This document shows, piece after piece, positions 1-64,000 of a stretch of DNA of 64,000 bases. The notes beneath the pieces were generated by a model. The model saw only the letters and a program-made list of their open reading frames with translations, had not been told where the DNA came from and searched no databases. Source of the DNA: Ceratodon purpureus (lineage: Eukaryota; Streptophyta; Bryopsida; Pseudoditrichales; Ditrichaceae). The stretch covers positions 11,747,594 to 11,811,593 of the forward strand of contig CM026431.1 in NCBI GenBank assembly GCA_014871385.1. Reading direction: 5' to 3'. Numbering within the stretch: position 1 is the stretch's first letter; every line of letters starts with the position of its first letter. Made by a program: the position numbers and the translations under genes.

Positions 1-260
1 ACTCAAGTAAATCTGTTGGGAGTTTCACCCTCCTATGATTTTCCGGCTGACGGATGAAATCGATCTTTGTCCATGAGTTGAATGGGCTTGGCAAATTTAC
101 TAAAACGACTAAGTAGCCAAAGTTACTTCTTGGTAACAGCAGCGTGCGTCATGTCACGACCGCCGAATTGATTATGTACTGTGGGAACCATTGCGCGAGT
201 TCAATCCTAGACCCTTGCACGCAAATACCTATGTCTGATGTCGGATTACACCAAACACTA

Positions 261-475
261 AGGTAGGATGCTGCAAAACGGATCACGACAAAAACGGTTA
301 ACATCCATAACGTATGTTAATTTTAGGTTGATAATGTAGTCTTGCATTACATGTTTTCTTTTCTATGACCCAAAAAACAAGCCATGTACTAGGGAGCTAC
401 ATTATCAACCTGAAATGAACATACATTATGGATGTTAACCGTTTTTGTTGTGATCCATTTTGCAGCATCCTACCT
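261..475. repeat. 215-bp foldback element with 79-bp arms
   Basis: Positions 261-339 and 397-475 are inverted copies of each other: 79 bp each, about 5 mismatches, separated by a 57-nt loop. The dinucleotide TA lies directly outside both ends (259-260 and 476-477), as expected for a TA target duplication of the Tc1/mariner type. The termini read AGGTAGGATGCTGC. There is no coding capacity. It is either a foldback MITE or, if transcribed, a long hairpin that could feed small-RNA production. Confidence 0.75.
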
Positions 476-487
476 TACTTTGAGTAC

Positions 488-1227
488 AGGGGGCAAGCAC
501 AATAAAGTGTACCAAAAAAGTGCTTAACTATTTGACAATTTCAGCCCTTCTTATAAACACTCAAGAAAGTGGGATCTAAGTTATGTTGATTCAAAATTTA
601 GTTATGGATTTCAAAAATAGACTTGATTCTCTTGAACTTCCCAAATGTGCGAGACAAGACATCGAGGTTTAGAAGTGGAACGGATACCGCGAAGTCGGTT
701 CAAGTGAATGGGATTATTTGCGAAAGTGAAGAGAAATGTTTATGGATTCCTCGAAAGTCACATTTAATTTCGCTGTCCACTCCGTTCTTAAGGTACCATT
801 CTAGAAATGCGGGGGTTCCAACAGTTTGGACCCATAAAGTGTACCAAAAGTACCGTCGTGACGTTTTCTGGACACTGTTTTGGGCGAAACTTTTGGGGCT
901 CTTCCCTTCAAATATTGTGGTGTTCAAATGCTCAAAAAATAATTTTCTGATGTTTGCGAATGGTCGGGAAAAAAAAAAGTGAAAAAAGAACATCTTCATT
1001 TTCATGATTTAGAACTAGCGGTCAAATTAAGTTTCAATTGAAGATGTTTTTCTTATCTAGATGCCTGTAAGATACCTTGTGACACCTTAAAAAGTGACTA
1101 AAATGCTCAAAAACTACACCAAAATGCTCAAAATCAGCTTTGAGCCTTAAAAAACAGCACACTTCATATTCACTTGTTGGTGGTCACATGTTGCACTTTG
1201 TGGTACACTTTATTGTGCTCTCCCCCT
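488..1227. mobile_element. Non-autonomous TIR element, about 740 bp, possibly hAT-like
   Basis: The ends are imperfect inverted repeats of about 35 bp containing the shared core AGCACAATAAAGTGTACCA. The outermost bases are (C/T)AGGGGG, which resembles hAT termini, but I find no matching 8-bp target duplication, so the superfamily is uncertain. A third, internal copy of the ATAAAGTGTACCAAAA motif lies near 836-852. No transposase is encoded; open frames inside are short and overlap on both strands. Confidence 0.55.
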
Positions 1228-4200
1228 ACACCATTTCAAAAAGCCCAGTTTAGTTCCTTTTTCAATGTAAACTCCGGTGTAGTTGCCTGCATTTTCTACT
1301 AGAGATAGCACAAACAAATTATAGAACATGTGTAGGATCTAAAACTAAAAGCATACAAGCTTTAAATCATATAGCACCTTTAAAATAGTCTCTCAAGTAA
1401 TTTTTAATTATGGATTTCTTCAAACGAATCATTTTTGAGCCCATTGTAGCTATTTATCCCTGATAGTGATAGTGTCATTGGCACTATTTTTGTATTAATT
1501 AATTAATTAATGTGGCATTGAATTATGTGATTTCCCTACAACCCATACACTTCCTCAGTTTCTCTGCATTTTCAAACAATATGGGACGAATCACCAATTC
1601 CAAACCATACCATCACCATGCCATCACCATGCCATCACCATCACCATGCCGCATCGACCCGTCCACATCACACCCCTTCATGCGGCCCTCATTAATTAAT
1701 TAATGTCAATATCAATGTTGGGTGGTTTGCAATTTTGGGCACATAGTGACATGGTGTTTGCAGGCTGCTCAACATCCTCAGTGGATTAATGGGTGCTTCC
1801 CAAACCAAGGTTATAATCTTACTCTCCTACACAGGAACATTTAATATAGAATGATTTGGCTTTGTAGCCCAGCTCTTGACCATACCAGGTTGGCAAATAT
1901 GGTTTGCATGGGTTAAGGTTGGACAACCTATTATCACCACCAACCCAAAATCAACAATCATGTGGGCCAAAACCACCAGCCCCCAACCCCATTTCCATAA
2001 TTTTCTGAATACAAATTTATTATTGGAGGAGGGAAGGGAGCAGATTTGGGTCACGCAAGCGACCAATATTGGGGTAGGGAGGGAGCAGATTTTGGTCAAA
2101 TTGCATTCTTGTGATCACATTGGCTGTGGGCATGGTGGTTTTAGGTCATGAGTCTGTTGATTTCAGGTTATGAGTAGAGTAGTTGTCAATTTCCAGCACT
2201 CTTGGTTTTAAGTCTCTTGTGTTCACAGTGTTGGGTGTTTTGAGAAGTGGTGATTAGCATCACTTACTGTGGAAGTAGGGAGTTTGATATGTCAAGAGTG
2301 GGCAAAAACTTACTTTCCACTTTGAAAATTTGTAGCAATTTCAGTATGATGAATTAGATGATCACGACAATTGCAAAATTCATGAATTCCTATTTTGACT
2401 TCAAAAAAAAATTCTTAGCACGGAAAACAATGCTATAAATAGGTCATGCCCCTTAAGTTGGTGGTTATAGGTTCTCCAACCTTATTGTCTTGCTGTGATT
2501 TGAGGTCCTGGGATGTTTGACATTTAAGGTTGGCAATGCATGACCCTGGGAAATCATCTGTTTGCGTGGGTAACCATAGTGGAGATCATTGGGTATTTGG
2601 GATATTCCGGAGTTGTGTTGAATTTGAGTCGGTCAGGATTTTATCATCATGTCCTTTGAAAAACTTGAGGGTTTGAGGTTCTTTTAGGTTTAAGGTTTGT
2701 AACCATTTAGGTTGGTTGAGCATTTGAAATGCTATGGAAATTCCATGTCGTGACTTGGGTCATGCTGGATATTAAGCAAAGGACTGTGCAATGTCATTGA
2801 CATTCGAAGTACAATGTAGTTGCTTGACTGTCAAATGCTGTAACCTAGTTGGAAATTCTTGACTTTGCTAGATTTATTGGAAGGAAACACTTACAGCTCC
2901 GGTTTGAAGAATTGAAGAAACTAGTGGGTCGTGGAATCCTGTTTAGCATTATGAAAGAAGTGATTATGCAATCTGAACAGGGATAGAATCATTAGTCTTT
3001 CCTGGACTCTGGAGAGACTGACTCCCGGGTTCTCGATTGCCAAACTTGGGAAGTCTAGGAAGAGATCTTTGTGAAACATGTCGACGATGCACATCAGATA
3101 TCGAGAGAATGATATCATTTCATTGAGAGTGACTCAATGATGGTCCTAGCCTTTGCAGGAGTGGCCATGGTACTCGTGAGGATTAGGAGTTATATTGTCA
3201 GTCGAATAGAGATGGCCTTAAATCTGATGTCAAAGCGTTTTTTAGCACTCTCGACCCTGTCAAAGCTCAGGCGCTTTGGAATGGTGAGAATGTTACGATT
3301 CCGAATCAGAGCTTGATAGTGATCTGCGTGTGGGGAGTGCTCTTGTGAACAAAAAATACATTCCAAGTGTATACATTGTTAAATATTTGCAGGACCTGTG
3401 AGAAATATTCTGGAGCCTAACCCAGCCCACCCATCTGAGCAGATTCTTCAATCCATGAGCGAGGACGACAAAGATGCACAAGCTCTCAAAGCTCATCTTC
3501 AGAGCGACGTCGGCGCGTTTTCCAGACAGTCTAGCTGTACCTAGCTGGAATCTGACCGATGCCATGTTCGACAGCTATGCTGCTGTGGAAGCAAGTTGAA
3601 TGCGTGAGATCATACTACTGTACACATGGTGACGTCGGAGTGATAAGAAACGTGGTGGCGGCCCTCACCTGAACGCTGGAATGGTGAACTTCAACCTGTT
3701 GCTAAACCAACTTTAGCCAAAGGCACGCTTGTTAATGAGTTTTTTATAGTAATCCGCCAACAGTAAATATGAAAATTTAAGGTGGCAAGCTGAAAGATGC
3801 CGAGCCGTGCTCATCCCAACTGTGCCGGCATGATGCACGGCTACAAGCTCGCTGTGGTCCAAACCTGGAAACACTAATTGACCACCTCGTTTATCCTATT
3901 ATTGATCTCCTCTGACCTGTGTGGAGTGGTACCAATTGGAAAAATTCCACCTCTGGAGCAGTAACTATGTTAACCTTGTAATTTCATTAGCGAATGTAGA
4001 CAGCTTCAACTCTCAAGAGCACATGGTTGCTTTGATTTTCGATGTTGGTTTCGAATTGACGAGTTTTGGGACAGCTTGCAAATATGTTTTCCTTTTGAAT
4101 TCAAGGCTTTTGGGAGAGGACGGGTAAAATTTCAGTGTAAATCAGCCCGCCTCACCTGCTTTTTGTTGGACAGGACTGTTGACAAGAAAGTCAGCGCCTT

Positions 4201-4896
4201 AATAACCTCTGCGCCGTGTCCGTAAATTTCGTCACCGCTCTTTTGGACGCCCATGTTTGCCTCACGAAATGGATTCTACCGATGATTTGCGATGCTAATT
4301 CCCGCTGACTTTTCAGGCTTTCTTTACAGCGAATAAGTTATCACTAGCTGGCAAGTCCTCACTGGTGCAATCTCAACAGTCGGTATCTAAAAGTAAGTTG
4401 TGTTCTCTTTTCTTTTTAAAAAAAATTAAAATTAAATAGCTGAGCATATTGTCATTACCCGAAAGGCCTAACAGACAAGGCTACTCACATCAGGGCCAGG
4501 AATCCCAGCCAAGCACGACTACTGTAAGTAGTGTTCTTGACGTGTAGCAACATGGACGTGTAATATATTTACTTGCAAATTTCTTTGCAAATTATCTTTC
4601 CAGTCTAAAACAAATGACTATCCAGAAAGAATCATCGAGAACTCAATACTCTTCCGGCAAACTAAGTTATCAACATGCCTTGAGTGAATGTACTTGTGAA
4701 AATACCAAGCTGCAATAGAATGACGATCAAATTGTGTCACAAAAAAAGAGCATACAGTAGCTACCAAGGAGGCCTCACAATCTGGGCCATCAGTGGTTAC
4801 TGCATGTAAGAGTTACTTAAGTTTGTTTCTTAATAAACCTCGGACGAAGATATATTATAACAGGGTATTAAACTTACAACTAACACATCCATAATA
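1228..4896. other. Intergenic, no supported gene
   Basis: AT-rich DNA. A pure TTAA-type repeat occurs at about 1497-1511 and again at about 1690-1705, bracketing a short CATCACCATGC microsatellite near 1612-1655. Between about 2880 and 3640 there are scattered codon-like stretches interrupted by stops in every frame, including a short segment resembling retroelement gag wording (LTDAMFDSY). This could be a decayed coding remnant, but no family can be assigned. Confidence 0.5.
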
Positions 4897-5080
4897 CAGT
4901 AGAACCTGCCTAAACTAATACTGTTGGGACCATTAGATTAGGGAGGTTATTAGTTAATGGAGGTTGGATGTACTACTTGCTGATGTAATAGTACTGCTGG
5001 GACCATTAAATGAGGGAGGTTATTAGTTTAGACAGTAAGGTTATTAGTTTAGACAGTATTAGTTTAGACAGGTTCTACTG
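4897..5080. mobile_element. Emigrant/pogo-like MITE, 184 bp
   Basis: The ends are inverted repeats starting CAGTAGAACCTGCCTAAAC on the left and, read inward on the other strand, CAGTAGAACCTGTCTAAAC on the right. Both are flanked by TA (4895-4896 and 5081-5082). The terminus closely resembles the plant Emigrant MITE type (CAGTAAAACCTC...), which belongs to the pogo branch of Tc1/mariner. Internal repeats of the TATTAGTTTAGACAG motif near 5022-5071 suggest a partial internal duplication. Confidence 0.75.
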
Positions 5081-5537
5081 TAGTGCGTTGCAGAGACGTG
5101 CTGACGCTAGCTAGAGGTCATTTACTCATTATTAACTTGTAAATGTTTACAGTAAGCCAGTCCACTTGAGGATGAATCCAATGCCCTGTTCCATTGCACC
5201 CGGAGTAAAATCAATACTTCACAACCTCACCCAGTTGTTTTATCATTCTCCTTTCAACTTTCTCACAAATATAGCAAAACGTGACTTCGATCATTCAATG
5301 AGATGCGCAAGTTGACACTTCCAGTGCAGAAATTTTGGTGCACGCCCAGGTGAATCGGGCAATGTAGATAGTGCAATCCACGAGGCTGACATACGCTCCC
5401 GGAAAGCTCCAAGAGCCTGCTCGGCAAGCTTCCACCGAAAACATCCAAAGCAATTATCGCAGCCACTCCGCCACCCATGCTCCGTGTTAAGTTACCGTAC
5501 CCAACGCGGACTCTAGAGGGTACAGTACTGTACATAA

Positions 5538-5760
5538 TATATTTAAGCCCTCCACTAGACTTCCTTTGTCAAACTCAAACGTACTACTTCCTTTCCCAGC
5601 TCCAGAGGTGCATTTTGTCAGTCGGGACCGACTTCGGTGCACAGCACCAGCCAAGTTGTTGGTATATTAATCACGCAAGTCACGTTCTCGCTGTCTCTGC
5701 ACACTCCAGCTCGATTGTTGGATTTACCATTGTCGCCCCACTTCGGTGTTAAGGTTAGTA
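5538..5760 (+). promoter_or_regulatory. Probable promoter and 5' UTR start of the first CASP-like gene
   Basis: A TATA-like TATATTTA sits at 5538-5545. It is followed by a stretch (about 5558-5760) recognisably duplicated upstream of the second CASP-like gene at about 8519-8740, including CCTTTGTCAA and CTCAAACGT blocks and a GTGTCAGT/TTGTCAGT block. Conservation between two otherwise diverged intergenic regions suggests core promoter or 5' UTR function. The remaining leader to the ATG at 5938 has no long open frame. Confidence 0.5.
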
Positions 5761-5937
5761 ATTGACTTTGCTGAACGAGGATAATCGTTCGACGTGACTG
5801 ATATAAGGACCAGTTTGGGTGTAATTTCGGAGTTCTAGTTTGCGACTGGGAGTTTTGGTCTAGGTTTGTGAGCTTGGGTGGTCGAAGGTTGCAGAAAGGG
5901 AGAGTTTTTGTGGTGTGTGGAGAGTATTCTATTCGAA

Positions 5938-6848
5938 ATGGCGACTGGTGGAGCTTGGGCATCGGAGACGTTCGACAACGGCCGGGACTTCCAGAAGACG
6001 CCGAATCATGCGACGCAAGCGCCTCCCATGCAGGGCGCTGGCACCCCCCCTGCCATGTACAACCCATCGCCCGTGGGCATGAGCAAGGACTCTAGCTCGT
6101 TCGGCGTGATTGCCCTCTTCCTCCGCATTGCGCAGATAGTGTTTACGCTCCTCGCGTTTGCCATAATGGCGGCCAACAAGGAAACCATCTACAGCTCCTA
6201 CTATAGCTACTATTACTACACCGTTTCCACCACCTACAAATTCTCTGAAGTCAAAGCTTTCATGTAAGTGCCTTCTTCCCGAACCGGAGTCCATGTATTC
6301 CACCCTTCTTATGTTTTGAACTGGCTTACATTTTTCCGCAACACTAACGCAAAGTTTTACCCATTTTGTTCTTCAGTGGCATCGTGGCCTTGAACTGTAT
6401 CGTCTGCCTCTACGCCATCGTGCAGCTGGTGCAGTGCTTCATAAACATGTCCTCCAAGGGCTCATTCATTTCCTCGGCCACCACTGGCTTCGCCATGCTC
6501 ACTTTCGTCTTTGACACGGTAAATAATCATTAACCTTTCTCCTTGCTGCAAAATCAGCTTTAAAGATTTGAACCGAATCTTGCATCTGGAGTTCAATGCA
6601 TAGCAACAGTAGTGTCGAGAATTAATCTGTGGTTGTGCAAAATGTATCAGGTTTTGGCATATGCCCTGGCGGCGGCCTCTGGAGCGGGAGCAGATTCAGC
6701 TGCTCTTATTTCGGATGGCGGTTGTGCGGTAGATAAGTTCTGCCAGAAGGCCCAGGCATCCGTCGCCATGTCCTTCTTCGCCTTCGCCGTGTTGGCTGCT
6801 TCTGCCGCTCTGTACCCAGTTCGTCTTTTGAGGCTGACGAAGGGTTAA
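5938..6848 (+). CDS. CASP-like membrane protein (CASPL), copy 1
   Basis: Three exons: 5938-6263, 6377-6518 and 6651-6848, 221 aa in total. The CASP-like family (DUF588, MARVEL-related) are four-helix plasma-membrane proteins; the founding CASPs scaffold Casparian-strip lignification, and the role of the non-vascular-plant members is poorly known. A proline-rich cytosolic N-terminus leads into a first helix carrying the family arginine (FGVIALFLRIAQIVF). A variable Tyr/Ser-rich loop follows, then a second helix (IVALNCIVCLYAIVQ), a third ending in the family aspartate (AMLTFVFDT), and a last helix (AMSFFAFAVLAASAALYP). The splice junctions restore the frame: exon 1 ends after AT and exon 2 supplies the third base. 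The gene is followed 2 kb downstream by a close tandem paralogue of identical length. The family assignment is strong; the subfamily is not assigned. Confidence 0.9.
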
Positions 6849-8488
6849 GCGCTTTCGTGAAAACATTTCCTTTTCAATTTTTATTTTTCCTCTGAGGTTG
6901 GGTGCGCGCGTCACTCAGCTGATATTGTGCCCATATGGCCAGCTTAAAATGACATAAAACTTCTCCTGACATGTATTATTATTGATCTTTAGAGGACGTC
7001 GAGTAGTTGTAGTTGTAACGTAGGTTTAGAAGGATTAAACAGATTAGCAGAGTTGGACCTCGCTCCTTGTGTAAATGACTCAGGGATTACAGCCTTCTAT
7101 AGGATGCTGGCGGCAGTGTGTTGGCCGAGAGCTTAAATGTTCAGTAATTTGCTGACCATTTTACAGCAAATTACGAGTTTTTTTTTTCGTGAAATAGAAC
7201 TTGTGATCACAAGTATTCTGTACGTGAAATACCTCTGTCTTTGTGCAATGGCGCATCACTCCACGAACCGCCTTGTTTGACATTGTCGGCACAAGTGATT
7301 ACAAGTTTCATTACAGGGAGAAACCGAGTCTCGTTTCGAAGTGGGACGAAGTTGAAGGTAACATATCCCAGCCAGACGAGAACTCTATGGAATCTTTGTG
7401 GTGGTGTTGTACAGGCAAGATCTATTTCACTCAATCTTTCAGTATACTATTAACTCTTCCGGAGTTGTAACCGCCGTGGCTGCATCATTTTGTTACTTGA
7501 TAAGAGTGGTGCCCAGTAGGAGACCCTTAATCTTATCACCAAATAATTTGTGAAGGAATCGCCAGCTTGAAAAGAAGCCTTGGGCAAAATGCTTCGTCCG
7601 ACATAGGTCTCTTCATGCAGGGTAAACGTGACCTCTCGCATGATGTGTGACATGAAGTATGGCGGAACTTCAATGGAGATATTCAATATGGCAATTTATG
7701 TTTGCCAAACTGAGAGTTGGAGTTTCAAAATACACAACATATTCATGTATAGAGAGGACTCCCTCAACTGTTAAAGTTTGAAGGAAACTGCCACTATAGT
7801 GAATAACTCCATGCCACAAAACTGATGTTCATTGGAACCATAAAACGAATACGATATGTAGTATAATACTGAGAGACACTGCGTGTTCGTTAAATCGCGA
7901 ATCTTGGACATAGAGATTGCTTCCCAACCTGCCTTTGGACTGAGACAACTCGCTGTCAACGATCTAGGAGGTTAAACCTACTTGGCAAGCTTGATCGATC
8001 GATAATTCGGAGAGCTGTACTGGCTCTTAACCATCGCAGCCGCGGTGGTAAGGTATACACACCCATGAAGGTGAATGAACCCATGACTGATATGCATGAC
8101 AGGTAAGTAGCCAAAAATTTGATGAACAGTAGATTTAGGATGCATCCTCCAATAGAATGCTTCTGTGAGTGTAACGGAATCAAGTAGTCATATGTTTGTT
8201 CACTAATCTGAGTATTGTCGGTCATTGGTACACCTATATGTCGATTATGGGTAAACCTAACTTTTGAACAAAAAAATTTGTAGTAATTTGAATTTTACTG
8301 AATTAATTTTGAAAAAATGCTCATTCTTCATGAACCTTATGATACTACGCACGAAAAATAACTCCTTATTGAAAACCCAATATTTACTATGCTGAAATGC
8401 TTAAGTTATCGGTCATAGCCTGTGTGTATACCTTAAGCGTGGATCGTGAACGAACCACGCACTCAATCAGACAAGAGTGCACACCAGC
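6849..8488. other. Intergenic between the CASP-like genes
   Basis: Contains the 3' UTR of the first CASP-like gene and then unremarkable sequence. A short open stretch at 7243-7470 (TALFDIVGTSDYKFHY...) is overlapped by equally long frames on both strands and shows no family resemblance, so I do not call it a gene. Confidence 0.4.
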
Positions 8489-8740
8489 TATATTTTATGT
8501 TAATATGTCAGGCTGTCTAGACTGCCTTTGTCAACCTCAAACGTGCTTCCTTTGTCAACCTCGACGGTTCATCGTGTCAGTCATGGCCGAAGTTGGTGTC
8601 AAGTACGTACCACTCGAGGTGCACCACTGTACGCAATTGGGCAATTTGGGCTGTGGCCTCTGCCAATTCCTGCTCACTCCAGCTCATTTATCATACTCAT
8701 CATTGTTGCACCATTTCGGTATCAAGCTCGTACTAGAGAC
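8489..8740 (+). promoter_or_regulatory. Probable promoter of the second CASP-like gene
   Basis: TATATTTTA at 8489-8497 precedes a block (about 8519-8740) that matches the corresponding upstream block of the first CASP-like gene, with the same CCTTTGTCAA and CTCAAACGT motifs in the same order and at a similar distance from the ATG. In this copy the CCTTTGTCAA motif occurs twice (near 8524 and 8549). Confidence 0.5.
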
Positions 8741-8923
8741 TTTGCTGAACCAAACGCTGCCGAAGGCTTGACAATCGTTGCTAAGTCCCCTGGCATATAA
8801 GATTGCCGTTCGGTTACAACTGAATTCCATGTTATGACTGGAATCTAGACCAGTCTTGTGAGTATACGTCGTTGAAGTTCCCTGGAAACGAGAATTTTGT
8901 GGTGAGAAGAGTATCATTTCAGA

Positions 8924-9849
8924 ATGGCGACTGGTGGAGCTTGGGAATCTGAGACGTTCGACAATGGGCGTGATTTACATCATTCGACGGAAGCGCCACC
9001 GACGGGATTCGCGACGCCGCCTGCCATGTACAAACCATCACCCGTGGGCAAGGACTCGAGCGCGTTCGGCGTGATTGCTCTCTCCCTCCGAATTGCACAG
9101 ATAGCCTTCACGCTCATTGCGTTCAGCGTGATGGCCGCGAACAATGTAACCATCAACAATGCGTACACCACCAGCGACGACACGGACACCACGTCAGGCT
9201 ATTACGAAGAAAATATCAAATTCTCAAGAGTCAAATCTTTTGTGTAAGGATCCTCTATTTCCTACCACGTCGTCTTAACTTGCTTAAATTCACCTTTCTA
9301 TACTTCGAACAGGCTCACAATATTTGAGGCTCGAGTTTGCACTTGTGCCCGGCACTGACATGAACTTCACCTATTTTTGTGCTTCAGGGGCGTGGTGACC
9401 TTGAACTGCATCGTCTGCCTCTACGCCATCGTGCAGCTGGTGCAGTGCTTTATAAATATGTCATCAAAGGGAAAATTTGTTTCCTCGGCCAACACAGGCT
9501 TTGCCATGCTCACTTTCGTCTTCGACACGGTAAAAATCGTCTGCCATTTTCCTAAGAATGAAATCAACTTTGAAGATTTTTGATAGATGTTATTGATGAT
9601 GTGGATTTTAGAATTACTAATCAGTCGTTGTATAAGATGTATCAGGTTTTGGCGTATGCCCTGATAGCAGCCTCTGCAGCGGGAGCAGGTTCAGCTGCAA
9701 TAATTTCGGCAGACGGTTTGTGTAGCTCCGCTGAGAGGTTTTGCCAGAAGGCCCAGGCGTCCGTCGCCATGTCCTTCTTCGCCTTCGCCGTGTTGGCTGC
9801 ATCCGCAGCTCTGTACCCCGTTCGACTTTTAAGGCTGATAAAGGGTTAA
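8924..9849 (+). CDS. CASP-like membrane protein (CASPL), copy 2
   Basis: Tandem paralogue of the gene at 5938. Exons are 8924-9243, 9388-9529 and 9646-9849, again 221 aa, with introns in the same places and phases. The N-terminus starts with the same MATGGAWxSETFDNGRD sequence. The helix-1 arginine (SLRIAQIAF) and helix-3 aspartate (LTFVFDT) are kept. The last two helices are nearly identical to copy 1, while the first extracellular loop is diverged (Tyr/Ser-rich in copy 1, Thr/Asp-rich here). This fits duplication followed by change confined to the exposed loop. The expected role is a plasma-membrane scaffold; the subfamily is not assigned. Confidence 0.9.
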
Positions 9850-12800
9850 TAGGGTCCTCTATGGGAATAATTTCCCTTGATTTTATTTTCTCTAGTATGA
9901 GTTAGAGTGTCGACTTGGGTTTGTGCTTGTAAATCCTTAAGAAAGAAAAAAACATCAGAGTAATGTGAAACTGTACTGTATTATCTTGAAGAACTGAAGT
10001 GGCACGTTTAAATCGATTAAAAATAATTTAACGCCTGGCTAGATGAGGCCTTCAATTCATTTGGATGCCTTCACAGAGAGAACGTGATGTCCTACCTGAT
10101 GCATGATGTACATTACTCTACTGTAGATTCACGACGTTGTCCTACAACAACGTGCAGAGAAATGCACAGAATAAAGGTATATTACTGTACAAAAGGATGT
10201 TGTAACTGTACAGATTTTTCTTCTGTACGTCAAGATTTTACCATTTTCAGTTAAGTTGGGATATCAAAGCATGGCGTCAATTACGGTGATTTATGATTTG
10301 TGAAGTTAATTACAGGTACGCCATATTGTGAAAAATGTTGAGCAACTTAATGAGCTTTGAATGTCTCATTGATTGCACTTCTCTCGTTCATGCCTTCTAA
10401 GCACGTCTTTCAGACTCCGCTCCTTGCTCTCGTCGTCCCGAGTCATGAATTTACTTAATTTCGGGCGTAATTTATGACGAGATAGAAATCTAAGTGCAAG
10501 GGATAACCACAAAGCCTTGACGAGGATCAAATTTCGGATTGCTGTTTTAGTTATTTTCTAAAACAACAGTAATCCGGATTGTTGTTTTATTTGGTTTATA
10601 GTTATTTGGAAGATTTTGACCCATGCAGATTTACGTCTCTCTTGTATTGAGGCAAATAGAGCTGGCCATTGAGTCACCAATTTAACATAAACTTGTACAA
10701 TTGTGTGAGTAGAGCATCTCACAGCTTCTAATCGTTGTATTAACACATCATTGAACTTTCTTTTTCCGCGATCCGTTTCCATAGAAGATTAAATTAGCAT
10801 GCAGGACAGTGAACATTCACTGTGCGAGTATTTTTAACATTTAATTAGTGGTCCGATTCTCCATATAATTACAAATTGTTAATGTTTCCTCGCATCTGCG
10901 CTGCATCTCCGTTCAGCCAAATATATCAACCAGAGAACAACAGAATCATGGTATGCAAGTAAACATTGATGGGTAAAGCACTTGTATATCTTTCCCTGAT
11001 TCCTGCGCTGCATATCATAATCGAGCCCTCGCTTCCAAGAGCTTAAGCTGAAGAATTGATCCTCAAGGGCTATAGCCTATCACTTAACAGTTGGGTGTCT
11101 TCAACTTCTCTTCGACTGAAGCCTCGATGCTAAGGATGCTTGACATCTCATCTCCTGGGTGGAGCTCTACATATTCTTCGCAGATTTATTCGACACGATG
11201 AGTTTCAATTCGGAGGAATTTCTTGAGGCACTTACCACTAGGATATAGAGCAAACTCACGATATTTAGAAGACTTGAAGTGAAGCTTTTGTAATGCATCT
11301 TGTCTCAAGTAACTGATATATGAATCAGGTGCGAGAATTACAGATATTGTCTCTGTAACTTTTCCTACACAGAGAAATCCACATATTAGAAACGTCAGAA
11401 GACAAGATAATCGATGTTTTAGCTCCTCATGAGCAGCTACTATACGGAGCTACTTTGAACCGTCCATCTGTAATTTTCTCACATTATCTAGTAAAAATTA
11501 TGTGGCAACTTTGGATTAGGAAGGTCTCTGGAAATGCCCCAGTGCCCTCATGTGCAAAGTAGTCAGGTGGCATTTGAAGAACATTCCATGATCAAGACCA
11601 GTTCATGGAAGTAAGTTTAGTAATGTCCAAGCTGTTCTTAGAGTCGGTGATTTTTCATTCGACTTGAACAAAATAAACAGATCATGTCTATGACAGCATT
11701 CAGCACTACTCCTGGTGTTCTATAGAGATGGACGCTTGATATCGTCAAATTGGCACATTCGTTCTCAACAGTTCAGAATATACCTGTAGGAGAGGTTTGG
11801 AAGCACAGACTCTCAATGTTCACTAAAGATGAGAGCTCTACCTTCGAATTACAGAGAAATGAAAGAGGTAAGAATCAAATCGCGAAACACTTTACCATAT
11901 ACAGCAGAAGTCTGCGAGGGGATGTGATGTGGCAACAAGCACAAGGACAAACATGAAGGTGATGGACAAGGAGGGCAAGAGAAAAATTCAGAATACTTCA
12001 GATGGAGCACCATGTGGAAAAATCCTTAGAAAAATCAAAGAAGACTATCTCAGTTCTGGAAGCAGCTTCGTCAATCGCAGTACTTATCAAGGCCAAAACG
12101 TTTGTTAGTCAAGCCTTAGGCATCCATCAGATAAAGAAATGGACGACATAATCGACAGGACATACGATTACTATCGTGATAAGCTAGAGACATAGTACAT
12201 ACTTCAAAGCAAGTGAAAGGAACCATGGACGCAGAGCTTGCTGAACTGATTCACCTCATTAGAACCAAACCCATTGCAAATCAACTCTAATTACGACCAC
12301 CTTCTGGGAGACTCATGAGCAGAATTACCCATCTCCGGAATTCGTCCCATTTACTCACCGCTAACTTGTGGGCATGTTCAACAGGTATCATATGCAATCC
12401 TCCACCTCCCACTCCACCAGCACTTAGTAAAATTCTTCCGAGCATGCTATAAGCCTGGCATCGACACCAACATAAAATCCTCATATGATTACAGATCAAG
12501 AAGCTTTGTTTCATACATACTTGAGACCTGAACATGCAGCATATTGCGAGCCTGATAGATCCTTCAAACTCTTCTAAGTTTGAAGAAAAGTAGAGCACAC
12601 AAAGGACATACTATAGATGGTTATGGAATGCAACCACTATAGTAAACTTGGAAAACAATTCATAAAAAATTCAAAATGGCATCACATACTGCCGTCTAAA
12701 CTACAGATTTGCATAAGAAATGGCCCTGTTCATCAGGATTATTATAGATGTGAAGACAGAGATCTTGCAACATGTATAATTTCCAAAACTCTGATTCTTG

Positions 12801-13722
12801 AGTACCTGATCTGAAGGGCGATAAATTTCTAGCTTGATCTGCACGTGATCTTGATAAGGCTTGACCATCCTTTCATGCTCAAAAGTCTCCCGGAAGAACG
12901 AAACAGTCTCGCAAGATCAGTGTGGTAATGGACAATACACATCTGAATTCAGGGCTTCTGGGAAGCCAAAGAAGAAGAAAAAATTTGGCTTCCTACGGAG
13001 ATCGACATGAATTAAGGTACAGACACCTGTAACCGACAACTTAAGCATTTCAGCATATCAAAGCTTGGGTTATCAATGGAGATAATTTTGGTTCGTAGGA
13101 AAATAAGGTTCATGAAGAATGAGCAATTTTCCATGAATTATCTCCCAATATTAAAATTTGTACAATTTTTCGAAGTGAAAAGTATTTCACAACCCATAAC
13201 TGAGATATACAAATGAGGTACATTTGTTCTTTCACAATCTAAGAATTAGGATATATTGGTTATTGGTAAGTTATCGGTTATGGGTGTCTATACCTTAAGT
13301 GTTTTTTTGTTCCACCTCTAATCCAATGCCCATGGGATAAAAGAATGGAAATAAAGAATTACTCCACCCTTTGTAATTTTTGGAAGCCAAGGATAGAGGA
13401 AAGGAACAGTAAGGACATGATTTGCGTAAAAGGAAGCACTCATCTACTGCACAATGGATGTTACAGAAACATCAGCATGGTGTGGTGCGCCAAATAGAGG
13501 TTGATTTTGAGTTTTTATATTTTACACTAGTTTGCACTACTTCAAGACAAGACGTACCTTCTTGAAAATGTTTGTTGTCTATACCCAAAAGATAGAAGAC
13601 AAATGAATGGTGCAAAGCCTTCAAAAGTTCAAATTCTCATGTTCAATGATAGTGGTTCATTTGACTTTTAGAATAGTCTTTACTAATTAATGACTTATAT
13701 TCACCTTAGGTGACTCATATAT
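9850..13722. other. Intergenic, no supported gene
   Basis: AT-rich. Open frames are short, unsupported and lack splice-linked partners. A small foldback of about 45 nt lies at about 10531-10578, with stem CGGATTGCTGTTTTAG against CTAAAACAACAGTAATCCG. Nothing else is recognisable. Confidence 0.5.
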
Positions 13723-14666
13723 AGGGTTGGAACTTGGTTCAGACTATGTCCAACTTGAGAGGACAACCATCACTTTTCTAGACCAAATTATGTGGAAAGG
13801 CTGAGTCTAATGAAAAAAAGTTTGACCTTTGGACGGAAGTTTGAGTCAAGTATTTTTCTCAATCCAAACCTTACTCAAGAGGTCGTTGCCTTGGCACCAT
13901 AATTTCCTAAAATTGCTACCACCAAGGCTTTCTTGAAGGCGACATTCTTTGGACTTTGGCCCCTAGCAGTGTTTTTTTAGTAGGCAAAAATTGGCCAAAA
14001 GGCAAAATCAAAAAAAAAAAACACTGATTGGTTACATCTGGCTTTAAAGTCCTAAGATCACTAATTGGTTGCAACCAGAAGTTAGCCAATATGTAACTTT
14101 GAACACCATATTTGTTAAATTGAGAATTTGAGACTTTTCATACTCTCAATTTGATGCTTGACTGTAGATTTTTCATTGATTTCTTGATTTATTCTATATT
14201 TGTCATAAATTTTTGACTACATATGGGAAGATTATCCTTGAGTCGAGGATAATCTATAATTAAAAAGTCAAAAAAAGTTCAAACTATCTCAAAACAATCG
14301 CTGAAATTCTAGACCAAAAGTCTCAAAGTTCAAAAATTGTCTCAAAATAACGAATATGGTCATTTTGTTGGAACCATCAAAGTTGGCCCACTTTAAGCCA
14401 TCCAGTTACATAATACTACATAATGCCCGAAATTGGTGGAAAAAAAGGAGATTTGCCAAAAGACTTGTCCATAAAAAAATTTAATGAAGCCAAAAATTTA
14501 CTTCCAATATATTGTTTATGGCCACCCTAGCACCAAACCTGAAATCCTAGTATTTACACTGGCCCGTAGTACAAAGGCAAAGAAGCTGGACTTTGGGCAT
14601 TTTAACATTTTTTATTGGTCCAAACCGGCGGCCTCTCAAAATTTGGGCATAGTCTAAATCCGCCCT
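13723..14666. mobile_element. TIR repeat family A, copy 1, with internal insertion
   Basis: One of three copies of a repeat whose outer ends read AGGGYYGG...CAGACTATG on one side and GGGCATAGTC...CCGCCCT on the other. The outer parts (about 13723-13970 and 14555-14666) match copies at 22805-23152 and 36773-37123. The middle 0.6 kb is absent from the other two, so it is either an insertion or a retained longer interior. This middle contains a segment (about 14118-14365) that also occurs at about 22060-22312. Confidence 0.6.
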
Positions 14667-14927
14667 TATTGTGCGTAAATTATATTTCTCATATGTTAAT
14701 TATTCCTAATATAGGCGTTCAGCTAAAAAATTAATTAATTTTTCCATTAATCTTTTAAAAGTAATTCTTTCTTGTCTTAGAAAAACACTTCACATTGATT
14801 ACATTGATTGATTTTTAAATAGAAAAATAGAAAACACTTTACATTGAGTATGGATCATATAATGTAGAATATAATGGAAAAGGAAAAAAAATAAAAAGTT
14901 ATGGGATAACTCCATGGACATGATACG

Positions 14928-15186
14928 GTATTACCATAGCCGATTTGTTCTTCGATAATTCTAAATATAAAAAACAAAAATTATGAAGACACAAGAACGA
15001 AAATGGACTAAATTAGTTTTTGCAATATTTTGTTATTTGGAAGCCATTTAAGGTTATTTTTACTAATTTCTTTTGCTTCAAAATAAAAATTGAGAAACCC
15101 AATTTTTGAGACTCAACCCTTATTTTTTCCCAAAAAAAAAAAAAAAAAAAATGTTTGCCAGGTGACAAACCTGATATGGTGTGATG
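14928..15186. mobile_element. TIR repeat family B, first of two adjacent copies
   Basis: The left end is GTATTACCATAGCC and the right end, read inward, is ATCACACCATATCAGGTTTG. The interior is AT-rich and contains a run of about 20 A (15132-15151). It is followed 75 bp later by a better-preserved copy in the same orientation. Confidence 0.5.
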
Positions 15187-15260
15187 ATATTTAATGTTAT
15201 GTTTAGTAAATCAGCTTACTTCATGGTTTTATCCTTCACCATGAATCAGCTCAATCTTCC

Positions 15261-15503
15261 GTAATACCATAGCAGGTTCGTTCAAAAATAATTCTAAAAA
15301 TTACAAATTAGAAAATTATGATGACAGAAAAAATAGAATAAATTGGATATTATAATATATTGTTATTTTTAAGCCATTTAAGGTCGTTTTTTGATTTTTT
15401 GCTAAAAATCAAAAATTAGATAATTCAATTTTTGAGAGAGAATCCTTATTTCTCAAAAAATAAATTATTTGTTTGCCAGGTGGCAAACCTGCTATGGTGT
15501 TAC
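15261..15503. mobile_element. TIR repeat family B, second copy
   Basis: A 243-bp element with termini GTAATACCATAGCAGGTT (left) and GTAACACCATAGCAGGTT (right, inverted). It shares the interior AATAATTCTAAAAATTACAA-type block with the preceding copy. No coding capacity. The superfamily is not assigned because no clear target duplication is visible. Confidence 0.6.
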
Positions 15504-15926
15504 TGTACTGGACCTCAGTTGCCAGTACTGTAAGAGGTGCTTACAACTACGAGTCGATTTTAAGTTAATTCATTCAAGTGAGCATGATGAAGGAGATGGG
15601 GATGGTGATGGTGATGTCCAGAGGCTGAGCCCATTTGTGGGCAATACTTCTGTCAAGGTGGTCCTCACACAGCTTCTCCTCTCCAGTGCACATTCCTGTC
15701 CAGATCACAGGCCGTGTAAACATGGAAATCATTTCCGCGTGATGTCACTAGCACAATTGGCAGACTTGCTCCACATATGCATTTCTAATGAGATTGTGGC
15801 CTGTTTGAGAGTGAATTGTGCCACAGGCTTATCGCAGCACCACAGTACGGTTGCCACCCATCGAGCTAATGTTAAAATTTATTTTTGAAAAAAACTGAGG
15901 GTTCACCTCTTGAAAAATGGATTTTT

Positions 15927-16054
15927 CACTAGTGGAAAAATGGTATGGGGCGACCAACGAGTATACCAATGAGATTACGGGTGGACTGGATTGGCATTTT
16001 ACACCAGCTCACTAGTATACTTGTTGGTCGCTTGAGACCATCTTTCCACTAGTG
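15927..16054. mobile_element. Small CACTA-type foldback, 128 bp
   Basis: Both ends read CACTAGTGGAAA inward and the inverted similarity continues through GGTCGCCC/GCGACCAACxAGTATAC for about 40 bp. CACTAGT-type termini are typical of plant CACTA (CMC) elements and their MITEs. The expected 3-bp target duplication is not convincing (TTT against TTG). Confidence 0.55.
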
Positions 16055-19000
16055 TTGGGGTTATTATCTTACAGCAAAATATCACTAAAAAAGGTCCCCA
16101 CATGCTTCAGAAATAACATAATCTTACCAAAAATAATTTAATCTTTTTAAGTTCCTCATAATTTTTTATAATTTTTATTTTATTTTTGAGCAAACTTCCT
16201 ATGATGCTATAATACATGGTCTCCATTATGTAGGACCTGAGGAAGCAAGTTGTGTAAGTAGTGCAAGCTTGTGTCATGAACAAAATAACTCTAAAACAGA
16301 GTGAATTTTGTAATGACATGTGCAATTACATATGTATATTTGTAATGATGATTAGGTGGACTTTAATGCGATTCCAATGCAATTTACAATAGCATACATG
16401 GGCCTTCCAAAGTTCCCACAAATCTCAACTAAATCCCAAAAATCTGTTACCATCTTTGACCCTACTGTACATGTATGAATTGATGTAATAGGGTTCATAT
16501 GAAATGATGTAAAAAGGCATTGGATTTGGGGTGGAACGAACAGACACTTAATTCACGTGGGTCTCCTCCAAAGAGTGAAGTTTCTCTTCTCTTCATGGAA
16601 GCACATGCCAACTAAATTTGAAATAACTTTGAAATACAGCAACTTCAAATATTAGTTCATTGAATTATTTGATGCATATAACTTTGATGTAATCAGCAAC
16701 TTAGAAATTGAATGACAACGTGTCCATCATCTTGATTCTCAATAGCAGCAGAATGTTAAGAAACTCAATGTTTCAAGTTAATGCTTGACTCCTTCAGATG
16801 GCATGATGGTACAAACTGCAAACGAGCCTACCACGTTCAACAAGGTGCAGCTCCTTTGGCATGATTCCATAACCCCAACACAAACGGATTCAACATTCAA
16901 CCTTTATAGTACATTAATTTGCAGCCTTCATGTTGATAAGGCAGGCTCTTATCTCAAGTAACCTTGTGCTACAGCAATAGAACAAAATGGAGCAAAAGAA
17001 AAACAATAATTTAGAAACGGAATTTTTTTTAAACAGAATTTTTTAAAAACTGGGCAGAGATATCATAGGTTGATTTGGCAATGTAGTAGGCTGAAAGCAG
17101 ATAGGAAGATGAGTGTGTAATTAAATTTTTAAATTAGATTGATGAATAAGTAAATAACAAACTAAATAAATCATCATAAATTTGATAATTACCATGCATG
17201 ATAGTTTAACATTTGAAGACATTGTTTTCCGGTTTACAGTGTGGCAAATGATATGCAAACCTGTCCCGGGCAAGGTAGTGTGTTACTTTTTTGTTGATAG
17301 GAGTAGATGATTTGGGTTGTGGTTGCATCAGGTACTTCAATGGTTAGGAGGTCCACCGCAAACCAAGCAAGGAGGCGTAAGAGTCAAGGCCACCCTGATG
17401 GATACACCCCACCAGTCCCGCACTAGTATCTCTTAGTCAACTATTCCACCACGTTACTGTTCTGTAGATAATGACTCCTGATCCCCTGATCCGACCCCTC
17501 CTGCTTGATTAGAAGAAAATCCTGCGTCTACAATTGATTAGGTAGACCAGAAGATCCTTCTTGAACAAAAAAGAACTCTACATTCATGGACTAGTGTAAC
17601 TACAATCCTACAACCAGGTGCAACTTTCCATCTAAGGTAGCAACACTAGTAATTGTGAAGGACCAACTGCTGAGTCTAGGTGCACCAATAACTGGTGGCA
17701 TTGCATTGGAAGAAGCTCAAATCATCTAGACTCTTTCTTGGTTTTAGGTTCACTTGCACATGGTTTTCATAGCCTTTCAATATTTATTACTAAAACCTTT
17801 TCTTTTATACCTTTGAAAGTTTGTAGAGAATTCAACACGACTTTCAAGTTTTCTGGGTCCATATTTTTAATGGTTATTCAACCTTTGTGTATTAATTTCA
17901 CACATGTTGTGCCATTTAACTAGCAACAAGGCTTCAAAAGTCGCAATGATATCTTAACCCCTAATGTCGAAATCAACCTAATCTTGCTATTTTTAGCATA
18001 TTGTAGAGTTTTTTCATACCTTTATGAAAAGTCATCTCATGCTTCAAAATTCCTCATACTTTAGGAGATATCCACATTCAAAGTTTGAAAAAACTATTTG
18101 AAATCTGCCCAAAACTGCCCAAACTGCAGTATATGCTCATTTATTCTTAAAAACTGCCCAAAATCAATTAAATTGCATAAATTTCAAAAATTCTCCAAAC
18201 ATTGAGATTTTAATTTTTTCAAGTTTTGTTTTTTGTTCAAGTAAATAAGGTTTTTAAGGCATGATCTCACCGTTTGGATTTTCAATCCAATTATTCTTCA
18301 AATGCCTTTTTTATTGTCAAAGATTGGCCTTTGTAGTTGAATTTCAGCATACCTCTAGGCTCTATGTGAATAATCAAGCATTTCTTTAGGTTTTATAGGT
18401 CGTATGAGGATAAAAATTGCAAAGGCATGTTCCTACCTCACCTAAAAACAAGAATTTGAAGAGCCTCATATCAAAAAAATTACCATAAATGGTTTTTTGG
18501 CCCTCAAAAAACCAGTTAGTAGTTACCGTTTTTCCAACAAGCAAAAAAAACTTTTTTTTCATCTTTATACATTATGATCTCACAATTGGTAAGGAATTTG
18601 AAGATTAAAATTCACCTAAATATATTTTACTAAATTGGTGAAATCTTCTTTTGTGAAATTTTATCTTTAAAGGCCTTTGGTTTTTTTTTTTTTTTTTTTT
18701 TATCAAATAGCATCATTTCTTTTAAAGTGCCATATGTATAAATGGAAGTGAAAAATCAAAATCTTCACTATACAATGTTGTAGTAAACTTGTTGTTTACG
18801 GTTTTGATCAAATTTTGATTCTCAAGGCTTCATATATTGGAGGATCATAATTTTTTTAAATATTGATAGTTTATCATAAAATTTGAATATTAGCAAAAAC
18901 AAATTTCCTATCCCTAAAGATGGATGGGCAGGACATCCTTTTGCAAAGTAGCTTTTATTAAATTTTCTCTAAAATTTGCTCTGACTCAGCCTTATAAACC

Positions 19001-20794
19001 ATATGAATTTAGTGCAAATCTCTCTTGTAGCATCAAATATTGAATTTTGTTGTGAAGTGTTTTTCAACATAGAATTGTTAATGAACACCCTACTTTTAGT
19101 ATAGTGTATGACAAACAATCACTTGTAACTCCAAATTACCTATTTAATGATGTAGTATTTTTTTTCCAAAGAAATTTTAAAAAATACACTACTTACAATA
19201 TAGCAACGTTTGACAAAGGAATGCAAAAGTATGAAAATATTTAGAGATAAAAGACTTCACTTGTTTTCATGAAGACAACCAAAACCACGTTTAGAATTAT
19301 GTTTGTAGACAAGGTGTCAACAATCTGTTTTAGCTTCTAATTGCAAGTACAAGAAAAAGCAAATCCTAACACCATACATACACATAAAAAGAATCCAACT
19401 GCAATTCCAAATTAAAAGATGTGACTAATAGTTTCACATGCTTTAAAAATCTTTCACACACATGTAGCAAATTAGAGTTACTTTTAAACCAAACAAATAA
19501 CTACATGCACATTATAGCAAAGAGAAACTTTTGGTTATATACCTTCATAGAAGTCTATAGAAATTCACTTGTTTGTTGTATGGAGAGTTTATGTAAATGA
19601 AGAGTCTTACGAGTCCATTCATTTATGACACTTAGATGTAGATTAACCTAAATCAAATAGTCATATATCTTACTATAAATCCTAAATAAATTAAATTTAA
19701 ATTTGGAGTAACTATTAGTAAACCATGTGTAAAAGAGGTGGATAAATCTCATAAGTAATCCACAAATTTATTTTGAAAGCCTCCAGAATTAAAGAATGAA
19801 ACTTTAATCTAAATCATTGGTAATACAGATATCACATTTCTTAGTTAGAAAATAATTCTAAATAAATTATAGAAACCGAAGCTTCACAATATAAAAATAA
19901 AAACTAAAAACTAAAAGAACAAGACGACTTTTTTTTTTTAAATTATCCAAAACTGTCAAGAATTGGCCCAAGTCTTACAAAGAAAAAGAGTTCAAAGCAC
20001 CAAATTCACAAAATATTTTACCAAATCTTCACAACATCTTTGAATTGAGTCAAATGTTGTACTACAGAATTAGATTTGAATTGGAATCCAATCCAACAAA
20101 TTTTATTGAAAATAGACTATGGATGAAAGAGGAACACCTTCAATCATCCAATGCAGCCTATTCAGACCTTTGGCACGCTTTGGGGTTAACCACGCTCAAC
20201 AAGGCAGCCGAGTGAGTGATCGAAAGAAATAACAATTAGATAAAGAGAGCCAATGAGTCAGAAAAATGTGGTTGTCACAACATTAGTGTGTTCCCGAATC
20301 TGATGAGGAGTCTCATGGTTGACATCCGGCACTCGCCATCAACGGCAGCGACAACCTGGGTATTACAACGCTGAATGGAACGCTGTGGTCCCTTGCACAG
20401 CAAATTCAGGCTCAATTTCAGTGCAATTCTGGGGGAAGGCAAACATCATACTACTTCTATGATAGTTCTCTACAGTTGAAGCATGCTTTGTACTTATGCC
20501 ACATGAATAGATGAATTACGCATGAGGCTAAGTACATCTTACTACTCTCTATTGTGTGGCAACGTCCTCAATCAGCCAACTACCTGTGACTCCCTTCTTC
20601 ATCATCATCATCCACACAACTTACTCTCGAGTCTCAACCGGTCCCATTATCTCCAGCAAGTGACCTTCTTTGTATAAATAATTTATTATCTTTATGTACT
20701 ACAAAATATAGTTATGACATGATAGTGATTACCTTGATTGAATCTTTTCAAATAAATATAAATAACAAATAATGAAATGTTACAATTTACTTAA
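16055..20794. other. AT-rich intergenic desert
   Basis: No exon-like open frames with splice partners, no recognisable RNA gene, and several poly(A)/poly(T) tracts (for example about 18681-18702). I see nothing that can be annotated with support. Confidence 0.5.
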
Positions 20795-21571
20795 CCCCTA
20801 AAGTTCCTTGACTATGTTTCACCAAAAAAACGCTCCAAAACCGCCATTTCCAATGTAAAAAGCATGAATAATTAAAAAATCATTAATTTCTAATTCTAAC
20901 CGTAAGATTTTCAACTAGATTATTGTAATAGATATTTCAAAAAAATTCAAAATAATCCACCATACAAATTAGAAGATAATAGCAATTGAAATTTAAAAAC
21001 AAACTTTTTTGAGAAGATTTTTGACTAGGTTGATAACTTTTTTTTCCTTAGATTTTTTGCATTATGGATTTTGGGGGTTTTGATGCATGTCAAAGAAGAC
21101 TTAGTTAGCTAATTGTATTAAAAAAAAATTACGCTCAAAATTCAAGTGCAGCATGTTGAAAACAATATTTTCATTAAGTTGAATACACAAGAATGCTAAA
21201 TCTTATTTCTCTCCTAGAAATTCCATTGTTTAATAAAGTCCTAATCCAAATGGTAAAAGTAAAGATTGATGTTCATATTTTAAGTGAATAAAATAAAAAA
21301 ACTAAAATATTATTTTTCTAACTTTTATGAAGGACATAAGAAGTTTTTTTAGTACACTACCCAAAACGGTGAGAAAACTTTGATATTTTGTGGAGTGAAC
21401 CTTTTGTACTAAAAGAAGTGTTTTTTTTTGGAAATCTCAAAGATGACATCATGAAGTATCTATAGAAATATTTTTAGAGGTAATTGGTGTATTTAGCATG
21501 GATGCCCTCATACCCACCGAACAGCTTTTTCCACTTCGGGTACCATAACTATTTTTATAAATGTCTGATTG

Positions 21572-21603
<32 letters not shown>

Positions 21604-21727
21604 CCTCAAAGTTCTGGATATGGCCTACATTCACAAAAAAAATCAAAAACAAATGTCTAAAATTGTGATTACAGGTATCTGCCCAAAATTTATAAAAGCC
21701 CATTCCAGGACAATTGTCCTTTAGGGA
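20795..21727. mobile_element. Candidate non-autonomous piggyBac-type element, 933 bp
   Basis: TTAA lies immediately outside both ends (20791-20794 and 21728-21731). The termini are CCCCTAAAGTTCC on the left and, inverted, TCCCTAAAGGACA on the right, so about 8-9 of the first 10 bases match. TTAA duplication plus C-rich YCCCTAAAG termini are the piggyBac signature, and the terminus matches the left end of the element that begins at 52702. The interior is AT-rich with an A30 tract (21571-21600) and no transposase. The TIR is short, so chance pairing cannot be excluded. Confidence 0.45.
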
Positions 21728-21731
21728 TTAA

Positions 21732-22804
21732 GCTCATGTGTTTTTCTTGTTAAGTGGTTACTAGGCACGGTTGCCTAGGAGCTGACCAAGCTGTTGGAGT
21801 ATAGTTATACTAAGGTAGAGACACCACTAACCGCTCAAATTTCAATATGCACCCATTTTAGATGAAGAAATTCAAGAACTAATTTTCCATGATTGGCAAA
21901 GCATGAAGGAAGCAAGTTCGACATTTTTAATTTGTTTTTGGATGTGTCTTGAATTAATTTCAAATTTAAAAAAAAAATCCACACTAAATGGGGTCATGAT
22001 ACAACTGCACAGTCCCTAGGGAAGTCTGCTACAAAGTATCTAAAAGATCATATTCATTGAATTGGGATTTTTCAAAGTCTTAATTTAATGCTTCATTTTA
22101 GATTTTTCATTGACTTCTTGATTAATCCTATATTTGTAACTAACTTATTGACTATATGAGGAAAGGTTATCCTTCATTTGAGGACAATTTATAAGTAGAA
22201 AGTATGAAAAACATATGAATTTTCTCAAAATAATTGTTGGGATTACAGAGAAAAAGTCTCAAAAGTCAAAGTTTGTCTCAAAATAACAAATATGGTTATC
22301 TAAAATATGAAATATGGTTATAGTCTATAGTGCTGTTGAACCGTACAAGGTGAGCCAAAGGATATGCTAGAAGTGGCTTAGTGGCAGCCACGTTAGCTAT
22401 AACGATTCAATAATTCCATTGACCTTTGTGTGTGGTTTCTGGCACTATATCATGTTTAGTAACGAGCAGTTACGAGTTCCAGGTGCATTTTGAGCACTCT
22501 ACCTTAAGGTAACACTGAAGAACATATTTTTATTATAAATGGCATTGTATAATTGTAAATGATGTTTGGATGGTCTTGTTGGACCTCTTTATTCTCTTCC
22601 AACGAGCGTTGCTTGGAGCGAAGGCTTGGTTGGGTCCATTATCCTGGAGGCTGGTCCTACCCGTTTTGGATTTCCAAAGTTTTTTGGGTTTTTTTTTGGA
22701 TAAATTTGGAGGCCTCAAACTACGTATTCAAGTCCCCTTGAGATCAAGTAGGCCCCCCTACTCCAACATAATAATAGAGGCAAGATTATGCCTCACCCCT
22801 CATG
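21732..22804. other. Intergenic with a dispersed repeat
   Basis: About 22060-22312 is similar to about 14118-14365 (shared wording such as TTTTTCATTGAYTTCTTGAT and GTCTCAAAATAACRAATATGG). No gene is supported. Short overlapping frames at 22533-22833 have no family resemblance. Confidence 0.45.
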
Positions 22805-23152
22805 AGGGCCAGTTGAGACTATATCCAAGTTGAAAGGACGACAATCACTTTTCTAGACCAAACTATGTCGGGAAGCCAAGCCCAATGAAGAAAAAGTTTG
22901 GCTTCTCGACGGAAGTTTGGATCAAGCATTTTGCTTGACCCAAATTATTGCTCAAGAGGTTATTGTTTTTGACACCACAACTTCTTAAAAGTATTGCCAC
23001 CTAGGCTTTTTGGAAGCGACGTTTTTGGACTTTGACCCTTAGTGTAAAGGCCGAGAGGGTGGACTTTGGGCATTTTAGCATTTTCATTGGTCCAAATCAA
23101 CGGCCTCTCAATTTCTCAAAGTTTGGGCATAGTCTGAAGACTCTGAACTAGC
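22805..23152. mobile_element. TIR repeat family A, copy 2
   Basis: Same family as 13723-14666 and 36773-37123. Starts AGGGCCAGTTGAGACTATA and ends TTTGGGCATAGTCTGAAG followed by a degraded right terminus (CTGAACTAGCC). It lacks the 0.6-kb interior of copy 1. About 350 bp, no coding capacity. Confidence 0.6.
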
Positions 23153-24284
23153 CGTGAGCCACAAACAATGGAGATATTTAGATAGACCTAGTATTGTGAC
23201 TTGTCTTCCTAACAAAATATCAAACAATAAATCTAAATTTTGCGTTAAGCTACATTAATTGAATTTATTATCAACAACTATTAACTTTTAAGGCTGTGAA
23301 CATTGATGTCAATCTACCAAGAAGTTTGATGTCTAATGGCCATTGTGATGAAATACCCAAACTCCAATTTGAAAGAAGTAATACGGGAGAAGTTGCACTT
23401 CCTAGTGATCTCAAACTTTGTAGCTCAAGTTGATCTTAAATTGTGGCTATGTTGTGAATTGTGCAGATTTCACTGTACAACTTTAGGAGTTGGCCACAAG
23501 GAGCTAAATAAAATAAAGAGAGGTGAAGAATCAATATCCGTGCCCTATAGAAAGCAACATACTGTCACTCAAATTCCATCATTAAGTTTTGACTTTTTGG
23601 TTTTTTCTAGGAGAATCTTGCACACTTGTATTGTCTTCATTGGGTTTCTACTAATGGCGGAATAGGAATACTCTACTCACTTTTATATTGGTCTACAAGT
23701 TCTACTTTCAAGTTTCAAATTACCTAAAAAATTCAATTTTTTCTCAAAAAAATATTTGAAAATTATATTTTAGAAGAGGACCCAAATTTCAAAACAACGT
23801 TTTTTTTCTCAACAAATTCTACCTTGGAAAACATGCCCAGATGCTTAAACTCACGGAAATACCCCTCGCTACCTTAGCAATCCAAAGCCATGACACAATT
23901 TCCCATCCAATTGTATTCCAGAATTATCAAGTGTACAAGCTGTGCAAACTGAGCTAGGCCGTTTCAAGCAAACATATACCAGGGCAGGACTATAGCGACA
24001 CTTCACATAATTCAAGACTTCTCAACCAATAAAGCTACTCTGTAACAAACTTCCTGACAGTCTATACACTAAGTTTTTGCTCATTAGGTCAGGGCCCAGG
24101 CTTTCTCCTTTATTTCTAAAGTGTAAGCTGCAAAACAATGCAATCCGTATTCATGTTCAATATTTCTTTTTCTTTTTTTAAGCAAATGAACAAGTTTCAT
24201 TGCGCGAAAAAAGCTGGTACAACCCTTATTGGACCGAAGTCCAGGGCAAGTGAACTAGTTCATGTTCAAATTATCACTACAATA
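23153..24284. other. Intergenic, no supported gene
   Basis: AT-rich flank of the transposon that starts at 24289. A 109-codon open frame at 23336-23665 has no recognisable domain, no splice partner and AT-biased composition like its surroundings. Confidence 0.45.
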
Positions 24285-24288
24285 TTAA

Positions 24289-24300
24289 CCCCTTTTGCAG
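24289..24300 (+). repeat. Left terminal inverted repeat of the 10.5-kb element
   Basis: CCCCTTTTGCAG, directly preceded by TTAA. It pairs perfectly with the inverted copy at 34772-34783. Confidence 0.9.
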
Positions 24301-25180
24301 GTTTGTGGGCGGGGTAGAGCAACTCGGAATCTTGTATTCTGGGGTTAGCGACCGGGGCGAAGCTGATTTACCCCGCTATATACATCCTGATTACAGTGAA
24401 TTTTTTCCTGCAAGAAGGCCTCGAAGTGGAGATCATTTGTAGCAAACCCATTCTCGAATCCGACATGTGTGGAATTAGTTCTGATTTTCTGTGTGCGACG
24501 GGGTGCAGCTGAGGTGAAAACCCTACGATACATGGAGGACCAGGTGCCGCAGGAATAGGTCGAGGGTTAGCGTACTGGGCAGGCCCCCCTTCGCGGCGGT
24601 GTACAGACGACCTCCGCGGTGGATGTGACGCGCGAGAGGGAGTCACCCGGTCGCTCGACCTACCGGGTGAGGCGGTTTCCTCAAGTCACGCGAGGACCGC
24701 ATGGCGGGAGAGCGAGGGGCAAGGCCGCGTGGACAAATGGGGACCGAGAGCTGCGTGGGGTCGTGACGTAGGAAGAAGTCCCAGGACTGGGGCCTCCTAA
24801 CCGTTTCCACTCCCACGACAGGTCTCACCGTGTGCGAGGATCCATCTGGTTTGGAGAAACGTAGACATAGATGTGATACATGTGACACACTCATTTCCAA
24901 AGGTTCGTAAATTAGATTAGATAGAAAGTGTAAAAGAGATTACAAGAACTCAATGTCAGAGAATTGTTTGAATTGTAATCCTAATAAACGGCCTGAAGTA
25001 TGTTGATAACATGGTGGAGTAAACTGATTTCCAAAACCTCTGTAACCCCTCTCAGCCTGTGCTGCAAAGCAAAACTACCTAGCCTAATAACTAACTGTAC
25101 AAGAGAGGTGATGTCTGCAGCAAGGGGCATTCGCACTCCAAAATTGGCTTGAGTAATAGGTGACAAAATTCCAGAATCAC
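24301..25180. other. Left subterminal region of the 10.5-kb element
   Basis: Non-coding, GC-rich. A block near 24640-24850 (GTGAGGCGGTTTCCTC, GAAGTCCCAGGACTGG, GGCCTCCTAACCG) has weak colinear similarity to 53050-53180, at about the same distance from the left end of the second element. It probably holds the 3' UTR of the B3 gene and transposase-binding subterminal sequence. Confidence 0.5.
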
Positions 25181-26411
25181 TCAGGTCTTGGTCACACGGA
25201 ATTCCACCGGTCCAACCTTCGTCAATGTCAGCGTGTCTCCAATCTTCAGATTGTTAGCCGCGACGAAGCCCGCCCAACCCGTTGTGAACATACAGAAGGT
25301 CTGTTTCCCTGAAGTATAAGTGCCAGTCTTCACGCACCAGTTACGCTCCGGGCCGCGGAGGAGGTAGGTGACGCCGTCAAACCAGTCCGCGCCATGGGTA
25401 CGCCAGAAAGCAGCCGGGACATCCTGCGGCACCCCCAACGAGAGCAATGTAAGTGATTACATACCACTTCGGCATTGACTTCACCCACGCGCTCGGAGAA
25501 TGACTTACATCAAGGAACGAAAGCAACAGAAGTTCTGAAGCAGGGGATACAATGTGAAGGAACAAGGGGATAGTACTTACGAGTCTGCTCGACTCTCCTG
25601 TCTTGGTGTGCGACAACTTCAGTGTTTTCGTAAAGTGGGGGCGCTCCTGCCGTCGCACTTGTGGGGGCTTCCGCCGACGCGAGCCAACACCGTCACTGTT
25701 GTCAACTTCCGGCACCTCGGGCAAGGGTCGAGGGGGTGCGAGGTTGCTGTCTTCGCCCTCGTGCGGCACGAACCGAGTGACATCGGAGACGACTGGGGGA
25801 ACGCTGTTCAGCATAGGGCGCTCACTGGGAGGAATGGTGGCGGCTGCCGCGGCGTCCACTGCCTGTACGTCCGGAACGGGTTGCTGTGGAGGGAGGTACT
25901 CGGCGGGTGCCCCACGTCGGTGGATTGTGACGACGAGGCAGCGGTCATCAACGACCTCGAAGGTTAAGAACGCGCCCCACGAAAGTCCGTGGTCCTGCTG
26001 AAATTTGTACCAGCCGGTGCCGACACTGACAGCGGAGACTCCGGTGCTCGGTTTGTCAACACGCTGAAGCTGAAGAGGCCACTCAGTTTTCGTCCAGTTC
26101 TTGACCGTGACAAGCGCGCACTGGGGATCCTGCCCAGGCCACCCGTGCTTTGCAGTGAAGGACGCCGGGATCTCCTGCACTTGCACACTCCCACGTCATG
26201 GAGCAGCCGATTAGCGTCATTCACACAAATCACATGCAATGGAAAGCAGAAGACGCGATACATAAACAGTGTAAACGACGTGCAGAAGAGAGCCGGTGGA
26301 AATTACCAGACTGGAGTCGCAGCCCGTTGACGTCAGGGTCAGAGCGAAGTAGCGGGCCTGGACGTGGTCCAGCTCGCGCAACACCTGGAAAGCACTGGGA
26401 CCGTCTGCCAT
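25181..26411 (-). CDS. Two-B3-domain (REM-type) DNA-binding protein, cargo of element 1
   Basis: Three exons on the minus strand, all phase 0: 26307-26411, 25581-26174 and 25181-25423, giving about 313 aa. Exon 1 encodes a short leader (MADGPSAFQVLRELDHV...). Exon 2 holds the first B3 domain at about residues 36-125 (EIPASFTAKHGWP... LQLQRVD... SVGTGWYKFQQDHGLSWGAFLTFEV), then a Pro/Ala/acidic linker. Exon 3 is the second B3 (DVPAAFWRTHGADWF... TFCMFTTGWAGFVAANNLKIGDTLTL). B3 domains are plant-specific beta-barrel DNA binders acting in the nucleus; the twin arrangement is REM-like. It lies about 890 bp from the left terminus and transcribes toward it. Two paralogues with the same intron positions lie in the second element (53645 and 55560). 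Family confidence is high; target and role are unknown. Confidence 0.85.
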
Positions 26412-27622
26412 TCTTCTGCGGTTGGAGAGGAGCGACGAAAGAGAAGAGGATCGGGGACGGGAGAAGATACTCTGCGCGACGACAATTCCAACAAGTTATG
26501 CGTCTCAGAGAAGGACTTACGCTACAGCATTCAGAAGAAAGGACACAATTGAGGACCTGGACAGGAATTTATGTAGGTGAAGACGCAGAGGACGGGTGTA
26601 AAGGCCAAGGGGGCGGGGAGTAACGGGAGTTCAAGGGGGGAGTGGGCTACGGGTTTAGGGTAAAGAACTGATTCATGACTGAGCCGGCACAGCCACCACG
26701 GCACTTGATGTAGCCGACCTCTTACGTGATGAGAAGAAGGTCTGAGCGTACGGACCTATAACCTGCCGGTCACTTCGTCCATCATGGGGATCCGCTGACT
26801 CAGCGGAGCATTGATCTCCCCGATCTACATGATTATCGATCAATTAATGCGTACGGGAGAGGGGAGTCACAATCAACAAAGACCAGAAGGGGGGGAAGAC
26901 GCAAGTAGGATTTCTGACATGTACGAGTCCCATCGGGGTTCTATGCAGCACTGACAACTACGAGTCCCATCGGGGCAATCATGATCTCCAGGTTGATAGG
27001 GAGTCGAAGCAAGTTGCAAATTCCTACTCAGTATCGCATGACAGACAGATGACAAACGGAACAGTGCACTACAAACGGAACAGTGCACTACAAACGGAAC
27101 AGTGCACTTATGAGTACGTGCTACTTACCATGGACAACATCCAGACAAGGCAGGACTCCAGTGCGTGGTACTCCCTTCTCACAGAGTTCCGTATATTGTG
27201 CACCCTCCAGTGCACCCTGTAGACTTCACAGTGGGCGGCTTCATGCGGGGCGTCCTTCTCAACCTCGATCCTCCCTGTACAGAACCAGGGTAAGACGGGA
27301 ACTACATGGGAGAACAGTGGACATAAAGGAATAACGCAATGTTCATAAAACTATAGATAGCAGAGAGCACTTACATCTGCATCAGGGTGGCTCCACGGTA
27401 CCTCCGGTGGCCGGTTTCTAAAGAAGATGACAGAGAACGTCCACAAACAATGGAAATGTACCTAAGAGGCCTCTAAAAACTGCGTGGAAATCCTTCAATG
27501 AAACTACTGAACCATTCACCTACACTACAGGTGTCGTCCTAACTGAATGCTCACAAAACAACTCAGTGAGTCAGGGGACGAATCAACTACTCTATACTGT
27601 GCTTCTCGGGACTGGTAACATG
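26412..27622. other. Element interior without a confident gene
   Basis: Upstream of the B3 gene, so it should include its promoter. A 19-bp unit (ACAAACGGAACAGTGCACT) is repeated three times in tandem at 27052-27108, and TACGAGTCCCATCGGGG occurs twice (about 26927 and 26959). No protein domain is recognisable. Confidence 0.4.
27052..27108 (+). repeat. 19-bp tandem repeat, three copies
   Basis: Three perfect head-to-tail copies of ACAAACGGAACAGTGCACT inside element 1. Each unit contains the palindrome AGTGCACT. Confidence 0.8.
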
Positions 27623-28087
27623 CTAAGGGGTTGGGGGGGATCCGAAGGGAGGGTCACTGTGGGTGCTGTCGGTGCTGCGGTCGTCGTCAGCGTCATCACT
27701 ACCGTCGTCTAGGCGTCCATCGTCTTCGTCCGAGGCAGCTGGGAGTACAGAAGCCGGGCGTCCAACAGTGCCGGGGGCGGAGCGCTGCGGCATTGAGGAC
27801 GACGTAACAGGAGATTCAAGAGGCGGTGAAGCCCGTTCCGAGACACTTACGTGAACAACGCCCGTGAGTGCGGCTACTGCCTCGTACTGGCTGGTGCAAG
27901 ACGGGGACCAATCCCATTCGAAGTCGTCATCGAGCAGATGTGTGATGGCTCCGTAGTTCGGCATTTCCACATCCCAGTTGACCTGCTCGAAGAGCTCCAC
28001 GCGCTTAAGCCATTCTCGAACCTCCTTAACAGTTCCTGGACGGTGCGAGGAGATGCAATCAAAGCGGCGCTTCATTGGATCAGAGGA
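27623..28087 (-). CDS. Unidentified exon(s) in element 1
   Basis: On the minus strand a splice-acceptor-like TTCTTAAG precedes an open exon 27851-28087 ending at a good donor (CAC|GTAAGT). It encodes a Trp/acidic-rich stretch (MKRRFDCISSHRPGTVKEV..., LLDDDFEWDWSPSC...). The same frame stays open past the donor to 27623 and becomes very Asp/Ser-rich (DDGRLDDGSDDADDD). I recognise no family. The composition looks coding and the strand matches the neighbouring genes, but neither a start exon nor a terminal exon could be placed. It may be a separate cargo gene or captured host sequence. Confidence 0.35.
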   Translation of the reverse strand, partial: SSDPMKRRFDCISSHRPGTVKEVREWLKRVELFEQVNWDVEMPNYGAITHLLDDDFEWDWSPSCTSQYEAVAALTGVVHVSVSERASPPLESPVTSSSMPQRSAPGTVGRPASVLPAASDEDDGRLDDGSDDADDDRSTDSTHSDPPFGSPPTP

Positions 28088-29243
28088 CTTAAGAACAGAA
28101 GAAAGCAATGACAGAAAGCACTGAAAACAAAGAGAAGAGGAGAAAGGCGTTTAGAGGCAGGAGGGGGAGGGGTTTGTAGTCCACAAGCGCTGGAAGTTCT
28201 CGCGGCCACGGAGGTCGCTGTTGTCCACGCAGAAACATAAGTCCGCCACATGCGACACTGTGACAATCAATTAATTTCGGAATACGACAAGGTCTCAGAC
28301 ACTGACGGGGCGTAGTCCGGTAGGGTCCCTCCGCTGCTTGAGAGGTCCCGCAGAGCACTGTCGTGCACAGCTCTACCATGAACCTGTCACATTCACTTTG
28401 TGAGAACCTGCTGTACATGACTCTAACTCACCTGACTCTAGACCCGGACTGAGGTTCTGAAGGGGCACAAAATTCAATCCAACACACACTCCGTATGCTG
28501 ACAAGGGTTGAGTGGAGATTGGACACCTCTTACCAACTGCCAGCAGGGGTTCTGGACATTCTTTGTCTATGGAAGTCTCCCTAGCGATACACCGCTTCGC
28601 TTGATCCGAGAAGGAGAATAACATACCGTCAGCGACCGCACCTGGAGGAGTATATTACACAGAGCAAGTCACGTATCATTAGAGAAGATTCCAGGTTAGC
28701 CCAGAAGGATACAAGTGCCACGTTCGCAGGATGGTAGACCAGGGAGTACTTCACGTGAACCCGACCTCAGTCTCTGTTCCAGAACAGATTTCAAAAACAA
28801 ACAGTTACATAGTCCGACATTTACAAACGACAAAGTTATGCGTCTGAGACGTAACAGATAAGGTCCAAGTGTTCTCTGTTCATGAACAGGGTCACTAAGT
28901 TCACGAGGCAGCTTCAGTGACAGTTTTTCAGAGAGAAGTGACTTCCAGAAGCTCCTCTGATGCCTAGGCCCGGATTCAGAGAGCATCGCTTCAAAAACTT
29001 AGAGCCTACGTGGGTGTAGTCCGTCTCCATTTCGCCGTGCACAGAACTCACGGCGGATCTCCCCAGCATTGTCACGAGTCGGTCAGAAGGAACGACGGCG
29101 GAATCTCGGAGTAGAGGACCGACCATCGCGCTTCCTTGAGGAGTCAACTCCATGTTCTTCATGCAAGGTGACCGCGGTCCTCCTCATATCCTCCGCTCCG
29201 TCCTGCGAGACCGTTCACGGTAAGTTCAGCATAGCTAAAATAA
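28088..29243. other. Downstream flank of the element 1 transposase gene
   Basis: Probably includes the 3' UTR of the transposase gene. A minus-strand stretch near 28170-28265 reads VSHVADLCFCVDNSDLRG after an acceptor-like CACAG and could be another exon of the unidentified gene, but it has no acceptable donor. Nothing else is supported. Confidence 0.3.
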
Positions 29244-32200
29244 TCAGAGCGCCCTGCCAGTACGCCGCTGTAACCTTTCATGTTGTGTTTGGTAGCATGC
29301 TTCCTGACACATCCACTTGTTTCCGCAAGATGAACAGAACCATTTCTGCACTCGGCCGCAAATTATACAGCGTCGCTTCAGGGGAGACCGGAATAGTGTG
29401 TGGACGGGTAGGGGGCGCCTCGGTGCGGGTACAGCGGGGAATCTTTGTCGTCTTCGGCTCTGTATTTCCTCCTCAGCCAAATGCTTACCAACAGTGATTT
29501 TGAACTTCAAATGCGACATCACTGGGGAACCAAGCTGCTCAACCTCTTTCTTCCAGGTGACGTACGAGTTGACCATAGTCTGATCCAGGACGAGGTGAAA
29601 AATTTTCACCCACCACTTGTGACAACGGAGTTGGCAGGAGTAGCTCCCCCGGAGTTGATCTGCAACGTCCACACCGCGCATGTACTCTACGTACTGCCGG
29701 TGCATGGGGGATGAAGGCACCTCAACCTGACCTCGACGTCCAGGTATCCTTCGAAGTACTGAGGTGTTCGGTTCCCATGGAGACGTTGCTGTGCTCAATA
29801 GCGTTACTAGTTTTTTATCTTGCCAAGATACTACGGCCATCTGGCGGTGCACGTGAGTCCAGATCACCATTGAACCCCGCATGTTCCCATCCACCGTCCT
29901 CATGAGACCCGCAGGCAAGTTCTTACTTAAACGCCGCACTGTACCTGTTGCCCATATCCCATTACACATTAGCTCGTGGAAGAGGTTCACACTTCCGAAG
30001 AAGTTGTCAATCACGAGGCAGTGCCCGCGGTTTTCAAGCCCCGCCACCATTCGCTCAACGACGTGGTAAGCCAAACCATTAGGGCCAGCCCCTGTCCCTT
30101 CACCAAAATATACCTCCATCCCCGCAACAAAACGACTCTTTGAGCTTGCCAGCAGCCAGACCTTTATCCCAAACCTGACTGGCTTCTTAGGCATGAATTG
30201 CCTGATGTGGCAGTAACGGCCCTTGTAGGGGATTACACATTCGTCCACGGTGATTTCCCTTTCTAAGTTATAAATCTCCTTCGATACCTTCACAAACATG
30301 TCGACAATCCATCTGGTCTTTGCTATCCTGTCATACCTCGGGTCATTCACATCCCTTACAACAGTACTATTATCTATCAGATGCAGGCAACGCATAATGG
30401 CCTCCCACCTCGATAAAGTCATGATGGAGGATATCAGATCGCAGTACAGGAATGGAACACTACGCATCCAATACTGCCTGATACTGGGCAATCGTTTGCA
30501 CCCCATGAGTATGCAGATTGCGAGCCATCCCCGCATCTCCACCCGAGTGACCTCGTACCACCTTGGTCCCCCCTTCGTACGCGGACGCTGATTCTCCAGA
30601 GGAGGCATGGTTGTCTGTGCGTACCTATTCGTTTCCATTACAATCCGGTCCACGCACTCATCCGTCCAGTACATATCGAAGACTCTGTGCGGGAGAGGAA
30701 CTCCTTCAGGTGGAGGGGCGGTCAGACCAGGAGGAGGGCCCGTGAAGTCGTCACGGCTCCGAACGAAGTCGACGCTGCCTGAAGACCAGGAGCTTTTCCG
30801 ATAGTGATGGGCAAGCTCCATTGTATCCATGTGCCGGGGTGTAAAGGCCTCCGGCCGCATGCACCAATTCTCCAACCCCGGCTGATCGTTCTCTGGGTCC
30901 TCTTCATCTACGCCCAGTCGTGCCTCATCGTCGGTTTCTACATCGTCCTCCCACTCTGGGATCCACTCCGCGTCACTAGAATCTGCTGACAGTAGAGGCA
31001 ACCCCCCCCCCACCCTCATCGTTCCCTAGAGTCCTGTTAGGACACAGCATGTATCGAGGCAGATGAGCGCTTACCTTGGGAAAAGTTGCTCTCGCCGTTG
31101 AGTCTTGAGTACCGTCAACCCCCTCCATGTCAGAGGGGGCATCATAGTCCGCGATGGGGTGACCATGTGGCTCGACGGACCCTGCGTCGCCACGGGTGTT
31201 CTCAGCGACATGCTCTGTTCGCCTCGGTCCTTCTTCACTACCACCGGCGCAGGATCCATGGTTTACCCCCCCAACACCTCCCCCCGCGACACCGCCTGAG
31301 TACGCATGGAAAGCCCCGCCCGCATCCGGTCCCCGTCCTGCCCCTCCACTCATGCTTCCGGAACCTCTACCTGGAGTTCCAGGGTAGGACTCCAGATTGT
31401 CCGGGAAAACGACAGCATTCTTCGGGCTGAAGCAATGCTGGCGTTTCCACCAACCATACCCGTGACCACCCTCGGAACCATAGGCACGGACTTCTGGGCC
31501 ATCTGCCACACGGACATTCTCTTCCGGCATGTGTAGCTCCATGTTGTAGCCGCCGAGGTCGCATAACACCATCCTCTTCCCAGTACCCGTGTGCAGACCC
31601 TCCCCAATGACATCTCCCTGCGTCCAGGAGGGTGTGTCCCCGGTGTGGAATGATGCCTCGGAGAGGAATCTATTTGGGACTAGGACAGCCCACCCAGACC
31701 GACGGGAGCTCCAGTCAACGTATGTGCCGATAAACTTCTCAGGCATATCCCCCACAGCGACACGCACCAGCCTCTCAAGCGCTCCACCGGGATGTGTAGC
31801 TCCAAAGCCGGTATGCCTCGCAATGGGAGGGAGCGTCGACCTCCAAGCGTCGTCCCGGAAAACGGAGTCCCACAGGTTTATATTGCATGTCTCCATGCTT
31901 CCTACGGAGTGCAAAGACTCCGGCGCCACTATGTCGTCAAACTCATCGTACCCGGAGCGGAAGTCAGCAAGCACCTCGCAGATGGTTTGGTCGTTGGCCC
32001 TCTGTCGCTCGTACTCAGCGCACAGCGCTGCTAGCGCCCGCGTTTGGACCCCTTCCGTGGCATTTGGGACGACAATTGGTATCTCCCAACCCTTGGGCTT
32101 CCGGTGCTGTTTCGGCTTTGTGCTCTTCCCTTTCTCCTCCTTCGTGTACTTACGAGGACGCCGTCTCACTCCACCTGGCCATTGCACAAGTCAGGGTACG

Positions 32201-32447
32201 CAAAAAGAATTCCTCACAAGCAGCACCGCATAGAATACCTATGAACACGCATGGAAGGAGGCGCCAATTGACATGGAAAAAGTAGGAGTAAGTCACCCCT
32301 CTGCGACTCAAGTCATGGTGTTGGTAGTTCTCTCACCCCGGCATGCTGGTGTTGTATCAGGTGGTGGAGGCCCAAAGTCGCTTCCTGGTGCACTCTCCGG
32401 CATGGGCGTTTGCTGGCTGGAATCCGCGACTCCCACTGCTATCGTGG

Positions 32448-33083
32448 CTACCCTCTTCGCCCTGGACTTCCTCTGGGTGAGAGGAAGCCCCCCCTCTGCG
32501 ACGGGCTTCACCTGTCTCGGCTTCCTCGGACGTTTCACCGCCTGGCTCGGCGGTGGTGTCATCAATTGGGTGAGTGGGAGCGCCGTATCCTCTCCCACAG
32601 CGGGCTCGTTGCCAGCGACCACCGGCGGGAGATCCACCTGCACAGTGCCTTGTAATTAGTCCCTTCGCACCATTGGGAAGCCTATTCTCCCCAAATCACA
32701 TGCATTGGAAATGTACAGTAACGAGAAGTTCCGAATCTACTAAAATACAGAAAGCCAGCATATAGGCGTCTTCGTTCGAAATGTACCTGCTGGGCTACCC
32801 TCTTCGCCCTGGACTTCCTCTGGGTGAGAGGAGGCCCCCCCTCTGCGACGGGCTTCACCTGTCTCGGCTTCCTCGGCCGTTTCACCGCCTGGCTCGGCGC
32901 TGGCGTCATCAACTGGGTGAGTGGGAGCGCCATATCCTCTCCCACAGCGGGCTCGTTGCCAGCGACCACGGGCGGGAGATCCACCTGCACAGTGCCTTTT
33001 AATTAGTCCCTTTCGCACCACTGGGAACCCTATTCTCACCAAATCACATGCATTGGAAATGTACAGTAACCAGAAGTCCGGAA
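32448..33083. repeat. Tandem duplication of an AT-hook-like exon with its intron
   Basis: 32448-32738 and 32793-33083 are about 95% identical direct copies (period 345 bp). Each copy includes the exon encoding KRPRKPRQVKPVAEGG plus its upstream intronic sequence. Both copies keep the acceptor (GCAG|GTGGATC) and phase 0, so the duplication added one in-frame exon. Confidence 0.85.
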
Positions 33084-33670
33084 TTGCACTTACTTTCTTC
33101 GCCCTGGATTGGCGCTGACGCTTCGGTTTCGGAGGGAGGTCTTCGTTTTCCTTCCCCGCTGCCGTGAATAAGCCGATTGCGTCCACCCCCCCTGCATCAC
33201 AGCCTGTGCTCCACGGTGAGTATTTATTAACTACGATGCTAGTCACAGTTGCAGTTCACCATCTCCCATACTAGGACCCCGCATGCACAAGAAGAGAAAA
33301 CGGGTCAAGTGCTGCACAATGGTGAGTAGTTTACCTTCTTCTTGCTCTGCCGTGGCTTCCTCTGCTTTGGCTGCGGAGCTCTTATCTCCGGCGCCGTTAG
33401 AGGAAGGCATAACTGGGACAACCGTATGTCCTGCACATTTCCACACCCCATGGGAGCGCACATGAGGTCATTTCTGCCGACACTGAACAGTATAGGACCG
33501 TAGGTCACCAGCATTCCCACACCTACTCTCGAGAGGCATCATTTGCGGAAATTCAAAACACAAGAAGGAAATTCACATGCATGATGCCTCCCACAGTTGA
33601 CATTACCAGGGATGCTGACTCTAATTTGGGACTCGCAGGATTAGAAGAAGCTGACTCTAAAACCCTGAAA

Positions 33671-33686
33671 CTAAACCCTAAACCCT
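33671..33686. promoter_or_regulatory. Telobox-like motif near the 5' end of the transposase gene
   Basis: CTAAACCCTAAACCCT: two units of the plant telomere-type AAACCCT motif. Such teloboxes commonly lie near plant transcription starts and first introns. Here it falls in the presumed first intron of the transposase gene. Confidence 0.4.
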
Positions 33687-33799
33687 GTCACAGCGATGAT
33701 GAACCATACCTCTGTTTCCATGGCTGGCTCTGAATTGTGGTCCACTGCCGTCAGAACAGGCTGAGACGCTCCCCGCGCCATCCTCGCCAATCGCTTCAT

Positions 33800-34771
33800 C
33801 CTGTCGAAGGTCGCTCGGGAAAATGTGATTACGGAGGATGTCAGTCACAGTATCCGGGAACTTCTTCCGCTCGCACCAACCAAGAATACGCGCAGCGTGT
33901 CTGTACCACAGATATCTGCAGCGTTCTTGGGCTCCAAAATGCCCTCGTCGATTCCAGGTACTCGGCCGTGCTTGTGCCAGAAGTGCCCTCGGATCCAGCA
34001 ATTGCACAGCCCTTGAGGCCCCCTCCTTCGAAACCCCCTGTCCTGCAAACCACCTCTCCAGCTGCCCCTCCAACGCAAGGCGCTCCCCGCTCTTTGCTGT
34101 CCCAATATATCCCATGTAATGAGTACTCCACAGACGCATTGGCAGAACGCACAGGCTTCAAACGCGAAATGAATTACAGAAATTGCAATGCCAGAGGAGA
34201 TTATAACCTGCCGTCGCGAGCATCTCCGGAAGTCAAACCTGCTCTCCATTTCCCCCCTAATCCGAGCAATGGTACTCCAGACTCTCTTGTCACAATCTCC
34301 GCAGCCGCCTCCCTCACATCCTAATCGCCGTCGCAAGGCAGTCCGGATCAGCGACAACAAGTCATAAACAAATTGGAGAAGCCGCAAAACAGCGGAGTGG
34401 AGAAGGTGGAACGCGAGCGGACCCTGGAAACCCAATGGCGAGGGCTTCGTCACACGAGGGTGTCCTTCAACGACCCCGACCGGCCGAGGCGGTCACCAAC
34501 GGCCACCGTAAGTTACGGATTCCCCCCCAGACGGCGCCGCCCTACCTACGGCGTCCAGTACGTCCACCCTACGAATACCCCGCAATACACGGAAAACGAA
34601 ACGTTTCTGCTCACAGAAACCACCCTATGCCTCCGAAAATTATTCAGAAAATTGGACAATTTCCCCCATATCACTGCCGAGGTATGTGTAGTTTGGACCT
34701 TCACCTAATTCTCAATATCACAACGGGAAAACAGGAGAAAGTAACAACCGTAGGCCAGTTTGGACTGGTAA
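33800..34771. other. Right flank of element 1, no confident gene
   Basis: Minus-strand frames of 106-202 codons overlap here (for example one with YLWYRHAARILGWCERKKF), but no family is recognisable and no complete exon chain could be built. It should contain the transposase promoter, 5' UTR and right subterminal sequence. Confidence 0.35.
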
Positions 34772-34783
34772 CTGCAAAAGGGG
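34772..34783 (-). repeat. Right terminal inverted repeat of the 10.5-kb element
   Basis: CTGCAAAAGGGG on the plus strand, the exact inverse of 24289-24300, directly followed by TTAA at 34784-34787. Confidence 0.9.
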
Positions 34784-34787
34784 TTAA

Positions 34788-36772
34788 CTTGCACAGCTTA
34801 CAAGTGTTGCTGTAAAGCTGAATCTAGGATGTTAAAAATTAATGCACCATTGCTGCCATTGTGGTATAATTGTACTCTGTCTGGGGTTAATAACTTGAAT
34901 TACATGGTAGATTGAACTCACTACAGTAGTGTTGAAAGTGTTGGGAAAAACAAGTCTTCATCTTGGTCCATTACCAACCTACTTAGTGAACATTAGGACC
35001 AGCATAGTGAACGACATTGTGGCTGCTCCTCTAAAGTCTAGTCCTCCTGATGGGTATGTTTCTCAGTACCTTTGAGCTCTCAGATGGACCAATTTTGACT
35101 CTAGAATTGATTGCCTAGTAAACAATAACCACCCACCATCCCCTCACCATACTACTATCAAAAGTAGATATCCGGTCAAGCAAAGGTTCACCTGAAACCG
35201 TAATGGCATACCATACTACAATAGTCCTGCCCCCAAAGTAAAACACGAGTAATTTTAAACTAAATTGTGATGGGTACTTCCAGCGGAATCAGCACTTATG
35301 TATGATGTGGGAATAGAAGTTGTAACAGTTTAATTATGATGGTCTAATTTACAATTAGATTCCAAAAATTTAACCAGTATGGACACATGGCTGCATACCA
35401 GTAGTCGTCCTTCAAATCTCCACATCAACAATTATAACTGTAGTAGCAATGTGAGAGCAAAGGAAAGGGCATTTTGCCGCCCCCCTTGTGCTATGGTACA
35501 CATTGGGTGCTCCCTCATAAGTTAGAACTTAGCGTGCTCTGAGCACTTGGTACCGCGGAGGAGGGATTGGCAATTAGCCAAAAACCAAAACTCTCACAAA
35601 CTGGTCACAATTCATCACAAGATGGGAGGATATGCGAGGACCATAAGGAAAGGGATGGTAAAGCCTTGCTGGTAGTTTCCTCAACAGTTGTGTACACTGG
35701 TACGCAATGAATCGTCCCCTGTGTACACGACACACAGAGAAAAAGATTATAGTCTATGATAGATGGTCGCTATAAAATCCCAAACAGGCTAGGAGTATCC
35801 TGCCTTCCAACAGACATACTTTGTATCCGTAATCAATCTGGCCGACAATTATTTACATGATTTTTCACTTTTGAATATTACATGAATGTTTGAGACTGAT
35901 TACTTCATGGCAAATTCGTGTCCATATCAGTGCAGTAAAGTATTTATACAGTGATTTTATTGATGAAACTGTAGTTGAATAGAAATGTTTTTGGTTGGAT
36001 TTTTAGTCTGAAAATTTGGTGCATCAAAATTTATATTTTACAATTTGAAGCGAGGGCTTTTTTATTGGCTGTGTAGGTTAGCGTAGTAATCACTTGATTG
36101 AATCACCAGCCTTGGGCAGAATCTTTATGAGTGGACTCTCTTGCTCACACACTTGCTAAGTGCAATACACCGAAATGATACTGATGTTTTGCCTGGACAT
36201 AGTACCTGCTATGGAAGAGCATCACCTGCTCTTGGTTTAGGTACATATCATTTTCATATAATGAATTTTCTGAACAACCCGTTTATCAACTAGCATCAAG
36301 AAAACCTGATCTATAAACTAGAAGGCAGAAATCATTTGACTTTGTCATATTCATACATACAGGCCAGGGTTGTAACTTGTAATGTAACAGACATGCAATA
36401 TCATAATATGACTCATAGTCCCTTCTATGGTTTTTGTGGAGGATTCAATGAATGGATACAATTCCCTTTGTAACATATGCAAACATCTGAGTCAGCAGCA
36501 CAAAGACATTTCACCTGAGAGTTACAAAGAGACACCCGGGCCAATGTCAGGGGCTCCACAAGTCAATATCCTAACCAACCAAGACAAGCTTCCCTACCCT
36601 TTCTCGCTTCCTGCTTCTAGTGTCCAAACTTCAAAGTACCCACTACGCTTCATACCAGTCAACCCTCCATGAACCTAGGCTCTAGCAGTTGTTCTTACAG
36701 CGCTATGAATCTGATATGTTCAGCTTTCTTCAATAACCAGGTACTCTGGATGGGAGATCTCAATAGTAAATG
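34788..36772. other. Intergenic, no supported gene
   Basis: Composition returns to AT-rich directly after the transposon. No exon-like frames, RNA gene or repeat pair was recognised. Confidence 0.5.
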
Positions 36773-37123
36773 AGGGCTGGTTCAAACTATGCCCAAAATT
36801 TGAGAGGCCGTCGGTTTGGACTACTGAAAACTCTGAAATGCCCAAAGTCCAGCTTCTCGGCCTTCACACTAGTGACTAAGGGCTGAAGTCCAAAGGTTGT
36901 TGCCTCCAAAAGAGCTTAGGTGGCAGCACTTTTAGGAAGTTACGGCGCCAAGGTAACACCTTTTGAGCAATAGTTTAGGTTGAAAAAAATGCTCGACCCA
37001 AACTTTTGTCGAGAGGCCAATCTTTTTTTTCATTGGGGCCTTGGGCTCAGCCTCGACATGTATAGTTTGGTCCGGAAAAGCAACGGTTCTCCTCTCAACT
37101 TCGGCATAGTCTGAACCGGCCCT
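36773..37123. mobile_element. TIR repeat family A, copy 3 (inverted)
   Basis: A 351-bp copy in inverse orientation to the copies at 13723 and 22805. Termini are AGGGCTGGTTCAAACTATG and, inverted, AGGGCCGGTTCAGACTATG, the best-preserved TIR pair of the family. No coding capacity and no clear target duplication. Confidence 0.7.
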
Positions 37124-40100
37124 GAGTTTGTTTACAATGGACGTAGTAGTGGAGTAAAGCTTGACCAATATCAGCGTAAGTTTGCTAAAGATCTAAGTTG
37201 CTTACTGGTTGTATTTGTCAAGAGTGGCATTAGTTCAGGAAAGGTTGAAGTTGCTTGATTTAGTTTAGGGTGTTTAGTATGTACGGGTACCAGCACAGTA
37301 ATTCTTGCAGTAACTATGGAACCGGATGCAAAAAGGAATATATATGAAAAGTTTGAACAACACTGAACAATGACAGAAGAGCGAATGAAAATCCCAAACA
37401 ATGGACACTGGTCAACCTACAAGGTAGCCTGGCAATAAGTGAGTACTAAGTCTAGATAATTGAAGGCCGGTGTGATTGTGACTCGCATGTCTTTTTAGCT
37501 CTTTATTATTGCAGTTGGTGCATTTCTAACCTTGATAATCCAATCCGCAGGGGTCCTCAACCCAGTCTTCTTCTGGAACCATCAGGCACATAAGCGTTCA
37601 TACAGTCTCTTGTACCATGGTAGTAAATTGAAGTGCACAGATACATTTATCTTTAATCGCATACTTTAAAACTTGTACAGAGGAAAGAAGTTACAGACTG
37701 ATGTTCTTGAAACATACCCCACGTGGCCAAAATCAACAAGGAAAGGGAAGTCTCAAAACCTCCTCTTCACTACACTTTTATGAATCTGAAATGTCTTTGG
37801 TATTTGGTTGCTTGATTGATAAGGGCTCAACAAGATCAACCACAGTAGTAATCTATCAATTACATCAGATATACCATCCCATGGTGCACACATTGGATTA
37901 TATGTACACTACCCATATCATTCAACATTTTAGCCTAATCTGAACTACCCTCCTTTCGACAGAAGCTTGCTGTAAAACCTGAATACAGGGTATCAGGCCA
38001 AAAGATAAATTACAATCTAACTTATCAAAAGCTTGCATACTAAGACATGATTCAGCTATTACTCAACTCACTGTAGTTACAAATTAAAGCTGCATGTCTG
38101 CTGTGCAGTTTTGGAATTAGACAAGTTGGAACACTTCAAGAAGAACTGTACAAGTGCTTGCAGTTTTCAGCTAAGTAGCAAGCTGCATAAGCTAGCTCAT
38201 GAAGTACATCTGACTTCTTCTGAAACATATAAGCATTTGGGAATTAGCATTTGAGCCTGTGCTCGAAAAGTGTGAATGTAGTATGATGCTTGACTTGGTT
38301 AATTGGACAATAATATGGCGTCTCTCTTACGTACTCTTGTTCTCAGCTTGGACTTGTATTGACGTAACTTGGATAACTTATTCTTCTCTAGGACCTCTGG
38401 CCGGCCATATGTGATTCATCTTGAGTTAATAAAATAAATTCTAAGCACTCCCTTAAGGCTAATATACGTACTGACCGGTTTAACATTAAACGTTACGTTG
38501 ACGACAGGACAAAGGGCGTGAATATTAAAAGGCTGGTTAATTATTCTTCGAGAGAATATTTCGATTGACTGATTTCGATGTTCTGCCAAACATATGATTC
38601 TATCAAGGGAAAGGATTTTGTCAAAGGAAGAATAGAGCCTGAGAAGCCAATTGAGGACAGGCTGTAGGGACCGGACGGTAGTGGAAGCGATGGCGTACAG
38701 CGATGGAAGGTTGCTTTGAAGAAGATGAGTTAATTGCATTGAGCAGGTATGTGGTGAGCCTGCATGCTGGACCAGGCTGCTTATAAAGTTGCCGGAAGGT
38801 GAATTGAAAAGCCAGCCGAATGGCAGCAGATCTCCAGCGGTGAATAGTTCTAAGTGTCGGGCAGGAGACGGAGTGAAGTAAATACTGATCTCAGTCGGTC
38901 AGTGACGCAGACCATGAGAATAGGTGCAAGTCCATGAGTGCAAACCTGGGACTAGAATGGTTCTACTAAGTTACCGCTACTCATAGAATGGGTACTGGCA
39001 CCTAGCAGTAGTCACAGTAATCCCAACGGAGCTCCCCGGGAGGCGACTAAAAGCACGTCCTGGAATCTTTTCTTGCAGGGACCATCTGCCATTGAGCACC
39101 TGGATGTAGGTGGTACTAAGAGAAAGAGTCATCAGAGAGCGAGAGAGGAGCGGGCGAGAGAGAGAGAAGGGGCAGAAGGTTGAGGTTGAGAAGCGTAGTA
39201 GTAGGGTGATGCAGTTTGTGGGGCCCCAGAACATCGTTTGTTTTTTCTTTTGGTTTCCGGAAATCTGGCCACAGAACTTGGTAGCCACTGGCTGCCTCGG
39301 ACCAGCAACCCACGTAGCAACTTAGAAGATTAGCTTAGAGGTTTGCGGACTCCACAATCTCAACGAGTGCGCCACTGCTTCAGTCGGCTTTCTAGCTTGT
39401 ACATCGGGTAGAGCGAGGCCTCGGGTTGAAGGCTATAGCTAGTAAGTTCAAAAGTTCGGTCACTCATGTGTGTGCGCGATGTAAGCCTTGGAACAAACTT
39501 AATCAGACTGCGAGACTTCCAGTTTTGTGCTCGTGGCAAGAAACCCTTGATCTTTGTGACTGCATTGTGAGAGTGGTACTGATCTATTTTTATTTTTTCT
39601 ACTCTTGTTTTGTATCCGTCCTTGATGCAGGGACTTTGGGTGAAGAAGAAGCTGACGCCGGTCCAAAACTTCACTCTTTTTGTGAAACCTGTCTGTCTTC
39701 GTGCTCGGAGCGAGTCGCTCTGAGATCCTTCCTCTGAAGCGTCAGGCTGAGGATCGTAAGGGCATGAGAGACCTGGTAGAGCTCTTCTTCCTACCTCATC
39801 TGTCTCAACTGCTGATGACCGTGATTTCTACTACTTATGTGGTTATGTCGCAACTTTGTTTCTCTATTTCACTTGCTGCTGGGATTCTGGTACCTTTTGA
39901 AGGACGTTAAGTGATATTCTGGAATCAACCTTTAACTCCTCAATACCGTAACTCAGCTTATCTACTATCCGTGTATCTTAAATCTGAGAAGTTATACCCA
40001 GAAACGATTAATACAACGCAACTGAATTTCTTAAGAGAACCTGTCAAAGAATTAACCACCCCAAAGTGCAGTCAGGTTTGCAAATCAAAAGAACTATAAA

Positions 40101-41980
40101 ATATAAATACTTCTAGCTTAATTACACGAAACCGATGGTTTACTTTCAAGAATGATTAAATGGTGCGCTTCTGTATGATAGAGTGGTGCTCAAAGACTTA
40201 ACGAACGAGAGGTTAATCTGAGGGACACCGAGTAAGTCCTCGATGGCTAGTTCAGATACCGTGATGCAGTTAGACGTTTCCCGAGACTACACTAGCTTTC
40301 GAAAGGTGTTGTTGTTGATCAACTAGTCCAGGAACACGATGCTTCTGGGCAACGAGTTGGAACTCTAATCAAGTTGATCGGTGCATTTTAGAGAATGCAA
40401 TACACCGTAGGTACAAAGCAGTCTCAACAAGTTGTAACTTGATTAGCTGATGCCAGCTCTTAATCGCTCATACTAAATTGTTACGGTTCGGTTTTATAAG
40501 TATCATGATTATTTTGAGAGCCATTGGTTAGGCTGCAGCCCAAGTCTGCTCACCACTCTGAATGATAGTAAGTAGGTCAGACGCTGCGATCTATTCAAGA
40601 TATCCAATTAGTGGCTCGCATGAATCGGAGGAAATGTTATGTCAAGCACCGTAAAGTGGTCCATTTGGGAGTCTTTGGATGGTAGAGAAGGAGGGTCTCT
40701 ACTGGAATTCAGCACATGCATGTTTCTTCTTGCCCAGGGCGGCGAAGAACCTCAAGGTAGCAGTGCGCTGTAAAGAAGCCACGACAGTACTCGCTTATAG
40801 TCGTATTCTGGGCGCTCATTCATTCAGGTGTACAAACTTTTAGTGAGAGAATTGGATCCGTTGTATCCAAGTGGCAAGGATTGACAAAAATACTTTTCCG
40901 GCCGGGCTGTGAATGGTGTGGTTGCAGCCCTCCGCGAGTTGTGAGAGCGGATCGTTGGCTTCGGATCAGACGAGGAGTCATGTCAGCAACTTCACAAGGA
41001 AATTCGCAAGGCTGTCTGGGAAGCCGACGTCGTGGAACTTCCTCCTCAACCACGACCAACTCCAAGTACTATCACTCGACGCATTCATAATGTTCCTTTT
41101 ATTCCAATTCTTCTGACTTGTGGGCCACGAAATCTAAGAATAATTTGGTATCTGCTAAAAGGGACGAGGATCTTGTGCTCGATCACGTCGTCGTTTGCCC
41201 TAGAGCTTTGCAATTGCTTGAACTCGGATGTCTGGAGATTTTGTGTTTACCCGAATATGCGGTGGAGCTTTTAGACGCTGTACCGTCACTCTTTCCGTCA
41301 ATGGGACATTCGTTAAATTAGAGTTTGTCTTTTTTCCTAGTGTGGAAGTGGTACTACAATGAACGATATTCGCAAGTACTCTGAACTGACCAAAATTATT
41401 AATCAATGCGTGGTACGATTACTCCGTGAAAGAGAATATAGCGATTAATCTAAAACTTAAACTTTTACTTGCTTAGGGATAGCCTCAGAGCTCACAACCT
41501 GAGCCAAAGAAAGAGAGATGTGGTCCCGGCGGGATGTGGTGTAACGCGCCGCAAAGTCTAAGTACATGTCAGAGCTTAGATTGAGTTCACATGGGATCAC
41601 ATGCAACCCTTTGATTCCATTGAGATATTGTACGCATTCCAAATAGTTAAACATGCTCAGTGGTAAAATCTTATAGATACTACTTCAACTGCCAAGTCTA
41701 CGTGGGATAATATTCTGATGCTTTACAAGCGCCAACAAGCAAACAGTGAAGCTGGACCGGCACATTATATTGAGATTTCATATTAACCAGTTCAGAAGCT
41801 GTTCAAATTTGCGGTACTACTAGTCAATTCATCGTTGGAAGACTCGATACATACCGTTGTAATGTACTTCTAACATGGTACGCGGTCACCAATTTGAACA
41901 ATCTTCTAATGAAACTCTGATTACAGGTTTGCAAGGAAGTGAGGTGGCAGTACCCTGCAATTACAGTACTCTCCACCAAC
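37124..41980. other. Intergenic region and upstream region of the bHLH gene
   Basis: No supported gene. A GA-rich tract lies at about 39119-39178. An acceptor-like TGATTACAG at about 41926 just before the bHLH coding start suggests a spliced 5' UTR exon upstream. Open frames near 38977-39737 overlap on both strands and resemble nothing. Confidence 0.4.
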
Positions 41981-44574
41981 ATGCACCGCTACAACAGTAC
42001 CAACAACAACACCAACAACATGACATTCAGCGACACAGGTTACTTCGGAGGCCAGGAAGGCTTCACAATGGACACAGACACCGGCCACGACGGTCAGCCT
42101 GGCAGAAACATGCAGACCACGTCTAGCTTGATGGCCAATTTCCCCGCCTCAAACCTCGACAGAGTACTGGACCCATCCGCTGGGTTTCCAGGACTTGGAG
42201 AACTCCCCTCTGGAGGTATAGACTCCACAGTCGAGAACAACTTGACCGGCACCTTCACTGGAGATCTGAACGCCTCGGCCTACGATGTCGCCGACGATCA
42301 CAGTCAACTACTCCAGGAAATGCTGCAACAACAATCCCAATCCCAGTCTGGCCAGTGCACGCAAACTCCTCCTCAGGTATGGTCCAACTCCAAAAGAATA
42401 AAATGAGATTTTAAATTTATGATCTTCAATGCATGGTTCATGTCATTCTGTTATAAAACACACCTGACTAATTGATTCGTTCACCAATTTCTAGATGCAT
42501 AGTACTTTCCCATATATATAGTACCACTCCGACATTTATTTATTGAAAGAGTACCCAAGATAATAATATTTTATTGTTTTTCTGATTTATGCAGGGTGGT
42601 GCATCAGCGACTGCATGGGAAGACAGTCTCCACGTCCTGCAGGAGATGTTACTCATGCAACAACAGCAGCAAGCGCAACAAATCTATCAAACGCAAGCTG
42701 AGCAAGTGTTTTCTCACACTTATTCAATGTCGGGCGCTAATGATCATCATCGATCTGGAAATACTAACTCAGGAGCTCCATCGTACAGCCAATTGAAGAC
42801 GACGAGTTTTCCGGGTGAGTCTGAGCTTCTGAGCTTGTTGCAGCTGCCCAGGACTTCCTCAGTCTCCCTGCCCAGCTTCACCGCAACCAACCGAGGCAAG
42901 GGACCGTTGTACTCCAACTCCACCATCGCTGGGCCTGTGAACACGGGCGAGTTTTTCGAGAGCCGCCTGGGGCTCAGCCATGGGACTCTTCATCACCCCA
43001 ACTTGGGTGCCTCACAAACTGCTGCCAATTTCTTCCACAGCTTGCCGAGAGGGGACTTGACTGGTAACAACAACAGCAGTAATTCTCTGTTGAGTCGACA
43101 AGCGCCCATTCTGTTGGACCTGGACCAAGACAGAGATGACGCCGATGGGAAAGCTTCTACGTCACCATTTGGTTTGAAACGTGGGGATCATAGTCTGGGG
43201 AAAGGTGGAGAGCCTCGAGGGGTGAACCACTTCGCAACTGAGAGACAGAGACGGGAGTTTCTGAATGAGAAGTATCAAACTCTGCGTTCGTTGGTGCCCA
43301 ACCCCACTAAGGTATGCTGTTTCAAACAATGAAATGATCCTCCTCTGATTATGTCTTAGCTAAAAGAAAAATGCATGGAAATCTTTTGGAACATAGGTCA
43401 GTAAGTCACATGCTTTAGTCTGATTTTATTTCTTGACACAAGTAGGTCCAACTAATTCTACAATAAACAAATTAGACAGATCTGTCAAGCAACTTTTTTC
43501 TTACTGAGATATATATAGACTTATTTTTTCCATATTATACACATCTGTGGAAGCTAATAGAAACAAACTATGATACGCAAAACTGGGCGGCCATTCCAGG
43601 TCTTGAAATCAAGTTCTCATGATACATCTTGGTGATATTTCAAGTTTAACTTGGTAATATTGGAAGATGTTAATGTCTTTCATTATCCTTGGTTTGCAGG
43701 CAGACAGAGCGTCCATTGTGGCAGATGCAATAGACTACGTGAAGGAGCTGAAACGAACAGTGCAAGAGCTTCAGCTTCTGGTGCAGGAGAAGAGGCGGGC
43801 AGCAGGTGGGTTAAGCGGCAGGAAGCGGTCACACCGCTCCTTAGAGCTTGCAGACGGCAGTGGACTGCCGGGAGAGTCTACCACCGACAGTGCCTCCAAC
43901 AGCCAGTCGTTCATACAGAAAGGCAACGATGCGTTCACGGTGGATGGATCCCATCTTCGAAGCTCATGGTTGCAGAGAACCTCCCAGAATGGAACCCAAG
44001 TCGATGTCAGAATCGTGCATGATGAGGTTACCATTAAACTCACCCAAAGGAGACGAAAGAACTGTTTGTTGGATGTGTTCGGCGTCCTGGTGGAGCTTCA
44101 TTTGGACCTCTTGCAGGCTAGCGGTGCCAGTATCGGGGAACATGATGTTTTTCTCTTCAATACCAAGGTGAGCATGTACTAGCCTCCAAGAAAGAGCATC
44201 GAACAGATTTGGGAATGCTTATTAGTGCACTCAAATGATATGACTTGAATTCCGGTTCCAGGGTTTTGATTTTCCAGCACACTGGTGATTGCAGTATTTT
44301 TCCCTCTTTTTAAATCCCTCTTTTTAAACGTAGTAAAATATTGTGAACTTTAGACTAATCCAGTGCTGCAAGTGCATGATCAAATTTCATCCTCGCATGT
44401 TCTGATTCAACTGAAAGGTCATTTGTTTCAGAAAGAGGTGATAATTTCAGGGTGTGAGGATAAAATATTTTGTTGAACATGTATTCTGTGCAGATCTTAG
44501 AAGGGTCATCGACATTTGCGGGATATATAGCGGCCAAGGTGCTTGACGCTGTGGACCATCGTCCACTAATGTGA
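41981..44574 (+). CDS. bHLH transcription factor, subfamily II (bHLH10/89/91, EAT1/TIP2-like)
   Basis: Four exons: 41981-42376, 42595-43311, 43700-44167 and 44494-44574, about 553 aa with all junctions phase 0. The bHLH starts at the end of exon 2 (GVNHFATERQRREFLNEKY, QTLRSLVPNPTK) and continues in exon 3 (ADRASIVADAIDYVKELKR). The basic helix keeps the H-E-R type E-box contacts (His, Glu and Arg of NHFATERQRR). The N-terminal half is Gln/Ser/Asn-rich, with short acidic-amphipathic repeats (LLQEML, VLQEMLLM). A C-terminal ACT-like region (VDVRIVHDEVTIKLTQRR...) follows the leucine-rich helix. In angiosperms this subfamily drives tapetum and pollen development; bryophyte members are linked to sporophyte spore development. 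The coding start could lie upstream if another exon exists. Convergent with the TRM140-like gene. Confidence 0.9.
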
Positions 44575-45088
44575 AGTTCATATTTCTATACCGATCACTC
44601 CTGGGGCACATAAAAATATTCACTAATTGGACCCCCACTCACATAGTATAAAACCAGTGCATGTCAAGCAAACAATGTCACTGCAGGTAGAAGTCAACAG
44701 GGTCACTATTGATTCGTCTGATGGATACCAACTGGAGTTGAACGTAATAAAATCAATTAAGTCTCCAAGCTATGGATCTTCATCCACCTTGATCTAGAGA
44801 TGTTGAGCTCAGGGAGTCTGGTCTAATCTATGAAGACCCTCAGAGGCGAGTGAAGGTGAGCTGGAGACTTCAGTGGTAAGAAGATTTGATTTCTGTGCAA
44901 CTCAAAAATGTACAGGTACAGATTTACCAAGATTGACTTTGTACATTTCCAGTGTCACGTCTGTTTCACTTTCGAAACATTATTACTTGGAATGATTGCA
45001 TAGAGGTGGGACAGTCGCCTCAAAAAAGGGTTCAGAATCAAACCATATTTGAATCAGGACACGAAGAAGTGTTGAGATTCATTTAATT
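44575..45088. other. 3' intergenic space between convergent genes
   Basis: Holds the 3' UTRs of the bHLH gene (+) and the TRM140-like gene (-). No other feature seen. Confidence 0.5.
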
Positions 45089-48000
45089 TCATTGCTCTGA
45101 CGGCCGGAAACATAACAATCTCAGTGGACCATTCCCGGAAGCTAGGTCCTGAAGATTCTCAGGAACTAAAAGCTCTGGAGAATTCGATTTCCATACATCA
45201 AAATAAGAAAACCCATGAGTAGCAGCGGTTGCAAGGATGTCGGCCTCCGCTACCTGCCTAGAATAATGGCATAGCATGAGCATAGAGGTGCTTCGTTTAG
45301 CTATGAGGGAGCTGGCAGTTTCAAACAGAAGTGGCACGGCAGGAGCCACGTAAGTGACGTCAGTACCCAAAATCAACTCGAATCTCGAATCCCCGTTTTC
45401 AGACTTGATGGCTTCAATGTCGCTTTTCTTGCCCCACTCCAGTGTCCGGCAGAATACTTTCTTGACATGAAAAGAACTAGAGTTCAGCTCCATGTTTTCC
45501 TGAAGTAGGTTCATACTTGCTGGGTCACCATCGGTAGCGAAGATGGTTGCAGCAGAGTTTGACGCAATCAAGGAGCAAAGAGCTGTTGCTCCACATCCAA
45601 GCTCCAACACTCGCTTGTCCTTTAAAAGAGATGGGTTAGCGTCCAACACAGCTGCCAGTGCTGGAGCTGCATCCCAGAGAAGTAGGCCAGTAGCTTTCAC
45701 TGTGTGTTGGTGTTCCTTTGCTAGACATTTCGCCAGCAGCAAATGATTGCCAACTTTGATTCTTGTCACCTGTCAAAAACGACCACGATTGGAATAAGGT
45801 AGTGGTACCTAATTTTCTTCAAATGTTTGAAATGAACAATATCTTTTAAAAGCACTTATTTGAGGTAAATTAAAGTATCACGTAATTCTACGTGAGTTAT
45901 AAATTCTGAAATGATTGTTTATTCCCACTTCAGGTGATGATTGTTTATTCATTGCTACTAGCATTGCACCTTCGCATCCATTAGACTGAACATTTATCGA
46001 AGAACACAACATCAGGATAGACAATCTCTTAAGAGCAGAGGAGGAGTGCCTCATCGCATTAACTTACTTTCCACTCACCTCAGCTGTAGGTGTCGCTGAA
46101 AAAAGAGCTGCAAAACCCTCAGAACTGTCATAGGCAAGCGATTCCTGAGCCAGAGTGCTGACTTCTGCTGCCTCTTGCACGTCTTGAGTTTCGATTTCTC
46201 CATTCACAGGCAGAAAAAACTCTCCTTGAATCCAGCGCCTGAATACGTATTCCAAACAAGCACATGTCTAAGCTTTTTCTCTAACTGCTTAATCTAGCGA
46301 TTTACTAGAAAAATTATATAATGAGTAGTCAAACACTGTACATGGAAACAGAAGTTGTCCTTAAAACACATATTTTGCGATAGCTGTGAATTTCTCGAGG
46401 CAAAGAACAGACCCTGCTGGAAACTTTGTTCAATTTAATACTTTCGTATGAATGTTGTGTCAAATCGAGTTCATTACAGTGGACATTGACGTGATGAAAA
46501 GAGACGTCCCAATTGAGAAGTTCAAGGAAAGAAATAAGTAAACAACCTGTTCATGAGAAGCGCCCGAGAACGGTTCTCCACTTGGCGGCAATGCACAGTG
46601 ACTGACTGACATGTCATTCCCTCCCTTTCGAACAAACTCACAAGGGAGTCCTCTGAGAAATAGTAAGCACGCTGTAGAAGTCAAAAAAAATTCTTTCAGC
46701 AATAGTTTCCGAACAAAAATGAAGGTCTTCCAACTTCATAAGCAAGACTTAATGAGAACGGAAGATTGTGCATGCACCTCTGTAACCCAAGACTTGATGA
46801 GAATGTAAGACTGTGCATGCGCCACTTAGTAATTTGGGTAGAACTAAGGACATGACTTACGTGATGCAACCCAAGTGAAAGCCTAACCATGTAAGACCTC
46901 GAACTTATTCTTAGCAAATTCAATTATCGTGTAAAAGCTCTCTTTTCCATCATTAAAAGAGTGTGCATACCGTCCCATCACCCCTTGCAAAGAAGTTTTC
47001 ACTAATTTTCTGATCTTTTTCTGTCAGCCTCTTCTGCAGGGAAGAACAGAAACACTGTATCAGAAGAGAGAAAAAAGCATTCATGCTCAAAGATATCCGT
47101 GACTACATCAAACATACATCATGTCAATCTCTGACAACATGGAAGTGTCTGACTTTGTATTAATAATACCCTTGAACCAATTCAACAAAGTCGTACCTGT
47201 GCCAGATCACCCACGGCGTAATCCCGCACCAGAACAAAACCACCTGGCTGTCCTACCAATCCCGTCAAGTAAAAATATTAGAAGACATCTTCACAAGGAA
47301 GTTGAGAAACCTTGGCAGGAATATCGACGACAAACAAGGTTGATTATTCCAGCGGATCCATCTTTCAGAAGATAAAGTGAAAATTGTATTACACTCTTCG
47401 CTTCGAAGCATGACAAATACAAAGCCACCGTTCAATATTGTGCTAGCATACCTAGGCCAGCATCGATTTTGTAATGATAGTAGAAATTATTTGTGCTAAG
47501 GATTTTTAATAATTCACAAAGCTCCCCAAGAGCTGCACTGTTACTAATCAACTTGACACTGAAGTGCTGACCTTGAGGACCCGCTTAATGTTCTGTAAAA
47601 CGTTCTCCATTTTTTCAGGAGAGACCGCTGAAAGCATGAACACCTGTTCAAATGAAATATTGTAATACTCAAATCTGCTTCGTTACATAGTGTATACAGA
47701 TCAAAACATAACAGACTGACTGCCACGAAGTAATCTCCGTCTACTGGAAAAAAACTATGAAGTAATTAGCAATATAGTACAATGATGTAAATAACTTCTC
47801 CACATCAACCAGAATGCAAATGATTCAAGAATTGCATACCACAAAAACAAAATAGAGAGCATGGTAAAAATATTCCTCGCAGCTATCACATCTTAAGAGA
47901 AACACCCCAAACATGCTCTTACCAAAGTAACGACATCAACAGAAGCAGGTTGTATGGAAGCAGATAAGTCTTGGGACGTGACATCACATACAAACGCATT

Positions 48001-50072
48001 CACTCGGCCTCCTTCATACTCTTTGTGTTCCTGCCATTGTGAACATCAGCTGCCATTCCTCCTACTGTCATGCTCTAGCTTGGTGCAACAGTACAGGTAT
48101 AATGGAGATTGAACGGGACACGCTAAGAATGGCCTCTTCAAAAGCGCTGCATAAGCTCTCATTTGGTGACTAAGTATTGCTGAACTTACTGACAAATAAT
48201 CGCATGCAACAAATAACGAAACTAGAATCAGGGTGCATAATGGTTGGATATTCTATGCCACACCTTGACAAGGTTGACAGCTCGAGCAGAGAAATCACAG
48301 GCATGCACGAAGATGTCAGGGTATTCAGCAATTAAGGGGAAAACGGTATTCCCAGTCCCGCATCCAACCTGTAATATCAAAACCACCAGGATCAAAGCTG
48401 TAAAGTAGATGTCTAGACCCCAAACCAAGAAATATCGAATGCATTCTGAATAGAATCGCAAACATCCTGATTGCTCTTTGGACAAACCATGAAGATGAGA
48501 ATCGCAGAAATGAATACCTCCAGTATCACTCGTTTACTACCCGAGGGCTCATTCTTGTTAATCTGTATACCATCACCGCATTCAGAGCTGGAGTAAGAAG
48601 GGAACAGTTTGCTTGAATACAATAAGAATTCAACTGAGAGAGGTCTGTAGTAAAGGGCAAGCTGGGGTCAATAAAACACAGACTGCACTAGTGAACTAGC
48701 TAAGTAAAGAGCAATCAAAAGATTTACATCTCAAAAATCAATTTCATCTAGAAAGACATACGTGGTCGAAAGAAAAAAAATCATCAGGTTGCTCCAATCG
48801 GAAAAGTAAAGAAGGCATACCTACCATGCCTCCAATGTATTCGCCCCATTCCTTGTCGAGATAATGCCGATCCTTAAAAAACTGCACAAAACGTAGAACA
48901 TTTCAGAATTTATTTTTTGCTCGTCATGATCACTGTCAATTTCATAGCTCAGATACAATTATCTTCTCAGAACTTGAAACATCGTGGAGAATGTGAACGA
49001 TTATAAAAAAATCACAAATCAATATTACAACCAGGAATAGCCCTATAACCGTGACAGTAAAAATTCACGTACTCGATCAGCATTCCGCTTGTAAAACAAA
49101 TCCCAGTTCTTGCCAGCCTCTCTCTCATACTTATCTGCGCAGAACACAGAATATTAGTCAGCGATTACTCAAAATCTCACGATTCACTTCACACTCTTAA
49201 AATCAATATCCACCTCCTTAGCATAACATAGTTTCCCAAGTTCTTCAAAGCACTGTGTTCCTGACACTGAACGCAAAACCAAACTAGTTGGCTAATTTAT
49301 CATAATCCTACGCAAGCACCCCAGATTGGCACTCCCTAAAGTCGTGCCAAATGCAATTTATAGTCCACAGAGTCCGCTGCTATTCAAGTCATCCATAGAT
49401 GGAAAAATTTGTGACCAGTCAAAATTAACCAAGTAAAAAACTCAATCCGGCAGACATTTTGATATCAAAATGACTCTGCGAAACTCATAGTCTCACACAG
49501 ACAACCCAAAGTAGAAGCACCCTTCAGAGCGCCAGGAACCATTCAACCCCAATTCGAAACTACATGAGTTTAGGGTTTAGGGTTTAAGGTTTAAGGTTAC
49601 AACCATGAAAATTACACAAACAAAAACCTCTCAATGCATCCTATCAAACACATGCGATAAACCTCCAACACTCTTCTCTGCTGGAATCCCAACACCTTAA
49701 CCTCCAACACCTTCTCTTCCATAACCTTAAACCCGAATTCTCAAACTACTGAATTGCAGCCTAGAATCTGACCCAATTACCCATTCGGTTAAGTTCCAAC
49801 ACAGAAAACAAAAACCCAAATGCAATGCAGAAAATCCCTAAGCTCCCACTGCGAAACAATCCGAGACGGAGAGTGCAAGCAGCGGGATAAGTGAGGGTGA
49901 GCTAACCTCGGAGATACGGCGACACACAGTCGGACTTCTGCGGGTAGATTTGCACCCTGGTGGTGGCGGTGGAGGTTGTGGGTGGGTCTGCGTCCGCCAT
50001 GGGAGCCTCCATTGCACCGAGATCGGCCTTCTCCTCCCCTGTTGCTGAATCCACCACCATAGCACCCTGCAT
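45089..50072 (-). CDS. TRM140: TRM140-like tRNA m3C methyltransferase fused to a family-16 methyltransferase domain
   Basis: Twelve exons on the minus strand: 49907-50072, 49073-49134, 48825-48881, 48518 to about 48587 or 48633, 48264-48368, 47923-48030, 47572-47643, 47197-47247, 46971-47033, 46547-46671, 46079-46238 and 45089-45769; about 570 aa. The first domain is METTL2/6/8-like: FFKDRHYLDKEW, SAM motif VGCGTGNTVFPLIAEYPDI, ACDFSARAV, VFMLSAVSPEKM, VRDYAVGDLAQ, ending RRWIQGEFF-type. Such enzymes make 3-methylcytidine at tRNA anticodon-loop position 32. The second domain (last exon) has LELGCGATAL, ATDGD and the DxxY motif DVTY of lysine-methyltransferase-like family 16. The same fusion is known in Arabidopsis TRM140-type proteins. 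The junction of exons 3 and 4 is the only one not phase-resolved with the simplest sites. Start ATG at 50072 or 50060. Confidence 0.87.
46743..46830. repeat. Intronic 45-bp tandem duplication
   Basis: CAAGACTT(A/G)ATGAGAA(C/T) and GTGCATGC(A/G)CC blocks are repeated with a 45-bp period inside an intron of the TRM140-like gene. Confidence 0.6.
49569..49599. promoter_or_regulatory. Telobox cluster in intron 1 of the TRM140-like gene
   Basis: TTTAGGGTTTAGGG followed by TTTAAGG variants, four degenerate telomere-type units about 0.5 kb inside the gene. Such motifs are frequent near the 5' ends of plant housekeeping and translation-related genes. A functional role is inferred only. Confidence 0.45.
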
Positions 50073-50134
50073 CTGCAACACAGGCGACGAAGGAATTCTG
50101 CTCCACTGTTTGCCGAAGCCTTGTACCAGTATGT

Positions 50135-50319
50135 AAGACCGTGGCATCGTTTGGGGCGTATGACCGTGTCTGGTGCTTGTTTGGGTCCATGACCGTCCAG
50201 TGGTTCGATGATTCGCAGTCCGTGGGCCATTACCACTATGCAAGACCGTGGCATCGTTTGGGGCGTATGACCGTGTCTGGTGCTTGGTGGGGTCGATGAT
50301 TCGCAGTCCGTGGGCCATG
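50135..50319. repeat. Imperfect tandem duplication upstream of the TRM140-like gene
   Basis: 50135-50179 and 50242-50286 are identical over 45 bp. A following block (TCGATGATTCGCAGTCCG...) is also repeated at 50205 and 50293. The duplicated DNA lies 63 bp or more upstream of the likely ATG, so it is in the promoter or 5' UTR. Confidence 0.8.
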
Positions 50320-50370
50320 GGTCGATTACCGTAGCACCACAGCAGGTATTGATTCATCAGCACCTGGTAA

Positions 50371-50662
50371 GAGCATCCCCAGTCAGGCTTGTACTGTAAA
50401 CCTGAAAGCGGAAAGAAGTGGAAAGACGTGAAATGCGGTTCAGGCCAGCAAGGGAAAAGCCTATATTCAAGCTTGTAAGCCTGTAATTTACAAGTTGAAT
50501 TCTGGTTTTGGAAGGTTTTTAAGGGGCAAACCTGTAAACCTGTAAACGGTTTTGGAATGATTTGCTTTGGAAAGACACTCAGGTTTGGGAGAACCACGTT
50601 CTCAGGCTTACAAGCTTACAGGCTTACAGGCTTACAGGCTTACAGGCTTACTGGGGATGCTC
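50371..50662. mobile_element. PIF/Harbinger (Tourist-like) MITE, 292 bp
   Basis: Termini GAGCATCCCCAGT are perfectly inverted, and TAA lies directly outside both ends (50368-50370 and 50663-50665), the 3-bp TWA target duplication of PIF/Harbinger elements. The right end contains six 8-bp units related to CAGGCTTA (50603-50650). It sits about 300 bp upstream of the TRM140-like start codon. Confidence 0.75.
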
Positions 50663-50665
50663 TAA

Positions 50666-51705
50666 GGTAGAGAAACCGTTTATGTACTCAAGGCGTATAC
50701 TAGAGTTGTAGTTTAAACCGGTAGAGTGGGTGGCTCAAAACCCGCGCAGCACCAGAAACCGCAGTCTACACCTATCCAAGCAAGAGGTACATTATAGCCT
50801 CCATATTTGAATTTCTATATAACCATGGTATACATTTTAGGCCGAGCGGTTTTTGAGCCACCTACAAGTTCTCCTTCCAAAATTCATAACTAATTCAATA
50901 CTAATCTAAAATCAATTATTCCAATTGGTTTAATTTTATAAATACTTTGCACATGTTCCAAAAATTGATTCCCTTAATAACTCCCCATCGAGCCTGCCAA
51001 TCTGAAATCTGAGCGGTTTCTGAGCCACTTACTGTAGTCCCTGCATCAATGCCGAGGTTACTTCTATGTTTCCAAATTTGGAGTCAAAAAATCCTGACTA
51101 GTGCTCTGATTCGTTCGGAGCTTCGAGAGAGGTGGAGAGACCACACAGGATTAGGGTTCTAAATGGTACAGAGTTTGTTCCCACTTTATATATCTAGACT
51201 CCCAGTTTAATACAAGGAGGTGGTAGACCACAAAACGGAGAATTTCTGCATGACCAGCCAAGTTTTGGTGAACCAACTAGGTTTTGCCACATAATTTTAA
51301 GATGTGGTTTTTTTAGTACTAGTCTTACATCCAGTTTTCTGTGATATTAGTTAACAGTTTTTAGACACCATTACATTTGGTTGAAGACGAGTCTAGTATA
51401 CAAGAAGGGGGTTTGACAAACTTCCCATTTTCAGAAATTCTAGACAATTATTTACGGGGAATAAAAATACAAAACAAGTTGCATTCTTCATCATTTCTTC
51501 TTCCTCATCCCAAAAAAATTTCAGAATATCTATCTCCGTCCTTTTTGGACGAATCACCTTATTTTCACGGTTTTTGGTTTCTCTACCTTATTGGTCACTG
51601 GTTCTTGACAAGGATTCCAAAGGAAAGTGCAGATTGAATTGAGCTCCTTGGAGCTTTTTTTTGCTGTGAAGAATTGATGGTATAGAAACCAAGTTGGAGG
51701 TTTTG
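50666..51705. other. Intergenic, no supported gene
   Basis: AT-rich. An 86-codon frame at 51377-51637 is not supported by any domain or splice partner. Confidence 0.45.
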
Positions 51706-51865
51706 CACTAGTACAAAACCTGACTTTTTCATTTACTATTTTGAGGATTATGCACGGTGTTGAGTAAAGCTGGTCTTGTAGGACAAGAAAAAGAGCGCTT
51801 TTCCGCGTTCTCGTAAGTGAAAAGCGACACTTTTGAAATTAAAAACGACAGGTTTTGTACTAGTG
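51706..51865. mobile_element. CACTA-type MITE, 160 bp
   Basis: Perfect inverted ends CACTAGTACAAAACCTG, typical of plant CACTA (CMC) termini. The interior has a second inverted pair around AAGAGCGCTTTTC / GAAAAGCGACACTTTT. The flanking trinucleotides TTG and TTT do not match exactly. Confidence 0.7.
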
Positions 51866-52697
51866 TTTTGTTGAATCGTTGTGTTAGGCAACATCACATG
51901 GCCACTCTCAGATGCACTGATTCACAAGCAATTGTGTGTTACATGTGTATTAGGTGGAGCAACTCGGACGCTCATGTTGCTTTATGTATACTGCAACAGA
52001 TGATAAAACATCCCAATAAATCATAGCTTGTGTTAAACTCTAGGAGTTTCTTGCTGCAAATGTTGGCTGGATGGGTCTTAAATTATTGACTTAATTATGG
52101 ATCTGTTCAAAACTATGCACCAGTATCAGATGTGGTGAACATTGAATCTGATTTCCTTACATGTCCATTCTTTTGAATCTTTGAGCTGATATGCTTAGCC
52201 CCTTGGAGATTCTGTTAAGAAACTACTTTTGGTGCTTGTGTGGAAACGTCTGAAGTGTAAGCATTCTAGGAGAATGTAGAAGCAAAGAGAATGCATCGGA
52301 CTGATGCTAATGGGTCATGAAAAGAACATATTTTGTTGACAGTATCACCAACTTTGAGGATTCAACTATAAATTTTTGTCTGGTTAGAGAATGATGCACA
52401 AATGATTCTGAGAATTTCACAAGTCAATGGTTGTAAGGTGTATAGCCAATGAAGGACAGATTCGTAAGGTGTGTAACATATGGAATATTGCACTCAAACG
52501 AAGCCTGTTTGAAGAATGTGATGGCTCAAGAGTGTGGAAGACATTGCAATCCCTTGTTTTTTTGGAGGGGAATGCAATCCGGATTCAAGTACCAGCATAG
52601 GATTTGAACTTATCACAATGACCTTTCTTACACTACGAGATACCAGCTCAAGGAAAGGAAAGTAGAACATAACTCACATAACTTCTGGTACTTGTAA
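51866..52697. other. Intergenic, no supported gene
   Basis: AT-rich flank left of the second large element. No recognisable feature. Confidence 0.45.
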
Positions 52698-52701
52698 TTA
52701 A

Positions 52702-53644
52702 CCCCTAAAGGATGTTGGCCCAAAAATGGAGGTGCTGTACATGGCGTATTCTGTGGCAAATTCTGTATACAGCAGCAATTTCTGATATTAATAGTGGCAT
52801 TTTTGGTGTGTTAATTTTTTGTTTACATTCACTGAGAAGTCTGTAAGAGAGTTGTGGAATTACATTTAGAATGTGATGTGCCTATAATTTTAGGGAAATT
52901 CATAAGTGAGAGGGGGTCTGAATCCCTGTGAAAATGGAATTTGTATGGGAGAAGGGGAATAATACAAAGTCAGAATACAACTGCAACAGAGTCTGCCACT
53001 GAATCTAGCTTTAGGGTGACTGAGGGTAGAAAGTTACACCCGGGGAAAGTGACCGGCTGAACCGGTCCCTGGAAAGGCGGTTGGGATTACCTCGGATCCT
53101 GAGCGAAGGAGGTGAGGCCACGCAACAGGGGGGGGGGGGGGTTGCAGGAAGTCCTGGGACACGGGCTTCTAACTGCCGTGGTGTCCCGTGGCTTCAGCAT
53201 ACACAGGCAGTCAGTTCAGTTGACTAACAATCAGTTGAGAGTGAAACAACAAGAATGCAAAGGGGTATTACAAGGTGTGACAAAGGTATCAGAAATTTGA
53301 AACACAGAGTACTCGGCCCCAGGTCAAGGATTATTACAAATATGTCTAAGGTGAAAGGAATGAAGTAGCACAAAATATGTCAAGTAGTTCACCGAGTTAG
53401 AGCACGGTTCGGAGAATGGAGGGGAGTAGTGGTGACACAAGAAGTCACCAAGCATCACAGGGCTCAGCCACCAATCGATGGTCCGTTTCTGCATTGAACT
53501 ACGGGGTAGTCTCTTGGGAGAACACCGAAGCCTTCAATCCTGAGAGTAAGGAGCTGGAAATCCGCGACTAATAACCTGGGAGGGAATAGAAACTTGCATC
53601 CACAATGAACTGCCAAGGGCCACACCGAGACTCAAGGCAAGAAG
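52702..53644. other. Left subterminal region of the second element
   Basis: AT-rich to about 53030, then GC-richer. Contains a G14 run at about 53130-53143 and a block near 53147-53180 (GGAAGTCCTGGGACACGGG) similar to about 24770 in element 1. Probably includes the 3' UTR of the B3 gene. No coding sequence seen. Confidence 0.45.
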
Positions 53645-54749
53645 CTACTCATCTACGACAGACACTTGAAACGCTGCAGGGCCAGTTTTCACGAACAACA
53701 AGGTGTCTCCAAGCTTGAATTTGTTGAGCATCCAGAACTCCCACCAACCTTGTGTGAGGAAGCAAAAAGTCTGTCGTGGAGTGATGTGCAGTGCGCTTTT
53801 GGCAATTCCCCACCACAATGGACCAGAAATCGTGAACAGTTTCCCATCGAATTGCTCCTGCCCCTGAGTCCTCCAGTACTCGGTGGGGATGTCCTGCAGC
53901 AGGGGATGGAGAATTAGATCGCAGCAGGGTAATTGAAGTGAGAATTGGCTAGGCAGCTGCTACGATCAAGAACGAAGTGAAGGAACAGGGAACTTACGAT
54001 GCGAGCTTGGGGGCGTGGTAGGAGGTGTGTCTTTCGAAGTGTCTTTGTGAAGCGAGGGGACTCCTGAAGGTTGGCTCCGGCATCGGGGAACGAAGCAACC
54101 ACTGAGGGGGTAGCGGCATCGGGAGTGGAAGCGACGACTGAGGAGGGACCGGGGGAGGAAGCTACGACTGAGGCGGTGGCGGGGTTGTTGGGTACGGCCT
54201 CCGGTGGAGCAGCAACCGGATTTCGGGGCTCCCGTCTCAGCTTCTTCTCGGGGCTGCGGGGGAATCTCTTCACCGCCAACGCGTCTTCACCAGCCCACTC
54301 AAACACCAGGAGGTCACCCACAAGGACTCCGAAATCTGCCACAAATTTGGTGAAGCCCCACCCGATTGACACCGCGGAATGGACCCACTGTCTGCCTTCG
54401 AGGCGCTGGAGGTTCACGGGCCACTGTTCCTTGCCGGTGACTGAAGTGAGGAGTACGCACTTGTGCGAGGTCGGGAATCCGCATCTCTCTGTGAATGTCT
54501 TCGGCACCTTCTGCATTGAGCCAGTCGATAAGGAAATGGTGGGTTAGTGGGGATAGGGAAATTCATGCTATGTAATAGAAGGTGCACACGAACTACGAGT
54601 AATTCGAGGGTTGGGGAACTCACCAGCTCCAGCAGATCCATCTCCGTTTTCACAGTCACGGAGAAGTAGATCGCGGCCAAATCGTCCAGCTCACGGAGCG
54701 CCGCACCCTGCAGATCATCCAAGACCTCACCCGGGTTTCCAGCGGCCAT
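53645..54749 (-). CDS. Two-B3-domain (REM-type) protein, second element, minus strand
   Basis: Exons 54624-54749, 53998-54510 and 53645-53893, all phase 0, about 295 aa. Exon 1 encodes a leader (MAAGNPGEVLDDLQGAALRE...) matching in position and character the first exon of the B3 gene at 25181. The first B3 (KVPKTFTERCGFP... SIGWGFTKFVADFGVLVGDLLVFEW) is followed by an Ala/Pro/Ser-rich linker with repeated VVAS motifs. The second B3 is DIPTEYWRTQGQEQF... TFCFLTQGWWEFWMLNKFKLGDTLLFV. Expected nuclear DNA-binding protein. It starts 810 bp from a divergently transcribed paralogue at 55560. The position next to the element's left end mirrors element 1. Confidence 0.85.
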
Positions 54750-55559
54750 GGCTTCAGTGAAGGAACAGGGGATTCAAGGCGCAACAGCGAGAGGAAGACA
54801 GAGTGCAAAGGAGGAAGGTGAAATTCGTAGGGGGAAGCTAGGGGGAAGAGCGCAGCGGTGGCGGAGTGCAGGAGCTGGGCTGCGCGAATGCAAACTACTG
54901 TGGAGGAATCGCATGGGTGAGGAGAAAACTCACATGAAGAAGACGCTGAAATCAATGTCCAGCGCCGTCTGCCCCCGTCCATGGCTGTCCCCTCCGATTG
55001 ATGGCGCCGAAAAATAGATTGGTGGGTGCTGCAGGAAATCCCCCAGGAGCAGATGAATCCCTTGGTGGGTGCTGGCGCCAAGAGGTGGGGACTGCGGGGT
55101 CGCAGGGGACTGCAGAACCGCTGGGGAATAGAGTGACGGGGGGACTGCAGGACCGCTGGGGACTGCAGAATCCCCAGCTTGATGCATAACGCGCGCCCCC
55201 GGGCCTGCGCCGACACACCAGGCACTCTCCACCCCCGCTTTGGAGGTCTCGTTCCGACTGGGGGGTTACTGTAAATCCCCCAAAAATCTCCCATTCCTCT
55301 TTGATGCCGCGAGGAGGTCATCATTACCGATTCGATGGCTTGCTACCCTCGACGCAGCAGCAGTTGGGCGAATGCTTTACGAAGCCCACACTTAATCTCG
55401 CGGCGGCTGTGGACCCTCCCCTTCAATCCGCCATAGCGAACCCCCTCCACTTCAATCCGCCATAGCGAACCCCCTCCACTTCAATCCGCCATAGCTATTG
55501 TCTTCCACTGTCTTGCCCTTGCCCTTCTCCCCACCCACGCATTAGTGCCACGCAGGGCA
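54750..55559. promoter_or_regulatory. Bidirectional intergenic region between two B3 genes
   Basis: Shared upstream space of two divergent B3 genes. It contains GGGGACTGCAG-type repeats with CCGCTGGGG at about 55085-55180, and a 29-bp unit (CCTCCACTTCAATCCG...) repeated three times at about 55415-55500, immediately upstream of the plus-strand gene. Long open frames crossing it are repeat-driven and unsupported. Confidence 0.45.
55415..55500 (+). repeat. 29-bp tandem repeat, three copies
   Basis: Units starting CCTCC(A/C)CTTCAATCCGCC at 55415, 55444 and 55473, ending about 60 bp before the ATG of the plus-strand B3 gene. They are positioned to act as promoter or 5' UTR elements. Confidence 0.8.
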
Positions 55560-56578
55560 ATGGAGGAGCCCAAGTCCGAAGTCGCTGCCGAGCTCGAAGA
55601 CGTACGGGTTTGGTACTTCACCGACGCCCTCACCAGCAACGCTCACCCTCGCCAGCTGGTACGAATTTCGTGAAGCCCTCGTGCCCTCGTCTCTGCGGCA
55701 ACCGATTGACATGAGTGAGGACTTCTGATACTCTCTTTGTGTGGAGAACCTGCTTAGAACACCAGCCACGCATGAATTCAGTGCTGACAATTTCGGTGGG
55801 AGGGGGGGGGTGCGGTTGTTACCTGTGCAGGAGGTGCCCCACGTCTTCACCCGTCGAACCGGCTGGCCACAGTCCAGCGAATGTTCGTTGACGACGTCGC
55901 GTACCGCGAACAAGCACTGGCCGGTCCGCTTCCAGCTGGCTGGTGACCCTTGGTGCACCCGGGCCTCGGTGTCCGTCGGTGAAGGGTACTCGGAGTTCCT
56001 GGCGGATAACCGGGTGTACCTGCCGGCTCTACTTCTATTTGAGAAGGTGGACGACACCACCCTCGCCGTCACCATCCACCGCGACAACGCTCTTCCAGCG
56101 CAGGAGCCTCTTCCTCCGCCACCCTACGAAGATGACCGCCCCCATTTCCTGAAGACACTTCGAGCCTGCCACGTGAGGCCGCTGAAGTCGTCTCGAATGG
56201 TAAGTCTCGAGGTAGCATAAATGTAATTGTCCATTCCTGGCTATTTCATGTGCTTGAAGTCCTCTGTATGTGTTTAGCTGCTGGTGCCCCCTTGTCCCTC
56301 TCAATGTTGCTCACCGTCGTGGTTAAACTCCACAGGATGTTCCTACAGCCTACTGGCGCACTGTCGGAGACGAGAAATTCGATGGTGCTTGGTATACCTT
56401 TGTCGGCCCTGTGGAGACGGTGCGAGTCAAGTCAGCACGCTGCTTCTCCCGCGTACAGACTTTCTGTTACTTCAACAAAGGATGGGTGGACTTCGTGGCC
56501 CTCAACCACCTCAGGCAAGGTGACACACTCGTTTTCGCAGCTACAGGTGAAGCGGAGTTCGAGGTAGTGAAGCTGTGA
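55560..56578 (+). CDS. Two-B3-domain (REM-type) protein, second element, plus strand
   Basis: Exons 55560-55658, 55831-56199 and 56336-56578, all phase 0, about 236 aa. Exon 1 is a leader (MEEPKSEVAAELEDVRVW...) corresponding to exon 1 of the other two B3 genes. The first B3 is EVPHVFTRRTGWP... SVGEGYSEFLADNRVYLPALLLFEK and the second is DVPTAYWRTVGDEKF... TFCYFNKGWVDFVALNHLRQGDTLVF. The linker is much shorter than in the two minus-strand paralogues, which explains the smaller size. Intron 1 contains a run of ten G. Same family and intron pattern as the genes at 25181 and 53645, but opposite orientation. Confidence 0.86.
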
Positions 56579-57142
56579 GCACCAGCTACCGTCACCAAAA
56601 TGGAGCCTAGGATCAGAAAACAATTCAGTCAATGACGGAGTTCCTTACAAGAAGCGTAGAATGGAAAATTCAAGGGCTACCAGTTTGGATGAGTGCTTTA
56701 TGCATTAATCCAGGTGTCACCAAATATTCCCATGCTACCGTCAGATGCGATAGAACAACAGGGGCTTCGTTACATCTGGGTCTAATATAGAGATACAATT
56801 TGCAAAACAATTCAGAGGACATACCTGAGAATAACGTTACAGTTCGCACAGAAGACTTCATACAAATCGAGGTCTTGCTGAACTATTTCACATACTCAAG
56901 AACCCTTTCAATGTATTCAGCCTCAGATACTTGAAATGTTTACTTTGATTTGAACTCCTTATAATCTAATGTCAACTTACTCACCGCAGGCTGTTGCTCA
57001 ATTTTGCACCTGCCTTGAAAAAAGCTGCCTGGCCCATGATACAGCCTGAAAAGCCGGTTTCTTCGTACAGGATGATCTCTGAGTACCAAACGACCTCCAT
57101 CGCCCCATGAAACATCGAATCTCTTGCTCTTTCAGCATCCCT
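56579..57142. other. Space between the B3 gene and the Cactin fragment
   Basis: Presumed converging 3' ends of the plus-strand B3 gene and the minus-strand Cactin fragment. No other feature seen. Confidence 0.4.
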
Positions 57143-58594
57143 CTACCGCCGATACCTGTATCTCTTGAAATTAAAGTAAACATGCAGAATCCCTCGCTCA
57201 AACGTGCACTTGAATCCTTTCTTGTGAGAGTACTCCCACTCCTTGCTCACAATCCGGAACGCAATATCTTCATATGGAGGGCCAGCATGAAAGCGAATAA
57301 GGCATGTTTCCCCGTCGCCAACATCTCTCTCAATGAAATAGGTTGGTGCCTTGGTCTTATCCACCAGATCGGGATAGAAAATGTTGAACTTGTACCCCTG
57401 TACAATCTTTGGGGGTGGATTCTCGTGATCGTAGTCAGTCTGGTTGTACTTGTTCCATTCGTAACCGGTGTGCACCCTGTTGAAATACTTCGGCTTCCTA
57501 GGCCTGTATTTATCATGCCACCAATACACCTGAGACTCTAGGTTTACCTCCGATCCTGGACCAAGCATCGTATCACCGTCCTCCATTCCTCCCATAGATT
57601 TCATCACAGAGGCACGCTCAAGAGGTGTAAGCTCAAGAGGATCCTCCTCAGCAGCAGCGGGTCTGGCAGCTGCCTCCTGTAACCTACGTTGTTGCTCATC
57701 CAGAACCTCAGCCCTTTTCCTCTCCAAGTCTGCTTTATCTGCTTCAGGGTCCAACACCTCAGAGCCATCAACCTCTTGCACAGGTTCTGGAGAGTAGTTG
57801 CCTCCATCGTCTTCGTCTTCTGTCTGCGCTTCATGCACAGGCTCTGGTGAGACAGCAACTTCCTCCCAGTCACTTGTAGGTTTCTCTTCTTCCCGCTCGA
57901 CCTCACGGTCTTCACTCAGAGGCCGCTTCTCGAACCCATCAACGTATTCAATACGTTTTAAGTGCTTTCGGAGTAACTCAGCATGTATTTGCCTCAACCG
58001 GGCCTTGGCTTTGTAGATGTGAAGGCGCTTAAGAACTGCCTCCCAGTACTCTACCACTTGTGCTGTGCCTGTGAGCATCTTCGCCTCCGTTTGCTCCTGC
58101 AAAATATCCAGCTGCGCTACGCTCTGACCCCGCAACATGTGATCTACTTCGTCATCCACTCCATGCAGACCTAGGTCTTCTGCCACGAGTTCGTGAGGAG
58201 GCTCCTCCCCACGCAGCTTTGCCCGATCAAGAGCATCCCTCTCCCGAGTTTGCGCAATTTCCTAGTCGCAAACAACCATCATGGATTCCCAGAATTCAAT
58301 ATGGGTTTGAGTAGCCCGGTCCAACTCAAGATGCATTTTGATATCCTGACGCAACTCTTCCATCTCCTTGACTGTCAAACCCTTGTAAATCTTATACGGC
58401 TCACTGAAATCGGGGTCGAAATCCTCAGACAAGTTCAAGTTCTTCGAGAGCACATCAATCGGCTTTGCTCGGCCCTCCCGCAAACGAATCTCAGACCGCA
58501 CTTTACTCTGTTCAAAGTGAAACTCCTCTTCCTTCTTCTCATAATCTTGAAAATCAGCCCTCGCTCTCTCCCGCGCAAGCAACGCCATGTCCTC
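57143..58594 (-). pseudogene. Cactin fragment, 5'-truncated, with one in-frame stop
   Basis: Continuous minus-strand frame of about 484 codons covering the Cactin middle domain (EKKEEEFHFEQSKVRSEIRL, GLTVKEMEEL, HLELDRATQTH) and the complete C-terminal domain (PRKPKYFNRVHTGYEWNKY, ending FNFKRYRYRR). Cactin is a conserved nuclear spliceosome-associated protein. The family reads VVCDW here; in this copy the Trp codon is replaced by TAG at 58262-58264, while the frame remains open on both sides. The segment begins after an acceptor-like CTTGCAG at 58595. The family's long basic N-terminal region is not found in the next 1.2 kb upstream. This looks like a captured or relict host-gene piece inside the element, recently inactivated; a base-call error at the stop cannot be ruled out. 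Confidence 0.8.
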
Positions 58595-59789
58595 CTGCAA
58601 GAAAAGTAACTGCTAAGTATCACAAATCCAAAGGTAACACATCATATAAAAATCAGTTTAATAGGCCATGTTCAACCAAAATTCATCACCTGCTTGCCAA
58701 TTTCCGATTCTCCATGTCCTGAAGGTGGCCAGGTAGCTTCTCATCAGCACCCATTCCAAGCTCCATCTCCTCAGATCCTGAATTTGCTCCCTTAGAATTG
58801 GAGCTAGAAACATCTTTTATCTTCAATGTTCCGGGTTTCACATCCACTGCCCAGATCAGGTTCCTCGTATGCCTGGAGCACTCACAGGGCAACAGCGTCA
58901 GTGGCAGGCAAAAATGGATGGGTGAGGTGTCTGCTGAGGAAAAATTCAACAATGCACAAGCAAAAAATGAAATTATTAGGATTCCTTGCATAATTACCTT
59001 GGAATGCCACTGCACACCTAGAAGGACAAAATAATTCGTGAAATTTCGAAGCACAATCAGACATCCCAAAAAAATAGTTTTGGGATGCATCAAACCAAAT
59101 CAGGTCACAGAATTGGACACCGGAATCAAGTGCAGAGGATGCCAAAACAGGTTGCTCAAAAACTATAATCCGTGGAGAATTGAAAAGCGTGCAGCATATA
59201 AGTGCAGAAAGTAAATATTTACCTTGAACCAGTGACTTTCGCACGGATTGGTTCTTCAACACTTCTGCGTAAAATGACCATCTCCTGTAGAACCTGCCAT
59301 GGCCATGAAGGTAGAAACTAATCCACAAACAAGGTTGCCAAAGGAAACTCACCGACACTGAACACAGAAACAATTTACAAGAGAGAAATGCGAGCCGGTT
59401 CTCATTAACACCGAAACATGGAAGGAAAAATTACAGTAGCCAAGTGGTCCATCGCCGAGGCAAAAAGCAAGAAAATGCTGCAAGCTAAGGTTCTGCACTG
59501 CGCTAATAGTTCTGAGGAGTCCCCTTAGAAGTAACGCCCCTATGATGATAAGGATAGGACTTAGACTTGGCCACTGTGCTGAACAAAAAACAAAAAATTT
59601 GCCACGGCTTCTCGTGGCCAGCAGATTCTTCAACATGTGTGCCTCGCGGTTGGAAGATGGAGGATGAGGCTCTCGGGTCGAGTCGGAGTACGACAGTCCT
59701 CACCAGCCTCGAACGCCACTGCCCACCGTAGTCCCGCTATCGCCTGTACCCGCCCCAAAACATGACAGATTGTGGCAAACAAACCCGGG
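58595..59789. other. Unassigned interval upstream of the Cactin fragment
   Basis: A minus-strand open stretch around 58690-58870 encodes NLIWAVDVKPGTLKIKDVSS and an acidic tail (SGSEEMELGMGADEK), with a donor-like CAG|GTGATG at its end. It reads like an exon but does not resemble the expected Cactin N-terminus, and I recognise no family. The remainder shows nothing definable. Confidence 0.3.
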
Positions 59790-62700
59790 TTAGGAACTGA
59801 GCCTCTGATGAACTATGTGGTAGCAACTCTGGGGGCACATCCACCGGAATCCACACGCAGGACAGTACCACCGCCCCACATGGCCACATTCAACACACTT
59901 GCGCTTCAGCGAAGATTGCCAATGGGAGTGCACGTGAACAGCTCCACGCTGCCGAGGAGTGGGGCAGGCAGCAGTACGAGGTCTTGCATTGAGCCAGTCA
60001 GCCACCAATCGCTTCCCCACGGCAATCTTGAACCGCATGTGAGTCATGACCCGCAACCCCAGGGTCTCCATCTGAGAACAGTAAATCACATATGAATTGA
60101 CCATGGTCTGATCAAGAATGAAGAAAAAAAGTTTGTGCCACCACTTATGGGTTCTGAGTTGTGAAGAGTAGTTCGCACGGATTTGATCACCTACATCCAC
60201 TCCCCTCATATATTCCTGATACTGCAGGAGAATGGGGGAGGAAGGGACGATGAGCTGGCCACGCATACCCTTCTCTTTTCGAAGCACAACCAGACCCGGC
60301 GCCCAAGGGCTCGCGGCTGTGCTCAACAGGGTCACGAGACACTTGTCCTGCCAGGACACAGCCCCCATTTGCCTGTGGTTGTGAGTACGGATTACCATGG
60401 AGCCCCTCTCCGAATTCTTCGTGTCTCGGTACAGCCCACTGGGCAAGTTCTTGCTTGTACGTCGAACTGTTCCTGTAGCCCAGAATCCGAGGCACATGAG
60501 CTCATGGAAAAGATTCACCGAGGCAAAAAGGTTGTCCACGACTAAGCAGTGCCACCTTCGCTCAAGCCCTGCCACCAACCGCATCACAACATGGTACCCA
60601 AGCCCATGCCAACCAAGACCCGTGCCTTCGCCGAAGTAGACTTCGATATTGGAAACAAACCTGGATTTTGAACTAGCCAGAACCCAGCACTTGATTCCAA
60701 ATCTCACTGGTTTATCCTTCATGAATTGTCGAATAAAACAGTATTGCCCCTTGTAAGGGATCACACATTCATCAACCGTGATCTCCCGTTCAAGGTTGTA
60801 AATTTCCTTGGAGACCCTCACAAACATGTCTATCAGCCAACGCGTCTTGGCTATTCTGTCAAACTGCCCCGAGCCCAAGTCCCTCACCACCTCCCGGTTG
60901 TTCACAAGGTGCAAACATCGTAGCAGCTCCTCCCACCTCGCAAGGCTCATGACGCTGGAAATGAGATCACAGTAAATGAACCCGTCATCCCGCATCCAGT
61001 AATGCCTAACAGAGGCCAATCTTTTCACGCCCATTAGGACACAAATCCCCAGCCATGCCCGGAGCTCGGTTATGCTAACATCTCTCCACTTAGGCCCACC
61101 TTTCGTTTTCGCATCTCCAACAACACCATTTGTTTCCCTCGCGTAGCGGTTTGTCTCATCGACAATCCTCCCAAGAGTTTCGGGAGTCCAGTAAAGGTCG
61201 AAAACTTCTGTTGGTTCGGGCACGGCACTCGTGGAATGGCGGTACCCAGGCTCAGGTCCGCAGAAGTTCTCCCGGCTCCCTAACAGTGATACCGTGTTGG
61301 CGTTCCAAGACTCCTCCCTGTAGTATGCTTGCAGCTGCCACATTTCAAGGTGCCCAGGTAGGAATGACCCCGCACTGCCGCACCACTCCGTGAAGTCCGC
61401 TGGTACAGGACGTCGAGGCGGCGCCCAGTCGGCCTCACACTCTTCGTCACTCTCGAGGTCGTCTTCCCATTCGGGTATCCACTCCTCCCCGGATGAGATG
61501 GCTCCCTCGCACTGCTGCTCTGCGCCACCCTCGCTCTGACCACCTGCTGGAGCATCTAAAATCATGTAATCAGGAAAAGTGGTGCTCACCTGTGGGAAGA
61601 CACTGCGGCCCGTAGACTCCTGCGTCCCACTTGGAGTCTCCACACACCCCTGCTCGCTGTAATCCGAGATTGGCCGAGTTGCCCATCGCTCCGGCACCGG
61701 TGCATGATCTCCGACTTCCTCTGACTCCCCCCCTCTTACACTCTCTTCCCCCGCTCCACCCCCCTGTCCCAACATAGACTTCTTCAACCCAGCAGCCCCC
61801 AAACCTTTCCTCCGGACATGCCAGCCGTAGCCGTGCCCACCTTCGCTCCCCTGCGCCCGCACGTCCTTTGCAATCGCCATGCGCACATCATGCACCCCGA
61901 AATGCATGAGCTCCTCAAAGCCGCCCAACTCGCACACCACCATTTTCTTCTTAGTCTGCATGTCTTCATATTCTGCCACGACGTCACCCTGAGTCCAAGA
62001 CGGCGTCTCACCCGTATGGAAAGAGTATTCTGACAGGAACCTATTGGGGATGAGCACTGCCCAACCCGCATGCGTGACATCCCAATTCCGCCGGGATAGC
62101 TCCTCTGCTCCCACCACCTCCCTGTGCAGAATCCCTTGTCCCCTCCCTCCTCCAACACCACTACCGCCTGCCAATGGCGTTGTCGCTGCCCAGTCAGGTT
62201 CCTCGTATATATGTTCCTCAAACTCCAAGTTCCGCGTACCCATGCTATCGCAGGTCTGCTGTGACTCCGGGGCCTGGTGACATTGTAGCACATCCCAGAT
62301 CGCTGCGTCTGCATCCTCCTGCTCTTGCAACTTGAAGTCCAATGTTCTCCTCGCCCGTGTTGTCACCCCCACCATGGCATTGGGCCTGATGACGCTCGGT
62401 GGTCTCCAATGCTTGGGCTTCCTTCCCCTGCCTGCCTTGCCCTTGCCCTTCTCCTCCTTCGTTAGGCGCTTGCCGGTCCTCCCTGCCCAGATTTCCCACA
62501 CACCCAGAGCATCCGCCACCCCCAGCCAAGAAGGTTAGTCGTTAATTCCCCATCCTTGAGAAACAGCTACTGAACAAATTACGCTAAGTCCAGAGGACAT
62601 GGAGCAGAGAAAGAATAAACAAGCGAAATGAAAGCAATACCGCCCCAACAGTCGGCGAACTTAGCAAAGCAACACACTCCCCACTCCCTATCCCATGGAG

Positions 62701-63988
62701 CCCACACTCTAAACCTCGCAAATTTACTTTGAATGAGTGAACAGAGGATGCAGCATTCACATGTGCAACATTAATTGCCAATTAGAACTACTCAATCCAC
62801 AACATGCAAGACAATAGGGGGCACATAAAGCAAAACGATGAGAAGATTGATCCACAGTACATGATCCACACTAGTAGCGCCCACTGAACTGTCTATGAAA
62901 GCAGAAGGTTGCTCTGACCTTTTTGCCTTTGCACCTCCTGCGGCTCCACCCGACCTGTTAGTTTTTCCACTCCTCCCGATGCTGGATCCCCTGCCCCGAG
63001 GTTCTCCACAGTGTCCACCACGACCTTCCGCTTCCTGCCCCCTCTCGGCTTTGATGCCGCCCTTGCTTTCTGGGCCTCCCCAGCCCCCTCCTCTTCATGA
63101 AGAACTCGCTTCTTCCCCCTTGGCTGGCGAGACTTGTCCTCCTTCGCCAACCCATCTTCATTCTGTACTCCGCCCTCTGCATTTTTTTTTTCTCCTCTGA
63201 TCGCCCGTGGCTTCCCCACGCTCACCTCTTCCCCTGCGGCTGAGGCCCCCATCGCCAGGGGTGCTGCATTCTCGCCCTTCTTCTTCCTCGGCTGCCTTGG
63301 CTTCTTCTCCCTTGCTGCTCCTTCCAATGCCCCCGCCCCTCCATCTCCCGTTTCCCCCGCCCCCAGGGGTGCTGCATTCTCGCCCTTCTTCTTCCTCGGC
63401 TGCCTTGGCTTCTTCTCCCTTGCTGCTCCTTCCAATGCCCCCGCCCCTCCATCTCCCGTTTCCCCCGCCCCCGGGGGTGCTGGATTCTCCCCCTTCTTCT
63501 TCCTCGGCTGCCTTGGCTTCTTCTCCCTCGCTGCTCCTCCCAATGCCCCCGCCCCTCCATCTCCCGTTTCCCCCGGCCCCGGGGGTGCTGGATTCTCCCC
63601 CTTCTTCTTCCTCGGCTGCCTTGGCTTCTTCTCCCTCGCTGCTCCTCCCAATGCCCCCGCCCCTCCATCTCCCGTTTCCCCCGCCCCCGGGGGTGCTGGA
63701 TTCTCCCCCTTCTTCTTCCTCGTCTGCCTTGGTTTTTTCTCCGTCGCTGCTCCTCCCAATGCCCCCGCTCCTTCCATTGCCAGCGCTCCTCCCAATGCCC
63801 CCGCTCCTTCCATCGCCAGCTGCTTCCTCGGCCGCCCCCGTCTTTTGGCAGTTGTCACCCCCTCCACTTCGGCACTCACCACCCCCTGCCTGATCTCCAC
63901 CCCCTGATAAACCACACAGCCCCAGAGTCCCCCACCCCCCACATCCAATCCCCATGAGCATCCACTTCGAACTTCAATATCAGCCACA
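59790..63988 (-). CDS. AT-hook-like/piggyBac transposase gene of the second element, frame intact, 5' end missing
   Basis: Two exons are visible on the minus strand: 62919-63988 (acceptor-like CTTTAG just upstream, so more 5' exons lie outside) and 59790-62482. The phases fit (one base left, two supplied). The first exon is Lys/Pro-rich with an AT-hook core (RRGRPRKQ) and five 36-residue repeats of EKKPRQPRKKKGEN type. The last exon begins near TKEEKGKGKAG and carries the conserved domain GWAVLIPNRFLSE... GSEGGHGYGW and the acidic EWIPEWEDD segment. The DDE core aspartates are D583, D662, D775 and D778 (numbered from codon 62519), with D1-D2 spacing of 79 as in piggyBac. The C-terminal domain is CVEC...CPAC...C...CYHIVH. 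The frame is uninterrupted, unlike element 1. It is expected to excise and insert at TTAA. Residue ordering and spacing are strong evidence; activity is inferred. Confidence 0.88.
63258..63797. repeat. 108-bp coding tandem repeat, five copies
   Basis: A 108-bp unit starts near 63258, 63366, 63474, 63582 and 63690 inside the first visible transposase exon. Each encodes 36 residues with a basic EKKPRQPRKKKGEN block and a Gly/Ala-rich spacer (GDGGAGALGGAAR). The length is a multiple of three, so copy-number change keeps the frame. Confidence 0.9.
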
Positions 63989-64000
63989 CTAAAGATACCA

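Follow-up and report, generated by a model that had tools for sequence, protein, structure and literature searches.

The genome of Ceratodon purpureus holds an abundant lineage of multi-gene piggyBac elements, in units of 9 to 13 kb, and comparison of the copies indicates that the B3 gene they carry is a constrained, recurrent element gene and not chance cargo. The best explanation, and one we think probable, is a multi-gene piggyBac with an element-specific B3 regulator. We recognized the lineage in a 64,000-nucleotide stretch of contig CM026431.1, referred to here as the window, where one element occupies positions 24285 to 34787 (10,503 bp) and is flanked by TTAA, with perfect 12-bp terminal inverted repeats (TIRs). 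Its features, in window numbering, are as follows.

24285..24300, + strand: TTAA target site and left TIR (CCCCTTTTGCAG); identity to the C4:6406150-6416359 copy runs from 24285 and to the C10:173817-180607 copy from 24284
25181..26411, − strand: B3 gene with two B3 domains
27623..28150, − strand: ORF-C, a small conserved protein or first exon, present in 6 of 17 fetched regions
29244..31025, − strand: piggyBac transposase catalytic ORF (DDE_Tnp_1_7; D261/D340/D453)
30976..32190, − strand: ORF-B, a conserved N-terminal region of the transposase with no known domain (pN/pS of 0.28 to 0.44 against diverged copies)
32308..33117, − strand: exon region of basic, AT-hook-like character (the AT-hook label was given by eye for the window copy); relatives have a homologous basic block
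33714..34115, − strand: ORF-A, a conserved helical domain
34772..34787, − strand: right TIR and TTAA; identity to the C4:6406150-6416359 copy runs to 34787 and to the C10:173817-180607 copy to 34788

The sequence TTAACCCCTTTTGCAG lies at 24285 to 24300 and its reverse complement at 34772 to 34787. Among the 275 TTAA sites of the window, this is the sole TTAA-anchored pair 1 to 25 kb apart with at least nine perfectly inverted bases, which bears out what the initial annotation had reported of the element's ends. The GC shift that it described at both boundaries was also real (0.54 in the element interior versus 0.39 in the 500-bp flanks). Such an abrupt change at both ends is what an assembly artefact or contaminating DNA might produce, but we find that scarcely credible given copies of differing ages on 13 chromosome-sized contigs, with TTAA duplications and plant-type introns. 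The TIRs start with CCC and measure 12 bp in the window copy and 12 to 16 bp across nine paired elements. The 16-mer made up of TTAA and the TIR occurs 19 times in the genome, its reversed control not at all, and TT precedes 19 of the 24 exact AACCCCTTTTGCAG sites.

The catalytic ORF matched PF13843 with an E value of 3.1e-69, and the motifs around D261, D340, and D453 align with their counterparts in piggyBat and piggyBac, so that this is indeed a piggyBac element of 10.5 kb in a plant genome. Two PDB entries were matched as well, piggyBat (9c0f) at 5.5e-33 and another Transposase entry (6x67) at 5.5e-24. A Cys/His pattern is visible by eye at its C terminus, where no Pfam domain scored above the cut-off. 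ORF-B and the transposase form a single open frame in six of the seven relatives inspected. The initial annotation had called the element complete, which holds for its termini and catalytic ORF; the coding sequence of the window copy, however, is broken by a shift of the N-terminal frame between ORF-B and the transposase, near a G run at ~31.0 kb. An ORF-B profile had no match in the PDB, and its AlphaFold model was uninformative (mean pLDDT, 31.6). The basic region contains a 220-bp internal duplication (32446 to 32665 and 32793 to 33012, 96% identical). In the AlphaFold model of ORF-A (pLDDT, 68.4), five helices make up a domain for which the PDB gave no fold match with an E value of 0.001 or better. 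The transposase gene probably starts with ORF-A as its first exon, to be joined, we infer, to ORF-B.

The B3 gene recognized in the initial annotation was confirmed by two PF02362 domains (E values of 1.2e-9 and 2.1e-9). Its predicted exons, at 26307 to 26411, 25581 to 26174, and 25181 to 25423, would encode ~313 aa, with splice sites placed by eye. RAV1, TEM1, NGA1, and At1g16640 were its best PDB profile matches, all of them weak (E values of 0.011 to 0.6).

We then looked at relatives elsewhere in the genome. In 10 of 17 fetched regions, chosen for holding the window element's terminus or a one-base variant of it, the gene order was ORF-A, ORF-B, transposase, B3. Likewise, 60 of the 130 listed ORF-B loci, on 13 contigs, are preceded by ORF-A and followed by B3, all three being on one strand, which speaks against the earlier idea of B3 as incidental cargo. 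A B3 match lay within 12 kb of 70 of the 130 listed ORF-B loci, compared with a mean of 1.3 and a maximum of 6 in 1,000 random placements (our placement controls assumed sizes for C7, C8, and C13, and in this case also for C11). A genome search with PF13843 gave at least 116 scored matches out of 998 first-look candidates, so that in this genome piggyBac is not scarce, as the initial annotation had supposed it to be in plants; the other genome searches were read from the best 132 of 194, 150 of 420, 150 of 726, and 150 of 287 candidates. Among the matches listed from the first of these (132 of 194), 36 of 135 had frames of at least 850 aa without stops, two being second pieces of loci already listed. 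A 46-kb span on C12 had looked like a giant piggyBac and was rejected, as a separate 35-kb insertion splits it.

A second element of the lineage lies on the minus strand at the end of the window. Its features are listed below.

52698..64000, continuing to 65608 in window numbering, − strand: second element, 12,911 bp, with TIR TTAACCCCTAAAGGATGTTG
53660..54516, − strand: B3 gene 1, deeply diverged
55801..56572, + strand (opposite): B3 gene 2, with PF02362 matches (0.024 and 1.6e-6) that fall short of the curated cut-off
59799..61505, − strand: transposase (PF13843, 4.5e-73), 58.5% identical to that of the first element at the amino acid level
61521..62480, − strand: ORF-B, 35% identical to that of the first element at the amino acid level

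The second element has a sibling on C5 that is 99.8 to 99.9% identical over the 3.9 kb of ends compared (1,270 and 2,639 bp); at both ends, the two diverge at TTAA into unrelated flanks. Similarly, the copies at C10:2459435 and C6:95210491, which share 98.7% identity along 11 kb, diverge at TTAA. Since near-identical copies part at TTAA, the whole unit transposes. Further copies sharing the TIR and bounded by TTAA, for which the initial annotation had proposed a search, are thus present. The empty single-TTAA site that it had also proposed was not found: for four insertions (the window element, the second element, its C5 sibling, and C10:173817), a search of the plant's own genome returned only their own flanks and weak partial matches.

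Is the B3 gene of any use to the element? Between the window copy and the C4:2607113-2618049 copy, dN/dS was 0.39 and 0.43 for the two B3 domains, 0.20 for ORF-A, 0.10 for ORF-B, and 0.12 for ORF-C, versus 1.47 in a wrong-frame control, although most pairs of copies have reached saturation at synonymous sites. These values indicate purifying constraint on the B3 domains. Against the close copy C4:6406150, constraint looked weak (0.60 for the first B3 domain, 0.65 for ORF-B, and 0.86 for ORF-C). Large DNA transposons do acquire host genes, as Pack-MULEs and Helitrons illustrate (PMC6431247, consulted in part), and B3 shows faster evolution, with a pN/pS of 0.33 to 0.69 versus 0.22 to 0.45 for the transposase, as might be expected if a host B3 gene had been acquired a single time and were carried passively, without a role for the element. 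We nevertheless consider that account unlikely: B3 sits in the same place across transposases differing at ~40% of residues, its dN/dS stays near 0.4, the second element has gained another B3 gene on the opposite strand, and, in one case, a 6.8-kb deletion copy lost half of its transposase and kept its B3 gene.

New and unexpected was the finding that ORF-A and ORF-B co-diverge with the transposase, whereas B3 hardly does. Across 11 elements, Mantel correlations with the transposase were 0.93 for both ORF-A and ORF-B, compared with 0.31 and 0.43 for the first and second B3 domains. In approximately unbiased (AU) tests, each gene's clades were rejected on the other's data (p values of 1.2e-6, 5.5e-5, 1.6e-49, and 0.0017), the clades having been named after the trees were seen. 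The 11 elements do not include C4_6405650, which is near-identical to the window copy and has a split B3 match, and the underlying alignments (A1 to A5) exclude copies with in-frame stops. As reconstructed from these alignments, the history of B3 conflicts with that of the transposase. Since the conflicting trees are supported, B3 modules were either exchanged or duplicated and differentially lost. The latter course, starting from ancestral elements with two B3 genes, has an appreciable, if minority, chance of being correct; the second element does hold two very different B3 genes, so hidden paralogy may be at work. Set against it are the comparison of C10_2458900 with C12_4000800, in which the sequence on either side of the B3 block (terminus, ORF-C, and transposase) matches at 73 to 85% while the block itself finds no match, resembling a replacement in place, and the reverse orientation of the second element's extra B3 gene, which groups in the B3 clade of the C2, C5, and C4_5028500 elements. 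A bolder reading, which we put forward tentatively and regard as doubtful, is that B3 cassettes swapped between transposase lineages act as an exchangeable specificity factor, a sequence-specific anti-silencing or transposition regulator forming a VANC-like system that arose independently and with a different transposase.

Under our preferred explanation, an element-specific regulator, the transposase, in which ORF-B is fused to the catalytic domain and to which the ORF-A and basic exons are probably spliced, would cut and paste the 9- to 13-kb unit at TTAA. The B3 gene is demonstrably mobilized together with the rest of the element. Its protein would bind DNA as a sequence-specific regulator of the element's own expression or silencing state, by analogy with VANC of VANDAL elements or with other plant transposons that encode a second DNA-binding protein. 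As the B3 module turns over, the set of copies that the protein recognizes may change. The elements' only shared terminal 7-mers were poly-C, and the B3-type RY hexamer was enriched about twofold relative to expectation in only some of the elements (the C12 copy being excluded from the count); therefore, no B3 target motif was found.

B3 proteins are transcription regulators of plants, and the unit could accordingly be imagined as domesticated, with a B3 protein acting on host genes and kept by host selection. This is highly improbable, as the copies are dispersed, recently moved, and variable, with frameshifts and stops, and none of the best 50 of the 150 listed PF02362 matches, probably host-type, has a listed ORF-B locus less than 12 kb away. 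Some of the B3 "transcription factors" counted in a moss genome can be genes of transposons: of the 150 listed matches to the second B3 domain, at least 74 have a listed ORF-B or transposase match within 12 kb. As only these 74 do so, many of the others would be solo, host, or neighbors of genes outside the matches listed.

In this plant, then, piggyBac is abundant, has moved recently, and takes the form of a multi-gene transposon that includes a plant-type regulator, and it offers a second, independent place for studying how plant transposons counter host control. A literature search, which took in few subscription journals and did not extend to Repbase, returned no report of a B3-bearing piggyBac or of piggyBac in C. 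purpureus. With plant B3 proteins of the RAV, NGA, and REM types, the element's protein shares the B3 domain as defined by Pfam; unlike those proteins, this one is encoded inside a transposon and matches PDB profiles weakly.

Like the VANDAL elements of Arabidopsis, the moss element is a plant DNA transposon with a second, putatively sequence-specific DNA-binding gene that seems to diversify between subfamilies. The anti-silencing protein VANC is a sequence-specific DNA-binding protein, diversified between subfamilies, whose targets are tandem motif arrays; VANDALs, unlike the moss element, are Mutator-type, and no B3 domain is mentioned for VANC in the parts of the source consulted (PMC5735166). 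Conserved tandem motif arrays of the VANC kind were not seen in the noncoding parts of the moss elements.

Teratorn, the fish piggyBac-herpesvirus fusion to which the initial annotation had likened the element, is also an oversized, multi-gene piggyBac, but it spans 41 to 182 kb and is largely viral (PMC6431247, in the parts consulted), whereas the moss element is ~10 kb with nothing viral recognized. No viral Pfam family appeared in the selected ORFs scanned from both window elements, and two scans of viral contigs, for ORF-B and transposase, confirmed no relative among their 40 and 178 pattern matches; a Teratorn-like character is therefore not supported.

With piggyBac and piggyBat, finally, the moss element shares the TTAA target, a TIR beginning with CCC, and a DDE_Tnp_1_7 domain with aligned DDD residues, and perhaps also, as judged by eye, a Cys-rich C terminus. 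The animal piggyBac elements surveyed in the consulted portion of PMC10813416 are 1.23 to 9.51 kb long with single ORFs. Unlike piggyBac and piggyBat, the moss element measures 9 to 13 kb, has a transposase extended by ORF-B and probably by ORF-A too, and adds a second gene with two B3 domains and, often, ORF-C.

The initial annotation had recognized a piggyBac element in the window, and this held: the element is bounded by TTAA, has perfect 12-bp TIRs and a GC step, and encodes transposase and B3 domains. We searched the genome (362 Mb in 151 contigs, with the window on contig C11) and found other copies with the same terminus, the 16-mer TTAACCCCTTTTGCAG occurring 19 times versus 0 for its reversed control. 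We then compared 17 fetched regions, those with a TTAACCCCTTTTGCAG end or a one-base variant with final T. The order ORF-A (a conserved helical domain), ORF-B (the conserved N-terminal region of the transposase), transposase, B3 was common to 10 of the 17, and ORF-C, a small conserved protein or first exon, was found in 6 of the 17. The other seven comprised one deletion copy, three regions in which one or two of the modules were present and three that had none of them. The deletion copy (C10:173817-180607) is 99.3 to 99.5% identical to the window element and lacks window positions 30348-34136 while keeping B3. Elements with paired ends measure 8.7 to 11.5 kb, the exceptions being the deletion copy (6.8 kb), a short element of 1.7 kb and a C12 copy split by an insertion. 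The short one (C1:24895997-24897688) is a TTAA element with ends of the same kind and none of the genes, and is probably a non-autonomous derivative. Between ORF-C and B3, the window element has a perfect tandem repeat of three 19-bp units (27052-27108; ACAAACGGAACAGTGCACT); no array of this repeat was seen in any other element tested.

A second member of the lineage begins in the window:

52698-65608 (window 52698-64000, on to C11:11813201), second element, 12,911 bp, TIR TTAACCCCTAAAGGATGTTG

Its ends match those of a C5 copy at 99.8% (1,270 bp) and 99.9% (2,639 bp) identity; the two diverge at TTAA at both ends, and their flanks are unrelated. The middle of the C5 copy, compared through protein matches only, had scores and spacing equal to those of the second element. 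The copies at C10:2459435 and C6:95210491 are 98.7% identical across 11 kb. They likewise diverge at TTAA, apart from a few bases on one side that match by chance. Identity between the window element and its 96 to 97% and 99.3% relatives stops at most 1 base from TTAA. No empty sites were found when they were sought in the same genome for four insertions. At C6:95210491, the element abuts another piggyBac-like end (...TTTAGGGGTTAACCCC...), one TTAA being common to both.

The genome yielded at least 135 ORF-B matches (at least 130 loci once merged) and at least 150 matches to B3-2, the second of the two PF02362 domains of the B3 gene. Among the matches listed, 70 of 130 ORF-B loci had B3-2 within 12 kb, on the same strand and downstream in 64 of these 70, compared with a mean of 1.3 across 1000 random placements, none of which exceeded 6. 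At 114 of the 130 listed loci, ORF-A preceded ORF-B on the same strand at a distance of 0.5 to 8 kb, and ORF-A, ORF-B and B3 were all in order at 60 of the 130, on 13 contigs. The association was specific: among the best 116 matches to the transposase domain PF13843, mostly from other piggyBac families, 10 had B3-2 within 12 kb and 5 had ORF-B within 4 kb, and the 50 highest-ranked of 150 listed PF02362 matches all lay more than 12 kb from any listed ORF-B locus. Counter to this simple picture, 76 of the 150 listed B3-2 matches had no listed ORF-B or transposase match nearby. ORF-B was not enriched on C6 (110.5 Mb), which held 43 of the 130 listed loci versus 30.5% of bases. A dense PF02362 cluster at C2:19.02-19.89 Mb, away from the listed piggyBac loci, probably represents host B3 genes.

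ORF-B and the catalytic domain form a single open frame in six of seven relatives displayed, the exception being C5_19831900; the frame is also single in C4_6405650, but with two in-frame stops. Frames of at least 850 aa without stops were present in 36 of the 135 listed ORF-B matches (34 loci). The window copy has a frame shift near a G run at ~31.0 kb, due either to decay or to homopolymer error. Its B3 gene is predicted to have three exons (~313 aa), with GT-AG, phase-0 introns and splice sites read by eye:

26307-26411, minus strand, predicted B3 exon
25581-26174, minus strand, predicted B3 exon
25181-25423, minus strand, predicted B3 exon

Comparison of the window copy with that at C4:2607113 gave dN/dS values of 0.20 for ORF-A, 0.10 for ORF-B, 0.12 for ORF-C and 0.39 and 0.43 for the B3 domains, versus 1.47 in a wrong-frame control; for the transposase dS was saturated, and pN/pS was 0.22. 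Constraint was weak in the close pair formed with C4:6406150 (B3-1 0.60, ORF-B 0.65, ORF-C 0.86), the pattern expected when copies decay.

Across 11 elements, ORF-A and ORF-B distances each tracked those of the transposase (r = 0.93; 0 of 5000 permutations). Given this co-divergence and the gene order, ORF-A is probably the first exon of the transposase gene. In a distinct 4.6-kb piggyBac, more distant (L044, C9:7446000-7455900; TIRs TTAACCCCCTAACGTCCA/TTAACCACATAACGTCCA), the transposase is preceded by an ORF-A-like block and by an AT-hook-like motif, both weak matches, and B3 gave no match; another piggyBac (L043) has one 1023-aa frame and no B3.

The corresponding correlations for the B3 domains were r = 0.43 for B3-2 (54 of 5000 permutations) and 0.31 for B3-1 (154 of 5000). 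C10_2458900 and C6_95197000 cluster with the C12 copy in the transposase tree and with C6_36153100 and C6_42120200 in the B3 tree (support 99/98 in each). AU tests on these clades, chosen post hoc from trees already inspected, rejected the swapped clades both ways (p = 1.2e-6, 5.5e-5, 1.6e-49 and 0.0017). Between C10_2458900 and the C12 copy, the regions flanking the B3 block align and the block itself has no match. The second element carries two B3 genes on opposite strands. One is deeply diverged; the opposite-strand one, around which no TIRs of its own were found, groups with those of the C2/C5 elements. Together, these observations indicate that B3 modules were either exchanged among element lineages or duplicated and then differentially lost.

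The C12 copy is split by a 35.4-kb insertion (C12:4002147-4037575). This insertion has GAGCG-rich inverted ends, where a 10-bp sequence, TCCAAGCCGG, is directly repeated, and contains tandem arrays of ~191 bp and ~210 bp. It resembles a Mutator-type element of very large size.

The anatomy and the copies support a model in which the piggyBac transposase cuts and pastes the element at TTAA. B3 lies beside the transposase throughout the lineage, among the matches listed, and its conservation, this position and its module-wise diversification suggest that it may serve the element. The nearest published analogue that we noted is VANC of VANDAL elements, described as a sequence-specific anti-silencing factor encoded by a transposon (PMC5735166). 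We sought motif arrays or a clear B3 target in the elements and found none, which counts against the analogy; B3-domain profile matches to solved structures were weak. No piggyBac with a B3 gene was found in the literature searched, which largely excludes subscription journals. PiggyBac-like elements are stated to exist in plants (PMC8086355, PMC10813416), animal elements surveyed are 1.23 to 9.51 kb with single ORFs (PMC10813416), and Teratorn is the known giant among multigene piggyBacs (PMC6431247).
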